A stretch of DNA of 64,000 nt. It comes from an uncultured Dehalococcoidia bacterium (GTDB taxonomy: Bacteria; Chloroflexota; Dehalococcoidia; Lucifugimonadales; G958296245). The stretch's first letter is position 1, and every line of letters starts with the position of its first letter. Below, one piece after another: positions 1 through 64,000 of the stretch. Made by a program: the position numbers and the translations under genes. The DNA is taken from positions 1,114,440 through 1,178,439 of the forward strand of contig OY282458.1 of the NCBI GenBank assembly GCA_958296245.1, in the 5' to 3' direction. The notes below the pieces were generated by a model. That model did no database searches, was not told the DNA's origin, and saw only the letters and a list, made by a program, of their open reading frames with translations.

Positions 1-271
1 TTACCGCGCTGCCTCCGATGCTTGGGCGTATGTCGGCGAGCACCTCATGGATGCTTTGGGGCTTCACTGCGAGGACCGCCAAGCCCGCGCCGTCCAGCGC
101 TTCGGAGTTGTCGGCGCTGGCGGCCACGCCGTACTCGCCGGCCAAGTGTCGCCGGCGTGACTCCAGGGGTTCGCCGACCCTTACGTCCTCGGGCCGGGCC
201 AAGTCTGCGTCGAGGATGCCTCTGATCATGACCTCGGCCATGACGCCCCCGCCTACGAAACCTATCCGCAT
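1..271 (-). CDS. proC: pyrroline-5-carboxylate reductase, N-terminal part (cut by window edge)
   Basis: The minus strand from 271 reads MRIGFVGGGVMAEVMIRGIL and stays open to base 1, giving about 90 residues. The GFVGGGVMAE segment is the Rossmann dinucleotide-binding loop of P5C reductases, and LAVLAVKPQ near residue 70 is the second conserved block of this family. The enzyme makes proline from pyrroline-5-carboxylate with NAD(P)H in the cytoplasm. The ATG lies 15 bases after the pdxA stop, so it is probably cotranscribed with pdxA. The catalytic C-terminal helices lie outside the window. The family assignment is firm; the substrate is the family default. Confidence 0.85.
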   Translation of the reverse strand, partial: MRIGFVGGGVMAEVMIRGILDADLARPEDVRVGEPLESRRRHLAGEYGVAASADNSEALDGAGLAVLAVKPQSIHEVLADIRPSIGGSAV

Positions 272-286
272 ACCCTAAACCTCGCG

Positions 287-1300
287 CTATGCCAGCTTCG
301 ACTCGCGCGCCAGTCCTACCGCCACCCTGATGGCCTCTCGCATACCCTCGTGGTCGGCGACGCCCTTGCCCGCAATGTCGAAGGCCGTGCCGTGGTCTAC
401 CGAAGTGCGTACGAAAGGCAGCCCCAGGTTCACGCTGACGCTCTGGGCCCAGTTGTGTACCTTGATGGGGATGTGGCCCTGGTCGTGGTACATCGCTAGG
501 ACCACGTCGAACTTGCCGTTGATCGCCTGGTTGAAGACGGTGTCCGGCGGCACTGGGCCCGCGGCGCTTACTCCCCGGTCCCGCGCGTCCCTGACGGCGG
601 GCGCGATGTGTTCCTGCTCCTCGCTCCCGATCAGTCCGCCGTCGCTGGCGTGGGGATTCAGGGCGGCGACGCCGATCCGGGGCGACGCGAAGCCCCATTT
701 TCTGAAGTGTTCGTCGGTGAGCATGATCTTGGCGAGCACGTTTTCCCTGGTGGCGTAGTCGCATGCGACTCGCAGGGACTTGTGGGTGGTGAGGTGGACG
801 ACGCGGAGCACGTCGGCCACCAGCATGGTGGCGACCTCCTTTGCGCCGGTCTGGCTCTGGAATATCTCCATGTGGCCGATGTCCTTGTGACCGGCCAGGC
901 CGCAAGCCTCCTTGTTTATCGGCGCGGTGACGAGTGCGCCTACCAGCCCCGACGACGCCATCTCGCCGGCTTGGCGGACCCACTCCACCGAGGCCCTGCC
1001 GGCCACCGCCGATACGCGCCCAACGGACACGCTGCCGTAATCCAGATTTCCAACGTCAAGCACGTCCACGGCGCCAGGCTCGCCGACTATACCGCTCAGA
1101 TCCGCAGCTTTCCTAACCGCTGCCCGGTTGTCGAAGAGAGCAAAGGCGGCCTTCATGGCGTCGGCGTTTCCGACGACGAAGGGGCGGCAACGTTCGTACA
1201 TCCGCGGGTCCGCAAGGGCCTTGGCGGTTACTTCGGGGCCTATGCCCGCCGGGTCGCCCATAGTGATAGCTACGTATGGCCGGTTGCCGTTCGATCTCAT
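287..1300 (-). CDS. pdxA: 4-hydroxythreonine-4-phosphate dehydrogenase family protein (PdxA)
   Basis: 337 residues from the ATG at 1300, normal for PdxA. The frame stays open another 43 codons upstream, but that extension has no family resemblance and the family N-terminus (PYVAITMGDPAGIGPE) begins just after this ATG. Metal-ligand histidines are visible in HLTTHKSLR and HDQGHIPIK. PdxA oxidises 4-phospho-hydroxythreonine in pyridoxal phosphate synthesis; PdxA2 relatives work in catabolism of four-carbon sugar acids together with a kinase. The neighbouring sugar kinase and Asp-box genes make the catabolic role plausible, but the sequence alone does not decide. The gene follows the kinase after 189 bases and precedes proC. 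Confidence 0.9.
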   Translation of the reverse strand: MRSNGNRPYVAITMGDPAGIGPEVTAKALADPRMYERCRPFVVGNADAMKAAFALFDNRAAVRKAADLSGIVGEPGAVDVLDVGNLDYGSVSVGRVSAVAGRASVEWVRQAGEMASSGLVGALVTAPINKEACGLAGHKDIGHMEIFQSQTGAKEVATMLVADVLRVVHLTTHKSLRVACDYATRENVLAKIMLTDEHFRKWGFASPRIGVAALNPHASDGGLIGSEEQEHIAPAVRDARDRGVSAAGPVPPDTVFNQAINGKFDVVLAMYHDQGHIPIKVHNWAQSVSVNLGLPFVRTSVDHGTAFDIAGKGVADHEGMREAIRVAVGLARESKLA

Positions 1301-1489
1301 ATCCTGCCGGTTCCCTGCCTCAGGAAACGCTTTGCATCCCGTGGGCGTCGTTCGGGAGCTGTTTCCGAAGTTTGGAGTATGCCGCCCTGATTCCCGATGC
1401 CGCGTTGCCGTAGCCATCCCAACCTTCACGCCGCCCAGCGACCCCCATTATACGGGATTGCTGCGACGCTGTGACGGCTGCGCCCGGGG

Positions 1490-2434
1490 TTATGCGGGGA
1501 GTGTATGCACGGTAGGCATCAGGTCCTCCACCTCCGCGCGCGCGGGCTGGCTCAATATGGCGCCGCGCCCGCCGACTTTGATGCCGGCGGCGGCCACACC
1601 CCATCTCGCGGCCTCGAAGAAGTCCGCGCCCTGCGCCAGCCTGTGCAGCAGGCCGCCGGCGAAGGCGTCGCCGGCGCCGGTCGTGTCCACCACTCCCCGG
1701 GGCGCCACGGCGGGAATGGCTCGCCTCCCGTTCGGCGTCGCGGCGAGCACCCCCAAGGGGCCTCTCTTCAGCGCAACGTTCTTCGCTCCAAGGTCTTGGA
1801 AGTATGCCACGGCGTCCCTTTCGTCGCCGATGCCGGTCAGCTCCAGTGTCTCTTCGGGGAAGCTGGGAAGCACGACGTCCGCGAACGGCATGACCTCCAT
1901 CATGGCGTCCCGGGCCCGCGCCGGGGACGTTAGGCTGAGCCTCAGGTTCGTGTCGTAGGAGACCAACACCCCCCGCGCCGAGGCTATGCGGACAGCTTCG
2001 AGCACGGCGCTGCGGCAAGTGTCCGAGACGGCCTGGAGTATTCCGCTGACGTGCAAGACCTTGGCTTCCCCGAGGTAGTCGGGGTCCAGGTCCTGGGCCG
2101 TCATGGCGCTGGCCGCGCTGCCGCTGCGGTAGTAGAGGAAGTCGCGCCCTCCGTCGGGCAACTGCGTTACGAAGTGTACGCCGGTGAATCCGGGGCCGCG
2201 CCTCGAGGCGGACGTGTCGATCCCCTGGGCGCTCCACTCCCGCAGTAGGTAGTCGGAGAAGGGGTCTTCCGCCAGGCGGGTTACGAACCCGCAGGACGAT
2301 CCGAGCTTGGACGCCATGAACATCGCGTTCATGGTGTCGCCGGCGAATGCCTTCCGGTAGGACTGCGCGTCGGCGATCGGATCGTCGCTGAAGAGTTCGA
2401 TCATGCACTCGCCCAGAGCAACTATGTCAGGCAA
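1490..2434 (-). CDS. PfkB-family sugar kinase, 2-dehydro-3-deoxygluconokinase-like
   Basis: 314 residues, the usual size for ribokinase/PfkB kinases. It has the N-terminal GECMIELF block, NxRxxxW-like substrate residues (DTNLRLSL) and the C-terminal PfkB signature DTTGAGDAFAGG, whose Asp is the catalytic base. The overall pattern is closest to KDG kinases, which phosphorylate 2-keto-3-deoxygluconate, but other sugar acids are possible. The start is a TTG at 2434, chosen because the family N-terminus (DIVALGECM) begins two residues later and no ATG fits; no clear Shine-Dalgarno is seen. It is divergent from the Asp-box genes at 2600 and may share a regulatory gap with them. Confidence 0.85.
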   Translation of the reverse strand: MPDIVALGECMIELFSDDPIADAQSYRKAFAGDTMNAMFMASKLGSSCGFVTRLAEDPFSDYLLREWSAQGIDTSASRRGPGFTGVHFVTQLPDGGRDFLYYRSGSAASAMTAQDLDPDYLGEAKVLHVSGILQAVSDTCRSAVLEAVRIASARGVLVSYDTNLRLSLTSPARARDAMMEVMPFADVVLPSFPEETLELTGIGDERDAVAYFQDLGAKNVALKRGPLGVLAATPNGRRAIPAVAPRGVVDTTGAGDAFAGGLLHRLAQGADFFEAARWGVAAAGIKVGGRGAILSQPARAEVEDLMPTVHTLPA

Positions 2435-2599
2435 CTTGTATCACCGGAATCAGGACGCCCTCTGCATTCGCCGCAACTTGCCACTGCCTGCCGACTATGA
2501 GAACATTCTACTCCCAATCATAGACAACCTCGCGGGGTACGGAGTCTCTGATCCATCCCACGGGTGAGTATAAGGTCGTGGAGTGCAAGGGAGGCCGAA

Positions 2600-3694
2600 A
2601 TGAGCCTGAGCGACAGCGTTTGGACCGATCCCAGATGCACCGTGCTGGACCTGCCCAGGGGTATGCGCGGCCCGTTCGTCGACGACGGAAACGGGGGGAT
2701 CCTGACTGCCAGGGGCAATCAGGTGCAGACCAGCGCCGACGGCGGCAAGACTTGGTCAGCGCCGCGCACCATGTACGACGGTCCCGGGCCTGGGATCCCG
2801 GGCGGCGGGCTGCTCCAGCGGACCAAGGACGGCGTGATCGTCTACGTCTTTAACGATTCGAGCACGGTCAGATGGAAGTGGCTAACCGAGCAGGGCGAGC
2901 CGGCCGCCAACATTCGGATCGACGTGTGGTCGGTCCGAAGCTTGGACGGCGGCAAGACCTGGGTGGATAGGCAGTTGGTGCAAGCCGGGTACTGCGGCGG
3001 TCTCATCACCATGATCCAGGCCAGCTCTGGCGAGATAGTCGTACCCGTCCAGGACATGTACCGGGAACCGGGCAGGAACGTCACTCAGACCTACGTTTCG
3101 CCGGACGACGGCGCCTCTTGGACGCGCAGCAACACGATAGACCTGGGCGGCAACGGCGACCACGACGGCGCCTACGAAGCGACGCTGACCGAGCTTCGTG
3201 ACGGCAGGCTGTGGATGCTCATACGGACCAACTGGGACCGCTTCTGGGAGGCGTTCTCCGACGACGTCGGGCGCTCGTGGCGTACCATTAGGCCCAGCAA
3301 CATCGACATGAGCAGCACGCCGGGCTACATAACCCGCCTCTCCAGCGGCAGGCTGGCTCTGGTGTGGAACAGGCTCTATCCCAGGGGCCTGACGTACTAC
3401 GCCAGGATAAGGGGCCGGTTCTCGGCGACGCCGACAGTCTTCCAGAGGGATGAGATGTCAATCGCCTTCTCCGAGGACGACGGCTGCACTTGGACGCCTT
3501 CGCAGGTCATAGCTAAGGCGGACCCGGGCGCCAAGCCCCTGGTATTGGACGACGGACAGGAGATCAACATGCAGGGCCTGTCATATCCGTTGCTCTTCGA
3601 GCGCGCCCCCGGCGAGATATGGGTCACTACCAACTTCCAAGGGCATCTGCGCGTCAGCTTGCGGGAAGCGGAGTTCCTAGGATCGACGGCATGA
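2600..3694 (+). CDS. Asp-box (BNR) sialidase-like protein 1 of 3
   Basis: 364 residues. The ATG at 2600 is preferred over one at 2564 because GGAGG sits six bases upstream of it. Five Asp boxes (S-x-D-x-G-x-T-W) are seen: TSADGGKTW, VRSLDGGKTW, VSPDDGASW, FSDDVGRSW and FSEDDGCTW, which predicts a six-bladed sialidase-type propeller. There is no signal peptide, so it is probably cytoplasmic. It is clearly paralogous to the next two genes, with shared blocks such as GYCGG/AxI, HDGAxEA, LIRTxWDRFWEA and RLSSGRLALVWNRLYP. Sialidase activity is not shown: many proteins annotated this way have other or unknown glycan substrates. Confidence 0.85.
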   Translation: MSLSDSVWTDPRCTVLDLPRGMRGPFVDDGNGGILTARGNQVQTSADGGKTWSAPRTMYDGPGPGIPGGGLLQRTKDGVIVYVFNDSSTVRWKWLTEQGEPAANIRIDVWSVRSLDGGKTWVDRQLVQAGYCGGLITMIQASSGEIVVPVQDMYREPGRNVTQTYVSPDDGASWTRSNTIDLGGNGDHDGAYEATLTELRDGRLWMLIRTNWDRFWEAFSDDVGRSWRTIRPSNIDMSSTPGYITRLSSGRLALVWNRLYPRGLTYYARIRGRFSATPTVFQRDEMSIAFSEDDGCTWTPSQVIAKADPGAKPLVLDDGQEINMQGLSYPLLFERAPGEIWVTTNFQGHLRVSLREAEFLGSTA

Positions 3695-3706
3695 TGAGGG
3701 TAGTCA

Positions 3707-3735
3707 GGCCGGTCGCGAGAATTATCCAACCGGCC
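3707..3735. terminator. possible hairpin between Asp-box genes 1 and 2
   Basis: GGCCGGT at 3707-3713 is repeated inverted as ACCGGCC at 3729-3735, giving a 7-bp stem with a 15-base loop. There is no T-run, so factor-independent termination is doubtful; it may only mark the gene boundary. Confidence 0.25.
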
Positions 3736-3774
3736 GGTAGAGGCGCCGGGCGCGCCAAGAACGGAGGTTGACCT

Positions 3775-4863
3775 ATGGACGTAAGAGGGACGGGCCGCTG
3801 GATTCATCCTAAGGCTGCTGAGTTGGACATGCCCCTGGGCGTCGTGGGGCCTTTCGTCGAGCTGAGCGGCGGCGGCCTCATGATCGTCGAGCCGACTGGC
3901 GCCCGGACCAGCGATGACGACGGCAAGACCTGGTCGGAGCCCAGGCCGGTTACTGTCGGCCTCAAGTCGGGCATGGCGGAGGGCGGCATGTTGCTCAGGA
4001 CCAGAGACGGCGCCATCATCCTCATGTACGTCGACCGCAGCAACTTCTATTGGGTCTGGGATGACGCCACCGGGAAGCCCGCGGACAACGTCAGGGGCGA
4101 CGTGTGGTCGATTCGAAGCCTGGACGAGGGTAAGACGTGGACCGATCGTCAAATGGTCATGCAGGGCTACTGCGGCGCCATAATCACGATAATCCAGACC
4201 AGCACCGGCGAGGTCGTGGCGCCGGTGCAGAGGCTCTTATACGATCCCGGCCGCCATGCCACGTCCACCTACGTCTCCGCAGACGACGGCGCCAGTTGGA
4301 CGAACAGCAACACCATCGACCTCGGCGGGCACGGCCACCACGACGGCGCCTTCGAGGCAACGCTCGCCGAGCTCAAGGATGGGCGTTTGTTGATGCTGAT
4401 ACGCACCACGTTGGACAGGTTCTGGGAAGCATACTCGGAGGACAAGGGGCGCTCGTGGCTAGAGCTCAGGCCCTCCGACATCGACGCCAGCAACGCGCCC
4501 GGATACATGGCGCGCCTCTCCAGCGGGCGGCTGGCCCTGGTGTGGAACCGGCTTTACCCCCAGGGCGCGGCCATGACTCCCAGGCGCTCCGGGCAAGCCA
4601 CCCAGGCGGCGGCCAGCAACCACCGTGACGAGCTCTCCATCGCCTTCTCGGAAGACGAGGGGCAGAGTTGGTCTGCGCCGGTGGTCTTCGCCCGCAATCC
4701 GCGCCACCCAGGCAAGATGACACTGCCCGACGGCAGGGAGATGTGGGCGGGCGGGATCTCGTACCCCAAGATATTCGAGCGGCGGCCTGGGGAGCTGTGG
4801 ATCACCACCGGTTTCCAGGGCCATCTTCGGATCAGCATCCAAGAGAGCGACTTCGTCGATTAG
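3775..4863 (+). CDS. Asp-box (BNR) sialidase-like protein 2 of 3
   Basis: 362 residues, with ATG preceded by GGAGG about nine bases upstream. Five Asp boxes: TSDDDGKTW, IRSLDEGKTW, VSADDGASW, YSEDKGRSW and FSEDEGQSW. No signal peptide or membrane segment. It shares long collinear blocks with its neighbours at 2600 and 5030 (GYCGAIITI, HHDGAFEATL, TTGFQGHLRIS), so the trio arose by tandem duplication and has since diverged. The gaps between the genes (80 and 166 bases) and the separate ribosome binding sites allow cotranscription but do not prove it. Substrate unknown. Confidence 0.85.
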   Translation: MDVRGTGRWIHPKAAELDMPLGVVGPFVELSGGGLMIVEPTGARTSDDDGKTWSEPRPVTVGLKSGMAEGGMLLRTRDGAIILMYVDRSNFYWVWDDATGKPADNVRGDVWSIRSLDEGKTWTDRQMVMQGYCGAIITIIQTSTGEVVAPVQRLLYDPGRHATSTYVSADDGASWTNSNTIDLGGHGHHDGAFEATLAELKDGRLLMLIRTTLDRFWEAYSEDKGRSWLELRPSDIDASNAPGYMARLSSGRLALVWNRLYPQGAAMTPRRSGQATQAAASNHRDELSIAFSEDEGQSWSAPVVFARNPRHPGKMTLPDGREMWAGGISYPKIFERRPGELWITTGFQGHLRISIQESDFVD

Positions 4864-4916
4864 CAGGCTAGGAAATATGAGACGTGCAGAGGGGAATCGC
4901 CCCCTTTGCCGGGAGT

Positions 4917-4940
4917 CTGAGGGTGTCCCTCAGATATAAT
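4917..4940. promoter_or_regulatory. perfect palindrome abutting a TATAAT box
   Basis: CTGAGGG-TGT-CCCTCAG (4917-4933) is a perfect 7-bp inverted repeat. TATAAT begins one base later (4935-4940), 90 bases before the third Asp-box gene. No good -35 is visible at 17 bases. The arrangement fits an operator overlapping a promoter, or a terminator stem for the gene before; it lacks a T-run. Confidence 0.35.
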
Positions 4941-5029
4941 CTATTCCCATTCCCAGGCGGGAAGGGAGGGCTGCAAGGAACCGGAAGCGTTTTCCCGCAG
5001 CCGTTAGGTCAGACAGGAGGAATTTAGGA

Positions 5030-6070
5030 ATGTCTCCAAACAAGAGATGGATGGACCCGCGGTGCAAAGTCCTGGACATGCCCTATGGCGGGCGCTTCGT
5101 GGAACTGAGCGACGGCCGCCTGTTCACGGTGCAGAACAACACCACCCTTTACAGCAGCGACGACGGCAAGACCTGGGAGGACAGGGGCCCGGTCTATACG
5201 GGCCGCAAGCCTGGGGTCCCGGGGTCGGGTCCCATGATCAAGACCGAGGACGGGGTGATCGTTCTGCTCTACGCCGACATGAGCACCTTCAAGTCGTCGT
5301 CGCGGGGCTGGGTCGACGCAACCGGCAAAGCCCCCGACGACGTTCGCCTCGACGTGTGGAGCATCCGCAGCCTGGACGAAGGGGCGACCTGGCAAGACCG
5401 TCACCGCATCCTGGAGGGTTACTGCGGCGCCATGATCAACATGATCCAGATGAGCCGCAACGGTCCCATCGTCGCGCCGGTACAGGACCTGTGGTACGAC
5501 CCAGACCGCAACGTCCAACCGGTCTTTACGTCCGGCGACAACGGCAAGTCCTGGACCAAGAGCAACGTGATCGACCTGGGCGGCCACGGACACCACGACG
5601 GCGCTATGGAGTCGATCGTGATCGAGCTAAACGACCGCCGCGTCTGGATGCTCATCCGTACGAACTGGGACTACTTCTGGGAAGCCTACTCGATGGACGA
5701 GGGCCTGTCGTGGCGGATAATCCAGCCGACGACTATCGACGCCAGCAGCGCCCCCGGCTACATCCTCAGGCTGGCCAGCGGGCGCATCGTGTTGGTCTGG
5801 AACCGTCTCTACCCCGTGGGGCGAGACAGCTACCAGAGGCGCGCCGGCGCCTACTCCAACGTTGCGGGCAGTTGGCACCGCGAGGAGCTGTCCATAGCTT
5901 TCTCGGAAGACGACGGCAAGTCGTGGACCGATCCCGTGGTGCTGGCTAAGGAGGAAACCGGGCTGTCGTATCCTTACATCTTCGAGCGCCGCCCCGGCGA
6001 GATCTGGATAACGACCGGCTTCCAGGGAGCCCTACAGGTCGCTATCAGGGAAGAGGACTGGGTGGGATAA
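5030..6070 (+). CDS. Asp-box (BNR) sialidase-like protein 3 of 3
   Basis: 346 residues with a strong AGGAGG upstream. Asp boxes: YSSDDGKTW, IRSLDEGATW, TSGDNGKSW, YSMDEGLSW and FSEDDGKSW. It is the shortest of the trio and lacks an insertion before the last blade that the other two carry. It has no export signal. The aldolase-like gene follows after 30 bases, so the two are probably one transcript. That suggests the Asp-box proteins act in a small-molecule catabolic pathway rather than on host glycans, but this is inference from gene order. Confidence 0.85.
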   Translation: MSPNKRWMDPRCKVLDMPYGGRFVELSDGRLFTVQNNTTLYSSDDGKTWEDRGPVYTGRKPGVPGSGPMIKTEDGVIVLLYADMSTFKSSSRGWVDATGKAPDDVRLDVWSIRSLDEGATWQDRHRILEGYCGAMINMIQMSRNGPIVAPVQDLWYDPDRNVQPVFTSGDNGKSWTKSNVIDLGGHGHHDGAMESIVIELNDRRVWMLIRTNWDYFWEAYSMDEGLSWRIIQPTTIDASSAPGYILRLASGRIVLVWNRLYPVGRDSYQRRAGAYSNVAGSWHREELSIAFSEDDGKSWTDPVVLAKEETGLSYPYIFERRPGEIWITTGFQGALQVAIREEDWVG

Positions 6071-6100
6071 CCGCCCCGCGAGGGAATAGCGGAGAACGTA

Positions 6101-7198
6101 ATGGACACGTACCGCCCACTGCCCGGCACGCCGATCGAAGAGTTGGACACGCCGTGTCTGCTGGTCGATCTGGACGCCGTGGAGAACAACTACCGCGTGG
6201 TGGCGGAGACGTACCGCGGCACAGTGTGCAAGATGCGCCAGCACACGAAGAACATCAAGAGCCCCAGGCTGGCGCGGATGCAGATCGACGCGGGCGGCAC
6301 GGTGGGCGGGGTCTGCACGGCCAAGGTTTCGGAGGCCGAGGTGATGGTCGAGGGCGGCGTCGCCGACGTGCTCGTCGCCAATCAGGTCGTCCGCAGGGAT
6401 AAGATCGCCCGGCTCTGCGCCCTTGGGCGCCGCGCCGACGTGAAGGTCTGCGTTGACAACGCCGATAACCTGCGCGACCTGTCCGAGACCGCGGCGGCGC
6501 ATGGCGTCTCCATCGGCGTGCTCGTCGAGATACACACCGGCATGGGGCGCGCCGGGGCCCGCAGCCCGGAGCAGGCCGTGGCCCTGGCGAAGCTGGCTCA
6601 AAGGCTCCCGGGCATCGAGTTCAAAGGCGTCATGAGCCATCAGAGCTCGGAGGAGAAGGACCGCGAGGCGCGCGCAATCATAGCGCGGGAGTACATCCAG
6701 ATATGCCTGGACGCCGCCGCCGCCGTGGCGGCGGCGGGCATCCCTGTAGAGATCGTGTCCAGCGGGGAGACGTTCTCGTATGACGCCGCGGCGCGCATAC
6801 CTGGCGTGACCGAGGTCGAGGGCGGCACCTACGCCCTCATGGGCGCCCGGTACAGCTTCATGGAGGAGTTCCAGATAGCCAACAAGGTGCTCTGCACCGT
6901 GATAAGCACCCCGAGCCCCTGCGCGGCCCTTGCCGACGTGGGCGCCCGGGCCATGACCGTGCCAGCGGGAGCCCCCCCTACGGTCGAGGGGAGGCCGGGG
7001 GTCACCGTCGAAAGGCTGCTGGACGAACACACCGTTTTGCGCGTGGATGACGGCGACAGTCTGAGCATAGGCGACAAGCTGACCCTCCTACCGTACTACC
7101 AGGACATGCTGGTGAATCGGTGGGACCAGTTCATCGCGGTTAGCGGCGGCGTGGTGCGGGAGGTGTGGGACATCCCCGGCCGCGGCTGCGCCCAGTAG
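6101..7198 (+). CDS. D-threonine aldolase / D-serine dehydratase-like PLP enzyme
   Basis: 365 residues. The N-terminal part is an alanine-racemase-type PLP barrel; MRQHTKNIKSP (residues 45-55) corresponds to the RPHxKTHK box that carries the PLP lysine. The C-terminal beta domain normally supplies a metal site in a P-x-H-x-C/D motif; here the corresponding segment is PYYQD (331-335), so the usual His appears to be Tyr. Family members cleave D-threonine or other D-3-hydroxy amino acids to glycine and an aldehyde, or dehydrate D-serine. It closes the Asp-box run, 30 bases downstream of the third copy. Family assignment is good; the reaction is uncertain. Confidence 0.8.
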   Translation: MDTYRPLPGTPIEELDTPCLLVDLDAVENNYRVVAETYRGTVCKMRQHTKNIKSPRLARMQIDAGGTVGGVCTAKVSEAEVMVEGGVADVLVANQVVRRDKIARLCALGRRADVKVCVDNADNLRDLSETAAAHGVSIGVLVEIHTGMGRAGARSPEQAVALAKLAQRLPGIEFKGVMSHQSSEEKDREARAIIAREYIQICLDAAAAVAAAGIPVEIVSSGETFSYDAAARIPGVTEVEGGTYALMGARYSFMEEFQIANKVLCTVISTPSPCAALADVGARAMTVPAGAPPTVEGRPGVTVERLLDEHTVLRVDDGDSLSIGDKLTLLPYYQDMLVNRWDQFIAVSGGVVREVWDIPGRGCAQ

Positions 7199-7290
7199 AG
7201 GCCCCAACGACCCCGATCCCCTGAGCGCGTGACCGTCTCTCTAGAGTCGACGTCTCAGAGGTCGTCCCGTGAGCTTCAGCAAGCACAGCT

Positions 7291-8403
7291 TCACTTCCCA
7301 TTCAGCCAACAAATGACTTGCTGCGTCCGATTATAAACCCGGGCCTTTGAGAGGTTCTTGCCCTGTGTCGTCTCTTTCCACAGACCCGCGGCCTTCATTT
7401 TGGTCTCCAGCCAACGCGCAGCCTCGATCTTCTCGTCGCCTGACCAACGCCCCTTGTCGACCTCGATGTATATCGCGGTTATTTCAGGCATCTTCCGGTC
7501 CTGCCGGCTATCGAGCAACTCCTCGATCTGCCTCTCTACCGGGCTGAGCTTTTCACGCGCTTTCGCCTTCTCCTCCCGACGGATGCGTTCCTCACGCTGT
7601 CGGTCAGCTTCGGCGGTCTGCTTCCTGAGCTTGTCGGTCTTGGAGCAGTCTAGAGCAAAGCGTCCGTAGCCGACCGCCGTCTTGGCCCCGGTCCCAGCCC
7701 ACTCCAACGCCTCATGGAGCCACTTCTTCACCATCTCCACGTCCGCCTTCGCCACTCCGCCGCGAGGCATGACGCCGAACAGGAACGATGTCCCAGCAGC
7801 GGTAACCAAGAAGGGGATCGGCGTCGGAGAGCGCCAGTCGCCCGGCGGGTCGTCCGCGGTCCAGCCGGCGTAGTGAGGAGTCATGACGTCGGCTTCGAGC
7901 TGCACGGGTTTGATGGGGATCGCGTCCAAGATGCAAGCCGTTCCCACTTGCCCGCTCGTCCCGAACAGGCGATTGGCAACCTCCTTCGTCACCCCCTCCT
8001 CTTTCGCCCAGGCGCCAATCATTCCCTTGATAGAGCTGCCCGGCAGGTACGGAGCGCCCAGCGTCGGATGCCAGGCGAACCCGTTCTCGACCGGATGACT
8101 GCGCCCCAGGCCCGTCACAAAGCGCGACTCCGCAGTGAGGACCGCACACGTCCCGCCGCGTCCCTCGACGAGACGCACCATCCGCAACGCGCTCTCCTCG
8201 ATCTGGTCTTTCGAGCCAACGGTTCCACGAGTGAGGGTTCGAATCCACTCGAGTTTTGAGTTGCGCAGGCCGTCACCCGACATGCTCCACGAATCGCCTT
8301 GCTCCCACTCGTTGCAGAACTTGTCGAACCACAAGCCGGCGTGCCCTTCGGCGACGCGCCCAGGCGGTGATGAGCTTGCATTGAGGTACAGCGGCAGGGT
8401 CAT
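7291..8403 (-). CDS. cmr6: type III-B CRISPR RAMP protein Cmr6
   Basis: 370 residues. The ATG at 8403 overlaps the cmr5 stop by four bases (ATGA); the longer open frame upstream only overlaps cmr5. The block ending LPGSSIKGMIGAWA is the RAMP glycine-rich region typical of Cmr6, and the protein has a long charged helical segment before the C-terminus. Cmr6 is a Cas7-family subunit that, with Cmr1, caps the head of the Cmr RNP around the 3' end of the crRNA. It is the last gene of the operon; the 92 bases downstream hold no repeats. Confidence 0.9.
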   Translation of the reverse strand: MTLPLYLNASSSPPGRVAEGHAGLWFDKFCNEWEQGDSWSMSGDGLRNSKLEWIRTLTRGTVGSKDQIEESALRMVRLVEGRGGTCAVLTAESRFVTGLGRSHPVENGFAWHPTLGAPYLPGSSIKGMIGAWAKEEGVTKEVANRLFGTSGQVGTACILDAIPIKPVQLEADVMTPHYAGWTADDPPGDWRSPTPIPFLVTAAGTSFLFGVMPRGGVAKADVEMVKKWLHEALEWAGTGAKTAVGYGRFALDCSKTDKLRKQTAEADRQREERIRREEKAKAREKLSPVERQIEELLDSRQDRKMPEITAIYIEVDKGRWSGDEKIEAARWLETKMKAAGLWKETTQGKNLSKARVYNRTQQVICWLNGK

Positions 8404-8810
8404 TCGCCGCCTCCGTCGTCGGCTGGGAGATAAGCGCGGCAGAACTTCTTGTGCCACTCCAGCCACGCCAAGGCCTCGCCCTGCGCGCGCAGGTAACGCG
8501 ACTGGTCGTTCTTCATGATGGCCGTCAGCAGGTCGGAGGCCGAAGGATATACGCCCCCGTCTTGCCGGCAGAGCCACTGCTTAACGCTGTTGTAAACCGC
8601 TCTGTGCGCCTTTTCTCTATCGTTTGAGGGACTTGGTCCCGATGCGGCGGTTTCCGTAGCCAGCGCCTGTCCCAGCCCGTTCATCAGTATAGACGGCCCC
8701 AGGGAGTCAACATACGAGCGGTACAGTGCCTTGAAATTGTCACCCCTGTTATTCAACTTGTTGACTCGATCCAAGGCGTTCTCCGCGCGCTGCTGTTGGA
8801 TAGTCCTCAC
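8400..8810 (-). CDS. cmr5: type III-B CRISPR small subunit Cmr5 (Cas11)
   Basis: 136 residues, mainly helical, beginning MRTIQQQRAENALDRV, which matches the usual Cmr5 N-terminus (an R-x-x-x-A helix). The family is 120-150 residues. Cmr5 binds along the target RNA as the Cas11-type filament of the complex. It overlaps cmr4 (ATGA at 8807-8810) and cmr6 (8400-8403) by four bases each, so translation is coupled. Assignment rests on position and N-terminal pattern because this subunit is poorly conserved. Confidence 0.85.
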   Translation of the reverse strand: MRTIQQQRAENALDRVNKLNNRGDNFKALYRSYVDSLGPSILMNGLGQALATETAASGPSPSNDREKAHRAVYNSVKQWLCRQDGGVYPSASDLLTAIMKNDQSRYLRAQGEALAWLEWHKKFCRAYLPADDGGGE

Positions 8811-9619
8811 TGCTCACCCCCTACGTTAGCGCTGCGGGAGTTGACCGCGAACCAGCCTTGCCCCACGGTCTCGTTGCCGCCGACTTGCAGATAGGGGTCG
8901 TTGCTTGGAAAGAGGCCGTCCAGCGCGCCGAGCGCGTCATCGCTGCGACCGGAGATGAGCGCGTACATCACTGTATCCGGCGGAAGCGTCTCTTCGTACC
9001 ACAGGCTCTTGCTCTTTTTGCCGTCTCCGAGCTTGTTGCGCGCCTGAACGGACAGGCCGTATCGGACGAACCACGCGAAGTCATTGTCGTTCAGGATCAC
9101 GATCTGATCACCCAATCGGCTCCTGGTATCTTCGTGGAGAATCAGCGGCTCTATCGAAGCAACCAGGCCGCCCGGTAGTTTGCCGTTGATACAGAACTGC
9201 CGCTCTTCCAGGAACATGTCGCCTTCGCCGGCCGCCAGCGCCTTTCCCTCTTCGACGTCCTGCTTCCCAGGCAAAGGACTCAGGCCGGCGCGGGTGAGGT
9301 CCCGACTATATCTTTCCAAGATGTGCGGACATGTCGCCCAGCGGTATGATGCAGTCAGGCTGCGGACGGGCAGTAGCAACAGGCGTCCATCCGAGACCAG
9401 GAGCTCGCCTGCTTTTTCCTGTTCGCCGAAGATGCGAGAGATGTCCAACCCATAAGTGTTCGCCTTGTCTCGAAGCGCGCCCTTCAGGCTGGAACCCACT
9501 ATCACCGGATAGTCGGTCGCGGCCTCGCGCGCCACCGGCAGGTCCACGACGCCCATTCCGCGTCCCGAGCCGGGATGGATAGCAGTCTCGGCCAGCAGGC
9601 CGAGCATGGTTGTTTTCAT
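8807..9619 (-). CDS. cmr4: type III-B CRISPR backbone subunit Cmr4 (Cas7), target RNA nuclease
   Basis: 270 residues from the ATG at 9619, which has GGAGG eight bases upstream; the longer frame overlaps cmr3. ETAIHPGSGRGMGVVDLPVA and VGSSLKGALRDKA are the Cmr4 signature blocks. Asp26 of this start falls at the position of the catalytic Asp known in other Cmr4 proteins, so target RNA cleavage at six-base intervals is expected. It is the one cmr gene with its own intergenic gap (14 bases) and a strong ribosome binding site, in keeping with being the multi-copy backbone. Confidence 0.93.
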   Translation of the reverse strand: MKTTMLGLLAETAIHPGSGRGMGVVDLPVAREAATDYPVIVGSSLKGALRDKANTYGLDISRIFGEQEKAGELLVSDGRLLLLPVRSLTASYRWATCPHILERYSRDLTRAGLSPLPGKQDVEEGKALAAGEGDMFLEERQFCINGKLPGGLVASIEPLILHEDTRSRLGDQIVILNDNDFAWFVRYGLSVQARNKLGDGKKSKSLWYEETLPPDTVMYALISGRSDDALGALDGLFPSNDPYLQVGGNETVGQGWFAVNSRSANVGGEQ

Positions 9620-9633
9620 CGCGTGTCCTCCTG

Positions 9634-10731
9634 TCAGTCGGGCCAGACGCCGAGCGCCGCTAGCCCGAAACCCCACTCCGTCCGCTTGCCGATGCGGGCC
9701 AGCCCGCTCTCTGTCGAAGCTGCTTGTGCAAGAAGATTCGGTTCGGATACCTTGCAGAACAGCACGCTTCCCGCCGGCAGTGTTGACCGAATCGGCAGCG
9801 GACGCCGCTTCAGCGAGTCCCAGCCGCCGATTCGCTGCGGCCGGCCCATGCAGGCGGAGACGACGCGGACGCCAAGGCCCGGGATCTCATCGTTGGGTCC
9901 GACCTCGACGTCCACCGGCGACAAGGCGATGATTGTCGCCCTGCCGCTCTCCTGGATAGCGCCGCTCTGCGATTCGATACCCACGGCTGAATCCCAACGC
10001 CGAAGCTCCGCGAGCCTGCTCTCGCCGCCCAGGGGCGTCATTTGTTCGAATGGCCATGCCCAGCTTTCGGGCAGACCCGATACATGCGCTCCAAGTGATA
10101 CGCCGGCCTCGAGGCGGACGTGTACGGTGCTATAGAGCATCCCTTCGCTTGCAGTACGCTTTTCCGTCTCGCGTTTCAGCCCTATCCTCGATTCCGACGA
10201 CCAGAGGCAGCGGCTCGGCACAACATCGTCCTGGCATGGGAGTTCGCCGCGCAACGCCGCGTTCAGTCCGGCAGCCGTAATCCATTCGCCATCGCCGGGC
10301 TTGAGCATCTCCGCGCCCTGAGTCGCCGATCCCAACTCCGGAAGACGAACTTCGCCGAGGTCGCACTCTACCGGCTGGCCGGGGCGCAGCAGGGCTTTGG
10401 GACACCATTTGCCGCGCTCGGTGACTCCGAGCAGGTGGCGGGGCATCCGGAACAGCGGCTGGCCGCAGCGAAGCAGGAACATGCCCTCAATCTTGACCTT
10501 ACCAAGGTCGTCGGGGCCGTCTCCTAGCGCGTCGCAGATTTCCTGAGACCATGGCTCAGCGCCGTCCCAGCCGTTGTTGCGAGCCAGCGCAGACCGCAGG
10601 GCGCCCACGACCGTGGGAGGATGCGGCGGAAACAGGCTTTCGACATCTTCCTGCGCTGCGGCGTCCATCGTGAACGGGGAGCCGTCCCGAAAGAACCAGG
10701 TATCTACCGGGCAGAGCTGAACGCCAGTCAT
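9634..10731 (-). CDS. cmr3: type III-B CRISPR protein Cmr3 (Cas5)
   Basis: 365 residues. The N-terminus carries DTWFFRDGSPF and FPPHPPTVVGALRSAL, the classic Cmr3 pattern of a RAMP fold with the glycine loop region. Cmr3 binds the 5' handle of the crRNA next to Cmr2. Its ATG overlaps the cmr2 stop by four bases. It ends 14 bases before cmr4. Confidence 0.92.
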   Translation of the reverse strand: MTGVQLCPVDTWFFRDGSPFTMDAAAQEDVESLFPPHPPTVVGALRSALARNNGWDGAEPWSQEICDALGDGPDDLGKVKIEGMFLLRCGQPLFRMPRHLLGVTERGKWCPKALLRPGQPVECDLGEVRLPELGSATQGAEMLKPGDGEWITAAGLNAALRGELPCQDDVVPSRCLWSSESRIGLKRETEKRTASEGMLYSTVHVRLEAGVSLGAHVSGLPESWAWPFEQMTPLGGESRLAELRRWDSAVGIESQSGAIQESGRATIIALSPVDVEVGPNDEIPGLGVRVVSACMGRPQRIGGWDSLKRRPLPIRSTLPAGSVLFCKVSEPNLLAQAASTESGLARIGKRTEWGFGLAALGVWPD

Positions 10732-12650
10732 CGGTATGCCTCTTGGTCGTCAGGGTCAGCTAGGAACCGCGCGAGCAGAAGCGCGTCGATGCCGGCTTCG
10801 GTGATTCTGCCGCCGCCGCCTTCCGCCGGCTGTGGGTTGCGGGCAGGGGAAAGGAGACTGACGACACGGGAAGCGAGGGACTCGGCGCGTTTCGCCGCGC
10901 GTTCGCCCATCCTGATGTCCAGGCTGCGAAATATCTCGGCCTGCAGGAACGGATAAAGGTCGATGCCCTTGGGAACGGCGCCCCACTCGCCGGGCCGCCA
11001 TCTGTCCCAGCCGCAGAGCATCGAGAGGGTATCCCGAATCCGATAGACCAACGACGACGAAAGCCCGGGCTCCGCCGCGTTGTGGTTCAGGGCCGACTTC
11101 AGCTGATCTAGCAGAGCCACGGCGCGGTCCTCGCCACTCGGGCCTCGAGTCCACGTAGTAACCCATTGGCAGTGCTTCCCGGCCGGCTTCAGCACCGACA
11201 CGGCTAACGAGTTCCGCCCGTTGCCGTCCTTGGCGACGTCGTCCAGCATGTGATGCGCCTCCCGGAGGACCGAGCTGAGAGGCAGCCGCGCATGAGCGAA
11301 AACGACTGCAGCGGACAGGGTCGCCTCGTCACTGACGCCAGTGAAGGCGTTCTTGTAAGCCTCCGAGATCTCATCAGCACATGTCAGCGCCCTTGGTACG
11401 GAAACCATCGCCAGCACGTCGTCGCCCCCGGCATAGATCGGCACCCCGTCATGGCCGCTCACGACCTTCGGGACCCTATCCGTGAACTTGGTCAGGGCTT
11501 TGCTCACGACGTCGCCCCCAGCCGCGCCAACCAACTTCCCCAATCTATCGCCGTCGGCCAGCAGCAGCGCATAGAACAAGCCCGGCGGCCCCAGCGGCTT
11601 ATCCTGTGCATCCTTCGTATCGGAGATGCGCTTCAACGCGCCGGCCAACTCCTCCCGCTTATCTTGGCCCACGCCGTCCTCCAGCGGAGACAGCCGCTCG
11701 TCCAACACGAAGCCGCTGCGCATGTAGTTTGCGTCCAGCTTCGGGAAGTCGCCGGACTCTGGCGCGAGCAGACAGTCGAATGGCGGGGACTGCATGGGGA
11801 ACACGTCACTCTGCGCGCTCTGCCGGACTGTCTTCGCATACTCCCTAGCGTGGCCCGGCGCTGCTGAAACTACGCGGCGGATCCACGGTACGGCGGCGAT
11901 ATATACAGTCGAGGGCCAGCGCGAGGCATAGACAGCCCAGCCCAGCGCGTCCTTCGCTACCCTCGGAAACATCCGCTTCACCAGCGCGATGGCGCACAGC
12001 CGCTCGTTGTCCTGTAGGTCAAGGCCTCGGATGCGGCACCGGATGCGTTCCCAGAACTGGTCCTGCTTGGCTCTGTCTTGGGCGCGGATGAACCCCGATA
12101 GCTCCTGCAAGTCATGCATGATGGAGCACTTGTCGCCGGGCTCGTCGGGGGGGCGATGGCTGCGCCAATGCTTGCGGCGCGCAAGCAGGCCGCCGCCTCC
12201 GTTATCGGAAGGCCCGGCAGTCCACGTCACTTCCCAGAACCTGCACACCTGCCGATCCCAGATGTCCTTTGTTCCGTTTCCGTCCGAGGCTGCATGTTCG
12301 ACGAAGCAGCGCCATACGGCGTCGCAGACCTGCCCCCATGCTACGCGCAACGAATCCGTGGCGGCAGCCGCTATGGGCCTTGGGTCGCCGTCGGTCTCGA
12401 CTACGAAGTGGTTCGGCAAAGTGCCTATTCGAGGCGGGTCGCCCTCGCGTTCCTCACAGACCCACTTGAAGAGCGGATCATTGTCAACTTTGGGCTGGAC
12501 GATCTTGCCCCCAGCCCTTTTCGCGCCGCGCATGGCGTGAGCCGACAGGAACGCCAGCAGATACGAGCTGCCCCACAGGTCGCGCGTGCGGCGAGACTGC
12601 GATACGAAACCCTGCACAGGCCCTATGGAGATGTCGAGGCGCGTACTCAT
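10728..12650 (-). CDS. cmr2: type III-B CRISPR Cas10 subunit Cmr2, cyclase-competent, no HD domain seen
   Basis: 640 residues, shorter than HD-bearing Cmr2 proteins such as the 871-residue Pyrococcus one. It starts directly with ISIGPVQGFVSQSRRTRDLW, the block that follows the HD domain in longer homologues, so single-stranded DNA cleavage is unlikely. The palm domain is intact: LLADGDRLG (364-372) and YAGGDDVLA (406-414) with the GGDD metal motif. It should therefore make cyclic oligoadenylate when target RNA binds. This fits the CARF protein that heads the operon. It overlaps cmr1 and cmr3 by four bases each. Confidence 0.93.
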   Translation of the reverse strand: MSTRLDISIGPVQGFVSQSRRTRDLWGSSYLLAFLSAHAMRGAKRAGGKIVQPKVDNDPLFKWVCEEREGDPPRIGTLPNHFVVETDGDPRPIAAAATDSLRVAWGQVCDAVWRCFVEHAASDGNGTKDIWDRQVCRFWEVTWTAGPSDNGGGGLLARRKHWRSHRPPDEPGDKCSIMHDLQELSGFIRAQDRAKQDQFWERIRCRIRGLDLQDNERLCAIALVKRMFPRVAKDALGWAVYASRWPSTVYIAAVPWIRRVVSAAPGHAREYAKTVRQSAQSDVFPMQSPPFDCLLAPESGDFPKLDANYMRSGFVLDERLSPLEDGVGQDKREELAGALKRISDTKDAQDKPLGPPGLFYALLLADGDRLGKLVGAAGGDVVSKALTKFTDRVPKVVSGHDGVPIYAGGDDVLAMVSVPRALTCADEISEAYKNAFTGVSDEATLSAAVVFAHARLPLSSVLREAHHMLDDVAKDGNGRNSLAVSVLKPAGKHCQWVTTWTRGPSGEDRAVALLDQLKSALNHNAAEPGLSSSLVYRIRDTLSMLCGWDRWRPGEWGAVPKGIDLYPFLQAEIFRSLDIRMGERAAKRAESLASRVVSLLSPARNPQPAEGGGGRITEAGIDALLLARFLADPDDQEAYR

Positions 12651-13795
12651 AGACGAACTTCCAGGGTTTGTGCGAATCGTTCCTTGCGCCTGTTCGGCTC
12701 TATAAGACGATCCAGGAAGTCATGTATTGGCTGATATAGTTCCTTCTCCGTCGCCTGACCAATCTTACTGCCGCCCACGTTGATGTCGGAGCGCCCCTCG
12801 GGGAGGAACCGAGCCGGAAGAAACGACAGGACCGCGACAGGCGTTTCGCCGCACTGGTGAACATGGATGAACAGCGGGCTGGCGCGCCGGTCGAGGTTGC
12901 GGTCATGAGGGCCAACCTGCTTGCCGCTTCCTCCGCCATAGTTGTGAGGCAGGCCAAAGGCGATGCGTCGGGGGTGAGACCGGCGGGTGTGGCTTTGAGC
13001 CTTCATCAGGTCATGGTCGTCCTTGAAATTGCCCTCCGACGGGCTTCCCAAAACTCTCCCGTTATGCCCCCAGCTTCGATACCTGACCATCTCACTCCCA
13101 ACCCGGTTCAGCAGCTCGATGGGGTCAATCTTGCCGGCGGTCAGCAGCACATGTCGCGCCCCCTTGGTCAAGGCGGTGTATTTAGGCAAGCCCCCCGGCG
13201 CGTCGTTGACTCGCAGCTTCACAATCTGGTCGTGAAGTTCGAGCGCAGACCGCAGCGCCTGCCACTGCTCCACATCGTCCACCTTCAGCGACTGCAGCGC
13301 CAGAGAGCCGTACCCCTTGCGGCTCTTCGCGCCCATCCCGCCGAAGACACCCAGCGCGGTCATCGCGTCCAGAAGCGAGTTGCGCCGTGCCTCATCGAGG
13401 TCGCGGGCACGCATCCGAACCGTGAAGTCGAAGAAGTCGAAAGGCGCCTCAAGGCAATGACGTTCGCGTGGTCCTTGCTCCATGACGCCGTATCCAAGGT
13501 ATTTCGCGCCCGGGCCGGCCCTTAGCGAGTTGCCCGCTTGGATCTGCGGCTTCACGTAGTCCGTGAGCCGCATTGAGACGCGCGACTGCCCCATGTCGGC
13601 GCTGCCGAAGAGCTCGTCCTCCTCATGTTTGATTGCCTCGAGGTCGCCATTTCGCCGCGGCCATGCGAGCGCCCGCCACCAGAACCGCAGGACGCCCTTG
13701 AAGCTGGGGAGACGCAGCTCGGCGTCTGCCGGATTGGCTCCCCCGCAGAACATGGGTGTCGTGACCTGGTAGGTTGCCTCAATCACGGTTGGCAT
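12647..13795 (-). CDS. cmr1: type III-B CRISPR RAMP protein Cmr1
   Basis: 382 residues if started at the ATG at 13795, which is spaced six bases from GGAGG; ATGs at 13801 and 13813 are in frame, but the first touches the Shine-Dalgarno and the second lies beyond it. PTVIEATYQVTTPMFCGGA and LPSFKGVLRFWWRAL are the Cmr1 hallmarks (RAMP fold with the FKGxLRFWWR loop). Cmr1 sits at the head of the complex. Its start overlaps the end of the CARF gene by 17 bases and its stop overlaps cmr2 by four. Confidence 0.92.
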   Translation of the reverse strand: MPTVIEATYQVTTPMFCGGANPADAELRLPSFKGVLRFWWRALAWPRRNGDLEAIKHEEDELFGSADMGQSRVSMRLTDYVKPQIQAGNSLRAGPGAKYLGYGVMEQGPRERHCLEAPFDFFDFTVRMRARDLDEARRNSLLDAMTALGVFGGMGAKSRKGYGSLALQSLKVDDVEQWQALRSALELHDQIVKLRVNDAPGGLPKYTALTKGARHVLLTAGKIDPIELLNRVGSEMVRYRSWGHNGRVLGSPSEGNFKDDHDLMKAQSHTRRSHPRRIAFGLPHNYGGGSGKQVGPHDRNLDRRASPLFIHVHQCGETPVAVLSFLPARFLPEGRSDINVGGSKIGQATEKELYQPIHDFLDRLIEPNRRKERFAQTLEVRL

Positions 13796-15593
13796 CGTCA
13801 TCCTCCGGCCCATCGAGCCAGAACGGCTCGCCGGCTTGGTAGGGGTCGGCGTCCTGTTGGTCTGTGGGTCGGCGGTCTATCAATCCGAATCGACGCGTCG
13901 GGCGAGCGAAACGGCGCGCTTCTGACGCAATCGCCTCGGCGGCCAAGCCCATCAGCGTCGTACCGCCGGTCACGTTGACGACCACCTCATCCGCGCCTAT
14001 GAGATGCTTCCGGGCGTCCTTCACAAGCCGCTCGATCTCCTCGCTTCCGCCTCCAAAGGCGTCTTTGAGGAGCAGCGGTTCGAACCTGCCGCCATATCCC
14101 GCTTGCTTCAACGCCCCGTCAATCTTGTCCTCGGACTTTTTTGAGCAGATGATGAGGCACGTCGTCGGCTCTTCTAGGTTCTCGCCCGCCTGACACGCCA
14201 TCACGGCGCTGAACAGCACGCCGGGGCGCAAGCCAATCGGACTGACCAGGACTAGGCCGCCGGGCGAATCGCCGATGGACAGCGGGAAGCCGGGCAGCGA
14301 TTTCAGCGTCGTATCCCAATACTTGCGAATCTTGTCAACTTTCCCGTTGATGTTCTTGTCGCTGATGAGATCCTGCGGCCTCATTCCATAATGGCTATAT
14401 CCATTGCGTAGCTCGGTCAATTCATTCCAGAAGTCACCCAGCGACCGTTGTTCTTCGGTCAGGTCGGCGCGAAGCTCTGGCGTCTTACGGATGGCGGCGA
14501 TTGCGCCGAGCAGACTTGCCGCCCGCTTCCTTACCTTGCGATAGTTGAGCCATTCGGCATCAGGGCGCCGGCGCCAGATGACCCACGAAACCGTCCACTC
14601 GTTCATCAGCCCTAGAGCCGTGGCCGTGTGTCCGTGGTTCAGGAGGTCATCTATGATGCAGGCTTGCCGCAAGAGCTCGCCTTCTGAGAGGGCAATGCCC
14701 TTCTTCAATACCTGCCTGGCAACCGGCGCCCCCAGCTCGAAGGGCTTGATTATCTCGGCAAGCTGGTCACGCAACTCCCGTTCGAGAGGCAGGCGTCCGA
14801 GCGGCTTGTTACGCTCGCTCATCTTCCGGGCCTGCAACCCCAACTCCAACGGCAGGCCGGAGAGATACGCCTCTGACAGGCGCCTCAAGTCTCGCGAGAT
14901 GTCGCGTGCGACCGGCGCGGCCTGTGAATCGGCTTCCAGCAATTCTGCCATCGGCAAGGCGCTGCCGGTCTCTCCCAAGACCTCCAGAGCATGGACCCAG
15001 CGAGGCAGCTCCAGAAGCGGGCGCAGATCGAGGAAAGGACTCGGCGCGTCCCGATTCAGCAGGCCGTAGTACGCGCCGCGAACCTGAACCCCGCGCAGCG
15101 CGGCCAGATAGAGCACGGAGACATAGGTGAGGAAGGAGAGGTGCCTGAATCCGTGCGTAACGTCCACGGTCAGGTCAACGTCGCGCGGGACAGCGCGGGT
15201 AACTGCCTCTAGGAACTTGGCGATGCCGTCTTGATCATCTCCGGCCGGGACGTCGACCGGCTCTACGCAGAACCGACCCCGGAGCAACTCCTCGAGTTTG
15301 GGCCAGGTCTCATTCCTCGCCTCTGGCGTGCATAGAGCCAACACGCGATCCGGCCGCTCCTCCTCCGGCAGAAGCTCGACAAGGGCGACCGGGGCGAGGT
15401 CAGACTCGACCTCCTTGCCGTTCAGGGTGTACCGCGCTTTCCCCGCCCCCATCCCGAGCACAGTAAGCATCAGCCGACCGGGTTGGCCCGTAGAAGTCAC
15501 TGTCTCCAACTTCTCAAGAACGTTCTTGGACGGCATACCAGTTCGTTCCTGTAGAGAGCCGGCGCGGAGATGTGATTCGCCGATCACAAGCAT
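13779..15593 (-). CDS. CRISPR-associated CARF-HEPN protein with a second, C-terminal CARF-like domain
   Basis: 604 residues. Residues 41-180 form an N-terminal CARF of the DxTHG type (VDVTHGFRHLSFLTYVS at 143-159). Residues about 230-430 are helical and contain RNGYSH (396-401), an R-x4-H HEPN ribonuclease motif. Residues 446-575 are again alpha/beta with VVVNVTGGTTLMGLAAEAI (537-555), the glycine-rich signature seen in Csm6/Csx1-type CARF domains. Known Csx1/Csm6 proteins are activated by cyclic oligoadenylate and cut RNA; a CARF on each side of the HEPN is not the usual architecture. It leads the cmr operon. The start could also be the ATG at 15536. Confidence 0.82.
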   Translation of the reverse strand: MLVIGESHLRAGSLQERTGMPSKNVLEKLETVTSTGQPGRLMLTVLGMGAGKARYTLNGKEVESDLAPVALVELLPEEERPDRVLALCTPEARNETWPKLEELLRGRFCVEPVDVPAGDDQDGIAKFLEAVTRAVPRDVDLTVDVTHGFRHLSFLTYVSVLYLAALRGVQVRGAYYGLLNRDAPSPFLDLRPLLELPRWVHALEVLGETGSALPMAELLEADSQAAPVARDISRDLRRLSEAYLSGLPLELGLQARKMSERNKPLGRLPLERELRDQLAEIIKPFELGAPVARQVLKKGIALSEGELLRQACIIDDLLNHGHTATALGLMNEWTVSWVIWRRRPDAEWLNYRKVRKRAASLLGAIAAIRKTPELRADLTEEQRSLGDFWNELTELRNGYSHYGMRPQDLISDKNINGKVDKIRKYWDTTLKSLPGFPLSIGDSPGGLVLVSPIGLRPGVLFSAVMACQAGENLEEPTTCLIICSKKSEDKIDGALKQAGYGGRFEPLLLKDAFGGGSEEIERLVKDARKHLIGADEVVVNVTGGTTLMGLAAEAIASEARRFARPTRRFGLIDRRPTDQQDADPYQAGEPFWLDGPEDDDANRD

Positions 15594-15618
15594 GAACGCG
15601 AGGCGGCTCCTATGCGAT

Positions 15619-15624
15619 ATTATA
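15619..15624 (-). promoter_or_regulatory. -10 box for the CARF-cmr operon
   Basis: The minus strand reads TATAAT here, 25 bases before the first start codon of the CARF gene. No good -35 is seen at 16-18 bases. The predicted transcript would start near 15612, leaving a leader of about 19 bases for the start at 15593 or 76 bases for the one at 15536. Confidence 0.5.
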
Positions 15625-15674
15625 ACTCTGGTGGCGCTGACTTGACGGCAGGCGGCAGAACCCTCTGAATATAT

Positions 15675-15680
15675 TATACT
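15675..15680 (+). promoter_or_regulatory. -10 box for hsdM, predicting a leaderless transcript
   Basis: TATACT (within TATTATACT) ends six bases before the GTG start of hsdM at 15687, so transcription would begin at or next to the start codon. No Shine-Dalgarno precedes the GTG. TTGACG at 15642-15647 is 27 bases upstream, too far for a standard -35. Confidence 0.45.
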
Positions 15681-15686
15681 GCATAC

Positions 15687-17524
15687 GTGTCAGACATAAC
15701 AGATAAACAGGCTATCAGTCCGACCCTGCAGGCCATTCGCGCCAGTCTTGACCTGACGCAGCAGCAGCTCGCTGAGCGGCTGGGGGTCTCGTTCGCCACG
15801 GTGAACCGCTGGGAGGGCGGCGCTACCATGCCCCAGAAGGCGGCGCGGACGGCCATTGCCGCGCTGGCCGCCGAGGCCGGCATCGACGCTAAGCAGCCAG
15901 CCGTCAATGGGACCGGGCCGGCGGCCCGCGTGACCGGCAGGCGGTCGCGGCGGCGCCAGGCGTCCGTTCCATCCACCAAACCCATGGAGCAGATGCTGTG
16001 GGACGCCGCCTGCTCCATCCGAGGCGAAAAGGACGCGGCCAAGTTCAAGGACTACCTGCTGCCGCTCCTCTTCCTGAAGCGCCTCTCCGACGTTTTCGAC
16101 GACGAGATCGACCGGCTGGCCGAGGAGTTCGGGGACCGGGCGGCCGCGCAGGAGATCGCGGAGAGCGACCACGAACTGCTGCGCTTCTACCTGCCGCCGG
16201 AAGCCCGGTGGGGAGCCGTCAGCGGTCGCGATGATTACGACTGGCCCCTCGACGAACAGGGACGCAGCACCCGCCCGATGGACGTCGGCGAGCATCTCAC
16301 CAGGGCGGTGCGGGCCGTGGTCCGCTACAACCCCACCCTCTCCGGCGTCATCGACATTGTGGACTTCGCGTCCGACCGCAACGGCGAGCGGGACGTGAAC
16401 CCGGCTCGGCTCGCCGCCGTAGTGGAGACCTTCTCCGATCCTCGATACCGGCTCGGCCTCGCCGACGTGCAGCCCGACTTCCTGGGCCGCGCCTACGAGT
16501 ACCTGCTCCGCAAGTTCGCGGAAGGCTCCGGCCAGAGCGCGGGCGAGTTCTTCACGCCCACCGAGGTCGGCTTCCTGATGGCGCACCTGATGCGCCCGAG
16601 GCCCGGCGAGGGCTGCCACGACTACGCCTGCGGCTCGGTCGGGCTGCTCATCAAGCTCCAGCTCGTCGCCCGCGAACTGGACCCCACCAGCCGCGTGCCC
16701 CTCAAGCTCTACGGGCAGGAGCTGCAGGCCGACAGCTACGCCGTCGCCCACATGAACGCCATCATCCACGACATGGAGGTCCGGGTCGAGCGCGGCGACA
16801 CCATGATAAACCCCAAGTTCAAGACCGCCGCAGGCCGAATCGCCGCCCACGACGTCGTGGTCGCCAATCCGATGTGGAACCAGGACTTCAACCCGGACGT
16901 CTTCGCCAACGACCCGTTCGACCGCTTCCGCACCGCCGGCGGCGTCACCACCGGCAAGGGCGACTGGGCCTGGCTCCAGCACACCCTGGCCTGCATGAAC
17001 GAGCGCGGACGGGCGGCGGTGGTGCTGGACACCGGCGCGGTGACTCGCGGCTCAGGCAGCAAGAACGAGGACAGGGAGCGCAACATACGCAAGTGGTTCG
17101 TCGACCGCGACCTGATCGACGGCGTGATCCTGCTGCCGGACAACCTCTTCTACAACACGAGCGCCGCCGGAATCGTCGTCGTGCTGTCGAAGCGCAAGCC
17201 GGAGGCCCGCAAGGGCAAGATCGTGCTCCTGAACGCCAGCCGCCGCGTGCGAAAGGGCCGCCCCAAGAATTTCATCCCCCAGGAGGACATCCAACCGCTG
17301 GCAAATATGTTCCTCAAGGGCGAGCCGGTCGAGGGCGAGGTCGCCGTCATCACGCGGGAGCAGGCACAGCAGGCGGACTACAACCTCGGCCCGAGCCGGT
17401 GGGTGGGGCTGGCGGACGCCGTCGCTCAACGTCCGCTCACGGAGATCATTGACGAGATGCAGAGCCTCGGTGAAGAGGCCCGCGAGGTGGATGCGTTGCT
17501 GGCCAGAATGCTGGTGCGTCTCCA

Positions 17525-17528
<4 letters not shown>
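15687..17528 (+). CDS. hsdM: type I restriction-modification methyltransferase subunit with N-terminal HTH
   Basis: 613 residues. Residues 11-65 form an XRE-type helix-turn-helix ([20 protein letters not shown]), linked by a basic stretch (RRSRRRQ) to an HsdM N-terminal domain (from about 100). The N6-adenine methylase core follows: FFTPTEV, motif I DYACGSVG (312-319; usual DPACGSGG) and motif IV NPMW (394-397; usual NPPF/Y). The HTH may let the methylase control its own divergent promoter region; this is inference. It starts with GTG and has no Shine-Dalgarno. The stop overlaps hsdS by four bases. It shares a 93-base intergenic region with the CRISPR operon. Confidence 0.92.
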
Positions 17529-18823
<1,295 letters not shown>

Positions 18824-18849
18824 AATTCAAGAGCGCTACGATCAAGGGC

Positions 18850-18946
18850 CGGCGCGGCGGGCATGGGCTGTTCGGGGTTGCGCAGGCCGGGTCATGGCCG
18901 GGCAGTAGGTCAGCGAGCGCACCATCGAGGAGTTGAGCGCCGAAAT
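18850..18946 (+). pseudogene. remnant of an AlbA_2/Schlafen-like gene (middle part)
   Basis: This stretch matches 20345-20441 inside the intact ATPase gene: the GGCGGGC...CTGTTCGGGGT block and the run encoding VSERTIEELSAE are both present. The frame is broken between them and an in-frame stop follows. Its end (GAAATGGAGGAGC) provides the ribosome binding site of the nucleotidyltransferase gene at 18961. It is the first of two broken relatives of the gene at 20230. Confidence 0.7.
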
Positions 18947-18960
18947 GGAGGAGCAGAGCA

Positions 18961-19272
18961 ATGAATCCGCAGGTATCGGTCCCCGGTGACGCTATCGCCG
19001 CGTTCTGCCAAGAGCACGGGATCAAGCGGCTCGCCATCTTTGGCTCGGCGCTGCGTGAGGACTTTGGGCCGGAGAGCGATATAGACGTGCTCGTCGATTT
19101 CGAGCCGGATCGCATTCCTGGGCTGTTGGGCGTCGCCGGCATGGAGTTGGAGTTGTCCGAGGTCCTTGGCAGAGACGTGGACCTGGTAACCCGCGCGGCC
19201 GTGCAGGAGAGCCGAAATTACATTCGTCGCAGGTCTATCCTTGAATCGGCAGAGGTGGTCTATGGAACGTGA
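18961..19272 (+). CDS. MNT-type minimal nucleotidyltransferase (antitoxin-like)
   Basis: 103 residues with ATG nine bases after GGAGG. The core GSALREDFGPESDIDVLVDF is the GSx(10)DxD nucleotidyltransferase motif with both metal aspartates. Such small proteins are usually the antitoxin half of HepT-MntA pairs and AMPylate the HEPN toxin. The expected HepT gene is absent: upstream is a gene relic, downstream a second relic begins eight bases after the stop. The gene may be an orphan or serve the restriction locus. Confidence 0.8.
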   Translation: MNPQVSVPGDAIAAFCQEHGIKRLAIFGSALREDFGPESDIDVLVDFEPDRIPGLLGVAGMELELSEVLGRDVDLVTRAAVQESRNYIRRRSILESAEVVYGT

Positions 19273-19279
19273 CGGCGCC

Positions 19280-19449
19280 ATGACGCCTGATCAACTCACA
19301 TCCCTTGCCGCCTCCGGCGAGTCAGAGACGCTGGAGTTCAAGGCCACCACCGGGACGCGCCGCGAGGCGGCTAGGGCAGTGTGCGCCTTCCTGAACCGGC
19401 GCGGCGGGCGGGCGCTGTTCGGGGTGACGCAGGCCGGGGCCGCGGATTA
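19280..19449 (+). pseudogene. truncated 5' end of an AlbA_2/Schlafen-like gene
   Basis: From the ATG at 19280 about 55 codons match the start of the intact gene at 20230 (SGESETLEFKATTGTRREAA against TGESETLEFKETTGTRREAA), with about 85 % base identity. Homology stops near 19446, exactly where the convergent vapC gene ends; beyond this the frame runs antisense to vapBC and is meaningless. The copy is therefore cut by the toxin-antitoxin pair. Confidence 0.75.
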
Positions 19450-19833
19450 CCAGAGGCGGCGAACGCCGTACCGGTCGAAGAGCGACTCAATGGAGATGAA
19501 CGTCAGGTTGCGCGACAACGCCTGGGCTATGAGCATTCGGTCGAAGGGGTCGCGGAGGGGGCCCGGCAGGGCTCCGGCGCGGGCGGCGTCAACTACGGTT
19601 ATCGGCAGCTCCTCGAAGTTCTCGCTGGCTATGTGGCCGGCAATGTCCTCGGCCAGACCTTCCGCGTCGGGGAGTCTGCGGGCGCGGTATTTGGCGGCGA
19701 TTTCCCAGGCCGACACCGCGCTGACCAGCACGTCGTTTTCCCCATCCGATATCGCGCGCCGGGCGGCCGCTGATAAGCGTTTGCTGCCGGCGGACCACCA
19801 GATGAACGTGTGGGTATCCAGCAGAAGGCGCAC
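19447..19833 (-). CDS. vapC: PIN-domain ribonuclease toxin, VapC family
   Basis: 128 residues, GTG start. The PIN acidic residues are visible: LLLDTHTFIWW (Asp6), SAWEIA (Glu) and DPFDRMLIAQA (two Asp), as expected for a magnesium-dependent RNase that cuts tRNA or other RNA. It follows its antitoxin gene by three bases. The pair lies antisense inside the hsdS-hsdR interval, between a truncated and an intact AlbA-type gene. Confidence 0.88.
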   Translation of the reverse strand: MRLLLDTHTFIWWSAGSKRLSAAARRAISDGENDVLVSAVSAWEIAAKYRARRLPDAEGLAEDIAGHIASENFEELPITVVDAARAGALPGPLRDPFDRMLIAQALSRNLTFISIESLFDRYGVRRLW

Positions 19834-19836
19834 AGG

Positions 19837-20091
19837 CTACGCCCTTCCCTCCCACGCGGCCAGATCCTCCTCCGGCAGCGGGTCGAAGAAGAAGCTGTCG
19901 TCGAACACGGCTTCGTCCAGCTCGATCCGGCCCTTCCACGAGCCTGGCAGCCGCTTCCCGCGAGGCCGGCAACTCACCAGTCGGGCGACCGGAGCGCCGT
20001 TGCGAGCTATGATGACCTCTTCCCCGGCCTCCACCTGCGCCAGCAGGCGCGACAGATGGGTCTTCGCTTCATGCACATTTACCGTTACCAC
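19837..20091 (-). CDS. Phd/YefM-type antitoxin
   Basis: 84 residues from a GTG at 20091 with GAGGAG upstream. The N-terminal VNVHEAKTHLSRLLAQVEAG and EEVIIARNGAPVARLV are the Phd/YefM dimerisation and DNA-binding fold; the acidic C-terminus (DDSFFFDPLPEEDLAAWEG) should wrap the PIN toxin. It is expected to repress its own operon with VapC. Confidence 0.88.
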   Translation of the reverse strand: MVTVNVHEAKTHLSRLLAQVEAGEEVIIARNGAPVARLVSCRPRGKRLPGSWKGRIELDEAVFDDSFFFDPLPEEDLAAWEGRA

Positions 20092-20229
20092 CGCCGGCTC
20101 CTCGAGGACAAGGTTAGCTAACGGTATGACTAGCAGGGGAGGCTGTCAAGCGAAGCAGCCGCCCGTGAGCGCGCTTCACGCGGGGGAAGATGCGCCGGGC
20201 ATCCGCTCAGAAAGTGCGAGGTCACTATC

Positions 20230-21639
20230 TTGACGCCCGATGAGATAGCCGCTCTCGTTATGACCGGCGAGTCCGAGACGCTGGAGTTCAAGGAAACCAC
20301 CGGGACGCGCCGCGAGGCAGCTAGGACGGTGTGCGCCTTCCTGAACCAGCGCGGCGGGCAGGTGCTGTTCGGGGTGACGCCGGCCGGCGCCGCGGCTGGG
20401 CAACAGGTCAGCGAGCGCACCATCGAGGAGTTGAGCGCCGAGCTCCAACGAATCGACCCTCCGGCATTTCCGACGGTCGAACGGGTCCGCGTGGACGGCG
20501 GCCGCGAGGTAATCGTAGTCAGCGCGGGCCAGGGCACGTCGAGGCCGTATGCCTACCGAGGCAATGCCTACCGCCGGGTCGGAAACGCCACGCGGGAAAT
20601 GTCCGCAGACGAATACAACCGTATGCTCTTCGAGCGGATGCACAGTGAGCAGCGTTGGGAGAATCAGCCCGCCGCAGAGTGGTCGGTCGATGACCTCGAC
20701 GTAGCGGAAATTCGACGGACGGTCGCCGAAGCCGTCAGGCGCGGGCGGCTTGAGGAGCCTGTAAGCGGGGACCCTTCCGACCTGCTGCGCGGACTGGGCC
20801 TTATGCGTGACGGCGTGCTGTTTCGGGCGGCGGCGGTGCTGTTTGGGAGCGCGGAGCGGCTGGAGTTCGAGATGCCGCAGTGCTTGCTGCGCGTCGCCCG
20901 TTTCCGTGGGTCAGACCGTATGGAGTTTCTGGACAACCGCCAATTCAACGGAAACGCCTTTGCTCTCCTCGCAAACGCGGAGCGCTTCCTGCGAGAAACC
21001 CTGCCCATAGCCGGGCGATTCGAACAGGACCGCTTCGAGCGGGTGGACGAACCCCTGTATCCACCTCTGGCCACACGCGAGGCATTTGCGAACGCCCTGT
21101 GCCACCGCGACTATTCCATCGGCGGCGGCTCGGTTGGCATAGCGACTTACGATGACCGCCTGGAGGTGACCTCCTCCGGCTCACTGCACTTCGGCTTGAC
21201 CCCGGAGAAGCTGTTCTCCCCGCACGAGTCGCGGCCGTGGAATCCGTTGATCGCCCGCACCTTCTACAGGCGCGGGGTCATCGAGGAATGGGGAAACGGG
21301 ACGCTGAAGATGGCTGCATTGACCAGCGAGGCGGGGCTCCCGGTGCCGGAGATAGAGGACGACGGCCTATGCGTCACCGTGCGGTTCCGGAACGTCCGAT
21401 TCGTGCACCAGCCAGGTGACGGCAAAGTCAGCCCCGCCCAGAGACGGGAGGCGGTCCTCGTCCTGCTGGATGGCACGGAGGATGGTTTGACACGCCGCGA
21501 AATTCACGCCCGATTGGGTCCCGGCGTCAGCGAGCGGCAGGTGCGGAGGACACTGGGGGAGTTGAAAGACAGAGGGTTGATTGTGCTCACGAATCGCGGA
21601 CGGTTGACGCGCTGGAGACGCGGGCAGGGGGCGCGATAG
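20230..21639 (+). CDS. AlbA_2/Schlafen-like ATP-binding protein with C-terminal winged helix
   Basis: 469 residues, TTG start (the related fragment at 19280 has ATG at the same place). Residues 1-130 are an AlbA_2 domain (GESETLEFKETTG, FLNQRGGQVLFGV); about 260-400 carry the COG2865-type ATPase region (ATREAFANALCHRDYSIGGG, GNGTLKM); the last 60 residues form a winged helix (LTRREIHARLGPGVSERQVR). Such proteins often lie beside type I restriction genes and toxin-antitoxin loci; their role is not settled. The gene ends inside the first units of the minisatellite that follows. Confidence 0.85.
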   Translation: MTPDEIAALVMTGESETLEFKETTGTRREAARTVCAFLNQRGGQVLFGVTPAGAAAGQQVSERTIEELSAELQRIDPPAFPTVERVRVDGGREVIVVSAGQGTSRPYAYRGNAYRRVGNATREMSADEYNRMLFERMHSEQRWENQPAAEWSVDDLDVAEIRRTVAEAVRRGRLEEPVSGDPSDLLRGLGLMRDGVLFRAAAVLFGSAERLEFEMPQCLLRVARFRGSDRMEFLDNRQFNGNAFALLANAERFLRETLPIAGRFEQDRFERVDEPLYPPLATREAFANALCHRDYSIGGGSVGIATYDDRLEVTSSGSLHFGLTPEKLFSPHESRPWNPLIARTFYRRGVIEEWGNGTLKMAALTSEAGLPVPEIEDDGLCVTVRFRNVRFVHQPGDGKVSPAQRREAVLVLLDGTEDGLTRREIHARLGPGVSERQVRRTLGELKDRGLIVLTNRGRLTRWRRGQGAR

Positions 21640-21904
21640 GGGCGCGATAGGGGCGCGATTTGGGGGCGCGATAGGGGCGCGATAAGGGGCGCGATAAGGG
21701 GCGTGATGGGGGCGCGATTTAGGGGGCACGATAGGGGGCACGATAGGGGCGCGATAAGGGGCGCGATAGGGGCGCGATAGGGGGCGTGATGGGGGCGCGA
21801 TTTAGGGGCGCGATGGGGGCACGATAGGGGCACGATAGGGGCACGATAAGGGGCGCGATGGGGGCGCGATGGGGGCACGATGGGGGCACGATAGGGGCGC
21901 GATG
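21627..21904. repeat. minisatellite, 24 units of a 10-14 base motif GGGGCGCGATA
   Basis: About 24 head-to-tail units of GGGGC(G/A)CGAT followed by nothing, A, AA or TTTA run from the last codons of the ATPase gene to 20 bases before hsdR. Unit lengths vary (10, 11, 12, 14), and GCGTGAT and GCACGAT variants are interspersed. There are no spacers, so it is not a CRISPR array. Stops occur in every plus-strand frame. Confidence 0.95.
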
Positions 21905-21924
21905 GGTCTTACCGGAGTCCGGCC

Positions 21925-24916
<2,992 letters not shown>

Positions 24917-24924
<8 letters not shown>

Positions 24925-25327
24925 ACGTGGCGGCAGGTACGAGGGCCTCCGACAACGTGTCGAGTATTGGGCGGAGCGTCTGCACGTCGTTGCGCCGCGC
25001 GTGCGCGTCCGGAACATGACGCGCAAGTGGGGCTCCTACTCGACGTCCGGGACTATCACTCTCGCAACCGACTTGAGCCATCAGGAAGATGGGTTCCAGG
25101 ACTTCGTTATCGCGCACGAATTACTCCATCTGCGTGTGCCGAACCACGGCAAGCTGTTCAAGGCGCTGATGAGTGCTCATGTTCCCAATTGGAGAGCGTA
25201 CGAGCCGGGGGCTCGACCGCCCCATCGCTCGTCCGGACACCAGGCAACCTTCGGTCGAACCGGTAGCGTGGGGGCTCGGTCAGGCGACCCCGGTCCGACT
25301 TCCTCGACTACGCCGCACCACCCTTAG
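24917..25327 (+). CDS. YgjP-like (DUF45) zinc metallopeptidase
   Basis: 136 residues from the ATG at 24917, which follows GGGA and overlaps hsdR by eight bases. Residues 33-75 carry [16 protein letters not shown] and the zinc site HELLH with the downstream NHGKLF, the YgjP/DUF45 pattern (W-G-S-C replaced by W-G-S-Y). The C-terminal 50 residues are low-complexity and may be spurious extension. These small peptidases are regularly found at the end of type I restriction operons; their target is unknown. Confidence 0.85.
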
Positions 25328-25471
25328 CCTGGCATCATTATCGACGCTGCGCCTAGTCTCCCTTCTGAGCCTGTCGGCTTCCTTCATTGGCCGGTCCGAC
25401 TGCGGACGACATATTTCTGCGACATTTCATCGCTACCGTGAGTACAGATACTCCACCAAAGAGGTGAAACG

Positions 25472-26971
25472 ATGATTTACAAGAGACTGATGACGAAAAT
25501 CCTGGTTGGGTCGGTACTGGGGGCTATACTCTCCGCGGTGATAATCAACGGCTGCACAGCCGACACCGGACTCGGAGACGGCCAAGATTCTGACCGCGCC
25601 ACGGTAAGCCAGGGCATCTCAGAGCGAGAAGGTGGTGACTCTGAAGGTGAGCATAGCAATGGACGCGAAGGCAACGAATCCGGCGAAGGAAGGACAGAAG
25701 GCAGCGGCGGAGAGCACGGCTCTGGTGGTGAAAGCGGCAGTGAATCCGGCGGAGCCGGTGGCGAAGAAGGCAGCGCCAATATGTTGGCGCCGGATGAGAC
25801 CTTCGACGCAGTTCGAGGCGGCGCACGACTGATCCTGAGCTACGACGCTGCAAGCAATTCCTTCAAGGGCACTGTGGAGAACACGACCAACGGCGTGCTG
25901 GACCGTGTCAGGATCGAAGTGCATCTCTCGAACGGAACGGAGCTGGGGCCGACGACTCCGACGGACATGGCTCCGGGCGAGGTGGCGCCAATCAACCTGC
26001 CTGCGACGCCAGCATCGTTCACCGGATGGACAGCGCATGCCGAGGTTGGCGGAGGTGATGGCGAGTCGGGCGGCGGTGAGTCGGGCGGCGAGCATGGCGG
26101 CAGCGAGTCTGGCGGCAGCGAGATCGGTGAAGCAGCCATGTCTAGCCCGATCATTCCGCTCGGACAGTCGTGGAGCGGCGTTCTCGGCGGCCTGGCAGTT
26201 TCCGCGCAGTACGATGCGACAACGCAGTCTGTCAACGCAACGGTACAGAATACGCTCTCGCAGAAACTTTGCTATGTGCAATCCGAACCTCACCTGAAGT
26301 CGGGAACGACGACAGTAGGAGAGCTTGGGCCCGAGAAGCTGGGACACCTGAACCCTGGACAGGAAGCAACGACAAGCCTGACGGTCGCCAGTGAACCGAA
26401 TCTTGCCGGAGTTTCTTACGATGGATATGTCATCCACATGGAGGTCTTTGACTGCGGCGGTCCTGGTCCCGTACCTCACACAGGAGGGGAAGGCAGCGAG
26501 TCCGGCGGAGGAGGTGCTGAAGGCAGCGGCGGGGAGCACGGCTCTGGTGGTGAAAGCGGCAGTGAATCCGGCGGATCCGGTGGCGAAGAAGGCAGCGCAA
26601 ATATGTTGGCGCCGGATGAGACCTTCCACGGAGTTCGCGGCGGCGCTCGACTGATCCTGAGCTACGACGCTCCAAGCAACTCCTTCAAAGGCACTGTGAA
26701 GAACACGACCAACGGCGTGCTGGACCGTGTCAGGATCGAGGTGCATCTTTCGAACGGAACGGAGCTGGGTCCTACGACTCCGACGGACATGGCCCCAGGC
26801 GAGGTGGCGCCGATCAACCTGCCGGCGACGCCAGCATCGTTCACCGGATGGACAGCACATGCCGAGGTTGGTACCGGGGGTGAGGGGAGCGAGTCGGGCG
26901 GGGAGCATGGCAGCGGCAGTGAATCCGGCGGCGAACACGGTAGTGGCGGCGAGAGTCGAGGCGGCGGCTAG
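25472..26971 (+). CDS. secreted or lipid-anchored protein with three repeated beta domains
   Basis: 499 residues with ATG after GAGGTG. The first 27 residues are a signal sequence ending IINGC, close to a lipobox. Then come alternating Gly/Ser/Glu/His-rich linkers (GGEHGSGGESGSESGG) and three domains of about 95 residues. Domains 1 and 3 (each starting ANMLAPDETF) are nearly identical; domain 2 (PLGQSWSGVLGGLAV) is a divergent relative. They resemble FxLYD-type or similar beta-sandwich domains (GTVENTTNGVLDRVRIEVHL). The acidic linkers may bind calcium; this is a guess. Function unknown. Confidence 0.75.
   Translation: MIYKRLMTKILVGSVLGAILSAVIINGCTADTGLGDGQDSDRATVSQGISEREGGDSEGEHSNGREGNESGEGRTEGSGGEHGSGGESGSESGGAGGEEGSANMLAPDETFDAVRGGARLILSYDAASNSFKGTVENTTNGVLDRVRIEVHLSNGTELGPTTPTDMAPGEVAPINLPATPASFTGWTAHAEVGGGDGESGGGESGGEHGGSESGGSEIGEAAMSSPIIPLGQSWSGVLGGLAVSAQYDATTQSVNATVQNTLSQKLCYVQSEPHLKSGTTTVGELGPEKLGHLNPGQEATTSLTVASEPNLAGVSYDGYVIHMEVFDCGGPGPVPHTGGEGSESGGGGAEGSGGEHGSGGESGSESGGSGGEEGSANMLAPDETFHGVRGGARLILSYDAPSNSFKGTVKNTTNGVLDRVRIEVHLSNGTELGPTTPTDMAPGEVAPINLPATPASFTGWTAHAEVGTGGEGSESGGEHGSGSESGGEHGSGGESRGGG
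25697..26875 (+). repeat. internal duplication inside the secreted protein gene
   Basis: About 360 bases at 25697-26058 recur at 26518-26875 with only scattered changes, covering a linker and a whole domain. The near identity at silent positions points to a recent duplication. Confidence 0.85.
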
Positions 26972-27026
26972 GGCCGATCGGATTCGGCTGAGTTAAGATG
27001 CCGAAACTTCAAGTGAGATAATCTCA

Positions 27027-27254
27027 TCATAGACGCGGTGTCTCTATGAGGTATCGCGTCTGGGCTGCCGTCGTCACTGGTGTGGGCGTCGGCTGCGCGG
27101 CTTCAACAGGAACAGACGCAGGAGTCGGCAAAGGGTTCGCCTCGGGCCGCGCTTTCGGCGCTGGGATGTCCCCGCCGCATCCATACACGGCCAGCAACGA
27201 CACCAACACCGCCAGCGCGAGCAACCCCCGTCTTGTGTTTGCCTTCATGCTCAT
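27027..27254 (-). CDS. small proline-rich lipoprotein
   Basis: 75 residues, or 73 from the ATG at 27248. A charged start (KANTRRG), a hydrophobic stretch (LLALAVLVSLLAVYG) and a cysteine followed by Gly-Gly form a lipoprotein signal (LAVYGC). The mature part is short and Pro/Ala/Thr-rich. The start overlaps the stop of the propeller gene by four bases (ATGA). It may be the truncated head of a lost gene joined here by the local duplication. Confidence 0.55.
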   Translation of the reverse strand: MSMKANTRRGLLALAVLVSLLAVYGCGGDIPAPKARPEANPLPTPASVPVEAAQPTPTPVTTAAQTRYLIETPRL

Positions 27255-29467
27255 TGGATCACTGCTTGCAGGCGATTGTCCTCTCCTACTATCACCAAGA
27301 CACGAATATCTGTGCCGTCCGGCGCCATTGTGTAAAGCACAATGTCCTTCGGTTTCCCGGGGCTACCGTCGATGTCGTAGGTAATGCGAGAGGCGATTCT
27401 GGAGCCGTCGGGAGACCAGGACGCATATACATTATAATAGACGTCTATGCCGATTTCACGAAGGTCAGATCCATCTGAGTTGACCACGTAGACAGCCGCC
27501 CCAGTCCCCAGAATCCGAGTTCCGTCAGGAGACCACTCCAATATGCCAAAGGCGTACTGAGCAATTTCGATTAGATCAGAGCCGTCGTCCCTGACTGTGT
27601 ACAGCGATGAACTCTCAGCATTATCCTGGTGGACGTAGTACGCGAATGTCAATGTCTTGCCGTCGGGAGACCATGCTGGGCCAGATGTTCCCCAAGATAC
27701 AGTGCTAGTGCTGTTGATGGAATCCCCGACGAACAGCCGTCTCGGAACCGTGCCGTCAGCGCGCACAGAATAGAGGACCGCTCTGGTGCTCGGCCTCACA
27801 CCTTCTTCAGATGCGGGAACGTCTTCTACAACAAAGAAAGCTAGATTTTCCCCATCAGGCGACCACACAGGGCCAGCTGTGAGACTGCTAACTGGGGGTA
27901 TTTCTCCCGTAACTACTCTGAATTCGGACCCATCCGAATTCATTGTGTAGATGCTTTTTCCCCAAGCATCTCTAAACGCGATGTGGTCGCCGTCCGGCGA
28001 CCACACTGGAAGGACGCTTACGGCGCCCGTGAAGTTCGTGAGCATCCGCCTATCTGATCCGTCCAACGCTGAAGTCACTATATTGTATGAGATTCCATCT
28101 TCGCTTAGCGCGTTGTACACGATGCGGGACCCGTCCGGGGAAATATCAGGAGAGCCGCCCACCGTATCGGTGTACCTCAGCCATTCTCCGGAGCCGTCCG
28201 AGCGGATGATGGCCGAGGGTGACAGAGCTATGTACTCCCCGTCGGGCGTCCACTGAGGTGTGAACCTTTCATAACTCTGAACCTCCCAATATGTATCATC
28301 ATCCGATAGCCTGTGATCTTCGTAACCACTCACTGCTTGCAGGCGATTGTCCTCTCCTCCTATCACCAAGACACGAATATCTGTGCCGTCCGGCGCCATT
28401 GTGTAAAGCACAATGTCCTTCGGTTTCCTTCTGGAATCGTAGCTTCCGTAGGTAATGCGAGAGGCGATTCTGGAGCCGTCGGGAGACCAGGACGCATAAT
28501 GGCCGCCTATGCCGATTTCACGAAGGTCAGATCCATCTGAGTTGATCAAATGGATAGTCCTCCACCACTCAGAGAACAGAATCTGAGTTCCGTCAGGAGA
28601 CCACTCCAATTGGCCAATGACAGAGGGGCGCTGAGCAATTTCGATTGGATCAGAGCCGTCGTCCCTGACTGTGTACAGCGATAAACCCTCAGCATTATCC
28701 TGGTGGTCATAGTACGGGAATGCCAATGTCTTGCCGTCGGGAGACCATGCTGGATCATATGTTCCCCAAGATACAGTGCTAGTGCTGTTGATGGAATCCC
28801 CGACGAACAGCCGTCTCGGAACCGTGCCGTCAGCGCGCACAGAATAGAGGACCGCTCTGGTGCTCGGCCTCACACCTTCTTCAGATGCGGGAACGTCTTC
28901 TACAGCAAAGAAAGCTAGATTTTCCCCATCAGGCGACCACACAGGGTCAGATCTGAGACTGCTAACTGGGGGTATTTCTCCCGTAACTTCTCTGAATTCG
29001 GACCCATCCGATTTCATTGTGTAGATGCTTTTTCCCCAAGCATCTCTGAACGCGATGTGGTCGCCGGACGGCGACCACACTGGAGAGACGCTTACGGAGC
29101 GCGAGTAGTCTGTGAGCATCCGCCTATCTGATCCGTCCAACGCTGAAGTCACTATATTGTATGCGGTTCCATCTTCGCTTGGCGCGTTGTACACGATGCG
29201 GGACCCGTCCGGGGAAATATCAGGAGCGCCGCCCACCGTATCAGTGTACCTCAGCCATTCTCCGGAGCCGTCCGAGCGGATGATGGCCGAGGGTGACAGA
29301 GCTATGTACTCCCCGTCGGGTGTCCACTGAGGTGTGAACCTGTCATACTGCCGAGCCGCCGGATGTGCATCATTCAAGTGACCTTCGTAACCACAGAAAA
29401 ACCCAGTCGACGACGCCAGTATCGCCAGCAACACCCCCAATGCGAACAACGGCTTCACGCTCCTCAT
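27251..29467 (-). CDS. exported double TolB-like beta-propeller protein
   Basis: 738 residues from the ATG at 29467, which has GGAGGAG eight bases upstream; the frame is open 23 codons further. The signal peptide is RSVKPLFALGVLLAILASSTG. The rest is two nearly identical propellers of about 345 residues, each with six or more PD40/WD40-like motifs (W-S-P-D-G), as in TolB or the DPP-IV type. The second starts again with YERFTPQWTPDGEYIALSP. The internal copy and the separate gene at 29946 are over 90 % identical at DNA level. A surface or periplasmic binding role is likely; no catalytic domain is seen. Confidence 0.8.
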   Translation of the reverse strand: MRSVKPLFALGVLLAILASSTGFFCGYEGHLNDAHPAARQYDRFTPQWTPDGEYIALSPSAIIRSDGSGEWLRYTDTVGGAPDISPDGSRIVYNAPSEDGTAYNIVTSALDGSDRRMLTDYSRSVSVSPVWSPSGDHIAFRDAWGKSIYTMKSDGSEFREVTGEIPPVSSLRSDPVWSPDGENLAFFAVEDVPASEEGVRPSTRAVLYSVRADGTVPRRLFVGDSINSTSTVSWGTYDPAWSPDGKTLAFPYYDHQDNAEGLSLYTVRDDGSDPIEIAQRPSVIGQLEWSPDGTQILFSEWWRTIHLINSDGSDLREIGIGGHYASWSPDGSRIASRITYGSYDSRRKPKDIVLYTMAPDGTDIRVLVIGGEDNRLQAVSGYEDHRLSDDDTYWEVQSYERFTPQWTPDGEYIALSPSAIIRSDGSGEWLRYTDTVGGSPDISPDGSRIVYNALSEDGISYNIVTSALDGSDRRMLTNFTGAVSVLPVWSPDGDHIAFRDAWGKSIYTMNSDGSEFRVVTGEIPPVSSLTAGPVWSPDGENLAFFVVEDVPASEEGVRPSTRAVLYSVRADGTVPRRLFVGDSINSTSTVSWGTSGPAWSPDGKTLTFAYYVHQDNAESSSLYTVRDDGSDLIEIAQYAFGILEWSPDGTRILGTGAAVYVVNSDGSDLREIGIDVYYNVYASWSPDGSRIASRITYDIDGSPGKPKDIVLYTMAPDGTDIRVLVIVGEDNRLQAVIQ

Positions 29468-29532
29468 CGTGAAACTCCTCCGAAGTCCGTCTGATTCTTT
29501 TCTTCCATCCTGTCCCGAACCACGCTCGTATG

Positions 29533-29949
29533 TCATGGGTTCACCGTAACCACATGCTCGACTTGTGCCGTGCTCCCGTCGGCGTCGGTTACATGGAGCA
29601 GGATAGGAACTCCCCTCTGGTCGACCGAGTCTGATGCGTCCACGTCCGGGAGGTATATGGAAACGGAGGACGACGTGTCATTGGGAGAAAACACCAAGCC
29701 GCTCCACTTCGGTGAAGACCATTTGTAGGCGTATGGCGACACACCTGCTGACACGTCTGCGGTTAACCGAACGTTCGTTAGCTCTCTCCCTGAAGATGGT
29801 CCCGAGATGGACGCACGCGGGACCCTCTGGTACAGAGCGTAGATCGCCATCACGTCGAAGGGATGAGGAGAGCAGTCGGGCTCGGAGAAGGATGTAGATG
29901 CTACTCCCGGGTGGTAGCCATGCACCCTATGGTTATAGTTCATACTCAT
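29533..29949 (-). CDS. C-terminal piece of a metalloprotease-like protein with a PKD-like domain
   Basis: 138 residues. Residues 1-45 end in PHPFDVMAIYALYQR, which resembles the segment after the active site of matrixin-type zinc peptidases; the catalytic HExxH is missing. The remainder (SISGPSSGRELTNVRLTADV ... AQVEHVVTVNP) looks like a PKD or Ig-like module. It has no signal peptide and begins at an ATGA overlap with the propeller gene upstream. It is probably the tail of a larger gene separated from its head by the insertion of the propeller unit. Confidence 0.5.
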   Translation of the reverse strand: MSMNYNHRVHGYHPGVASTSFSEPDCSPHPFDVMAIYALYQRVPRASISGPSSGRELTNVRLTADVSAGVSPYAYKWSSPKWSGLVFSPNDTSSSVSIYLPDVDASDSVDQRGVPILLHVTDADGSTAQVEHVVTVNP

Positions 29950-31085
29950 CGGCTCACTGCTTGCAGGCGATTGTCCTCTCCTACTATCACCAAGACACGA
30001 ATATCTGTGCCGTCCGGCGCCATTGTGTAAAGCACAATGTCCTTCGGTTTCCCGGGGCTACCGTCGATGTCGTAGGTAATGCGAGAGGCGATTCTGGAGC
30101 CGTCGGGAGACCAGGACGCATAATAGCCGCCTATGCCGATTTCACGAAGGTCAGATCCATCTGAGTTGACCACGTAGACAGCCGCCCCAGTCCCCAGAAT
30201 CCGAGTTCCGTCAGGAGACCACTCCAATATGCCAAAGGCGTACTGAGCAATTTCGATTAGATCAGAGCCGTCGTCCCTGACTGTGTACAGCGATGAACTC
30301 TCAGCATTATCCTGGTAGACGTAGTACGCGAATGTCAATGTCTTGCCGTCGGGAGACCATGCTGGGCCAGATGTTCCCCAAGATACAGTGCTAGTGCTGT
30401 TGATGGAATCCCCGACGAACAGCCGTCTCGGAACCGTGCCGTCAGCGCGCACAGAATAGAGGACCGCTCTGGTGCTGGGCCTCACACCTTCTTCAGATGC
30501 GGGAACGTCTTCTACAGCAAAGAAAGCTAGATTTTCCCCATCAGGCGACCACACAGGGACAGCTGTGAGCCTGCTATCTGGGGGTATTTCTCCCGTAACT
30601 TCTCTCAATTCGGATCCATCCGAATTCATTGTGTAGATTCTTTCTTTTCCCCAAGCATCTATGAACGCGATGTGGTCTCCGGACGGCGACCACACTGGAG
30701 AGACGCTTACGGAGCGCGAGTAGTCTGTGAGCATCCGCCTATCTGATCCGTCCAACGCTGAAGTCACTATATTGTATGCGGTTCCATCTTCGCTTGGCGC
30801 GTTGTACACGATGCGGGACCCGTCCGGGGAAATATCAGGAGCGCCGCCCACCCTATCGGTGTACCTCAGCCATTCTCCGGAGCCGTCCGAGCGGATGATG
30901 GCCGAGGGTGACAGAGCTATGTACTCCCCGTCGGGCGTCCACTGAGGTGTGAACCTGTCATAACGCTGAGCCTGCCAATATATTTGCTCCGAATGCCTGG
31001 AATCTTCAGTACAAATAAACCCAGTCGACGACGCCAGTATCGCCAGCAACACCCCCAATGCGAACAACGGCTTCACGCTCCTCAT
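29946..31085 (-). CDS. exported single TolB-like beta-propeller protein
   Basis: 379 residues from the ATG at 31085, with GGAGG upstream. It has the same signal peptide (RSVKPLFALGVLLAILASST) and propeller as the gene at 27251, with PD40 motifs such as FTPQWTPDGEYIA, PVWSPSGDHIAF, PVWSPDGENLAFF and LEWSPDGTRILG. It is one propeller only and is most like the fused double gene. The role is unknown; the neighbourhood suggests a cell-surface protein. Confidence 0.8.
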   Translation of the reverse strand: MRSVKPLFALGVLLAILASSTGFICTEDSRHSEQIYWQAQRYDRFTPQWTPDGEYIALSPSAIIRSDGSGEWLRYTDRVGGAPDISPDGSRIVYNAPSEDGTAYNIVTSALDGSDRRMLTDYSRSVSVSPVWSPSGDHIAFIDAWGKERIYTMNSDGSELREVTGEIPPDSRLTAVPVWSPDGENLAFFAVEDVPASEEGVRPSTRAVLYSVRADGTVPRRLFVGDSINSTSTVSWGTSGPAWSPDGKTLTFAYYVYQDNAESSSLYTVRDDGSDLIEIAQYAFGILEWSPDGTRILGTGAAVYVVNSDGSDLREIGIGGYYASWSPDGSRIASRITYDIDGSPGKPKDIVLYTMAPDGTDIRVLVIVGEDNRLQAVSR

Positions 31086-31150
31086 CGTGAAAGTCCTCCG
31101 AAGTCCGTCTGATTCTTTTCTTCCATCCTGTCCCGAACCACGCTCGTATG

Positions 31151-31372
31151 TCATGGGTTCACCGTAACCACATGCTCGACTTGTGCCGTGCTCCCATCGG
31201 CGTCGGTTACATGGAGCAGGGCCAATGCGAAGGCGGCCATGAAACCGCCGCTACCGAGGCTGAACAGTGCCCCGGACGCGACCCCCTCCCATATCATCAG
31301 ACGTAGGCTGCGCCCAAGCTCCGTATCGGTCAGCGTGGGGCTGGGACGAAGAGAAGAGAGAATCATAGTCAA
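31151..31372 (-). pseudogene. chimera of an MFS transporter N-terminus and the PKD tail
   Basis: 73 residues from TTG. The first 51 (TDTELGRSLRLMIWEGVASG, GSGGFMAAFALAL) look like the start of a major facilitator protein. The last 22 (LLHVTDADGSTAQVEHVVTV and the final NP) are identical to the end of the protein at 29533. The joint lies at about 31220, where the duplicated DNA ends (GTTACATGGAGCAGG). The transporter is therefore truncated by the arrival of the third repeat copy. Confidence 0.7.
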
Positions 31373-31373
31373 C

Positions 31374-32786
31374 CTATGTGATCAGAGTAATGGAAGCGCT
31401 CGCGATGCCCAGGAACAACAGGAAGCCGAACACGTCCGTGAACGTGGTCACGACCACTGCAGAAGAGACCGCTGGGTCCATGCCTATTCGCCGCAGGAAC
31501 AACGGTACACCCGCGCCGACCGATCCTGCGATCATCATATTGCCGAGCATCGCGACTCCCAGCACGAGCCCTAGGCCAAGGTTCTGCTTCCATAAGATGG
31601 CGATGACCGCGACAAGAACACCCAGCCACACGCCGTGAAGGATGCCAAGGACGGCTTCCCGTGCCAGGAGCCTCCGTGCCCCGACACCGACGAGTTCGCC
31701 GAGTGCGATTGCGCGAACGATGAGGGTCAGCGTCTGTGTGCCACCAATACCGCCCTGCCCGGCGACGACGGGGAGAAATGCGGCGAGCACGACCACTTGA
31801 GTCAAGGTCGACTCGAAGAGTGCGACGGTGGCCGCCGCAAGGAACGTTGTGCCAAGATTCACCGTGAGCCAGGGAAGGCGCGTTCGGATCGAGCTGGACA
31901 GAGGACCGTCCACAGTTTCACCGGCAACATTCGCCACCTGCTGCATCTGGCGCGTGTCCTGTTCGACCGTGGCGCTCAATAGCGACTCTGACAGGATCAC
32001 GCCTATAAGCCTGTTACCGTCGACCACTGGGATCTGGGTAAGGTTGTAGTGGCGCTGTAGTCGAGCGCACTCCTCGGCGGGCGTGTCGACCGTCACAGTG
32101 GCCACGATTGACGAAGCAACCGTACGAATTGGAGTCGTATCGTCGGCTAAAGCGAGGTCCACCATACCGACCTGGCCGACCAAGACACCGCTGCCTTGGA
32201 CTACATAGACATGGGTGAGCTTGTCTCGATTCTCTCTCAACGCCCTAAGGCTCTCCCGTGCTTCTTCGGCTAGTCCGTTTGTATCCACCATCGGCAGTTG
32301 TGTGGCCATGAGGGCCCCCGCCGTATCCGGATCATGGCTAAGAATCTCCTCGGCCACCAGTGGTTGTGCCAGAGACTCAGCTACCTTCTGTGGCCGCAGG
32401 ATAGGAATTTGTCGCAGCGTAGCCAGCGCCTGATTTGGACGGATCTGGCTGAGTACGAACGTGAGCATCTGTGCACCGAGACGAGTCCCCACTCGCCCGG
32501 CTACGACAGGGTTCATCTGCCTCAGCATCCATGCCACCGTTTCTGGCGACATGACGTGTACCAGGGCTTCTCTGCTCGGGCGAGGGAGGCTGGCCACGAT
32601 GCTCCCCATGTCGGCTGGATGCAGGCGCCGGATCAATTCCCAGGCGGCATTCTCCCTTCCCGCTCTGACTAGCTCCCGGACCTCGCCGGCGATTTCGGAC
32701 GCCTCCTCCACGGAGATCGCCTGAGGCTGCTGAATGTCGCCCTCGAAGACGGGCACACTTTCAGTGTTCCTGGGATCGACGTCCAT
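31374..32786 (-). CDS. mgtE: MgtE-family magnesium transporter
   Basis: 470 residues, typical length. Residues 25-145 form the N-domain of superhelical repeats (LHPADMGSIVASLP), 150-280 a CBS pair (THVYVVQGSGVLVGQVGMVD; YNLTQIPVVDGNRLIGVI), and 310-470 five membrane helices with the conserved PVVAGQGGIGGTQTLTL pore segment. It is a Mg2+-gated channel of the inner membrane. GGAGGTGGCAG precedes the ATG. The short leader leaves little room for a magnesium riboswitch. Downstream lies only the chimeric relic. Confidence 0.93.
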   Translation of the reverse strand: MDVDPRNTESVPVFEGDIQQPQAISVEEASEIAGEVRELVRAGRENAAWELIRRLHPADMGSIVASLPRPSREALVHVMSPETVAWMLRQMNPVVAGRVGTRLGAQMLTFVLSQIRPNQALATLRQIPILRPQKVAESLAQPLVAEEILSHDPDTAGALMATQLPMVDTNGLAEEARESLRALRENRDKLTHVYVVQGSGVLVGQVGMVDLALADDTTPIRTVASSIVATVTVDTPAEECARLQRHYNLTQIPVVDGNRLIGVILSESLLSATVEQDTRQMQQVANVAGETVDGPLSSSIRTRLPWLTVNLGTTFLAAATVALFESTLTQVVVLAAFLPVVAGQGGIGGTQTLTLIVRAIALGELVGVGARRLLAREAVLGILHGVWLGVLVAVIAILWKQNLGLGLVLGVAMLGNMMIAGSVGAGVPLFLRRIGMDPAVSSAVVVTTFTDVFGFLLFLGIASASITLIT

Positions 32787-33301
32787 CTGCCACCTCCTTC
32801 TTACTGCACGGTGATTCGAGAATTGATGCGCTCTAATTCTACCCGGTGCCGACCAGACGGAGGGGTTGACGGGCTTGGACAGAGTGTAGAATTATCCGGC
32901 CTAAGGCTAGCCTGGACTTCACGACGCCTCTGATGTACGGGGCGCGGCGCGCTTGGGCGACTACTGCCTCTGGCGAATCAATCGAGTTCCGTGCCCCACC
33001 GCTGACCTCGGCATCAAGCCGCAGACCTTCCCCACGTCTTCGACCGCTTCTACCGTACCGACCAGTCCCGCAGCCGTGGGATAGGCGGCACAGGTCTGGG
33101 GTCGGCCATCACACGAGCTATAGTCGAAGCACACGGCGGTACGATTACCGTAAGAAGTGACGGGCTTGGACAGGGTGTCACCGTGACTATTCGCCTTCCT
33201 CTGAATAAGTGAGGATCATAGTCCTAGGCCATGAACTCCACCCAAGAAGACAGCGACTGCTGCGGTCGAGGAGTTATGAATACAGTACACTTAGGCCAAA
33301 A
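32787..33301. other. 515-base gap between mgtE and tRNA-Met: promoter region, 20-base direct repeats and a kinase relic
   Basis: It holds the mgtE upstream region and a histidine kinase fragment (33010-33212), bounded on the left by GACGGGCTTGGACAGAGTGT at 32868-32887, whose near-copy GACGGGCTTGGACAGGGTGT lies inside the fragment at 33159-33178. No intact gene is seen. Confidence 0.7.
33010..33212 (+). pseudogene. C-terminal relic of a sensor histidine kinase (HATPase_c)
   Basis: From 33024 the frame reads DLPHVFDRFYRTDQSRSRG, then GGTGLGSAITRAIVEAHGG, and ends in VTVTIRLPLNK at a TGA at 33210-33212. These are the F and G2 boxes of the kinase ATP-binding domain. The preceding GIKPQ of the G1 region is in another frame, so there is a frameshift at about 33024 and a stop at 33003. 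The rest of the kinase is missing. Confidence 0.8.
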
Positions 33302-33376
<75 letters not shown>

Positions 33377-33432
33377 CGGAGGATGCTGGAGTAGCGTAAT
33401 CCCGCAGTAGGGGTGTGTCAACCCGGCTTGCT

Positions 33433-33547
33433 CCAGGGCCTTTCCAAGGTCCGTCACTGTCATGCTGAGCGAAGCCGAAGCATCTGTCGCGCCGCGTGCT
33501 CAGACCTACTATCTGAGTCCTACGTCATGACTTTGGAAAGGCCCTGG
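33433..33547. repeat. 115-base element with 18-base terminal inverted repeats
   Basis: CCAGGGCCTTTCCAAGGT (33433-33450) faces ACTTTGGAAAGGCCCTGG (33530-33547), matching at 17 of 18 positions. Inside are CATGCTGAGCGAAGCCGAAG, a short motif of a type common in environmental genomes, and CTCAGA/TCTGAG. It looks like a MITE-like element or a large hairpin; no coding capacity. Confidence 0.7.
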
Positions 33548-33662
33548 GCTCGTATACCTCCCAGGCGGGAGCGCAGACGAGGCCATGTCGTGTCGATGCA
33601 GCCCGACCTACGTTGGCTTCGGCGAGATCAACCGGCAGACCATCCTACCGGGCCGCCTACGG

Positions 33663-34373
33663 TCAGTCCCCCTCGGCGATCAGAATCTCGTTGCGGGCAG
33701 AATAGTTCCGAAGCTCGGAGTAGTCCGTCTTGAAGAACAGCGGCCGGTCTCCATCCATTATCGGGATCGGCTTTCTTACCGTGAACTCCGCCTCGTCGAA
33801 CCGGTTGTAGACCACGTAGGCTACCTCCAGGCTCTCTATGGGCCGGGCCGCCATAATGTTGAAATTCGGCACGATCAGCGGTCCCGTATCCACTTGGAAC
33901 CGCATCGGCCCATCCACCACGTTCATCGTGTTCACAGGGTACTCCAGCACTGCGGTCAGACCCCTGCGCTCGTTTCTGATAGTCGTCCGCGACACCATAG
34001 GCGCCGAAGACTCCATCGCGGCCCTGAACACCGCATCCGCATCCGGGAGCAGCCGCGCGTCCTCGAACCGGCGTATCTCCAGGGTGTCCGTCCTAGGCCC
34101 GTATTGGGAATCGTCTCGGTCGCTCGTCCATGCGAAGCGCAAGATGCGCTTGTCCTCCGGACCCCATATGCCGCAAAACTCGTAGCCCGGCGTGGTGATC
34201 AACTTACTGTCTCCGTGCGTGTTCTCGGCGCGGCACGGCGCGACCAGGTAGTACGACTCCGGCCGTCCCGTCGAATCGTAGGTCAACGTACACGCCGCGT
34301 CGATCAGGATTCGGACGTTGTTCACCTCACCGTACCACCTCATGTACGACCTCGAGAAGTCGATGGCGCTCAT
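33663..34373 (-). CDS. protein of unknown function, paralogue A
   Basis: 236 residues, no signal peptide, no membrane segment. I do not recognise the family. It aligns along its whole length with the next upstream gene: DFSRSYMRW, NNVRILI, TPGYEFCGIWG, PMVSRTTIRNERRGLTAVLE, YPVNTMNV, RFQVDTGPLI, EVAYVVYNRFDEA. Start ATG overlaps the paralogue's stop (ATGA). The mix of short beta-like segments suggests a beta-sandwich fold. Its place below an Asp-box protein gene suggests a shared carbohydrate-related pathway. Confidence 0.75.
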   Translation of the reverse strand: MSAIDFSRSYMRWYGEVNNVRILIDAACTLTYDSTGRPESYYLVAPCRAENTHGDSKLITTPGYEFCGIWGPEDKRILRFAWTSDRDDSQYGPRTDTLEIRRFEDARLLPDADAVFRAAMESSAPMVSRTTIRNERRGLTAVLEYPVNTMNVVDGPMRFQVDTGPLIVPNFNIMAARPIESLEVAYVVYNRFDEAEFTVRKPIPIMDGDRPLFFKTDYSELRNYSARNEILIAEGD

Positions 34374-35089
34374 TTGGCCCCCTCTCCGACAGCCAGCAGA
34401 ATCCGGTTCTCCACAGGCAGAATCCGTATCTCCGAGTAGTCGGTTATATGGCTGGACGGACCGTCTCCCGCACGCGCTGCCAGCGGCTTGCGCAGGGTGA
34501 AGTATGCTTCGTCGAACCGGTTGTACACGACGTAGGCCACCTCGAAGCTCTCGATGGCCCTGTCGACGTCCTTAGTAAAATCCGGGAAGATCAACGGTCC
34601 GGTGTCCACCTGAAAGCGGACCGGGCTCTCCTTGACGTTCATCGTGTTCACAGGGTATTCCAGCACGGCGGTCAATCCCCTGCGCTCGTCCCGGATGGTC
34701 GTCCGCGACACCATCGGCTCGCCGGACCCCATGGTGCCGTCGAAGACCGCCCGGTTGTCCGTGAGCTCGCGGGTATTCTCGAACCGGCGGATATCCACGC
34801 TCTCCGGCCTGTGCGGCTGACGGTTGTCCCGCGAACTCTGCCAATGCGTCCGTATGATGAACGACTCCTTGTCGCCCCATATGCCGCAGAACTCGTAGCC
34901 CGGCGTCAGGACCAACTCCCCCCTCTTGCCGTGGGTGCTTTCCCCGCGGCAGGGGGCTATCAAGTAGTAGCTGCTGGACGTCCCTGCTCGCTCGTCCGTA
35001 ATCGTACAGACCGCCTCCAACAGGATGCGGACATTGTTGCCGGGACTCCTCCACCGCATATACGACCGAGAAAAGTCTATGACAGCCAA
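34370..35089 (-). CDS. protein of unknown function, paralogue B
   Basis: 239 residues from a TTG at 35089, which has GGAGG six bases upstream. About 55 % identical by eye to paralogue A and of equal length, so the pair is a tandem duplication kept in both copies. Conserved residues include the FCGIWG block and the VSRTTIR-x-ERRGLTAVLE stretch. No known catalytic motif. It follows the Asp-box gene by 33 bases and is probably in its operon. Confidence 0.75.
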   Translation of the reverse strand: MAVIDFSRSYMRWRSPGNNVRILLEAVCTITDERAGTSSSYYLIAPCRGESTHGKRGELVLTPGYEFCGIWGDKESFIIRTHWQSSRDNRQPHRPESVDIRRFENTRELTDNRAVFDGTMGSGEPMVSRTTIRDERRGLTAVLEYPVNTMNVKESPVRFQVDTGPLIFPDFTKDVDRAIESFEVAYVVYNRFDEAYFTLRKPLAARAGDGPSSHITDYSEIRILPVENRILLAVGEGAK

Positions 35090-35122
35090 ATCAGACCTCC
35101 ATACGAGCCGCGTGTGGACCCG

Positions 35123-36190
35123 CTATTCGTAGAACCACTCCACGGGCACGCGGGCCAGCTTCAGCGACGTACTATGCCAGTTCGTTGACCACTTCACTAC
35201 CGAATCGGTCTTCCCCTGCGAGTATAGGACCAGCGCGGTATCGCCGTCGAACGTCAGCGCGGGGTACATGTAGCTGCGGCTCGTGTCCGGCTCCAGGTTC
35301 TTGACGTTGGTCCAGGTGACGCCGTCGTCCCTGGATACGGCGGTCGTCATAGGCGTCCGGGGTCCTCCTGAGCCGGGTCTGTCCGGCTTCGCGTTGTTCC
35401 AGATCAGCAGTAGGTCGCCGGTGCTTGGAATCCGGCCCACGATACAGGGCGTCGCCGGCGACTGGATCCCAGTGTCCCACGACTCCGACACGGATTCGCC
35501 GCGGTCGCGGGATTCCGCCGCCCATATGGTGCCGAGCCGCGTCCTTATGTAGAAGACCAGCGTACCGTCCTTCTTTTCGAAGACGGCCGGCTCGCTCGCG
35601 CCGGGACGGTTGGGGTCCCGCACCGGGGCCGCGTTGGAGCTTAGCTGCCACGTTTCGCCCACGTCGTCCGAGCGCACCGGCTGCAGGAGACCCCTGCCAT
35701 CCTCCCGATCCGGCCGTACGGTGTTGAGCGCCATCGGCGTGATCAATCGGCCGCTGGAGTGGACGATCATACGGTCGTTGGCGGGGAACCCGCGCCACGT
35801 ATCCAAGTCGACCATCGGCTTGTGCGGGGTCCACGTATGACCGCCGTCGGTCGACTTGCGGGAGAATGGCCAAGAGTAGAAGCAGGTCTCGTCGTCCGTG
35901 CGCACGTGAGACATCACGATGCTACCGTCCCCAGGCTGGGCAAAGCAGACGTTCATGACGTTGCACTTGCCGTCGTTCTCCAACATGACAACCGGCTCGC
36001 TCCAGGTCTCGCCCCTGTCGTCGGACCGCATAGCAAGGATGTGGGCGGGTGAGGCGTCGTGGAATCCGCCGTAGAATGCGGTCCACCCCAGCAGCCATTG
36101 CCCGTCCGGCAGTATGGCGATGGCGCCCTCGGAGTGGCGCTGGTACCTCTCGCTGTGGTGAGCGACTATGTCGAACTGCGGTTCCGCCAT
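35123..36190 (-). CDS. Asp-box (BNR) sialidase-like protein 4
   Basis: 355 residues, ATG ten bases after GGAGG. Asp boxes: RSDDRGETW, KSTDGGHTW, RSDDVGETW and VSRDDGVTW, plus a degenerate ESRDRGESV. It belongs to the exo-alpha-sialidase-like group (HSEGAIAILPDGQWLLGWT; ASEPAVFEKKDGTLVFYIRT) and is clearly different from the trio at 2.6-6 kb. No export signal. Heads the run that contains the two unknown paralogues. Substrate not deducible. Confidence 0.85.
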   Translation of the reverse strand: MAEPQFDIVAHHSERYQRHSEGAIAILPDGQWLLGWTAFYGGFHDASPAHILAMRSDDRGETWSEPVVMLENDGKCNVMNVCFAQPGDGSIVMSHVRTDDETCFYSWPFSRKSTDGGHTWTPHKPMVDLDTWRGFPANDRMIVHSSGRLITPMALNTVRPDREDGRGLLQPVRSDDVGETWQLSSNAAPVRDPNRPGASEPAVFEKKDGTLVFYIRTRLGTIWAAESRDRGESVSESWDTGIQSPATPCIVGRIPSTGDLLLIWNNAKPDRPGSGGPRTPMTTAVSRDDGVTWTNVKNLEPDTSRSYMYPALTFDGDTALVLYSQGKTDSVVKWSTNWHSTSLKLARVPVEWFYE

Positions 36191-36289
36191 GGGCTGGCGC
36201 CTCCGGTGGGCCGGCTTCCGATATACATGCGGCCCCTAGCAGCGCATTATGTCACCTCTCCGCTCATTTCACTACCACGTGCTACACTA

Positions 36290-36467
36290 GTAACTGTTTA
36301 GACTTCATGTCCTTTTTCGACTGGCGCAGCCCCGATAAAGCAGACGTCATTGATCCTCACCCGCCTGCCCCTTGGTAACCGGGGGCACAGCCTCCAGACC
36401 CCCTGCCAGAGGGGAAGAGCCTCTCTGGACTTCCCCCCTCGGGTCTCACAGAGTCTGAAACAGTTAC
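36290..36467. repeat. MITE-like element, single-unit form
   Basis: GTAACTGTTTAGACT (36290-36304) and AGTCTGAAACAGTTAC (36452-36467) are terminal inverted repeats. Between them are GACTGGCGCAGCCCCGATAAAGCAGACGT-like sequence, a CCGGGGGCACAGCCTCCAG hairpin and CCAGAGGGGAAGAGCCTCTCTGG. The same order is found in the array at 46042-46746. The element makes up most of the 300 bases between the Asp-box gene and nfeD; no coding capacity. Confidence 0.8.
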
Positions 36468-36490
36468 CTACACCATGGCGGAGTGTTCCC

Positions 36491-37825
36491 ATGAGACGCA
36501 TTCTCGTCATAGCCCTTGTCGTGCTGGGCTTTGGCGGCGCCATCGTTTCCCAGGCCATAGACGCGGCGCGCGCCCAGGGGGATCACGCCGCCCGGATCAA
36601 GATCGACGGTCCCATACAGGCCAAGTCCGTGCGCCTCCTGACACGCGCGATCGAAACGGCGACGGACGAGAACGCCGAGGTGCTTATCGTTCTCATCGAC
36701 ACGCCGGGGGGATTGTTAGATTCGACGCGGGAGATGGTCGAGGCGATTCTGGCATCCCCGGTCCCGGTAGTCGCCTACGTGCATCCCGCCGGCGCGGAGG
36801 CGACGTCCGCTGGCACGTTCATCACTGCGGCGGCCCACGTGGCCGCAATGGCGCCCAGCACCAACATCGGGGCTGCCGCGCCCGTCAGCAGTACAGGCGA
36901 AGACCTCCCGGACACGCTGAAGAGCAAAGCCGCCGCGTCGGCGTCGGCGTTCTTGCGATCCATAGCTGAGGAGCGGGACCGCAACGCTGATGCTCTGGCG
37001 GCCACCGTGGTTGAAGCGAAGGCATATTCGGCGTCCGAGGCCCTTGAAAGCGGCATCATCGACCTAATCGCTAAGGACGTCCCGGCGCTCCTCGATGCGA
37101 TCGACGGCAAACAGGTCGAGCTGGAACGCGGAAGCCGCGTGCTAGAGACCGCGGGCATTCCGGTCAGGAAGATAGACCTTACGCCTCTGGAGAATTTCCT
37201 CAATTTCTTGTCCGACCCGAACGTGGCCTTCCTGCTGATTTCCCTGGGTGCGCTGGGCATTTTCATCGAAGTGATGTCGCCCGGGCTAATCGGGCCTGGC
37301 GTCTTGGGCGTCATCGCCCTAGTGCTTGCTTTCGTCGCAGCTGGCAACCTACCGGTAAACTGGGTTGGCGTCGGGCTCTTGATGTTTGCGATGGTGCTCT
37401 TCTACGTGGAGGTACAGGCGCCCGGTATCGGCGTTTTCGGGATCGCGGGCGCCATCAGCTTCGTCCTGGGCGCCTTTTTCCTATTCGGGGGGATCTCTCC
37501 GCCGCCTATCCCCAGCCCCAGCTTCCGTGTGGACTACTGGCTGATCGCCGGCGTGTCGGCCGCGATGTTCGCGTTCTTAGCCTTCGTTATACGGGACATG
37601 GCCGCCGCCCGGATGTCGGCGTTCTCGCGCCAGCCGTCGTCGAGGTCGCTGGTGGGCCGGATAGGGGTGGTGAGTCTGGCGCTTGACCCCCGGGGTTCGG
37701 TCCGCATCGGCGGCGAGGAATGGGGAGCGGTCAGCGAGGCAGGGGAGGAAATCGGCGCGGGTGAGGAGGTGGTTGTGCTGGAGGCGGAAGGTTTGACCCT
37801 CAGAGTAATACGGGCATCCGACTAG
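36491..37825 (+). CDS. NfeD-family membrane serine protease (ClpP/SppA class)
   Basis: 444 residues from the ATG at 36491, seven bases after GGAG; upstream in-frame sequence lies in the repeat element. A signal segment (1-29) is followed by a ClpP-like protease domain: IDTPGGLLDSTREMV, the nucleophile Ser106 in ATSAGTFI, and Lys144 or Lys146 as the partner base. Then about four membrane helices (230-370) and a C-terminal OB-fold NfeD domain (SLVGRIGVVSLALDPRGSV). NfeD proteases pair with stomatin-like proteins and cut their C-termini; the likely partner is at 38825. Confidence 0.9.
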   Translation: MRRILVIALVVLGFGGAIVSQAIDAARAQGDHAARIKIDGPIQAKSVRLLTRAIETATDENAEVLIVLIDTPGGLLDSTREMVEAILASPVPVVAYVHPAGAEATSAGTFITAAAHVAAMAPSTNIGAAAPVSSTGEDLPDTLKSKAAASASAFLRSIAEERDRNADALAATVVEAKAYSASEALESGIIDLIAKDVPALLDAIDGKQVELERGSRVLETAGIPVRKIDLTPLENFLNFLSDPNVAFLLISLGALGIFIEVMSPGLIGPGVLGVIALVLAFVAAGNLPVNWVGVGLLMFAMVLFYVEVQAPGIGVFGIAGAISFVLGAFFLFGGISPPPIPSPSFRVDYWLIAGVSAAMFAFLAFVIRDMAAARMSAFSRQPSSRSLVGRIGVVSLALDPRGSVRIGGEEWGAVSEAGEEIGAGEEVVVLEAEGLTLRVIRASD

Positions 37826-37861
37826 GGCAGCAACCCCGCCAGATCCAGATCAAGGGCCTTC

Positions 37862-38335
37862 CTACCGAGGCTCAGGGTATTCGCCCTCACGGGCCAATAC
37901 GGAATCGCCCCATTCGTCTACGCGGGCAGGGTCCAGCCTGATTACGCCCGGCAGGCGGTCGAAGTCGGCGTCCGCGGAGATGATCCGGTCGACTCCCAAG
38001 CGGCGCATCACAGCGGTGTGGACGAGGTCTCGGGCGCTTATTCCCGGATGGTTGTCCGCCAGCCTTGCCGCCAGATGGATATCCCGTTCATGGACGAGCT
38101 CGATCCGGTCATGCATCACCTCGGCGAAACTCCGGAGGACCTCTCTCCCCAAGGCCCATCGCCCCGACGCAAGGTAGCGGTGCATAAGCTCCTGAAGGAC
38201 CTCGGCGTCGGTCACAAATGACCGTGGGTGCTCTGCGGCCATCATGAGGACCCGAGCGCACGGCTCTTTGTTAGGGTTCTCCCTGCCGGCGGCGTAGACG
38301 GGGACATTGGCGTCAATGAAGGCCGCCGGGCTCAT
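37862..38335 (-). CDS. PIN-domain toxin, VapC-like
   Basis: 157 residues from the ATG at 38335 (AAFIDANVPVYAAGR), which overlaps the antitoxin end by 23 bases. The PIN acids are AFIDANV (Asp), TDAEVLQELMHRY (Glu), SARDLVHTAVM (Asp) and SADADFDRL (Asp). Expected RNase toxin. The pair lies antisense between nfeD and the SPFH gene. Confidence 0.85.
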   Translation of the reverse strand: MSPAAFIDANVPVYAAGRENPNKEPCARVLMMAAEHPRSFVTDAEVLQELMHRYLASGRWALGREVLRSFAEVMHDRIELVHERDIHLAARLADNHPGISARDLVHTAVMRRLGVDRIISADADFDRLPGVIRLDPARVDEWGDSVLAREGEYPEPR

Positions 38336-38561
38336 GGGCCGACTCCAACTCGCGGGAGAGCGTAGCAGCATCCGGCGGGTCCTCCACCTCCAGCCTAATC
38401 AGCCGCCCCACCGCCTGTCTGCGGCGCTCCCGCACGACGCCTTCATAGGCGTCATCGATCAGACGGCGCACCACCTCGGAGATGGGCACGCCCCTATCTT
38501 TGACCAACTCTTCCAGCCGCCGCCGCCGCTCGGCATCAAGTCGTACATCCAGCCGCGCCAT
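38313..38561 (-). CDS. ribbon-helix-helix antitoxin
   Basis: 82 residues from the ATG at 38561, preferred over the one at 38588 because GGAAGGG lies just upstream. ARLDVRLDAERRRRLEELV and ISEVVRRLIDDAYE form the beta strand and two helices of a CopG/Arc-type DNA-binding dimer; the C-terminal part should bind the PIN toxin. It probably represses its own promoter in the gap at 38562-38824. Confidence 0.85.
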   Translation of the reverse strand: MARLDVRLDAERRRRLEELVKDRGVPISEVVRRLIDDAYEGVVRERRRQAVGRLIRLEVEDPPDAATLSRELESAHEPGGLH

Positions 38562-38824
38562 ACCACCCTTCCTTGTACGGATACTCATGTACGGAGATAA
38601 GTATGCGGCACGGCAATACTCCCGTCAATCCTGTCTGCTGCGTTCGGAATGACATGAAGACGTGGGGTGACGCGCGCTGCGTTCACGAGGCCAAGTCAAG
38701 TAGCGCAACGAACTTTGGACTCCCCGGCAAAGGGAACGCCCACTCCGAAAGCCCCAGCATCTCCGCAGCCTGTTATACTCGTCGCGGACGCTTGCCGCGA
38801 AGGTGAGCGGGGCTGGAGGCCTAC

Positions 38825-39685
38825 ATGGGACTTATCAATTTCCTCAAGGACTACGAGCGACTGGCAAGGTTCAGGTGGGGTAATTTCGAGGGGATGAAGG
38901 GGCCCGGACCCATCTTTCTCATTCCGATCATACATGCCGCCAAGAAGGTAGACCTACGCACGGAAGTCATGGACATCCCGCGGCAGACGAACATCACCAA
39001 GGACAACGCCCCCATAGACATCGACTTCTTGGTCTACATGAGGGTCATGGCCGCCCAGGCGGAAAGGTCGGTGCTGGAGGTTGAGGACTACCGTTCAGCA
39101 GTCATCGGCCTGGCGACGACCACCCTCCGGGCGGTGGTCGGCGACATAGACCTCGACGACGTGCTGTCGCAGCGCGAGCGCATCAACAACACCCTCAGGG
39201 AGAAGCTGGACTCCGAGACCGAGCGTTGGGGCATCAAGGTAACCAACGTGGAGATACGGGAGATCGAGCCGCCGCGCGACATCCAGGAGGCGATGAACCG
39301 GCAGATGTCCGCTGAGCGCGTCCGCCGCGCCGTGGTGCGAGAGGCGGAGGGTACCCGAGAGGCGGCTGTCACGGTTGCTGAAGGCGAGAAACAGGCGGCG
39401 ATTCTCAAGGCCGAGGGTGAGAAACAGGCCGAGATATTGCAGGCCGAAGGCGATCAGCAGGCGGCGATTCTGCGCGCGCAAGGCTTCGCGGATGCCCTGA
39501 ATCAGATATACGTCGTGGCCCAGAACATCGACGCCAACACGCTGAGCCTCCAGTACTTTGACACTCTCAAGGAGCTGGGCGCCAGCGAGTCCACCAAGTT
39601 CATCTTCCCCATGGAGTTCACCAACCTGCTCAGCCCGTTCATAGACAAGAGCAAGGGCAGCGGCAACGAACCGAGCGGCAGCTGA
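38825..39685 (+). CDS. SPFH/band 7 stomatin-like protein
   Basis: 286 residues. KKVDLRTEVMDIPRQTNITK and APIDIDFLVYMRV are the stomatin core, followed by the long coiled-coil segment with repeated AEGEKQAAILKAEGEKQ units. The N-terminal membrane hairpin usual in this family is weak (GPIFLIPIIHA). The C-terminus ends FIFPMEFTNLLSPFIDKSK, like other slipins, the region NfeD proteases cut. The nfeD-slipin pair is normally adjacent; here it is split by the toxin-antitoxin pair. Confidence 0.88.
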   Translation: MGLINFLKDYERLARFRWGNFEGMKGPGPIFLIPIIHAAKKVDLRTEVMDIPRQTNITKDNAPIDIDFLVYMRVMAAQAERSVLEVEDYRSAVIGLATTTLRAVVGDIDLDDVLSQRERINNTLREKLDSETERWGIKVTNVEIREIEPPRDIQEAMNRQMSAERVRRAVVREAEGTREAAVTVAEGEKQAAILKAEGEKQAEILQAEGDQQAAILRAQGFADALNQIYVVAQNIDANTLSLQYFDTLKELGASESTKFIFPMEFTNLLSPFIDKSKGSGNEPSGS

Positions 39686-39743
39686 GGTTGTTCACGTGAG
39701 CCGCTTGGGCGCCCATCTCGGAGCGTAGGCCGGAGGTGGCATC

Positions 39744-41378
39744 GTGAGTATCATGGCGCGGATTCTGCTCTTCGGCGTCGTGGCCGTTGCCGTCGTGGTT
39801 GTTGCCGTCGTGGCCGCGGTGCTCCTATTCCTGCGCCAGTACAGCCGACCGGGCGAAGACACCGCACAGTTCATACCGTCGAGCGCGCCCCTTTACGTCT
39901 CCGTCAACCTTCGTCCGGGAATGGGCCAGATGAGGCTGGCCCGCGACGTAATCTCCCTGCTGGAGACGGACGACTTCATCGAAAAGCGAGACGAGATGCT
40001 GGAGGAGCTAGAGGACGCCACCGGTATCCACTTCCTCGATGACGTCACAACGTGGCTCGGGACCGACGTCTCGTTCGCCGTTCTCGATTTCGACTTGGAC
40101 CAGCCGGAGTGGGTCCTGCTGGCGCAGGTTAGCGACCGTGAAGCTGCCGCATACTTCGTAAAGGACATGGTGTCGTATCTTGAAGACGAGTTCGACGCGT
40201 ATTTCGACAGCGACACCTACGGCGGCGCCGATGTATGGGCGGAGGATCGTGACCGCATAGCCCTGGGACTCACGGACGCGTACATGCTGATGGGAGACAG
40301 CCGGGACACGGTGCAGGACGTGATCCGCAACATGAGGCGCCCGCCCTCCGAGCCGCTGGCAGATGACGAGGCGTTCATCGCGGCGCAGGAATTGGTGTCC
40401 GCCCAGCGCGTCATGTTCGCCTACGCGCGTACCGAGTTTGTGGACACGCTCTACGAGGCCATCGACCCTTACGGTGACTTAGAGGACTCGCTCAGGGACG
40501 TCAGACGCAGCATACCGGAGTACGTGGCGGCCTCAACGTCGTTCGTCGAGAACGGCGTCCGTCTGGACGTCGCCGCCAATACCCCCTCGGGAACGTTCAC
40601 CCTGGACACCGAGAACCGGCTCCGGTCGGCCAAGGTGCTGCCGGAGGATACCCTCATACTGTCTTCGGGCGTTGGCGTCCGGGAGGCTTGGGAAGAGGGT
40701 AAGAAGGCCCTCGGCCAAGATGCCTACGGGGCGCTTCTGGAGGGCTTCAAGGACGCAACGGGTATCGACCTGGAGCGAGACGTGATCGAATCGATTACCG
40801 GCGAGGTTGCCTTTGCGCTGCTTCCAAGTGAAGTCCGGTTCGATCAGTTTGGAATGGATGAGAGCGGGACCATAGAGGCCCTACTGATGGCCGACGTCGA
40901 GAGTCCTGGGGGAATCGAGAACGCCTTGGACGAGCTCGCCGGCATACTTGAGGACCAGGGGCTCGACGTCGACAGGGAACCACTCGGCGTCTATGAGACT
41001 GTTACAGCTACCATGGACCTTCTGCTTGGCGACTACCGGCCGGGCTACGTCGTGACCGAGGATTGGGTGGTCGTGGGGAGCAATATCGACAGCTTGGAGG
41101 AGTTCTACGACGCGGCGACGGGCGGCGTGGACGTGCTGAGCTCGGAGGCCGAGTTTGCCCGGCTCGCCGGCATGGCGCCCAGTCCGCTCCACCACCTGTT
41201 CTTTGCGGACATGTCGGGCATAATCGCGATGGTCGAAAATGCCTTGGGTGACGAATTGCTGTCCGGCTACAGACGCGGCGTGAAGCCGTTCGTCGAGCCG
41301 TTGAACGCCTTGATGATGACGGGATCGATCGCTGACGAACGGATGCGGTTCATGGTCGTGCTAACGCTCCATGAGTAG
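39744..41378 (+). CDS. DUF3352 protein with N-terminal membrane anchor
   Basis: 544 residues from GTG (GGAGG seven bases upstream). Residues 7-30 are one membrane helix (LLFGVVAVAVVVVAVVAAVLL); the rest is extracytoplasmic and matches DUF3352: PSSAPLYVSVNLRPG, TWLGTDVSFAVLD, LLAQVSDREAAAYFVKDMV, and repeat-like halves. Known mainly from cyanobacteria and Chloroflexota, with no proven role. Follows the SPFH gene by 58 bases, so possibly cotranscribed. Confidence 0.82.
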   Translation: MSIMARILLFGVVAVAVVVVAVVAAVLLFLRQYSRPGEDTAQFIPSSAPLYVSVNLRPGMGQMRLARDVISLLETDDFIEKRDEMLEELEDATGIHFLDDVTTWLGTDVSFAVLDFDLDQPEWVLLAQVSDREAAAYFVKDMVSYLEDEFDAYFDSDTYGGADVWAEDRDRIALGLTDAYMLMGDSRDTVQDVIRNMRRPPSEPLADDEAFIAAQELVSAQRVMFAYARTEFVDTLYEAIDPYGDLEDSLRDVRRSIPEYVAASTSFVENGVRLDVAANTPSGTFTLDTENRLRSAKVLPEDTLILSSGVGVREAWEEGKKALGQDAYGALLEGFKDATGIDLERDVIESITGEVAFALLPSEVRFDQFGMDESGTIEALLMADVESPGGIENALDELAGILEDQGLDVDREPLGVYETVTATMDLLLGDYRPGYVVTEDWVVVGSNIDSLEEFYDAATGGVDVLSSEAEFARLAGMAPSPLHHLFFADMSGIIAMVENALGDELLSGYRRGVKPFVEPLNALMMTGSIADERMRFMVVLTLHE

Positions 41379-41413
41379 CGGGAAAAGGGCAACGCACTTC
41401 GTAAAGGGTGAGT

Positions 41414-42172
41414 ATGTACGACACGACGGCCACGCACTTGGACCTGGAACGCAGCGGTGTTGACACGGCGGTGCTTCCGGTGGGAGCCATCGAGCAGCAC
41501 GGGCCGCACCTCCCGCTGTCAGTGGACTGGTTTCAGGGCGAAGTCGTTGCAAGGAGAGTGGCCGATCGGCTCGACGCCTACCTTCTCCCCGGGATGCCTT
41601 TCGGGTGCTCGCAGGCGCACGAGGGCTTCCGGGGCTCGATCTTCCTTGCCCAGGAGACCCTCGGCGCTGTCGTGAAAGATATTGCAAAGAGCCTGCTGGA
41701 ACAGGGCTTCCGCCGCGTAGCCGTGCTCAACTTCCACGGCGGCAACCTGATACTGAAGCTCGCCGTGCGCGACCTGAACCTCAGCCAGCGCTTGGGGAAG
41801 GTCGTGCTGGTCAGTCCCGCCCACGACGCGAGCGCCGAGCTTAGCGAGGTGCTGGACGGCTACGGCAACGAGCAGCACGCCGGCGAGCTCGAGACATCCA
41901 TCATGATGTACGCGGCGTCCGAGCAGGTAGGGCCGTCGCGGGTCGATCACGTCCCCGGCGTGGGGCCTGCATATTTCGATTACCTGCCTATGAAAGAGTT
42001 CTGCCCCGACGGGGTGTGGGGACGCTCCAGCCTGGCCACGGCAGAGAAGGGTAGGCTGGCGGTCGAGGCTATGGCGAGCTATACCGTAGGCTATCTGCAA
42101 GATACCTTCGCGAGGCTCGGTGTGCCCGGAAGGCGTCCACCTCTCGAGTCCACGCCCGCCCGGGGGACATGA
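41414..42172 (+). CDS. creatininase-family amidohydrolase
   Basis: 252 residues from the ATG at 41414, chosen because AAAGGG fits it better than the GTG at 41408. The metal-site blocks are AIEQHGPHLPLSVD (Glu, His, Asp), NFHGGN and the later Glu in AGELETS. The family cleaves cyclic amides or carries out related steps in redox cofactor and riboflavin-like pathways. Overlaps the next gene by four bases, so the two proteins probably act together. Confidence 0.85.
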   Translation: MYDTTATHLDLERSGVDTAVLPVGAIEQHGPHLPLSVDWFQGEVVARRVADRLDAYLLPGMPFGCSQAHEGFRGSIFLAQETLGAVVKDIAKSLLEQGFRRVAVLNFHGGNLILKLAVRDLNLSQRLGKVVLVSPAHDASAELSEVLDGYGNEQHAGELETSIMMYAASEQVGPSRVDHVPGVGPAYFDYLPMKEFCPDGVWGRSSLATAEKGRLAVEAMASYTVGYLQDTFARLGVPGRRPPLESTPARGT

Positions 42173-43179
42173 AGGTCATCGATAGGGTGCTCATTGCGGG
42201 CGGCCCGGAGCCTCTGTCCAGGGCCCTGGCAGGCGTCCAGCTCTTGCCCAACGGGAGCCTTCTGGTCGGATACCGCCTAGCCAGCCGCCACCCAGTGGGC
42301 GGCCACGACATGATCGACGACGGGGCCGTGGTGACGACGCGGTCACTCGATGACGGGCGCACGTGGTCAGAGCCGCGTCCGGTCGCCGCGCTGCCGGGCT
42401 GGGACTGTAGCGGGGGCAACCGCATGGTGCAGACGCCCGAAGGCGACCTGGTTATGTTCGTAATGCGGGCCCGGCGTGCCGGCCGGCCCGAGTCACACGT
42501 CCACCCAATACGCTCCACTGATGGCGGTCTGACGTGGGGGCCAATGGGCCCTGAGATGGCCTTGTTCGGCGGGTCCACCGAGCCTCACGCTATGCGCCGC
42601 GCACTGATTACGAGTGACGGCGACTGGGTGTTGCCCGTCTACGGCGCCGACGAGCCGGGAGGGGACACGTACGCAGCCGTGGCCTTCTCGTCCGACGCAG
42701 GGCAGACTTGGGGCGACAAGGTGGTGCTGGCGCGGTCGCCGGAAGTTACGTTCTACGAAGCTGACTTAATGAGAATGCCGGACAGCCGACTCATGGCTGT
42801 AATCCGCACCCAGAATCCGCCCTTCGATAGCTACCTGTCCTACTCTGCCGACGAGGGCCGGACGTGGACGGAGCCGCGTCGACTGCCGTTTCAAGGACAG
42901 ACGCCCTTCCTGTTCGAGCTGCGCTCCGGCGCCATAGCTTGCTTCTACCGCGACCGCAACCCTGAGCGCCCCGGTGTCAGCGTAAGTGTGACCACCGACG
43001 GCGGCGGAGAATGGGTCTACGCGGCGCAGATATACCAGGGCACGGACTGGAACTGCGGCTATCCGTCGGTGGTGAGGCTACGCGACGGCCGCCTTTTCTG
43101 CGTCTACTACTCATGCTACGAAGGCTTCGGATCCGAGGTCCACGGCGTCTACGTCAGCGAGGACGCCGATTATCCTTAA
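42169..43179 (+). CDS. Asp-box (BNR) sialidase-like protein 5
   Basis: 336 residues, ATG overlapping the hydrolase stop. Asp boxes: RSLDDGRTW, RSTDGGLTW, FSSDAGQTW and YSADEGRTW, with a degenerate last one (VTTDGGGEW). Most like an exo-alpha-sialidase family member; no export signal. Coupling with a creatininase-type amidohydrolase is unusual for a glycosidase and suggests a shared substrate, which cannot be named from sequence. Confidence 0.85.
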   Translation: MKVIDRVLIAGGPEPLSRALAGVQLLPNGSLLVGYRLASRHPVGGHDMIDDGAVVTTRSLDDGRTWSEPRPVAALPGWDCSGGNRMVQTPEGDLVMFVMRARRAGRPESHVHPIRSTDGGLTWGPMGPEMALFGGSTEPHAMRRALITSDGDWVLPVYGADEPGGDTYAAVAFSSDAGQTWGDKVVLARSPEVTFYEADLMRMPDSRLMAVIRTQNPPFDSYLSYSADEGRTWTEPRRLPFQGQTPFLFELRSGAIACFYRDRNPERPGVSVSVTTDGGGEWVYAAQIYQGTDWNCGYPSVVRLRDGRLFCVYYSCYEGFGSEVHGVYVSEDADYP

Positions 43180-43295
43180 CGCCGATCCGTTGTGATGGCG
43201 CCGCGAACCGTTCAGTGCGGGCTAACATGCTGCGGGAGGAATCCCCGTATTTTTCTACAGCCTGCCAATGCGGTGAGACCGTGGCAGCGCCCGCC

Positions 43296-44315
43296 TCATG
43301 GCCAGAGCAGCTCGTTGCCCTCATAGACGGCCTCTAGGGATCGGGTCTCGAAGGCGGCTCGGAAGTCGAAGGGCCGTTGGATGGCTTCGAATTCCACCAA
43401 GTGTTCGTACAGCTCCCGCCACTGGCTCTCTGTCATCCATCCGATCCCGTTTTGGTCGGTCAGGGGGCTAACGGCGTCGGCGAGCTCGGCGTCCAGCATG
43501 AATTGCATGTGAGCGCGGTCCTCTTCGGGCGCATACTTCATTATCGTGTCCATCGCCTCCTCCGGATGACCGATCACGTACTCTATCCCCTTCAGTGTCG
43601 CCTTGAGGAAGCGCTCGACCAAGTTCGGACGGCCATCGACGATGTCCTGCCGGGTGATGTAGGTCAGACCCATAGTTGGCACGCCAAAGTCGGCCGGGTC
43701 CCATATGTCCAGATCGAAGCTGGAGTCCGGGAGGTTGCGTACGATGTAAGGCTCATTGGACTTGAAGACTGCCAGCACGTCTACCTTGCCTTCAGTAAGG
43801 ACCCTGGGATCGAACCCGGCGTTCACCTCCTTGATGGTCGAGCGGTCGACCCCCGCCGCTTCGAGCATGGCGAGGTAGTCGGGGGGGATCGAGATCTTGT
43901 AGCCGAAGGTCCTCCCCTCCCAGTCGTCCAGAGATTCGATGCCGGATCGCCGCAGCGCTGCGTAGGCCTGCTGTCCTCTCTGCCCGAACAGGGCCAGGGC
44001 GACGATCGGAATTTCCGGGTCGGAGCGCCGCTTCAGAACTGAGGCTGCTGCTGCGGTCGTGAAGTCAACGTCGCCGGCCATCAGGAGTTGTAGATGCTGC
44101 CCCTTGGACGAGTGCAGGATATCCACTTCCAGGCCCTGTTCCTCAAAGAATCCCTCTTCCTGGGCGACGTAAGCAGCCACGAACGGGAGATTCGCTTGGG
44201 GTTTGAACCCCGCCATGAACACGACCTTGTCCGGCTGCGGCGCTGCGGCTTCTTCGGCGCCGCAGGCGGCCGCAGCCGCCAGGGCCATAATCGACAGCAG
44301 GACCGATAGTCTCAT
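43296..44315 (-). CDS. ABC transporter substrate-binding protein, NMT1/SsuA type
   Basis: 339 residues from the ATG at 44315 (GGAGGG eight bases upstream). Signal peptide with a lipobox-like LAAAAAC at 10-16; the mature protein has the NMT1/ThiY pattern: NLPFVAAYVAQEEGFFEEQGL, GDVDFTTAAAASVL. The ligand may be a nitrate, sulfonate or pyrimidine-type compound. Third gene of an ATPase-permease-binding protein operon on the minus strand. Confidence 0.85.
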   Translation of the reverse strand: MRLSVLLSIMALAAAAACGAEEAAAPQPDKVVFMAGFKPQANLPFVAAYVAQEEGFFEEQGLEVDILHSSKGQHLQLLMAGDVDFTTAAAASVLKRRSDPEIPIVALALFGQRGQQAYAALRRSGIESLDDWEGRTFGYKISIPPDYLAMLEAAGVDRSTIKEVNAGFDPRVLTEGKVDVLAVFKSNEPYIVRNLPDSSFDLDIWDPADFGVPTMGLTYITRQDIVDGRPNLVERFLKATLKGIEYVIGHPEEAMDTIMKYAPEEDRAHMQFMLDAELADAVSPLTDQNGIGWMTESQWRELYEHLVEFEAIQRPFDFRAAFETRSLEAVYEGNELLWP

Positions 44316-44352
44316 CCTGTGAACCCTCCGGGGACGTCGGCGTGCCGTGCGC

Positions 44353-45162
44353 TCACCTGAACGAGTCGTGCCAAAAGAGGATGCGCCGTTCCAAGTATGA
44401 GGTGAGCGCAGTGAGGGCAATCCCCATTATGGCGAGCACGAGCACCGCCGAGAACACCGTCGGCATGTCCAGGTTGGAATGAGCCACGCTGATAATACTG
44501 CCTATGCCCCGGTCTCCTGTAAAGTACTCGGCCACGAACGCGCCTATGACCGCCAGGGGTATCGCGATCCTGAACGCCGCGAACAGGTAGGGCAGGGAGC
44601 CGGGCGCCCGCAGTTTCCAAAAGACCTGCGCCCTCGACGCATTCAGCGAGCGAAACAGGTCAAGATACTCGGCGTTTGCGGCCCTCAGGCCGGCTAGCGT
44701 GTTCACCAAGACGGGAAAGAAGGTTATGAGCGCCGCTATCAACACCTTCGGAGTCGGCCCGAAACCGAACCAGACCACGAAGAGGACCGCCCACACCAGC
44801 ACGGGGACCACCTTCACCAACAAGGCCAGCGGGTACAGCGCTCTTTCCAGCAACTGCGATTGCGACATGATCGCAGCGTACAGGATGGCTACCGCAGATC
44901 CGAGCGCCCACCCGCCTATGGCAACGGACAGGGTGCTGGCCGCGTGTCCTGCGAAGAACGCGGGTTCGCCCAGGAGCCTGCTCCCCACGGCGGACGGCGC
45001 CGGTACGATGTAGACCGGGACGTCCGCCAGCCGCGTCCACACTTCCCATATCGTGACGATGAGGCCCAGTACCAGCGCCGGAAGCAGCAGCCTCCCGGCT
45101 GCGGGCCGGATGATCGATCCAAGCCGCGCCTCGGTACGAGTACTCCGGGGGCTCCGAGTCAA
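44353..45162 (-). CDS. ABC transporter permease, SsuC/TauC type
   Basis: 269 residues if started at the TTG at 45162, whose TTGA overlaps the ATPase stop; no ATG fits, and the longer frame runs antisense through the ATPase gene. Six membrane helices and the EAA loop (LRAANAEYLDLFRSLNASRAQ) before the conserved PYLFAAFRIAIPLAVIGAFV segment. Moves the ligand of the binding protein across the inner membrane. Confidence 0.82.
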   Translation of the reverse strand: MTRSPRSTRTEARLGSIIRPAAGRLLLPALVLGLIVTIWEVWTRLADVPVYIVPAPSAVGSRLLGEPAFFAGHAASTLSVAIGGWALGSAVAILYAAIMSQSQLLERALYPLALLVKVVPVLVWAVLFVVWFGFGPTPKVLIAALITFFPVLVNTLAGLRAANAEYLDLFRSLNASRAQVFWKLRAPGSLPYLFAAFRIAIPLAVIGAFVAEYFTGDRGIGSIISVAHSNLDMPTVFSAVLVLAIMGIALTALTSYLERRILFWHDSFR

Positions 45163-45968
45163 GCGGGAGACCCCGCTCCCGTAGCGGTTGGTCCACGATG
45201 CCCCTCCAAGGCAAGACTCTCTCGCACCTTCAGTACGTGCTCGGCGAAGATGCTCGACCCCTCCATTGCGTCGTCCCGGGGGCGCGGCATCTCGATCGGG
45301 ATATTTCGCAGTATCCGGCCGGGACCCGAGGACATGACGGCCACCTCGTCCGACATCATCACGGCCTCGGGGACGCTGTGGGTCACCAGCACCACCGTCC
45401 TGCCAGTGCCTTCCCATAGCCGCAAGAGCTCGAACCGCATGTGGGTGCGCGTAATCTCGTCCAGCGATCCAAGCGGCTCGTCCAACAGCAGCAGCGCCGG
45501 GGCCGATGCCAATGCTCTGGCGAAAGCGGCTCGCTGCTTCATGCCGCCCGACAACTGGTGTGGATAGTAACTACCGAATGCGGCAAGCCCCACCGCCCGT
45601 AGGTGGCCTTCTACTGTGTCGGGTCCGTGTCCCTGGCCGTTCGCGATCTCCAGAGGCAGGGCGACGTTATCAGTGACCGTCCTCCAGGGCAGCAGGGCCG
45701 GGTCCTGGAAGACGAATCCTATCCGGTTGCGGCGCCGGGCGCCTTCCGGGGCCGTCCCGTCTATCTCCACGGTCCCCGACGTGTGATCGATCAGTCCGCC
45801 AAGCACCTTGAGCAGCGTCGTCTTGCCGGCTCCGCTGGGACCTATGACCGACAGGAAGCTGCCGCGCGCAACTTCCAAATCAACCTTGTCGAGAGCGATC
45901 AGGGAGACGCCGGATACGTCGTATACGTGCGTAAGCTCACGAACGACCACGTGGGGCGTCTTGTCCAA
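45159..45968 (-). CDS. ABC transporter ATPase, SsuB/TauB type
   Basis: 269 residues. Walker A GPSGAGKTTL, Q-loop FQDPALLPWR, signature LSGGMKQRAAFARAL, Walker B LLLLDEPLGSLD, H-loop VTHSVPEA. LPWRTVTDNVALPLE is the mark of the nitrate/sulfonate/taurine group. First gene of the transporter operon; the operon start is in the gap before the repeat array. Confidence 0.92.
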   Translation of the reverse strand: MDKTPHVVVRELTHVYDVSGVSLIALDKVDLEVARGSFLSVIGPSGAGKTTLLKVLGGLIDHTSGTVEIDGTAPEGARRRNRIGFVFQDPALLPWRTVTDNVALPLEIANGQGHGPDTVEGHLRAVGLAAFGSYYPHQLSGGMKQRAAFARALASAPALLLLDEPLGSLDEITRTHMRFELLRLWEGTGRTVVLVTHSVPEAVMMSDEVAVMSSGPGRILRNIPIEMPRPRDDAMEGSSIFAEHVLKVRESLALEGHRGPTATGAGSPA

Positions 45969-46041
45969 TAGCGGCCTCCCGGAGATGTCTTAGTAATTAT
46001 CTCAAAAAGCCTGAGTTGATACCAACGGCGACCGTTAGTGT

Positions 46042-46746
46042 AACTGTTCAGACTTCGTGAAGTCCTTTTCGGCTGGCGCAGCCTCGAAGTAAGCAGACGT
46101 CTTTAGATCCCCACCCGCCCGCCCCTTGATAACTGGGGGCGCAGCCCCCAGACCCCCCTACCAGAGGGGAGACCCTCTCTGGACTTCCGCCTTCGAGTCT
46201 CACAGAGTCTGAACGTAGCCCCGGGTAGGCAGCCGTCTTTGATTCCCACCCGCCCGCCCCTTGGTAGCTGGGGCGCAGCCCCCAGACCCCTTGCCAGAGG
46301 GGAGACCCTCTCTGGACTTCCGCCTTCGGGTTTCCATGAGTCTGAACGTAGCCCCGAGTAGGCAGCCGTCTTTGATTCCCACCCGCCCGCCCCTTGATAA
46401 CTGGGGGCGCAGCCCCCAGACCCCCTACCAGAGGGGAGACCCTCTCTGGACTTCCGCCTTCGAGTCTCACAGAGTCTGAACGTAACCCCGGGTAGGCAGA
46501 CGTCTTTGGTTCCCACCCGCCCCTTGGTAACTGGGGCGCAGCCCCCAGACCCCTTGCCAGAGGGGAGAACCTCTGGACTTCCCCCTTCGAGTCTCACAGA
46601 GTCTGAACGTAGCCCCGAGTAGGCGGACGTCTTTGATCCCCACCCGCCCGCCCCTTGGTAACTGGGGGCGCAGCCCCCAGATACCCCCGCCAGAGGGAGA
46701 CCCTCTCTGGACTTCCGCCTTCGAGTCTCACAGAGTCTGAACGGTT
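46042..46746. repeat. five-unit array of the MITE-like element
   Basis: AACTGTTCAGACT (46042-46054) and AGTCTGAACGGTT (46734-46746) are terminal inverted repeats like those at 36.3 kb. Between them five units of about 131 bases follow, each with GCCCCTTGRTAACTGGGG, a GGGGGCGCAGCCCCC palindrome, CCAGAGGGGAGACCCTCTCTGG and a CAGAGTCTGAACGTA border. The open frames here are repeats in disguise. It fills most of the 1.0-kb gap between the transporter and coaX. Confidence 0.9.
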
Positions 46747-46988
46747 TTCACGTTAGTAGTTAGCAGGACTCTTGGGAGGCTGAGCAATACGGGGTGAGCA
46801 GGGGGGCGCAGTCCCTTTGTCGTGAGTCTGAGATCCCGCCCTGAGCCTGCCGAAGGGGTGTCCTTCAGCTACAATCCCCCTTCATACCTGTTAAGGAAGA
46901 GGCCCCTCGAGACGGTGGTATAATTGGGGCCAAGCTGGAGGGGCGCACTGCGCGCGCCTGTCGTTTCCGGGCAGCTGCGGGAGCCGAC
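46747..46988. other. region between the repeat array and coaX
   Basis: It holds a CCCTGAGCCTGCCGAAGGG motif at about 46841, of a kind widespread in environmental genomes, and the coaX promoter. No gene is seen. Confidence 0.6.
46916..46924 (+). promoter_or_regulatory. extended -10 promoter of coaX-coaBC
   Basis: TGGTATAAT (TG at 46916-46917, TATAAT at 46919-46924) is a good extended -10 box about 65 bases before the coaX GTG. No -35 is needed for this class and none is clear. Confidence 0.5.
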
Positions 46989-47762
46989 GTGCTACTGGCT
47001 TTGGATATAGGCAACACGAACATCAAGTTCGGCGTGTTCGACGACGCGCATGGATACTCTCCGGCGGCAACGTGGCGGGTTGCCAGCGACCGAAAGCGCA
47101 TGGCGGACGAGTACGCGGCCATGCTGCGGAACTTGTTGGAACTGGGGGGATACTCGGCCCCGGACGTAAGTTCGGCAGCCATATGCAGCGGCGTACCGCC
47201 GCTGACGCCGGAGATCGTGGGACTGTGCCGCACGTACCTTGGCATCGAGCCGGTGGTGGTTGGCGCGGGCGTCAGGACCGGCGTGAAGGTACTCTACGAC
47301 CCCCCGCGTGACGTCGGCGCCGACCGGATAGTAAACGCAGTGGGCGCGCTCAAGCTGTATGGAGGCCCGGCCATCATCGTGGATTTCGGCACCGGCACAG
47401 TCTTCGACGCCGTATCGGCGGATGCGGAGTACCTCGGGGGCGCCATTGCGCCGGGCATCACAATCGCGGCTGACGCGCTGTTTCACAACGCGTCTCAGCT
47501 GCGGCGGGTCGAGCTCCGCAGACCGGACGGGGTGATAGGCAAGAACACCGTCCACGCCCTCCAGTCCGGCTTGGTTCTGGGCTACGCAGAGATGGTCAAG
47601 GGGATGGTAGCTCGGTTCGCCGATGAGCTCGGCGGTCAGCCCAAGGTCATAGGCACCGGCGGCCTCGCCGACCTGATCGCCGAGGAGGCGGGAGTCTTCG
47701 ACGCGGTGAACCAGAACTTGACCCTGTCCGGTCTGCGCATCGTCCACGACATGAATCCTTGA
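46989..47762 (+). CDS. coaX: type III pantothenate kinase
   Basis: 257 residues from GTG, GGGAG seven bases upstream. CoaX motifs: LLALDIGNTNIKFGVF (phosphate loop), DVGADRIVNAVGA (substrate site) and IIVDFGTGTVFDAV. It phosphorylates pantothenate in the first step of coenzyme A synthesis. Directly followed by coaBC after 13 bases, so the operon covers three of the five CoA steps. Confidence 0.93.
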   Translation: MLLALDIGNTNIKFGVFDDAHGYSPAATWRVASDRKRMADEYAAMLRNLLELGGYSAPDVSSAAICSGVPPLTPEIVGLCRTYLGIEPVVVGAGVRTGVKVLYDPPRDVGADRIVNAVGALKLYGGPAIIVDFGTGTVFDAVSADAEYLGGAIAPGITIAADALFHNASQLRRVELRRPDGVIGKNTVHALQSGLVLGYAEMVKGMVARFADELGGQPKVIGTGGLADLIAEEAGVFDAVNQNLTLSGLRIVHDMNP

Positions 47763-47775
47763 AGGAGGCAATGAT

Positions 47776-48978
47776 ATGCCGAACCCGCTAGAGGGCAGGA
47801 CAGTGGCTCTGGGCGTCTCCGGCAGCATCGCCTGCTACAGGGCGCCGTACCTCGCCAGCAAACTGGTCCAGCACGGCGCCAGGGTGGACGTCGTCATGAC
47901 CGAGGCGGCTGCAAAGTTCGTGACGCCCTTGGCATTCGGCAGCATCACCCACAGGCCGGTGGTCACCGACATATTCGACCCTCAGACTGAGATGGGCATC
48001 GACCACGTCGCCATTGCGGAGCGCTCCGACGTAGTGGTTGTGGCCCCGGCCACGGCCCATGCCATGGCGAGGATTGCGCACGGTCTGGCGGACGATGCCC
48101 TCACGACGACGGTGTTGGCGACCCGCGCCCCCGTTGTGGTCTGCCCTGCCATGGACGGCCACATGTACGATAACCCGGCCACACAGGAGAACGCCGCAAC
48201 ATTGAGGTCGCGCGGCATCACCGTCGCGGGCCCGGCAACTGGACGCCTGGCCTCGGGCATGTACGGTCCGGGCCGCATGTTGGAGCCCGCTGAGATCATC
48301 GACCACGTGCGCGCCGTACTTGGGCGGGACGGCGATCTGGCAGGCCGTAAGGTGGTCGCCACTGCGGGAGGCACACGCGAGCTAATCGACCCCGTCAGGT
48401 TCATCTCGAACCGCTCATCCGGCAAAATGGGTCATGCCGCCGCCGAGGCGGCCCGGGACCGCGGGGCGTCCGCCGTCCTGGTCACGGCGTCAACCACGCT
48501 GCCGGATCCCGTTGGGGTCAGCGTGGTCAGGGTGGAATCGGCCATCGACATGCGGGACGCCGTAATGCGGGAGTGTGAGGATGCCGAAGTCCTGGTGATG
48601 GCCGCCGCCGTGGCGGACTGGCGGCCCGCCGAGCCCTCCGAGCGCAAGCTCAAGAAGGGATCGGCCAAGACGTCGTCCCTCGAACTGGCGAGGACCCCCG
48701 ACGTGGTAGCGGGCGTGAGGACCAAGGGTCTGATCAAGGTCGGGTTCGCCGCCGAAACCGATGACGTCGAACGAAACGCTAGGGCAAAGATCCAGCAGAA
48801 GGGCTTGCATTTCATCGCAGCCAACGACGTCACCGCCGCCGGCAGCGGCTTTGGCGCGGACTCGAACCGCGTTGTCCTCATAGACCGCGAGGGCCGCGCG
48901 GAGAGGTTAGATATGCTGAGCAAGTACGAGGTCGCTCATCGGATCCTTGACAAGGTGCTGTCCTACTGGGACTGCTAG
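47776..48978 (+). CDS. coaBC: bifunctional phosphopantothenoylcysteine decarboxylase/synthetase
   Basis: 400 residues. The CoaC half (1-190) has the FMN-binding GSIACYRAP, His77 (IDHVAI) and PAMDGHMYDNPA; the CoaB half has TAGGTRELIDPVRFISN and SGKMG. At the place of the usual catalytic Cys of E. coli CoaC (Cys158 in ACGDIGPGRM) this protein has Ser160 (ASGMYGPGRM). Either this subgroup uses another acid, or decarboxylation is altered. Overlap with coaX is only a 13-base gap. Confidence 0.9.
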   Translation: MPNPLEGRTVALGVSGSIACYRAPYLASKLVQHGARVDVVMTEAAAKFVTPLAFGSITHRPVVTDIFDPQTEMGIDHVAIAERSDVVVVAPATAHAMARIAHGLADDALTTTVLATRAPVVVCPAMDGHMYDNPATQENAATLRSRGITVAGPATGRLASGMYGPGRMLEPAEIIDHVRAVLGRDGDLAGRKVVATAGGTRELIDPVRFISNRSSGKMGHAAAEAARDRGASAVLVTASTTLPDPVGVSVVRVESAIDMRDAVMRECEDAEVLVMAAAVADWRPAEPSERKLKKGSAKTSSLELARTPDVVAGVRTKGLIKVGFAAETDDVERNARAKIQQKGLHFIAANDVTAAGSGFGADSNRVVLIDREGRAERLDMLSKYEVAHRILDKVLSYWDC

Positions 48979-49311
48979 CGCCGACGGACGAATGTCCGCT
49001 TGGCGCCTTGCGTTCGGTGCTCGGGTGTCTGGTGTCGGTGGTCTAACAGTCTGCGGAAGAATCCTCCCGGATATTCCTTAAGGCCCCTTTTCCTGACCAG
49101 AGACTGTTCGGGATCCATTTGGGAAGGGTGCGGCGGCCTTACACGACCAAGGAGATGTCGCTCCGCCGCGCCCCGCTCCACCTCAATGAAGTCATCGTTA
49201 CAACCAAGACCGAGATACGGGGGAGAGAGCTGCACGGGAACTAGGAGCGTATTCCGCAGTCTAAAGACTCATTGGGGGGCGCTTATCATAGGTGTCCAAG
49301 ATGGAGGTCAG
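48979..49311. other. 333-base gap between coaBC and rtcB
   Basis: No gene is seen. A 39-codon frame at 49128-49244 (MSLRRAPLHLNEVIV in its second half) has no family match I can recognise. No promoter or terminator is clear. Confidence 0.4.
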
Positions 49312-50472
49312 ATGCCGATGGGACGGGTCAAGAGCTGGGCGAGCATACTGGACGACCGGACACGCAAGCAGGCGGACATGCTGTCGCGTGCCCCGGGGAT
49401 CGCGGGTCACGTGGCGCTCATGCCCGACGCCCACCTCGGCAAGGGCGCGACGGTCGGGAGCGTCATCCCGACCTTCCCCAACACCCTGATCCCCGCCGCC
49501 GTCGGCGTCGACATCGGCTGCGGCATGATCGCCGTCCGCACCAACAAGACCGGAGGCGACCTGCCGCGCGACCTGACGCCGCTGATAAATCTGTTCTCGC
49601 GCTCAATACCCGCCGGCGTGGGAGGCGAGCACCGGCTTGGCGGGGGAAAGTCCCGCCGCTCCCAAGCCTCCAGATCCGCCCGGTGGCTGAAGGACAACCC
49701 GCTGCCGCACGCCTCGGGGTTCGAAGAGGACAGGGCCCAAAGGCAACTGGGCACCCTCGGTTCGGGCAACCATTTCGTGGAGGTCTGCCTGGATGAGCGT
49801 GAGCGGGTCTGGTTAGTGCTCCATTCGGGCTCGCGGGGCATTGGCAACAAGATCGCGACCACCTTCATCCGCCGGGCGCAGAAGGAGAACGCCGAGGAGC
49901 TCGAGGACCGCGATCTAGCGGCCCTCCGAGGGCCGACCTTCGAGCAGTACGTCGAGATGATGGAGTGGGCCCAACGCTACGCCTTTACGAACCGGGAGTT
50001 CATGATGGACGCGGCCATCGCCGACGTGGGCAGCCTCGTCCACGGCCTCCGCGAGGAGGAGCGTATCAACTGCCACCACAACTTCGCCGTCCGCGAGACG
50101 CACTTCGGCAAAGAAGTATGGCTGACCAGAAAGGGCGCCATCAAGGCCGGCAAGGGCGACCTCGGCATCATACCGGGGTCGATGGGCACCGCGACTTACG
50201 TCACGTCCGGCCTGGGCAATCCGGACTCCTACTACTCCAGCGCCCACGGGGCCGGGCGACAGTACAGCCGGAAGGCGGCCAGGCGCGCCTTCACGGTCGA
50301 GTCGCTCAACGAACGCATGGCCGGCAAAGCATGGAACAGCAAGAACGCAAAGGCCCTTCTCGACGAGCACCCCGAGGCCTACAAGAGCATTCAGCAGGTC
50401 ATGGAAGACCAGAAGGACCTTACCCGCATCCTCCACACCCTGCGCCAGATAGTCAACTACAAAGGGGCCTGA
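49312..50472 (+). CDS. rtcB: RNA-splicing ligase RtcB
   Basis: 386 residues from the ATG at 49312 (GGAGG four bases upstream; ATG at 49318 also possible). Motifs: MPDAHLGKGATVGSV, VGVDIGCGM (metal Cys), GTLGSGNHFVEV, HSGSRGIGN, CHHNFA, GSMGTATYV and SSAHGAGR, in which the His is guanylylated. It joins 2',3'-cyclic phosphate to 5'-OH RNA ends and may repair RNA cut by toxins or HEPN nucleases. The long frame upstream to 49000 has no family resemblance. Confidence 0.93.
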   Translation: MPMGRVKSWASILDDRTRKQADMLSRAPGIAGHVALMPDAHLGKGATVGSVIPTFPNTLIPAAVGVDIGCGMIAVRTNKTGGDLPRDLTPLINLFSRSIPAGVGGEHRLGGGKSRRSQASRSARWLKDNPLPHASGFEEDRAQRQLGTLGSGNHFVEVCLDERERVWLVLHSGSRGIGNKIATTFIRRAQKENAEELEDRDLAALRGPTFEQYVEMMEWAQRYAFTNREFMMDAAIADVGSLVHGLREEERINCHHNFAVRETHFGKEVWLTRKGAIKAGKGDLGIIPGSMGTATYVTSGLGNPDSYYSSAHGAGRQYSRKAARRAFTVESLNERMAGKAWNSKNAKALLDEHPEAYKSIQQVMEDQKDLTRILHTLRQIVNYKGA

Positions 50473-50661
50473 TGAGGATGCTCCGCTTTCTCTATGCGCG
50501 CGGTGCGGAATGGTTCTTCCGCAGCTATGGGATGTTCAGGAGCGGGAGCTTAGGATGGCGGCTGTTTCCTCCCTAATCCTTGTGTTACGATTTGCAGCGA
50601 TTCGGCTACGTGGGGATGCCGGCGGTAGATCACCTTGAAGCTACCCAATGAGGAGCGAAGC

Positions 50662-52560
50662 ATGAACAGGACTATTCTGATACCCGCCTTCCTGGTAACG
50701 GCAATGATGGCCGCAGCCGTGATCGGGCTGGGCTGTGCGAACGCCAGCGCGCGCGACTATGACGTGGACGACGACGGCCTCATCGAGGTGTCCAATCTGG
50801 AACAACTGAACGCTATCCGATGGGATTTGGGCGGCGATGGCGCGTGGGATTTGGGCCGCGACGGTGCGGCTGACGACTCGGCCGTCGACAGCTACGCGGC
50901 GGCGTTCCCGGACGCGGCCTCCGGCATGGGCTGCCCGAGCAGCGGTTGCGTGGGCTACGAGTTGACACGCAACCTCGACTTCGACACCGCGGGCAGCTAC
51001 GCTTCCGGCGAGGTCAGCGCAGAATGGACTTCGGGGGCCGGCTGGCTGCCGATGGGCAGCCACGCCGCGCCGTTCCAGGGGACGTTCGACGGCGGCGGCT
51101 ACACCATCGCCAACCTGTTCATGGACCGTGCGTCGGGCCTCACCCATACAGGGCTGTTCGCCGAGAATAGCGGCGAGATTCGCGGCGTCGGCATAGTGGA
51201 TGCGAGCATAAAGGGATCGAACACCGTGGGCACCCTGGCCGGCTCGAACAACGGCGTTATCCTCGAAAGCTACAGCACGGGGGCGCTTTCCGGGTTCAGG
51301 GACGGCGGCGGTCTGGTCGGCGCGAACCGCGGCGAAATCAACGGCAGCTACTCCGAGGTCGCTGTAACCGTCGGTATCGTTGCGGGCGGTCTGGTCGGCC
51401 CCAACTACGGCGAAATCAACGGCAGCTACGCCACAGGCCGCGTATCGAGCTCGTCCAGGGTCGCCGGAGGGCTGGCGGCCATCAACTTCAACTCCGTCAA
51501 CGACAGCTACGCTACCGGAGAGACCTCCGGCAGGGACCTCGTTGGCGGACTCGTGGGCCTCAACCAGGGGCCCATCACGGGAAGCTACGCCACGGGCGCA
51601 GTGTCCGGGGAGGGAGACGACGTCGGAGGGCTGGCGGGCGTCAACTACAACCCGATAACCGACAGCTACAGCGAGGCCAAAGTAACCGGCAGACATCGTG
51701 TCGGCGGTCTGGTTGGGATCAACCGCAGCAGCGGCGAAATTGGCGCAAGTTACGCCGCGGGCGCGGTGTCCGGGGACATCGGCGCCGGCGGCCTGGCCGG
51801 ATGGAACGACGGCGAGATCCACGAGAGTTACGCCAGCGGCGCCGTGACGGGAGAGGACGACATTGGCGGCCTGGTCGGGAAGAACAACGGGCCGGTCACG
51901 ATGAGTTACGCCGCTGGCAGCGTGTCCGCCTCCCATCGCGTTGGAGGTCTGGTTGGAGACAACAACAATGCTGGGACCATTAGCTCCAGCTACTCCTCGA
52001 GCGAGGTCTTGGGCTCGGACGACGTAGGCGGGCTGGTGGGTGAGAATCAGGGCGCAATCAGCGCGAGCTACGCTGCGGGCGACGTGTCAGGCGAGAGGGA
52101 TACCGGCGGACTTGTGGGCGAGAACCTGTTGAGCGAGAGCGCCGGGTCTATAGTGGCAAGTTACGCCTCAGGCAACGTGCGCGGCATGATCAGGGTTGGC
52201 GGCCTCGTGGGCTGGAACAACGGGCCTATCAGCGCGAGCTATGCCATGGGCGGGGTGTCCGGTGAGAGCGGCGCCGGCGGACTGATAGGCGAGAACGAGA
52301 ACGCCGACACGATCAGCTCGACCTACTGGGACACCCAGACCACGGGGCAGTCGGCGGCGGTGGGCTTCGGGCCGTCCCCCGGCGCCGAAGGCAAGACCAC
52401 CGCCGAACTGCAGTCGCCCACGGGATACAGCGGCATATACGGGTCCTGGGACCAGGACGGGGACTTCTGGGACTTCGGAGGATCCGGCCAGTACCCGGCG
52501 CTCAAGGTGGACTTCGACGGTGACGGGACGGCGACGTCGGGGGAGTTCGGCAGCCAGTAG
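50662..52560 (+). CDS. secreted GLUG-repeat protein, copy 1
   Basis: 632 residues from the ATG at 50662, six bases after GGAG. Signal peptide to about residue 28 (AVIGLGCANASA, with cleavage likely after ASA). DYDVDDDGLIEVSNLEQLNA is an acidic, EF-hand-like opening, followed by about 17 GLUG repeats (GGLVGxNxGxIxxSYAxGxVSG), which form a beta-helix. The last 80 residues (STYWDTQTTGQS, GQYPALKVDFDGDG) are the family's C-terminal cap. Probable surface adhesin or matrix protein; partner unknown. Confidence 0.85.
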   Translation: MNRTILIPAFLVTAMMAAAVIGLGCANASARDYDVDDDGLIEVSNLEQLNAIRWDLGGDGAWDLGRDGAADDSAVDSYAAAFPDAASGMGCPSSGCVGYELTRNLDFDTAGSYASGEVSAEWTSGAGWLPMGSHAAPFQGTFDGGGYTIANLFMDRASGLTHTGLFAENSGEIRGVGIVDASIKGSNTVGTLAGSNNGVILESYSTGALSGFRDGGGLVGANRGEINGSYSEVAVTVGIVAGGLVGPNYGEINGSYATGRVSSSSRVAGGLAAINFNSVNDSYATGETSGRDLVGGLVGLNQGPITGSYATGAVSGEGDDVGGLAGVNYNPITDSYSEAKVTGRHRVGGLVGINRSSGEIGASYAAGAVSGDIGAGGLAGWNDGEIHESYASGAVTGEDDIGGLVGKNNGPVTMSYAAGSVSASHRVGGLVGDNNNAGTISSSYSSSEVLGSDDVGGLVGENQGAISASYAAGDVSGERDTGGLVGENLLSESAGSIVASYASGNVRGMIRVGGLVGWNNGPISASYAMGGVSGESGAGGLIGENENADTISSTYWDTQTTGQSAAVGFGPSPGAEGKTTAELQSPTGYSGIYGSWDQDGDFWDFGGSGQYPALKVDFDGDGTATSGEFGSQ

Positions 52561-52701
52561 CGCAAGGCTGCCAAGGGATGGGGAATCAAAGACGTCTGCT
52601 TTATCGGGGCTGCGCTACAAACGGGTCGTCGCGCGTCACGGCTGGCGGCGTGGCAACGTTTATCGAAGCGACACTCTCAGCTACCCAATGAGGAGCGAAG
52701 C

Positions 52702-54660
52702 ATGAACAGGACTATTCTGATACCCGCCTTCCTGGTAACGGCAATGATGGCCGCAGCCGTGATCGGGCTGGGCTGCGCGAACGCCAGCGCGCGCGACTAT
52801 GACGTGGACGGCGACGGCCTCATCGAGGTGTCCAACCTGGAGCAGCTGAACGCCATCCGCTGGGACCTGGACGCTGACGGCGTGGCTGACGACTCGGACG
52901 CGGACTCGTACACGTCGGCGTTCGCGGACGCGGCCTCCGGCATGGGCTGCCCGATCAGCGGTTGCGTGGGCTACGAGTTGACACGCAACCTCGACTTCGA
53001 CACCGCGGGCAGCTACGCTTCCGGCGAGGTCAACGCAGAATGGACTTCGGGGGCCGGCTGGCCGCCGATGGGCAGCCACGCCGCGCCGTTCCAGCCGTTC
53101 CAGGGGACGCTCGACGGCGGCGGCTACACCATCGCCAACTTGTTCATAGACCGTGCGTCCGGCGTCACCCATGCAGGGCTGTTCGCCGAGAGTAGCGGCG
53201 AGATTCGCGGCGTCGGCATAGTGGATGCGAGCATAAAGGGATCGAACATCGTGGGCGCCTTGGCCGGCGCGAACAACGGCGTTATCCTCGAAAGCTACAG
53301 CACGGGCGTGCTTTCCGGGTTCAGGGACGTCGGCGGTCTGGTCGGCGCGAACCACGGCGAAATCAACGGCAGCTACTCCGAGGCCTCCGTAACCGTCGGC
53401 ATCCTCGGGGGCGGTCTGGTCGGCCCCAACTTCGGCGAAATCAACGACAGCTACGCTACCGGAGAGATCTCCGGCATGGACCTCGTCGGCGGTCTGGTCG
53501 GCGCGAACCGCGGCGCAATCAACGATAGCTACTCCGAGGCCTCTGTAACCGCCAGCCTCGTCGGGGGCGGTCTGGTCGGCCCCAACTACGGCGAAATCAA
53601 CGGCAGCTACGCTACCGGAGTGACCTCCGGCAAGGACATCGTTGGCGGACTCGTGGGCCTCAACCAGGGTCCCATCACGGGAAGCTACGCCACGGGCGCA
53701 GTATTCGGGCAGGGGGACGACGTCGGAGGGCTGGCTGGCGTCAACTACAACCTGATAACCGACAGCTACAGCGAGGCCAAAGTAACCGGCAGACATCGTG
53801 TCGGCGGTCTGGTTGGGATCAACCCCAGCAGCGGCGAAATTGGCGCAAGTTACGCCGCAAACGTGGTGTCCGGGGACATCGGCGCCGGCGGCCTGGCCGG
53901 ATGGAACGACGGCGAGATCCACGGGAGTTACGCCGGCAGCACCGTGACGGGAGAGGACGATATTGGCGGCCTGGTCGGGAAGAACAACGGGCCGATCACC
54001 ATGAGTTACACCGCTGGCAGCGTGTCCGCCTCCCATCGCGTTGGAGGTCTGGTTGGAGACAACAACAATGATGGGACCATTAGCTCCAGCTACTCCTCGA
54101 GCGAGGTCTTGGGCTCGGACGACGTAGGCGGGCTGGTGGGTGAGAATCAGGGCGCAATCAGCGCGAGCTACGCTGCGGGCGACGTGTCAGGCGAGAGGGA
54201 TACCGGCGGACTTGTGGGTGAGAACCTGTTGAGCGAGAGAGCCGGGTCTATAGTGGCAAGTTACGCCTCAGGCAACGTGCGCGGCATGATCAGGGTTGGC
54301 GGCCTCGTGGGCTGGAACAACGGGCCTATCAGCGCGAGCTATGCCATGGGCGGGGTGTTCGGTGAGAGCGGGGCCGGCGGACTGATAGGCGAGAACGAGA
54401 ACGCCGACACGATAAGCGCAAACTACTGGGATACGGAGACATCCGGCCAGGCGTCGGCGGTGGGCTATGGGCCGTCCTCGGGTTCCGAGGGCAAGACCAC
54501 GGCCGAATTGCAGTCGCCCGCGGGATACAGCGGCATATACGGGGCCTGGGACCAGGACGGGGACTTCTGGGACTTCGGAGGATCCGGCCAGTACCCGGCG
54601 CTCAAGGTGGACTTCGACGGTGACGGGACGGCGACGTCGGGGGAGTTCGGCAGCCAGTAG
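52702..54660 (+). CDS. secreted GLUG-repeat protein, copy 2
   Basis: 652 residues, same start context and signal peptide as copy 1. The two proteins are over 85 % identical; copy 2 has an extra GLUG pair near residue 250 (DLVGGLVGANRGAINDSYSE), a two-residue insertion and a different acidic opening (WDLDADGVADDSDADSY). The difference in repeat number is what slipped-strand or unequal exchange would give. Function as for copy 1. Confidence 0.85.
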   Translation: MNRTILIPAFLVTAMMAAAVIGLGCANASARDYDVDGDGLIEVSNLEQLNAIRWDLDADGVADDSDADSYTSAFADAASGMGCPISGCVGYELTRNLDFDTAGSYASGEVNAEWTSGAGWPPMGSHAAPFQPFQGTLDGGGYTIANLFIDRASGVTHAGLFAESSGEIRGVGIVDASIKGSNIVGALAGANNGVILESYSTGVLSGFRDVGGLVGANHGEINGSYSEASVTVGILGGGLVGPNFGEINDSYATGEISGMDLVGGLVGANRGAINDSYSEASVTASLVGGGLVGPNYGEINGSYATGVTSGKDIVGGLVGLNQGPITGSYATGAVFGQGDDVGGLAGVNYNLITDSYSEAKVTGRHRVGGLVGINPSSGEIGASYAANVVSGDIGAGGLAGWNDGEIHGSYAGSTVTGEDDIGGLVGKNNGPITMSYTAGSVSASHRVGGLVGDNNNDGTISSSYSSSEVLGSDDVGGLVGENQGAISASYAAGDVSGERDTGGLVGENLLSERAGSIVASYASGNVRGMIRVGGLVGWNNGPISASYAMGGVFGESGAGGLIGENENADTISANYWDTETSGQASAVGYGPSSGSEGKTTAELQSPAGYSGIYGAWDQDGDFWDFGGSGQYPALKVDFDGDGTATSGEFGSQ

Positions 54661-54677
54661 CGCAAGGCTGCCAAGGG

Positions 54678-54746
54678 ATGGGGAATCAAAGGCGTCTGCT
54701 CTATCGGGGCTGCGCCAGTCGAAAAGGACCTCACGAAGTCTGAACA
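54678..54746 (-). repeat. fragment of the MITE-like element
   Basis: In minus orientation this is the left end of the 36.3 and 46.0 kb elements: TGTTCAGACTTCGTGAGGTC (54727-54746, inverted), then GACTGGCGCAGCCCCGATAG. The right half is missing. Confidence 0.75.
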
Positions 54747-54790
54747 GCACGAGTACGGCGAGTACGGACAGACACTTGAACCGGCCTTGC

Positions 54791-54796
54791 TATAAC
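54791..54796 (+). promoter_or_regulatory. -10 box of the pyrimidine operon
   Basis: TATAAC lies about 100 bases before pyrR. The -35 at 17 bases is weak. It would start the transcript near 54803, just upstream of the PyrR site. Confidence 0.4.
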
Positions 54797-54832
54797 GGGT
54801 AACATCACGGCGCAACGTCATTACGTCCTTTA

Positions 54833-54893
54833 AGTCGGTCCCGAGAGGCTGACAAGGAGTCGGTTCCAACCCCTTGTCGCCTGGCGGCGGGGG
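54833..54893 (+). promoter_or_regulatory. PyrR-type attenuator in the pyr leader
   Basis: GGTCCCGAGAGGCTGACAAGG (54837-54857) matches the known PyrR-binding RNA consensus (UCCnGAGAGGCUnnnAAGG). GACAAGG (54851-54857) can pair with CCTTGTC (54872-54878) as an antiterminator, and CCCC...CGCC-TGGC-GGCGGGG (54870-54893), followed by TTTCTT, is a terminator-like hairpin that uses the same bases. PyrR bound with UMP would block the antiterminator and favour the terminator. The hairpin also covers the GGCGGGGG before the TTG start of pyrR. Confidence 0.75.
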
Positions 54894-54897
54894 TTTC

Positions 54898-55458
54898 TTG
54901 ACGCCAAACAGGTCCATACTCACAAACAGGTCCGTACTCAATTCCGACCAGTTCCGGCGCGCGCTATCGCGCATCGCTCACGAGATTCTCGAGCGCAACG
55001 GCGGCGCCGGCGAGATAGTCCTAATCGGCATCCACACCAGGGGGGCGCCTCTCGCGCGGCGGTTATCCCGGCTCATCGGGGAGTTCGAGGGCCTCTCGCC
55101 GCCGGTTGGGACTCTCGACGTCGGCCTGTACCGGGACGACCTCGCCTCCGGCGCCAAGCCGCTGATGCGGCCGTCCCACGTGCCCGGCTCCATCGAGGGC
55201 AAGGTCGCCGTGCTCGTCGACGACGTTCTCTACACCGGCAGGACCATCCGCGCCGCCATGGACGCGCTGACCGATTTCGGACGGCCCAAGCAGATCCAGC
55301 TCGCGGCCCTTGTGGATAGGGGCCATAGGGAATTGCCCATAAGGCCGGACTACGTGGGCAAGAACCTACCCACCTCGCGGGATGAGGAGGTGCGCGTGCA
55401 TACCTCGGAGACGGACGGCCTGGACGAGGTCGTGCTCGTGACGAGGACGCCGCGATGA
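54898..55458 (+). CDS. pyrR: bifunctional pyr operon regulator/uracil phosphoribosyltransferase
   Basis: 186 residues if started at the TTG at 54898; a TTG at 54874 lies inside the leader hairpin. [39 protein letters not shown] and the PRPP loop [20 protein letters not shown] are PyrR signatures. It binds UMP and the leader RNA just upstream. First gene of an operon with pyrB, a nudix gene and pyrC, linked by overlaps. Confidence 0.92.
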
Positions 55459-56435
55459 CGCAGGCGGTCGAATCCCTAGCGGCGCGGCGGCACGTTCTCG
55501 ACTTGGACGACTTCAGCCGCAGCGAGATCGAAGCCGTCCTGGACAACGCAGCCGCCATGAAAGAGGTGCTGCAGCGCGACATCAGGAAGGTCCCGGCACT
55601 GCGCGGAAAGAGTATCGTGACGCTGTTCCTCGAGGCCAGCACCCGCACCCGCGTCTCTTTCGAGCAGGCGGGCAAGATACTGAGCGCCGACGTCATCAAC
55701 GTCACGGGCGGCGGCAGCAGCACCGAGAAGGGCGAGTCGCTCTACAACACAGCGCTCACCCTTCAGGCCATGAACGCCGACGTCATCGTCATTCGCCACC
55801 CGCACTCGGGGGCGCCCCACTATCTGGCGCGCCACCTCGCGCCGTCCATAATAAACGCGGGAGACGGATGCCACGCGCACCCGACCCAAGCCCTGCTCGA
55901 CCTCTACACCATCAGGGAGAAGCTGGGCAGGATCGACGGGGTTACGGTGGCCATAGTCGGCGACATACTCTACAGCAGGGTAGCCCGCTCCAATCTGTGG
56001 GGCCTCACGAAGATGGGAGCCAACGTCGTGTTGTGCGCTCCTCCCACGCTCCTACCCCCCGACTTCATAGACGGCGCCCGGATGGACGAGACCCACCCTT
56101 TCGCCTCGGTCCGGATAGAGACCAAGGTCGAACTGGCGTTGGAGGGCGCCGACGTGGTCTTGGCCCTGAGGATACAGAAGGAACGCCAGAAGGCCGGACA
56201 TCTTCCGTCGCTCAGGGAGTACTCTAGGATGTACGGCATCACGTCGAGCCGTCTCGAGGAGGCCAGCCCGGGCGCCCTCGTCATGCACCCCGGGCCGATG
56301 AACGAGGGTGTAGAGATCGACCCGGAGGTCGCTCACGGCGCGCGCTCAGTCATAGAGGACCAGGTCACCAACGGGGTCGCGGTGAGGATGGCGTTGCTCT
56401 ACGGCCTCCCATCTCCCGCGCGTGCAGGCCGATGA
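55455..56435 (+). CDS. pyrB: aspartate carbamoyltransferase catalytic subunit
   Basis: 326 residues. The carbamoyl phosphate loop [20 protein letters not shown], the [12 protein letters not shown] block and LRIQKER are all present, with normal length. Catalyses the committed step of pyrimidine synthesis. ATG overlaps the pyrR stop by four bases (ATGA); the nudix gene overlaps its end the same way. No pyrI regulatory gene in the window. Confidence 0.95.
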
Positions 56436-56782
56436 TTGCGCGGCTGCGCGAGCGGGCCACGGTGGTCGTGCTCAGGGATTGCAGGGTGCTTCTGGTCCGG
56501 GACAAAACCGGACGCTTCTCAATGCCGGGAGGCGGCATCGAGCCGGAGGAGACGCCTATGGCAGCGGCGGTCCGGGAGTTGCAAGAGGAGACGGGCTTGG
56601 CGGCGGCGCGGACGGAGTCCCTGTTCGTGTGGGAGAGCGCCATCCACAGACACCACGTCTTCCGGATCGAGACCGCCGGCGACGTCGAGGCGGGTCACGA
56701 GATCAGCGAATTCCGGTGGTGGGACCGGCGCGAGGGCCTGCCGACCTACCCACACGTCGACGCGATACTCGAGAGGCTCTGA
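56432..56782 (+). CDS. nudix hydrolase
   Basis: 116 residues with the nudix box GGGIEPEETPMAAAVRELQEETGL-like sequence at residues 31-54 (Gx5Ex7REUxEExGU intact). Short single-domain form. Overlaps pyrB by four bases and precedes pyrC by four, so it is fully embedded in the operon. It may clean up an oxidised or excess nucleotide or activated intermediate; the substrate is not deducible. Confidence 0.88.
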   Translation: MIARLRERATVVVLRDCRVLLVRDKTGRFSMPGGGIEPEETPMAAAVRELQEETGLAAARTESLFVWESAIHRHHVFRIETAGDVEAGHEISEFRWWDRREGLPTYPHVDAILERL

Positions 56783-56786
56783 GCCT

Positions 56787-58124
56787 ATGAGCTACCCACG
56801 ACCGATTCTCATCAAAGGCGGCCGCATCGTCGACCCTTCCCAACGCAGAGATGAGCGTGGGGACCTGCTTGTTCGGAACGGCGCGATCGAGGGCATCCAC
56901 CCTGACATAACCCCGCCGGACGGCGCACGGATCATCGACGCAGGCAGCCTCGTCGTCTGCCCCGGCTTCATCGACCTGCATTGCCACCTACGCGAGCCGG
57001 GTTTCGAGTACAAGGAGACCATCGCCACGGGGACCAGGGCGGCGGCGCGGGGCGGATTCACGACCCTGTGCGCCATGCCGAATACGGATCCGGTCATGGA
57101 CTCGCGGGCCGTGGTGGACTTCGTGCGGCGGCGGGCCCGGGAAGAGGGCGCGGTGCGCGTCCTGCCCATCGGCGCGGTGACCGCCGGCAGCAAGGGCATG
57201 GCGTTGGCCGAGATGGCGGAACTGGCCGAGGCCGGGGCAGTGGGCTTCAGCGACGATGGGCGCCCCGTTGCGGACGCCAACGTGATGCGCCAGGCGCTCA
57301 GCTACGCTTCCGGGCTTGGGCTGCCGATCATCAACCACTGCGAGGTCCCGGAGTTGGCAGCCGGCGGCGTCATGAACGAGGGTTGGGTCGCCACGCGCTT
57401 GGGGCTGAAGGCTGTCCCCCGGTCCGCCGAGGAGGCAATGGCCGCGCGGGACGTTGCCCTGGCCGAGACGACAGGGGGCAGGCTTCACGTAGCCCACGCC
57501 AGCACCGCAGGGACGGTCGAAATGGTCCGGCGGGCGAAGGCGCGCGGGCTGGAGGTCACGTGCGAGGTGACACCCCACCACTTGACATTGACGGAGGAAG
57601 CCGTCTTGGGCAGAGGCAGCGGCGGCTACGAGCCGCTTTCCGTCTCGGCGTACGACACCAACGCCAAGGTCGCGCCGCCTCTGCGCTCGCACCGGGACGT
57701 GGAGGCGATGGTCGAGGGTCTGCGCGACGGCGCAGTGGACCTCATCGCAACGGACCACGCGCCCCATGGGCGGACCGAGAAGCTCTGCACCTTCGACGAT
57801 GCAGCGAACGGTATCAGCGTTCTCGAAACGGCGCTCGGCTCCCTTATGTCACTGGTCCACGGCGGCGCCGTCACTCTGCCCGCCCTCGTGGAGAAACTCA
57901 CGGCTGCGCCCGCCCGCTTCCTGAGCCTGGACCTCGGCGCTCTAAGGCCGGGGTCGCCCGCCGACGTGACGGTCTTCGACCCCGGCGCAGAGTGGGTCGT
58001 AGACCCGACGGCTTTCGCCTCGAAGGGGCAGAACACCCCCTTGGCCGGTGAGGCGCTGAAGGGGCGCGTCGCGGCCACCATAGCGGCCGGAGAGGTCGTA
58101 TATGATGGCCGGTCAGCAGCATGA
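56787..58124 (+). CDS. pyrC: dihydroorotase
   Basis: 445 residues from the ATG at 56787; the frame upstream runs through the nudix gene and is not real. Motifs: FIDLHCHLREPG (metal His pair), ATGTRAAARGGFTTLCAMPNT, INHCEVPEL, HVAHASTAGTVE and ATDHAPH with the catalytic Asp. Class I dihydroorotase, third step of pyrimidine synthesis. Last gene of the operon as seen. Confidence 0.95.
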   Translation: MSYPRPILIKGGRIVDPSQRRDERGDLLVRNGAIEGIHPDITPPDGARIIDAGSLVVCPGFIDLHCHLREPGFEYKETIATGTRAAARGGFTTLCAMPNTDPVMDSRAVVDFVRRRAREEGAVRVLPIGAVTAGSKGMALAEMAELAEAGAVGFSDDGRPVADANVMRQALSYASGLGLPIINHCEVPELAAGGVMNEGWVATRLGLKAVPRSAEEAMAARDVALAETTGGRLHVAHASTAGTVEMVRRAKARGLEVTCEVTPHHLTLTEEAVLGRGSGGYEPLSVSAYDTNAKVAPPLRSHRDVEAMVEGLRDGAVDLIATDHAPHGRTEKLCTFDDAANGISVLETALGSLMSLVHGGAVTLPALVEKLTAAPARFLSLDLGALRPGSPADVTVFDPGAEWVVDPTAFASKGQNTPLAGEALKGRVAATIAAGEVVYDGRSAA

Positions 58125-58235
58125 GACCCCTTCGGCCATCCCCTGAGCCTTCCCCTAAGTTGGAAAGGGAGGCCTCGGACTCCCGGCAGAGTGGTTCAGC
58201 CCCTCTGCGAACGCTCGTATTAGCTGCTGCGCCTC

Positions 58236-58865
58236 ATGAATGACATCCCCATTGCCAGGGTGCTTGAGGGTCTTGGCATTACCAACCCCGCTGATCAGCA
58301 GGCAGCCCGTGAGGTTCTGGTCCAGGCCGGCGTCATCTCCTCTCGTCCGAACCGCGCCAACATCGCACTGAACAAGGTTGGGCAAGCCCGTGACACGCTG
58401 TGGAATGCGTTTCTGCTGCACTGCGGCAGCGGCGGCTGTCGTCAAAAAGCGACGGCAGCGAGGTCGCCGCTGCTGGTTGAAAGGTCCTATTGCCGCTTGT
58501 GCGGCGGGTCCAACGACCGCGCCGCCCTGAACGATCTGGCCGAGCAGATGGGCGCGGCCCGGATTGGCCGCATCCTGGTCGTTGGCGGGACGGAGACGAA
58601 GTATCGGGAGATACTGGAAACCTCTCCACCGGGCATCGAGTGGCGATTCGTGGATGGACAGACGGCCCGCCACGAACGCTACTACCGTACCAACCGCAAT
58701 TGGGCGCAGGTCATAGTCCTGTGGAGCAGCACGCCGTTGGGCCACAAAGTGTCATCTCACTTTGACGGCAAGGGCGATAGCCGGACAGTCACCGTGTCGC
58801 GCCGAGGCATTACCGCTCTGGCGAACGGGGTCATCTGCCACTTGCGGGCAGGACAAAGAAGCTAA
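58236..58865 (+). CDS. unknown protein with Cys-rich motif and a DUF2325-like C-terminal half
   Basis: 209 residues. The N-terminal 55 (VLEGLGITNPADQQAAREVL) look like a small helical domain. Residues 62-90 hold four Cys (HCGSGGC and YCRLCGG), a probable zinc ribbon. The C-terminal half (GRILVVGGTETKYREILE ... VIVLWSSTPLGHKVSSHFD) resembles DUF2325, a Rossmann-like fold often near DNA-related genes. No clear ribosome binding site. I do not know its function. Confidence 0.6.
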   Translation: MNDIPIARVLEGLGITNPADQQAAREVLVQAGVISSRPNRANIALNKVGQARDTLWNAFLLHCGSGGCRQKATAARSPLLVERSYCRLCGGSNDRAALNDLAEQMGAARIGRILVVGGTETKYREILETSPPGIEWRFVDGQTARHERYYRTNRNWAQVIVLWSSTPLGHKVSSHFDGKGDSRTVTVSRRGITALANGVICHLRAGQRS

Positions 58866-58952
58866 GGCTCCGGGGATTCGGCGGCTGCCGCCCTCCCGCC
58901 GCCGCACGTGCTCCGAGTCCGATTCGGCAGTCCGCCGCGGCTGCCCGTCGGG

Positions 58953-59213
58953 CTACTCGTCCTCTACGCCCTTCGACTTGAGGTAGTCTATGGCAGCCTG
59001 CACGTTGGTGATGCTCTCCGCGTCCTCGTCGGAGATCTGAATGGCGTTGTCGTCAGTGCCGAACTCCTCCTCGAAGGCCATGATAAGCTCGACGAGATCA
59101 AGGGAGTCGGCGTTAAGGTCCTCGGTAAACGACGCTTCCGGGACTACCTCCGAAGCGTCGACGCTCAGCTTGTCGGCAACCACCGCCTGCACACGCTCCA
59201 TCACCGTAGGCAT
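58953..59213 (-). CDS. acpP: acyl carrier protein
   Basis: 86 residues; GGAGG seven bases before [20 protein letters not shown] is the phosphopantetheine site (Ser in DSLD) and acidic helix. Part of the fatty-acid cluster with fabD and rpmF on this strand. nusB lies between them. Confidence 0.95.
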
Positions 59214-59299
59214 CTCACTACCTCCATCTGCTCACGCACTGATTGTACTTGACGGCTGCGGGAACCGTCCTCTGGCTTCCCCTCAGCTCCTCTCAAGTC

Positions 59300-59770
59300 T
59301 CATGATTCAGCAGCCTGCAAATCTTTTGCCTCTTGCGCCGCGATGGTGTCCATCACAGACCCCAACACGCCGTTCACGAACCGGGACGAGCTGTAGCTCC
59401 CGAATATCTGTGCAAGCTCCACCGCCTCGTCGATGGCCACCTTGGGCGGCGTTTTCTTCTTCTCCTCGGTTATCTCGTAGATGGCGATCCGGAGCAGGTT
59501 CCTGTCCACCGTCGCCATCTGCATGAGGGGCCATTCCGGCGCGTGAGTGGCTATTATATTATCAATCTCCGCTTTGTGCTCAACGATCCCTTCCACGAGT
59601 TCGCGGGTATAGCTCGCCACCCACGCGGGCGTGTTGCCCTGTTTCAGCCGGTCCTCGAGCACCCGTTCGGGTTTGTGGCGGGCCCCGTCGATCTCGTAGA
59701 GCACCTGAAGGGCCGCGGATCGCGCCCTTCGCTTGGCAGGCCGCCTGTCCACAACGCCGGGGATGTTCAA
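59300..59770 (-). CDS. nusB: transcription antitermination protein NusB
   Basis: 156 residues from TTG (a GTG at 59752 is also possible; neither has a good ribosome binding site). RRARSAALQVLYEID and NLLRIAIYEI ... PPKVAIDEAVELAQIFGSYS, then SRFVNGVLGSV, are the NusB blocks. Binds boxA RNA with S10 in rRNA antitermination. It sits between fabD and acpP, an arrangement I do not regard as the usual one. Confidence 0.93.
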   Translation of the reverse strand: MNIPGVVDRRPAKRRARSAALQVLYEIDGARHKPERVLEDRLKQGNTPAWVASYTRELVEGIVEHKAEIDNIIATHAPEWPLMQMATVDRNLLRIAIYEITEEKKKTPPKVAIDEAVELAQIFGSYSSSRFVNGVLGSVMDTIAAQEAKDLQAAES

Positions 59771-59923
59771 GGCTGTCCCGGGAGGCTCCGCCGGTCTGGG
59801 TTGTGCCGGCTTTCACCGTGATTACCGTAAAAGCGCGGAGCCGACGCTCGGCACACTGGCCGACTGCGGAAGCGGCGGCGTGGGCCGGGATGCAAGTGAG
59901 TTCCCAGAAATATCAGCAGGGCC

Positions 59924-60883
59924 CTAGTTAAGGCTGAGCCGGATGATCGAGTCCATGTCGCTGACGCTGACTACCTTGGCAGAGCGGTCGATTCGCTTCA
60001 CCATGCCGCTCAAGGCCTTGCCCGGGCCTATCTCGATGAAGTTGGAAACTCCGGATCCCACCATGTAGTCCACCGCCTGCTTCCACTGGACACAACCGCA
60101 TATCTGGGCAATTAGCTCGTTTTGGATGGCCGCGCCAGTCGTGAGCGGTGCGCCGGTGACGTTGGCGACTATTGGGATTTCCGGGTCCCTGAAAGGCAGG
60201 CTCCTGACGGCGTCCACCAAGCCCTCACGGGCCGGTTCCATGAGGGCGCTGTGGAACGCGCCCCCTACCCTGAGGGGGATGACCTTCTTCGCGCCGCGGG
60301 CCATGGCGAAGTCCAAGGCCCGGGCGACGGGTATACGCTCGCCGCTGATGACGACCTGCTCGGCGGTGTTGACGTTGGAGACGTAGGTATCCGTCTCCCG
60401 GCATATCTCTTCGAGCGTCATATGATCCAGCCCAAGAACGGCCGCCATGGTGCCGGGGCGCCGGTCACAGGCTTCCTGCATGAGGCGGCCCCGCTCTTGG
60501 ACCAGCTTTGCCGTGTCCTTGAGGTCGAGCGTCCCCGAGACAGCTAGCGCGGTGTACTCTCCCAGGCTGTGCCCGGCCATGAATGCCGGTCGGGGCATTG
60601 TGTCAGGCCCCAACTCGTGCTCCATCGCTCTATGGCAGGCTAGGCTGACGGCCATGATGGCCGGTTGGGCGTTTATCGTTTCCTTCACCTCGCCGTCGGA
60701 CCCGTTGAGCAGCAGTTCGCTGAGGGGCCGTCCGAGCGCCTCGTCGACCTCGTGGAAGACCGAACGGGCCGCGGGCGACGCGTCGTAGACCTGCTTGCCC
60801 ATGCCGGCGGCCTGGGCTCCCTGCCCGGGGAAGAGGAACGCTACCGCATTGCCCTTTCTGGATGATGCAAAGCTGCTGAGCAT
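59924..60883 (-). CDS. fabD: malonyl-CoA:ACP transacylase
   Basis: 319 residues from the ATG at 60883; GAAGGG eight bases upstream. VAFLFPGQGAQAAGMG, the nucleophile Ser in AGHSLGEYTAL, and the His in VGGAFHSALM are present. Transfers malonyl to ACP in the cytoplasm. Follows rpmF by 33 bases, a common bacterial linkage, although plsX and fabH are missing here. Confidence 0.95.
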   Translation of the reverse strand: MLSSFASSRKGNAVAFLFPGQGAQAAGMGKQVYDASPAARSVFHEVDEALGRPLSELLLNGSDGEVKETINAQPAIMAVSLACHRAMEHELGPDTMPRPAFMAGHSLGEYTALAVSGTLDLKDTAKLVQERGRLMQEACDRRPGTMAAVLGLDHMTLEEICRETDTYVSNVNTAEQVVISGERIPVARALDFAMARGAKKVIPLRVGGAFHSALMEPAREGLVDAVRSLPFRDPEIPIVANVTGAPLTTGAAIQNELIAQICGCVQWKQAVDYMVGSGVSNFIEIGPGKALSGMVKRIDRSAKVVSVSDMDSIIRLSLN

Positions 60884-60916
60884 CAAGTACGCCCTTCAAT
60901 GGTAGCCGTGACGGCG

Positions 60917-61111
60917 CTACTCGGCATCGTCGCTCTCTACTTCAAGCACCATACGGCCGTTATAGTAGCCGCAGTGCTTGCAAACCCTATGAGGAAGCTT
61001 GGGGCTGAAGCATTGCGGGCATTCGGAGGGTGAGGGCGCGGTCATGTGGAAGTGGGCCGAATTCTTACCCTGCCGACCCTTGGAGCGTTTCTTCTTTGGT
61101 ACGGCAGGCAT
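60917..61111 (-). CDS. rpmF: 50S ribosomal protein L32
   Basis: 64 residues starting MPAVPKKKRSKGRQGKNSAH, with two CxxC pairs (CPQC and CKHC) forming the zinc ribbon. No strong ribosome binding site is visible. First gene of the rpmF-fabD-nusB-acpP run. Confidence 0.95.
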   Translation of the reverse strand: MPAVPKKKRSKGRQGKNSAHFHMTAPSPSECPQCFSPKLPHRVCKHCGYYNGRMVLEVESDDAE

Positions 61112-61601
61112 TATCTGAAGAGCGGCCTTTCCGGGTTAGCCGTGCCGGGCGAGGCCAAGGAAGCCCCGCTGACTGTGGGCTGTGGGCACGGTTGCTGCCG
61201 CCGGTCCGGTCTCAGCGGCGTTGGACCCTATTTACGCAAGGGGTTATTCTACGTCGGCGCGGCGGTTTCTGTCAAGTTTGAGTGTGTCAACGTGTGGATG
61301 TTCAATGATGATTATGTCAGGGGTAAGTGTTCAGGCTTCGTGAGGTCCTTTTTGACTGGCGTAGCCTCGAATAAAAGCAGATGTCTTGCCAGGAGGGGGG
61401 GCGCGGGAGCCGGAGGCGTTTTCCGCAGCCTGTTATCGTCATTGCCCGCTTGGGGTGAGGGGCGGGCCCTTGTGACCGCGTTCACATTGTTGACTTCCGG
61501 TTTAGGCTGGAATACAGTTGCAGCGGACGCGGTGGGCCTGCATGCCGTTGTACTCAGTGCGTGCAGCCCGGCGTCGTTATCTCCGAGGAGGTGCGATAGC
61601 C
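61112..61601. other. 490-base gap between divergent rpmF and coxS
   Basis: It contains the upstream region of rpmF, a left-end fragment of the MITE-like element at 61329-61387 (TGTTCAGGCTTCGTGAGGTC followed by TGACTGGCGTAGCCTCGAAT), and the ribosome binding site of coxS (GAGGAGG at 61585-61591). No intact gene is seen. Confidence 0.65.
61329..61387 (+). repeat. fragment of the MITE-like element
   Basis: Same left-end sequence as the elements at 36290 and 46042, with several changes; the right half is missing. Confidence 0.7.
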
Positions 61602-62075
61602 TTGAAGGTGCCTATAGAAGTCACGGTTAACGGACGCCAATACAGGCACGAAGTGGAGCCCCGGCTGCTCTTGGTCGACTATCTCCGGGATACCCTGGAC
61701 CTTACCGGCGCCAAGATCGGCTGCGACACCAGCCAGTGCGGCTCGTGTACGGTGGAGATGAACGGGACCGCCATGAAATCCTGTACCTGTCTCGCGGTCC
61801 AGGCCGACGGCTCCACCATCACTACTATCGAGGGCCTGGCTGTTGACGGGCTCCATCCCATCCAAGAGGCGTTTTGGAACAAGCATGGTCTCCAGTGCGG
61901 CTTCTGCACTCCCGGCATGATCATGGCCGCCAAGGAGCTTCTCAGGAACAACCCATCCCCGTCCCCGGACGAGGTCAGGCACGGGCTGGAAGGCAATATC
62001 TGCAGGTGTACCGGCTACACCAACATCGTTAAAGCCGTCCAGGAAGCTGCGGCGGTGATGGGAGGCGCGTCATGA
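61602..62075 (+). CDS. [2Fe-2S] small subunit of a molybdenum hydroxylase
   Basis: 157 residues if started at the TTG at 61602 (GGAGG ten bases upstream; GTG at 61608 is an alternative). Four Cys of the first cluster ([12 protein letters not shown]) and four of the second ([17 protein letters not shown]) are all present. It passes electrons from the molybdenum site of the large subunit. The stop overlaps the large subunit gene by four bases. A FAD subunit gene is not in the window. Confidence 0.92.
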
Positions 62076-64000
62076 CTACCCGCATATTCAGCTCGGGGAT
62101 CAGGAGGCGCGAGGATCCGCGGCTCATCACGGGGCAGGCCAGCTACACCGCCGACATCAAGCTACCGGGCATGACCCATGCCGCCATCCTGCGCAGCCCG
62201 CACGCCCACGCACGCATAAAGTCCATTGACGCCAGCGCCGCCGCAGGGCGGGACGGCGTGGTCGCGGTCTTCACCGGCGCCGACACCGAGGGGGCCCTCA
62301 ACGGCATCCCTTGCGCCTGGCAGGTCCCCAACTCAGACGTCAAGGCAGTGGACCACCCGCCCATCGCCAAGGACGTCGTGAGGTACGTTGGGGATGCCGT
62401 GGCCGTCGTCGTGGCTGAGAGCAGGTACGTGGCCGAGGATGCTCTGGAGCACGTCGACGTCGAATACGAGCCTCTCTCTTCGGTCACGGACCCCAAGAAG
62501 GCCACGGCAGACGGCGCCCCGCAGCTCCATGAGGACGCGCCCGGCAATCAGGCCTTCCACTGGACCGTTTCGGGCGGCGACGCCGGCGCGGCTTTCTCCG
62601 AGGCGGACGTCGTGGTCAAAGACCGGATCGTCCACCAGCGGTTGATCCCGAACGCCATGGAGCCGAGGGCCGCGGTCGCGCAGTGGGTCGGGTCCACCCA
62701 GGACCTGACTCTATGGAGCACCAGCCAGAACCCCCACATCGCGCGGTTCCTCATGTCTGTGGTCACAGACCTGCCCGAGCACCGTATCCGAGTCATCGCA
62801 CAGGAGGTCGGGGGCGGCTTCGGAAGCAAGATACCGTTCTATGCGGACGAGGCGATCATCGCCTTCTGCGCCATGAGGACCGGCGGCCCGGTAAAGTGGG
62901 TCGAGACCCGCAGCGAGAACTACCAGGCCACCATCCACGGCCGCGACCACATCGAAGAGGTCGAGCTCGCAGCGACGCGGGACGGTAAGATCACCGGTGT
63001 AAGGGCCGCCGTTTGGGCCGGAATGGGGGCGTATCTATCGACCGCCTCTACCGGGATACCTACGATCCTCCACGGGCTGATGTACGCAGGCCCCTACGAC
63101 ATACCCAACGTTCACGGCGACGTCTACGGCGTGTTCACCAACGCAACACCGGTCGACGCCTACCGGGGCGCCGGGCGTCCGGAGGCGACCTTCTTGGTCG
63201 AGAGAATGGTCAACCTCTTGGCGGACAAGCTTGGCATGGATCCCGTAGAGCTGCGGCGGAAGAACTTGATCCCAGCCTTCGAGAACGGACACGACGTCTC
63301 GACCGGGCTCACCTACGACAGTGGGGATTACGAAAAAGCGCTCGATATGCTCATGGACAGCATTGCGTACCAGGACCTGCGCCGCGATCAGGCCGCCGCC
63401 CGCAGCGAGGGCAAGCACGTAGGGATCGGGGTTACGACGTATGTTGAGATATGCGGTCTCGGTCCCTCGCAGGTGGCGGGCGCGGTAGGCTTCGGCGGGG
63501 GTCTGTGGGAGAGCGCGATCATCAGGTTCCACCCCACGGGCAAGGTCAACGTCATGACCGGAGCGTCCCCTCACGGCCAGGGAGAAGAGACCACGTTCGC
63601 GCAGGTCGTCTCCCACGAGCTCGGCGTAGACGTCGACGACATCGAAGTGCTTCACGGCGACACTGATACGTCGCCCATGGGGTGGGGGACCTATGGCAGC
63701 CGCACGACCGCCGTGGCCGGGGCTGCGGTGGCTCTGGGCGCCCGCAAGCTGAAGGAGAAGGGCAAGGCCATCGCCGCCCACCTGCTGGAGGCGGCTGTCG
63801 AGGACATCGAATACGACGACGGCAACTTCTTCGTGAAGGGGTCTCCTGACCAGTCCAAGACGATAGATGACATCGCGCTCATGGCCAACGTTGCTTGGAA
63901 CCTGCCGGAGGGCATGGAACCCGGCTTCGAGTCGACCACGTTCTACGACCCGCCCAATTTCGCGTACCCGTTCGGCGCGCACGCCGCGGTGGTCGAGCTC
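62072..64000 (+). CDS. molybdopterin-binding large subunit, CoxL/XdhB type, form II (cut by window edge)
   Basis: At least 643 residues, open at 64000. [20 protein letters not shown] starts the family domain; EVGGGFGSK and [16 protein letters not shown] are cofactor blocks. The active-site loop is AYRGAGRPE, the form II pattern; form I carbon monoxide dehydrogenases have AYRCSFR. It is thus a general aldehyde, purine or related hydroxylase, not a proven CO oxidiser. ATG overlaps the small subunit stop. Confidence 0.92.

Follow-up and report, generated by a model that had tools for sequence, protein, structure and literature searches.

What does a second CARF domain contribute behind the HEPN nuclease of a type III CRISPR effector? 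The question is raised by a csx1-like gene of an uncultured Dehalococcoidia bacterium, which we analysed within a window of 64,000 nucleotides (i.e., the whole stretch of DNA under study, whose positions are used below unless another region is named). A preliminary description of this DNA had reported a chain of 604 residues with CARF domains on both sides of a HEPN domain, and had proposed it as a candidate for a new effector architecture in which the second CARF would be a ring nuclease or a second sensor.

Domain layout of the effector

The open reading frame, of 604 codons on the minus strand, lies at the coordinates reported earlier, and its sequence carries the three motifs at the residues given for them (D144-V-T-H-G148, R396-N-G-Y-S-H401 and V539-N-V-T-G-G-T-T-L-M548). 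The flanking of HEPN by two CARF domains is upheld by profiles, by conservation and by AlphaFold2 modelling with structure comparison. The features of the gene are as follows.

13779..15593, minus strand: csx1-like effector gene, CARF-HEPN-CARF, 604 aa (ORF reading and profile matches); start possibly downstream, at M20 or later
15009..15476, minus strand: N-terminal CARF, CARF2 clade, TIGR02221/DxTHG type, predicted cOA sensor (residues 40-195; profiles and model)
15150..15164, minus strand: DxTHG motif (residues 144-148; sequence), with D144, T146 and G148 invariant in 10 homologues
14694..15008, minus strand: helical CARF-to-HEPN linker, equivalent to the HTH region of Csx1-Crn2 (residues 196-300; model, 8y75 CARF-HTH over 38-288)
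14289..14693, minus strand: HEPN ribonuclease domain (residues 301-435; 8y7f against model residues 195-438, Z 15.9)
14391..14408, minus strand: HEPN active-site motif R396-N-G-Y-S-H401, with R396, N397 and H401 invariant in 10 homologues
13803..14264, minus strand: C-terminal CARF, fold nearest the Can2/Card1 CARF (residues 444-597; models and structure comparison)
14205..14243, minus strand: motif I of the C-terminal CARF, SPIGLRPGVLFSA, without Gly-Thr-Ser (residues 451-463; homologue alignment)
13950..13976, minus strand: motif II of the C-terminal CARF, NVTGGTTLM, with Thr546 at the Can2/Crn1 lysine position (residues 540-548; alignment)
13842..13895, minus strand: invariant signature RR-x2-L-x-D-x-R-x4-Q-x3-P, located on the fifth strand of the C-terminal CARF and beyond it (residues 567-584; alignment)

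Residues 1-35 are of very low confidence in the AlphaFold2 model and the alignment of close relatives begins only at about residue 32, suggesting that translation probably starts downstream of the first ATG, at M20 or later. The N-terminal part matched TIGR02221 with 73.5 bits, slightly below the curated cut-off of 76.25 (NCBIfam, E 2.4e-20), and the DxTHG domain above its cut-off (NCBIfam, E 4.6e-8). Pfam returned just a sub-threshold CARF_Card1 match at the C-terminal motif, and a PDB sequence search with the full chain gave no significant match. The motifs are not a product of chance, given the profile E-values and the invariance of D144, T146, R396, H401, G543 and G544 across 10 full-length homologues, the most distant of which are 22-29% identical per domain.

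The full chain was modelled from an alignment of 14 homologues (AlphaFold2; mean pLDDT 82, pTM 0.74), and ends after the C-terminal CARF. Residues 38-439 best matched the Marinitoga Csx1-Crn2 fusion (8y7g; Z 17.3, rmsd 4.6, 376 aligned). We assign the C-terminal half to the CARF domains because the full-chain and stand-alone models both best match the Can2/Card1 CARF: residues 444-597 of the full chain matched the Can2 CARF (8q3z; Z 15.6, rmsd 2.5, 134 aligned), and the domain modelled alone (pLDDT 86.6, pTM 0.84) again matched Can2/Card1 (Z 14.0-15.3), with Z of 12.0-12.7 against the Crn1 ring nucleases Sso2081/Sis0455. The Rossmann CARF fold described earlier for the C-terminal ~160 residues is thus what structure prediction returns, and the two models together with structure comparison rule out a false Rossmann match.

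The claim of a new architecture did not survive comparison with PADLOC-DB, which holds three CARF2--CARF_HEPN_CARF models of the same full-length layout, with no architectural difference from the effector: PDLC01840 (E 7.9e-136, protein 39-594, profile 4-544 of 547), PDLC01839 (E 4.2e-75) and PDLC01838 (E 4.3e-38). The nearest full-chain structure, Csx1-Crn2 of Marinitoga (8y6z, 8y7g; PMC7293037), likewise has CARF-HTH-HEPN and a second cOA-handling domain after HEPN; that domain is Crn2, with an AcrIII-1 fold and a catalytic His, whereas the one here is a CARF Rossmann domain without known catalytic residues. Csm6-2 (CARF-HEPN-CARF-HEPN; PMC11229360) also combines two CARFs and HEPN in one chain, but it repeats the whole CARF-HEPN unit in a tandem fusion and belongs to type III-D loci, while the effector has one HEPN and two unlike CARFs in type III-B. 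A full-text literature search, with subscription papers mostly outside its coverage, found no experimental characterisation of CARF-HEPN-CARF. The only match for that term was Csm6-2, a different protein (PMC11229360), and a second or C-terminal CARF was treated in papers on Can1 and Can2 and in the same survey (PMC11229360). The layout is already catalogued but apparently never bench-tested; the motif loss and family signature of the C-terminal CARF, considered below, may be the new part.

Operon, genome context and relatives

The effector gene heads a type III-B operon, with cmr1-cmr6 downstream on the same strand, each matched by its own family.

12647..13813, minus strand: cmr1 ORF, overlapping the end of the effector gene (family profiles)
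10728..12650, minus strand: cmr2/cas10, with GGDD palm motif, beginning directly with Cmr2_N (family profiles and sequence)
9634..10731, minus strand: cmr3 (family profiles)
8807..9676, minus strand: cmr4 (family profiles)
8400..8810, minus strand: cmr5 (family profiles)
7291..8577, minus strand: cmr6 ORF (family profiles)

The second palm of Cas10 bears GGDD in its sequence (PF22335, E 2.1e-31). Since a Pfam profile search detected no HD domain in Cas10, cyclic oligoadenylate signalling is likely the operon's principal means of killing, with the effector as its executor. An N-terminal CARF followed by HEPN, an R-x4-6-H motif and a type III locus with a GGDD-palm Cas10 are the marks of Csx1, and we hold it almost certain that the effector is a Csx1-class protein with a CARF-HEPN-CARF layout; by analogy, it is predicted to be a cA4-switched RNase.

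No standalone ring nuclease gene is visible within the cmr operon. An AcrIII-1/Crn2 model, whose control worked, matched nothing in the genome. The models for Crn1-like (PF09651) and Csx3 (PF09620) proteins, also run against the whole genome, returned no hits, but as no control genome gave a signal either, this result does not show that such genes are absent. Crn2, Crn1-like and Csx3 were the types covered genome-wide.

No CRISPR array was found in the window itself or in the 40 kb to its left and right. Elsewhere in the same genome, stretches around the cas1 loci were examined, and G000:C1 982863-1004602 (L060, L054) carries an array of 300 repeats with a period of mostly 71-75 nt, next to a 617-aa ORF with Cas1 that looks like Cas4-Cas1; further neighbours resemble Cas3 and Csx17, which by eye indicates type I-G. 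On the minus strand, the repeat end reads ATTGAAGC, which resembles a type III 5' handle; crRNAs from the L060/L054 array might therefore serve the cmr complex. At G000:C1 576866-583063 (L056), an array of some 26 repeats accompanies a 1073-aa Cas9-like ORF, and at G000:C1 2088138-2093142 (L058) a cas1 is accompanied by two arrays, with about 50 and 13 repeats (GGTTCCCCCGCACACGCGGG). With the III-B operon included, the genome seems to hold four CRISPR systems.

Several other features of the window were observed. Type I restriction-modification genes, recognised by eye, adjoin the cmr operon at 15687-24924 (hsdM-like with an N-terminal HTH, hsdS-like and hsdR-like), with small toxin-antitoxin-like and AlbA-like ORFs between them; the beginning of the AlbA-like domain occurs twice (19314-19445 and 20264-20395). 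Just upstream of the 999-aa hsdR-like ORF, positions 21596-21914 form a dense imperfect tandem repeat with an 11-13 nt unit (GGGGCGCGATA and variants). Three tandem paralogous blocks at 2874-5797, sialidase-like repeats by eye, share 65-74% DNA identity over 300 nt. The regions 27258-31220 and 46106-46743 contain gene-sized blocks in three near-identical copies, ~1.1 and 1.6 kb apart, and a 127-134 nt G+C-rich repeat array, to which a further copy at 36352 is related. Finally, 50639-54012 holds a 2 kb direct duplication (90-94%), inside which 78-nt repeats would encode GGLVGxN...GxIxxSYx units.

A genome scan returned five relatives of the effector, including Dehalococcoidia (85% best-segment identity), Vicinamibacteria (56%), Binatia (54%) and a Proteobacteria MAG (39%). 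The gene of the fifth, in a second Acidobacteriota genome (L006 4800-6741), is on its sequence broken or mis-assembled, as its reading frame is interrupted, leaving pieces of 389 and 227 codons. L007, L036 and L037, plus the divergent L065 and L066, came from whole-genome searches; L035 was left out of the count as probably the same gene as L002. The aligned set is made up of nine intact relatives of the same layout from several phyla and the window protein, i.e., 10 full-length members.

Judged by eye from N-terminal sequences, with no family search, the frame after the effector at L002, L003, L004 and L005 overlaps the effector frame and reads as cmr1, and the next frames at L002, L003 and L005 read as cmr2 then cmr3. 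The order effector-cmr1-cmr2-cmr3 thereby occurs at Chloroflexota, Binatota and Pseudomonadota loci and effector-cmr1 at Acidobacteriota loci, with cmr1 directly 3' of the effector wherever the flanking DNA of the relatives is long enough. Other matches in 400 Chloroflexota genomes were mostly plain CARF-HEPN proteins of ~380-500 aa without the C-terminal motif, plasmid matches stop inside the CARF-HEPN part, and viral contigs scanned with the full effector and with the C-terminal domain yielded nothing. In a CARF-HEPN tree, in which L010 and L033 are the identical sequence, one change suffices for the gain of the C-terminal CARF, at weak support (68/28) and with L065 and L066 long-branched; this topology is compatible with a single gain. 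The divergent CARF-HEPN-CARF gene of L065 has a neighbour encoded on the other strand, a Can2-like CARF ORF with NVTGGTKIM (L065 2283-3455).

Motifs and conservation of the C-terminal CARF

Ring-cleaving CARFs are marked by Gly-Thr-Ser in motif I, their signature, and by Lys106 in motif II, and Can2 and Card1, which are without the GTS motif, leave cA4 uncleaved (PMC10018336). The C-terminal domain shares the CARF Rossmann fold with the Crn1 ring nucleases (Sso2081, Sis0455; Z 12.0-13.1), but neither of their motifs is present. Motif I reads SPIG-L-R-PG, with G454-L455-R456 instead of GTS. Across the 10 members its Thr/Ser positions are LR, LR, HR, KR, NR, TA, MT, LS, LS and TS, so that Ser occurs in 3/10 and the full GTS in one, the divergent L066. 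Motif II is NxTGGTT, and profile alignment places Thr546 on the Can2-like lysine without gaps (TGGTT to TGGTK); this position is Thr in nine of the 10 members and Lys in none. Can2/Card1 CARFs (8q3z, 6xl1), the nearest folds to residues 444-597 (Z 14-15.6, rmsd 2.4-2.8), have NxTGGT in common with the effector, but combine the motif-II lysine with a PD-(D/E)XK nuclease where the effector has Thr546 and HEPN. With GLR in place of GTS and Thr546 in place of the motif-II lysine, the sequence does not support Crn1 chemistry for this domain; the missing motifs weigh against Crn1-type ring cleavage and would leave room for other chemistry.

The domain is nonetheless conserved. In all 10 members, 16 of its residues are invariant (G454, G458, V459, S484, A534, T542, G543, G544, A556, R567, R568, L571, D573, R575, Q580 and P584). 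Identity to the window protein is similar in the C-terminal and N-terminal CARFs, both for L002 (0.93 vs 0.90) and for L066 (0.27 vs 0.29). Nei-Gojobori (NG86) dN/dS values over usable pairs were 0.20-0.35 for the C-terminal CARF, 0.22-0.27 for the N-terminal CARF and 0.14-0.39 for HEPN, figures that are rough as several pairs are near synonymous-site saturation. By these comparisons, purifying selection acts on the C-terminal CARF as it does on the other domains, and the domain is maintained rather than decaying. R567-R568-x2-L-x-D-x-R-x4-Q-x3-P584 constitutes the CARF-HEPN-CARF family's own invariant signature (10 members) and was not seen in the Can2-like CARF set that was aligned.

In hhalign, the profile of the C-terminal CARF fits the Can2-like set (probability 96.7, E 4.6e-10) better than the N-terminal CARF (93.0, E 3.4e-7), a modest gap from small alignments. 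The C-terminal CARF therefore more likely stems from another CARF clade than the N-terminal one, and a recent internal duplication of the latter is less likely.

A possible built-in off-switch or second sensor

We lean, a little short of even chances, towards the C-terminal CARF being an off-switch that would bind and slowly cleave the cOA ring via non-Crn1 residues. Target RNA would activate the HD-less Cas10, and the GGDD palm would produce cyclic oligoadenylate, probably cA4, as this is the Csx1-family ligand. Two effector chains would pair via their N-terminal CARFs and HEPNs, and cOA at the N-terminal CARF dimer would open the composite HEPN site R396/H401, which would then cut RNA non-specifically. 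The fused C-terminal CARF dimer would give the effector a further cOA site, working as Crn2 does in Csx1-Crn2 but without relying on the GTS/Lys residues of Crn1, and signal strength and duration would thereby be set inside a single protein. The basis of this scheme in sequence and models is the domain layout, the folds, the intact HEPN and Cas10 palm motifs, the operon position and conservation; the ligand, dimerisation, RNase activity and off-switch role are what we infer.

The off-switch is favoured because known ring nucleases recur fused to CARF-HEPN, an architectural analogy. Crn2 follows HEPN in Csx1-Crn2 (PMC7293037), the PADLOC-DB models CARF_HEPN_CSX3, _CSX16 and _CSX20 describe CARF_HEPN carrying Csx3, Csx16 or Csx20, and both Csx16 and Csx20 cleave cA4 in vitro (PMC12409355). 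The lack of a visible ring nuclease gene in the operon and of an AcrIII-1/Crn2 match in the genome also supports it. Against it stand the change of GTS to GLR and of the motif-II lysine to Thr546, and the nearest folds, Can2/Card1, which leave cA4 intact.

The same observations speak for a close rival that we rank behind the off-switch as a lesser but real possibility, in which the C-terminal CARF leaves the ring uncut and acts as a second allosteric sensor or as a sponge that retains the ligand; it would bind cOA, perhaps of another size, and tune HEPN or buffer the ligand. Its fold is nearest to Can2/Card1 (Z 14-15.6 vs 12-13 for Crn1), whose CARFs bind cA4 and do not cut it (PMC10018336), both ring-nuclease motifs are absent, and Csx15 has been put forward as a possible cOA sponge (PMC12409355). 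However, the Z gaps are small, the sister architectures fuse known ring nucleases to CARF-HEPN, and the motif-II lysine kept by Can2/Card1 is also lost, so Can2-like binding would require other residues. More tentative, and on balance unlikely, is the idea that a new active site, built on RR-x2-L-x-D-x-R-x4-Q-x3-P instead of the Crn1 motifs, lets the domain cleave rings or sense a ring of another size.

That the domain has lost its ligand function and serves dimerisation or the anchoring of a complex would agree with the replaced Crn1 motif I and II residues and with the dimerisation of CARF domains in known structures. We consider this improbable: G454, G458, T542, G543, G544, R567, R568, D573, R575, Q580 and P584 are invariant across homologues of 22-29% identity, which, with an omega like that of the other domains, suggests a working site. 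That both CARFs of one chain pair, as they do in monomeric Can1, and share one asymmetric site for the ligand is very improbable even though Can1 and Csm6-2 are fused CARF pairs acting in one chain (PMC9704534; PMC11229360), because both also double the effector domain while the one HEPN here needs a partner chain, and the two CARFs look unlike in clade (CARF2/TIGR02221 vs nearest Can2/Card1).

How type III RNases limit self-damage is an active question. Should the C-terminal CARF prove to cleave the ring despite lacking the Crn1 motifs, the sequence motif rule for CARF ring nucleases would need revision, and a new site on the family signature would make the effector an RNase that times itself through two CARF sites of different chemistry, one to turn it on and the other to turn it off. 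If it does not cleave, the protein would be a two-sensor effector, or an effector with a built-in sponge.
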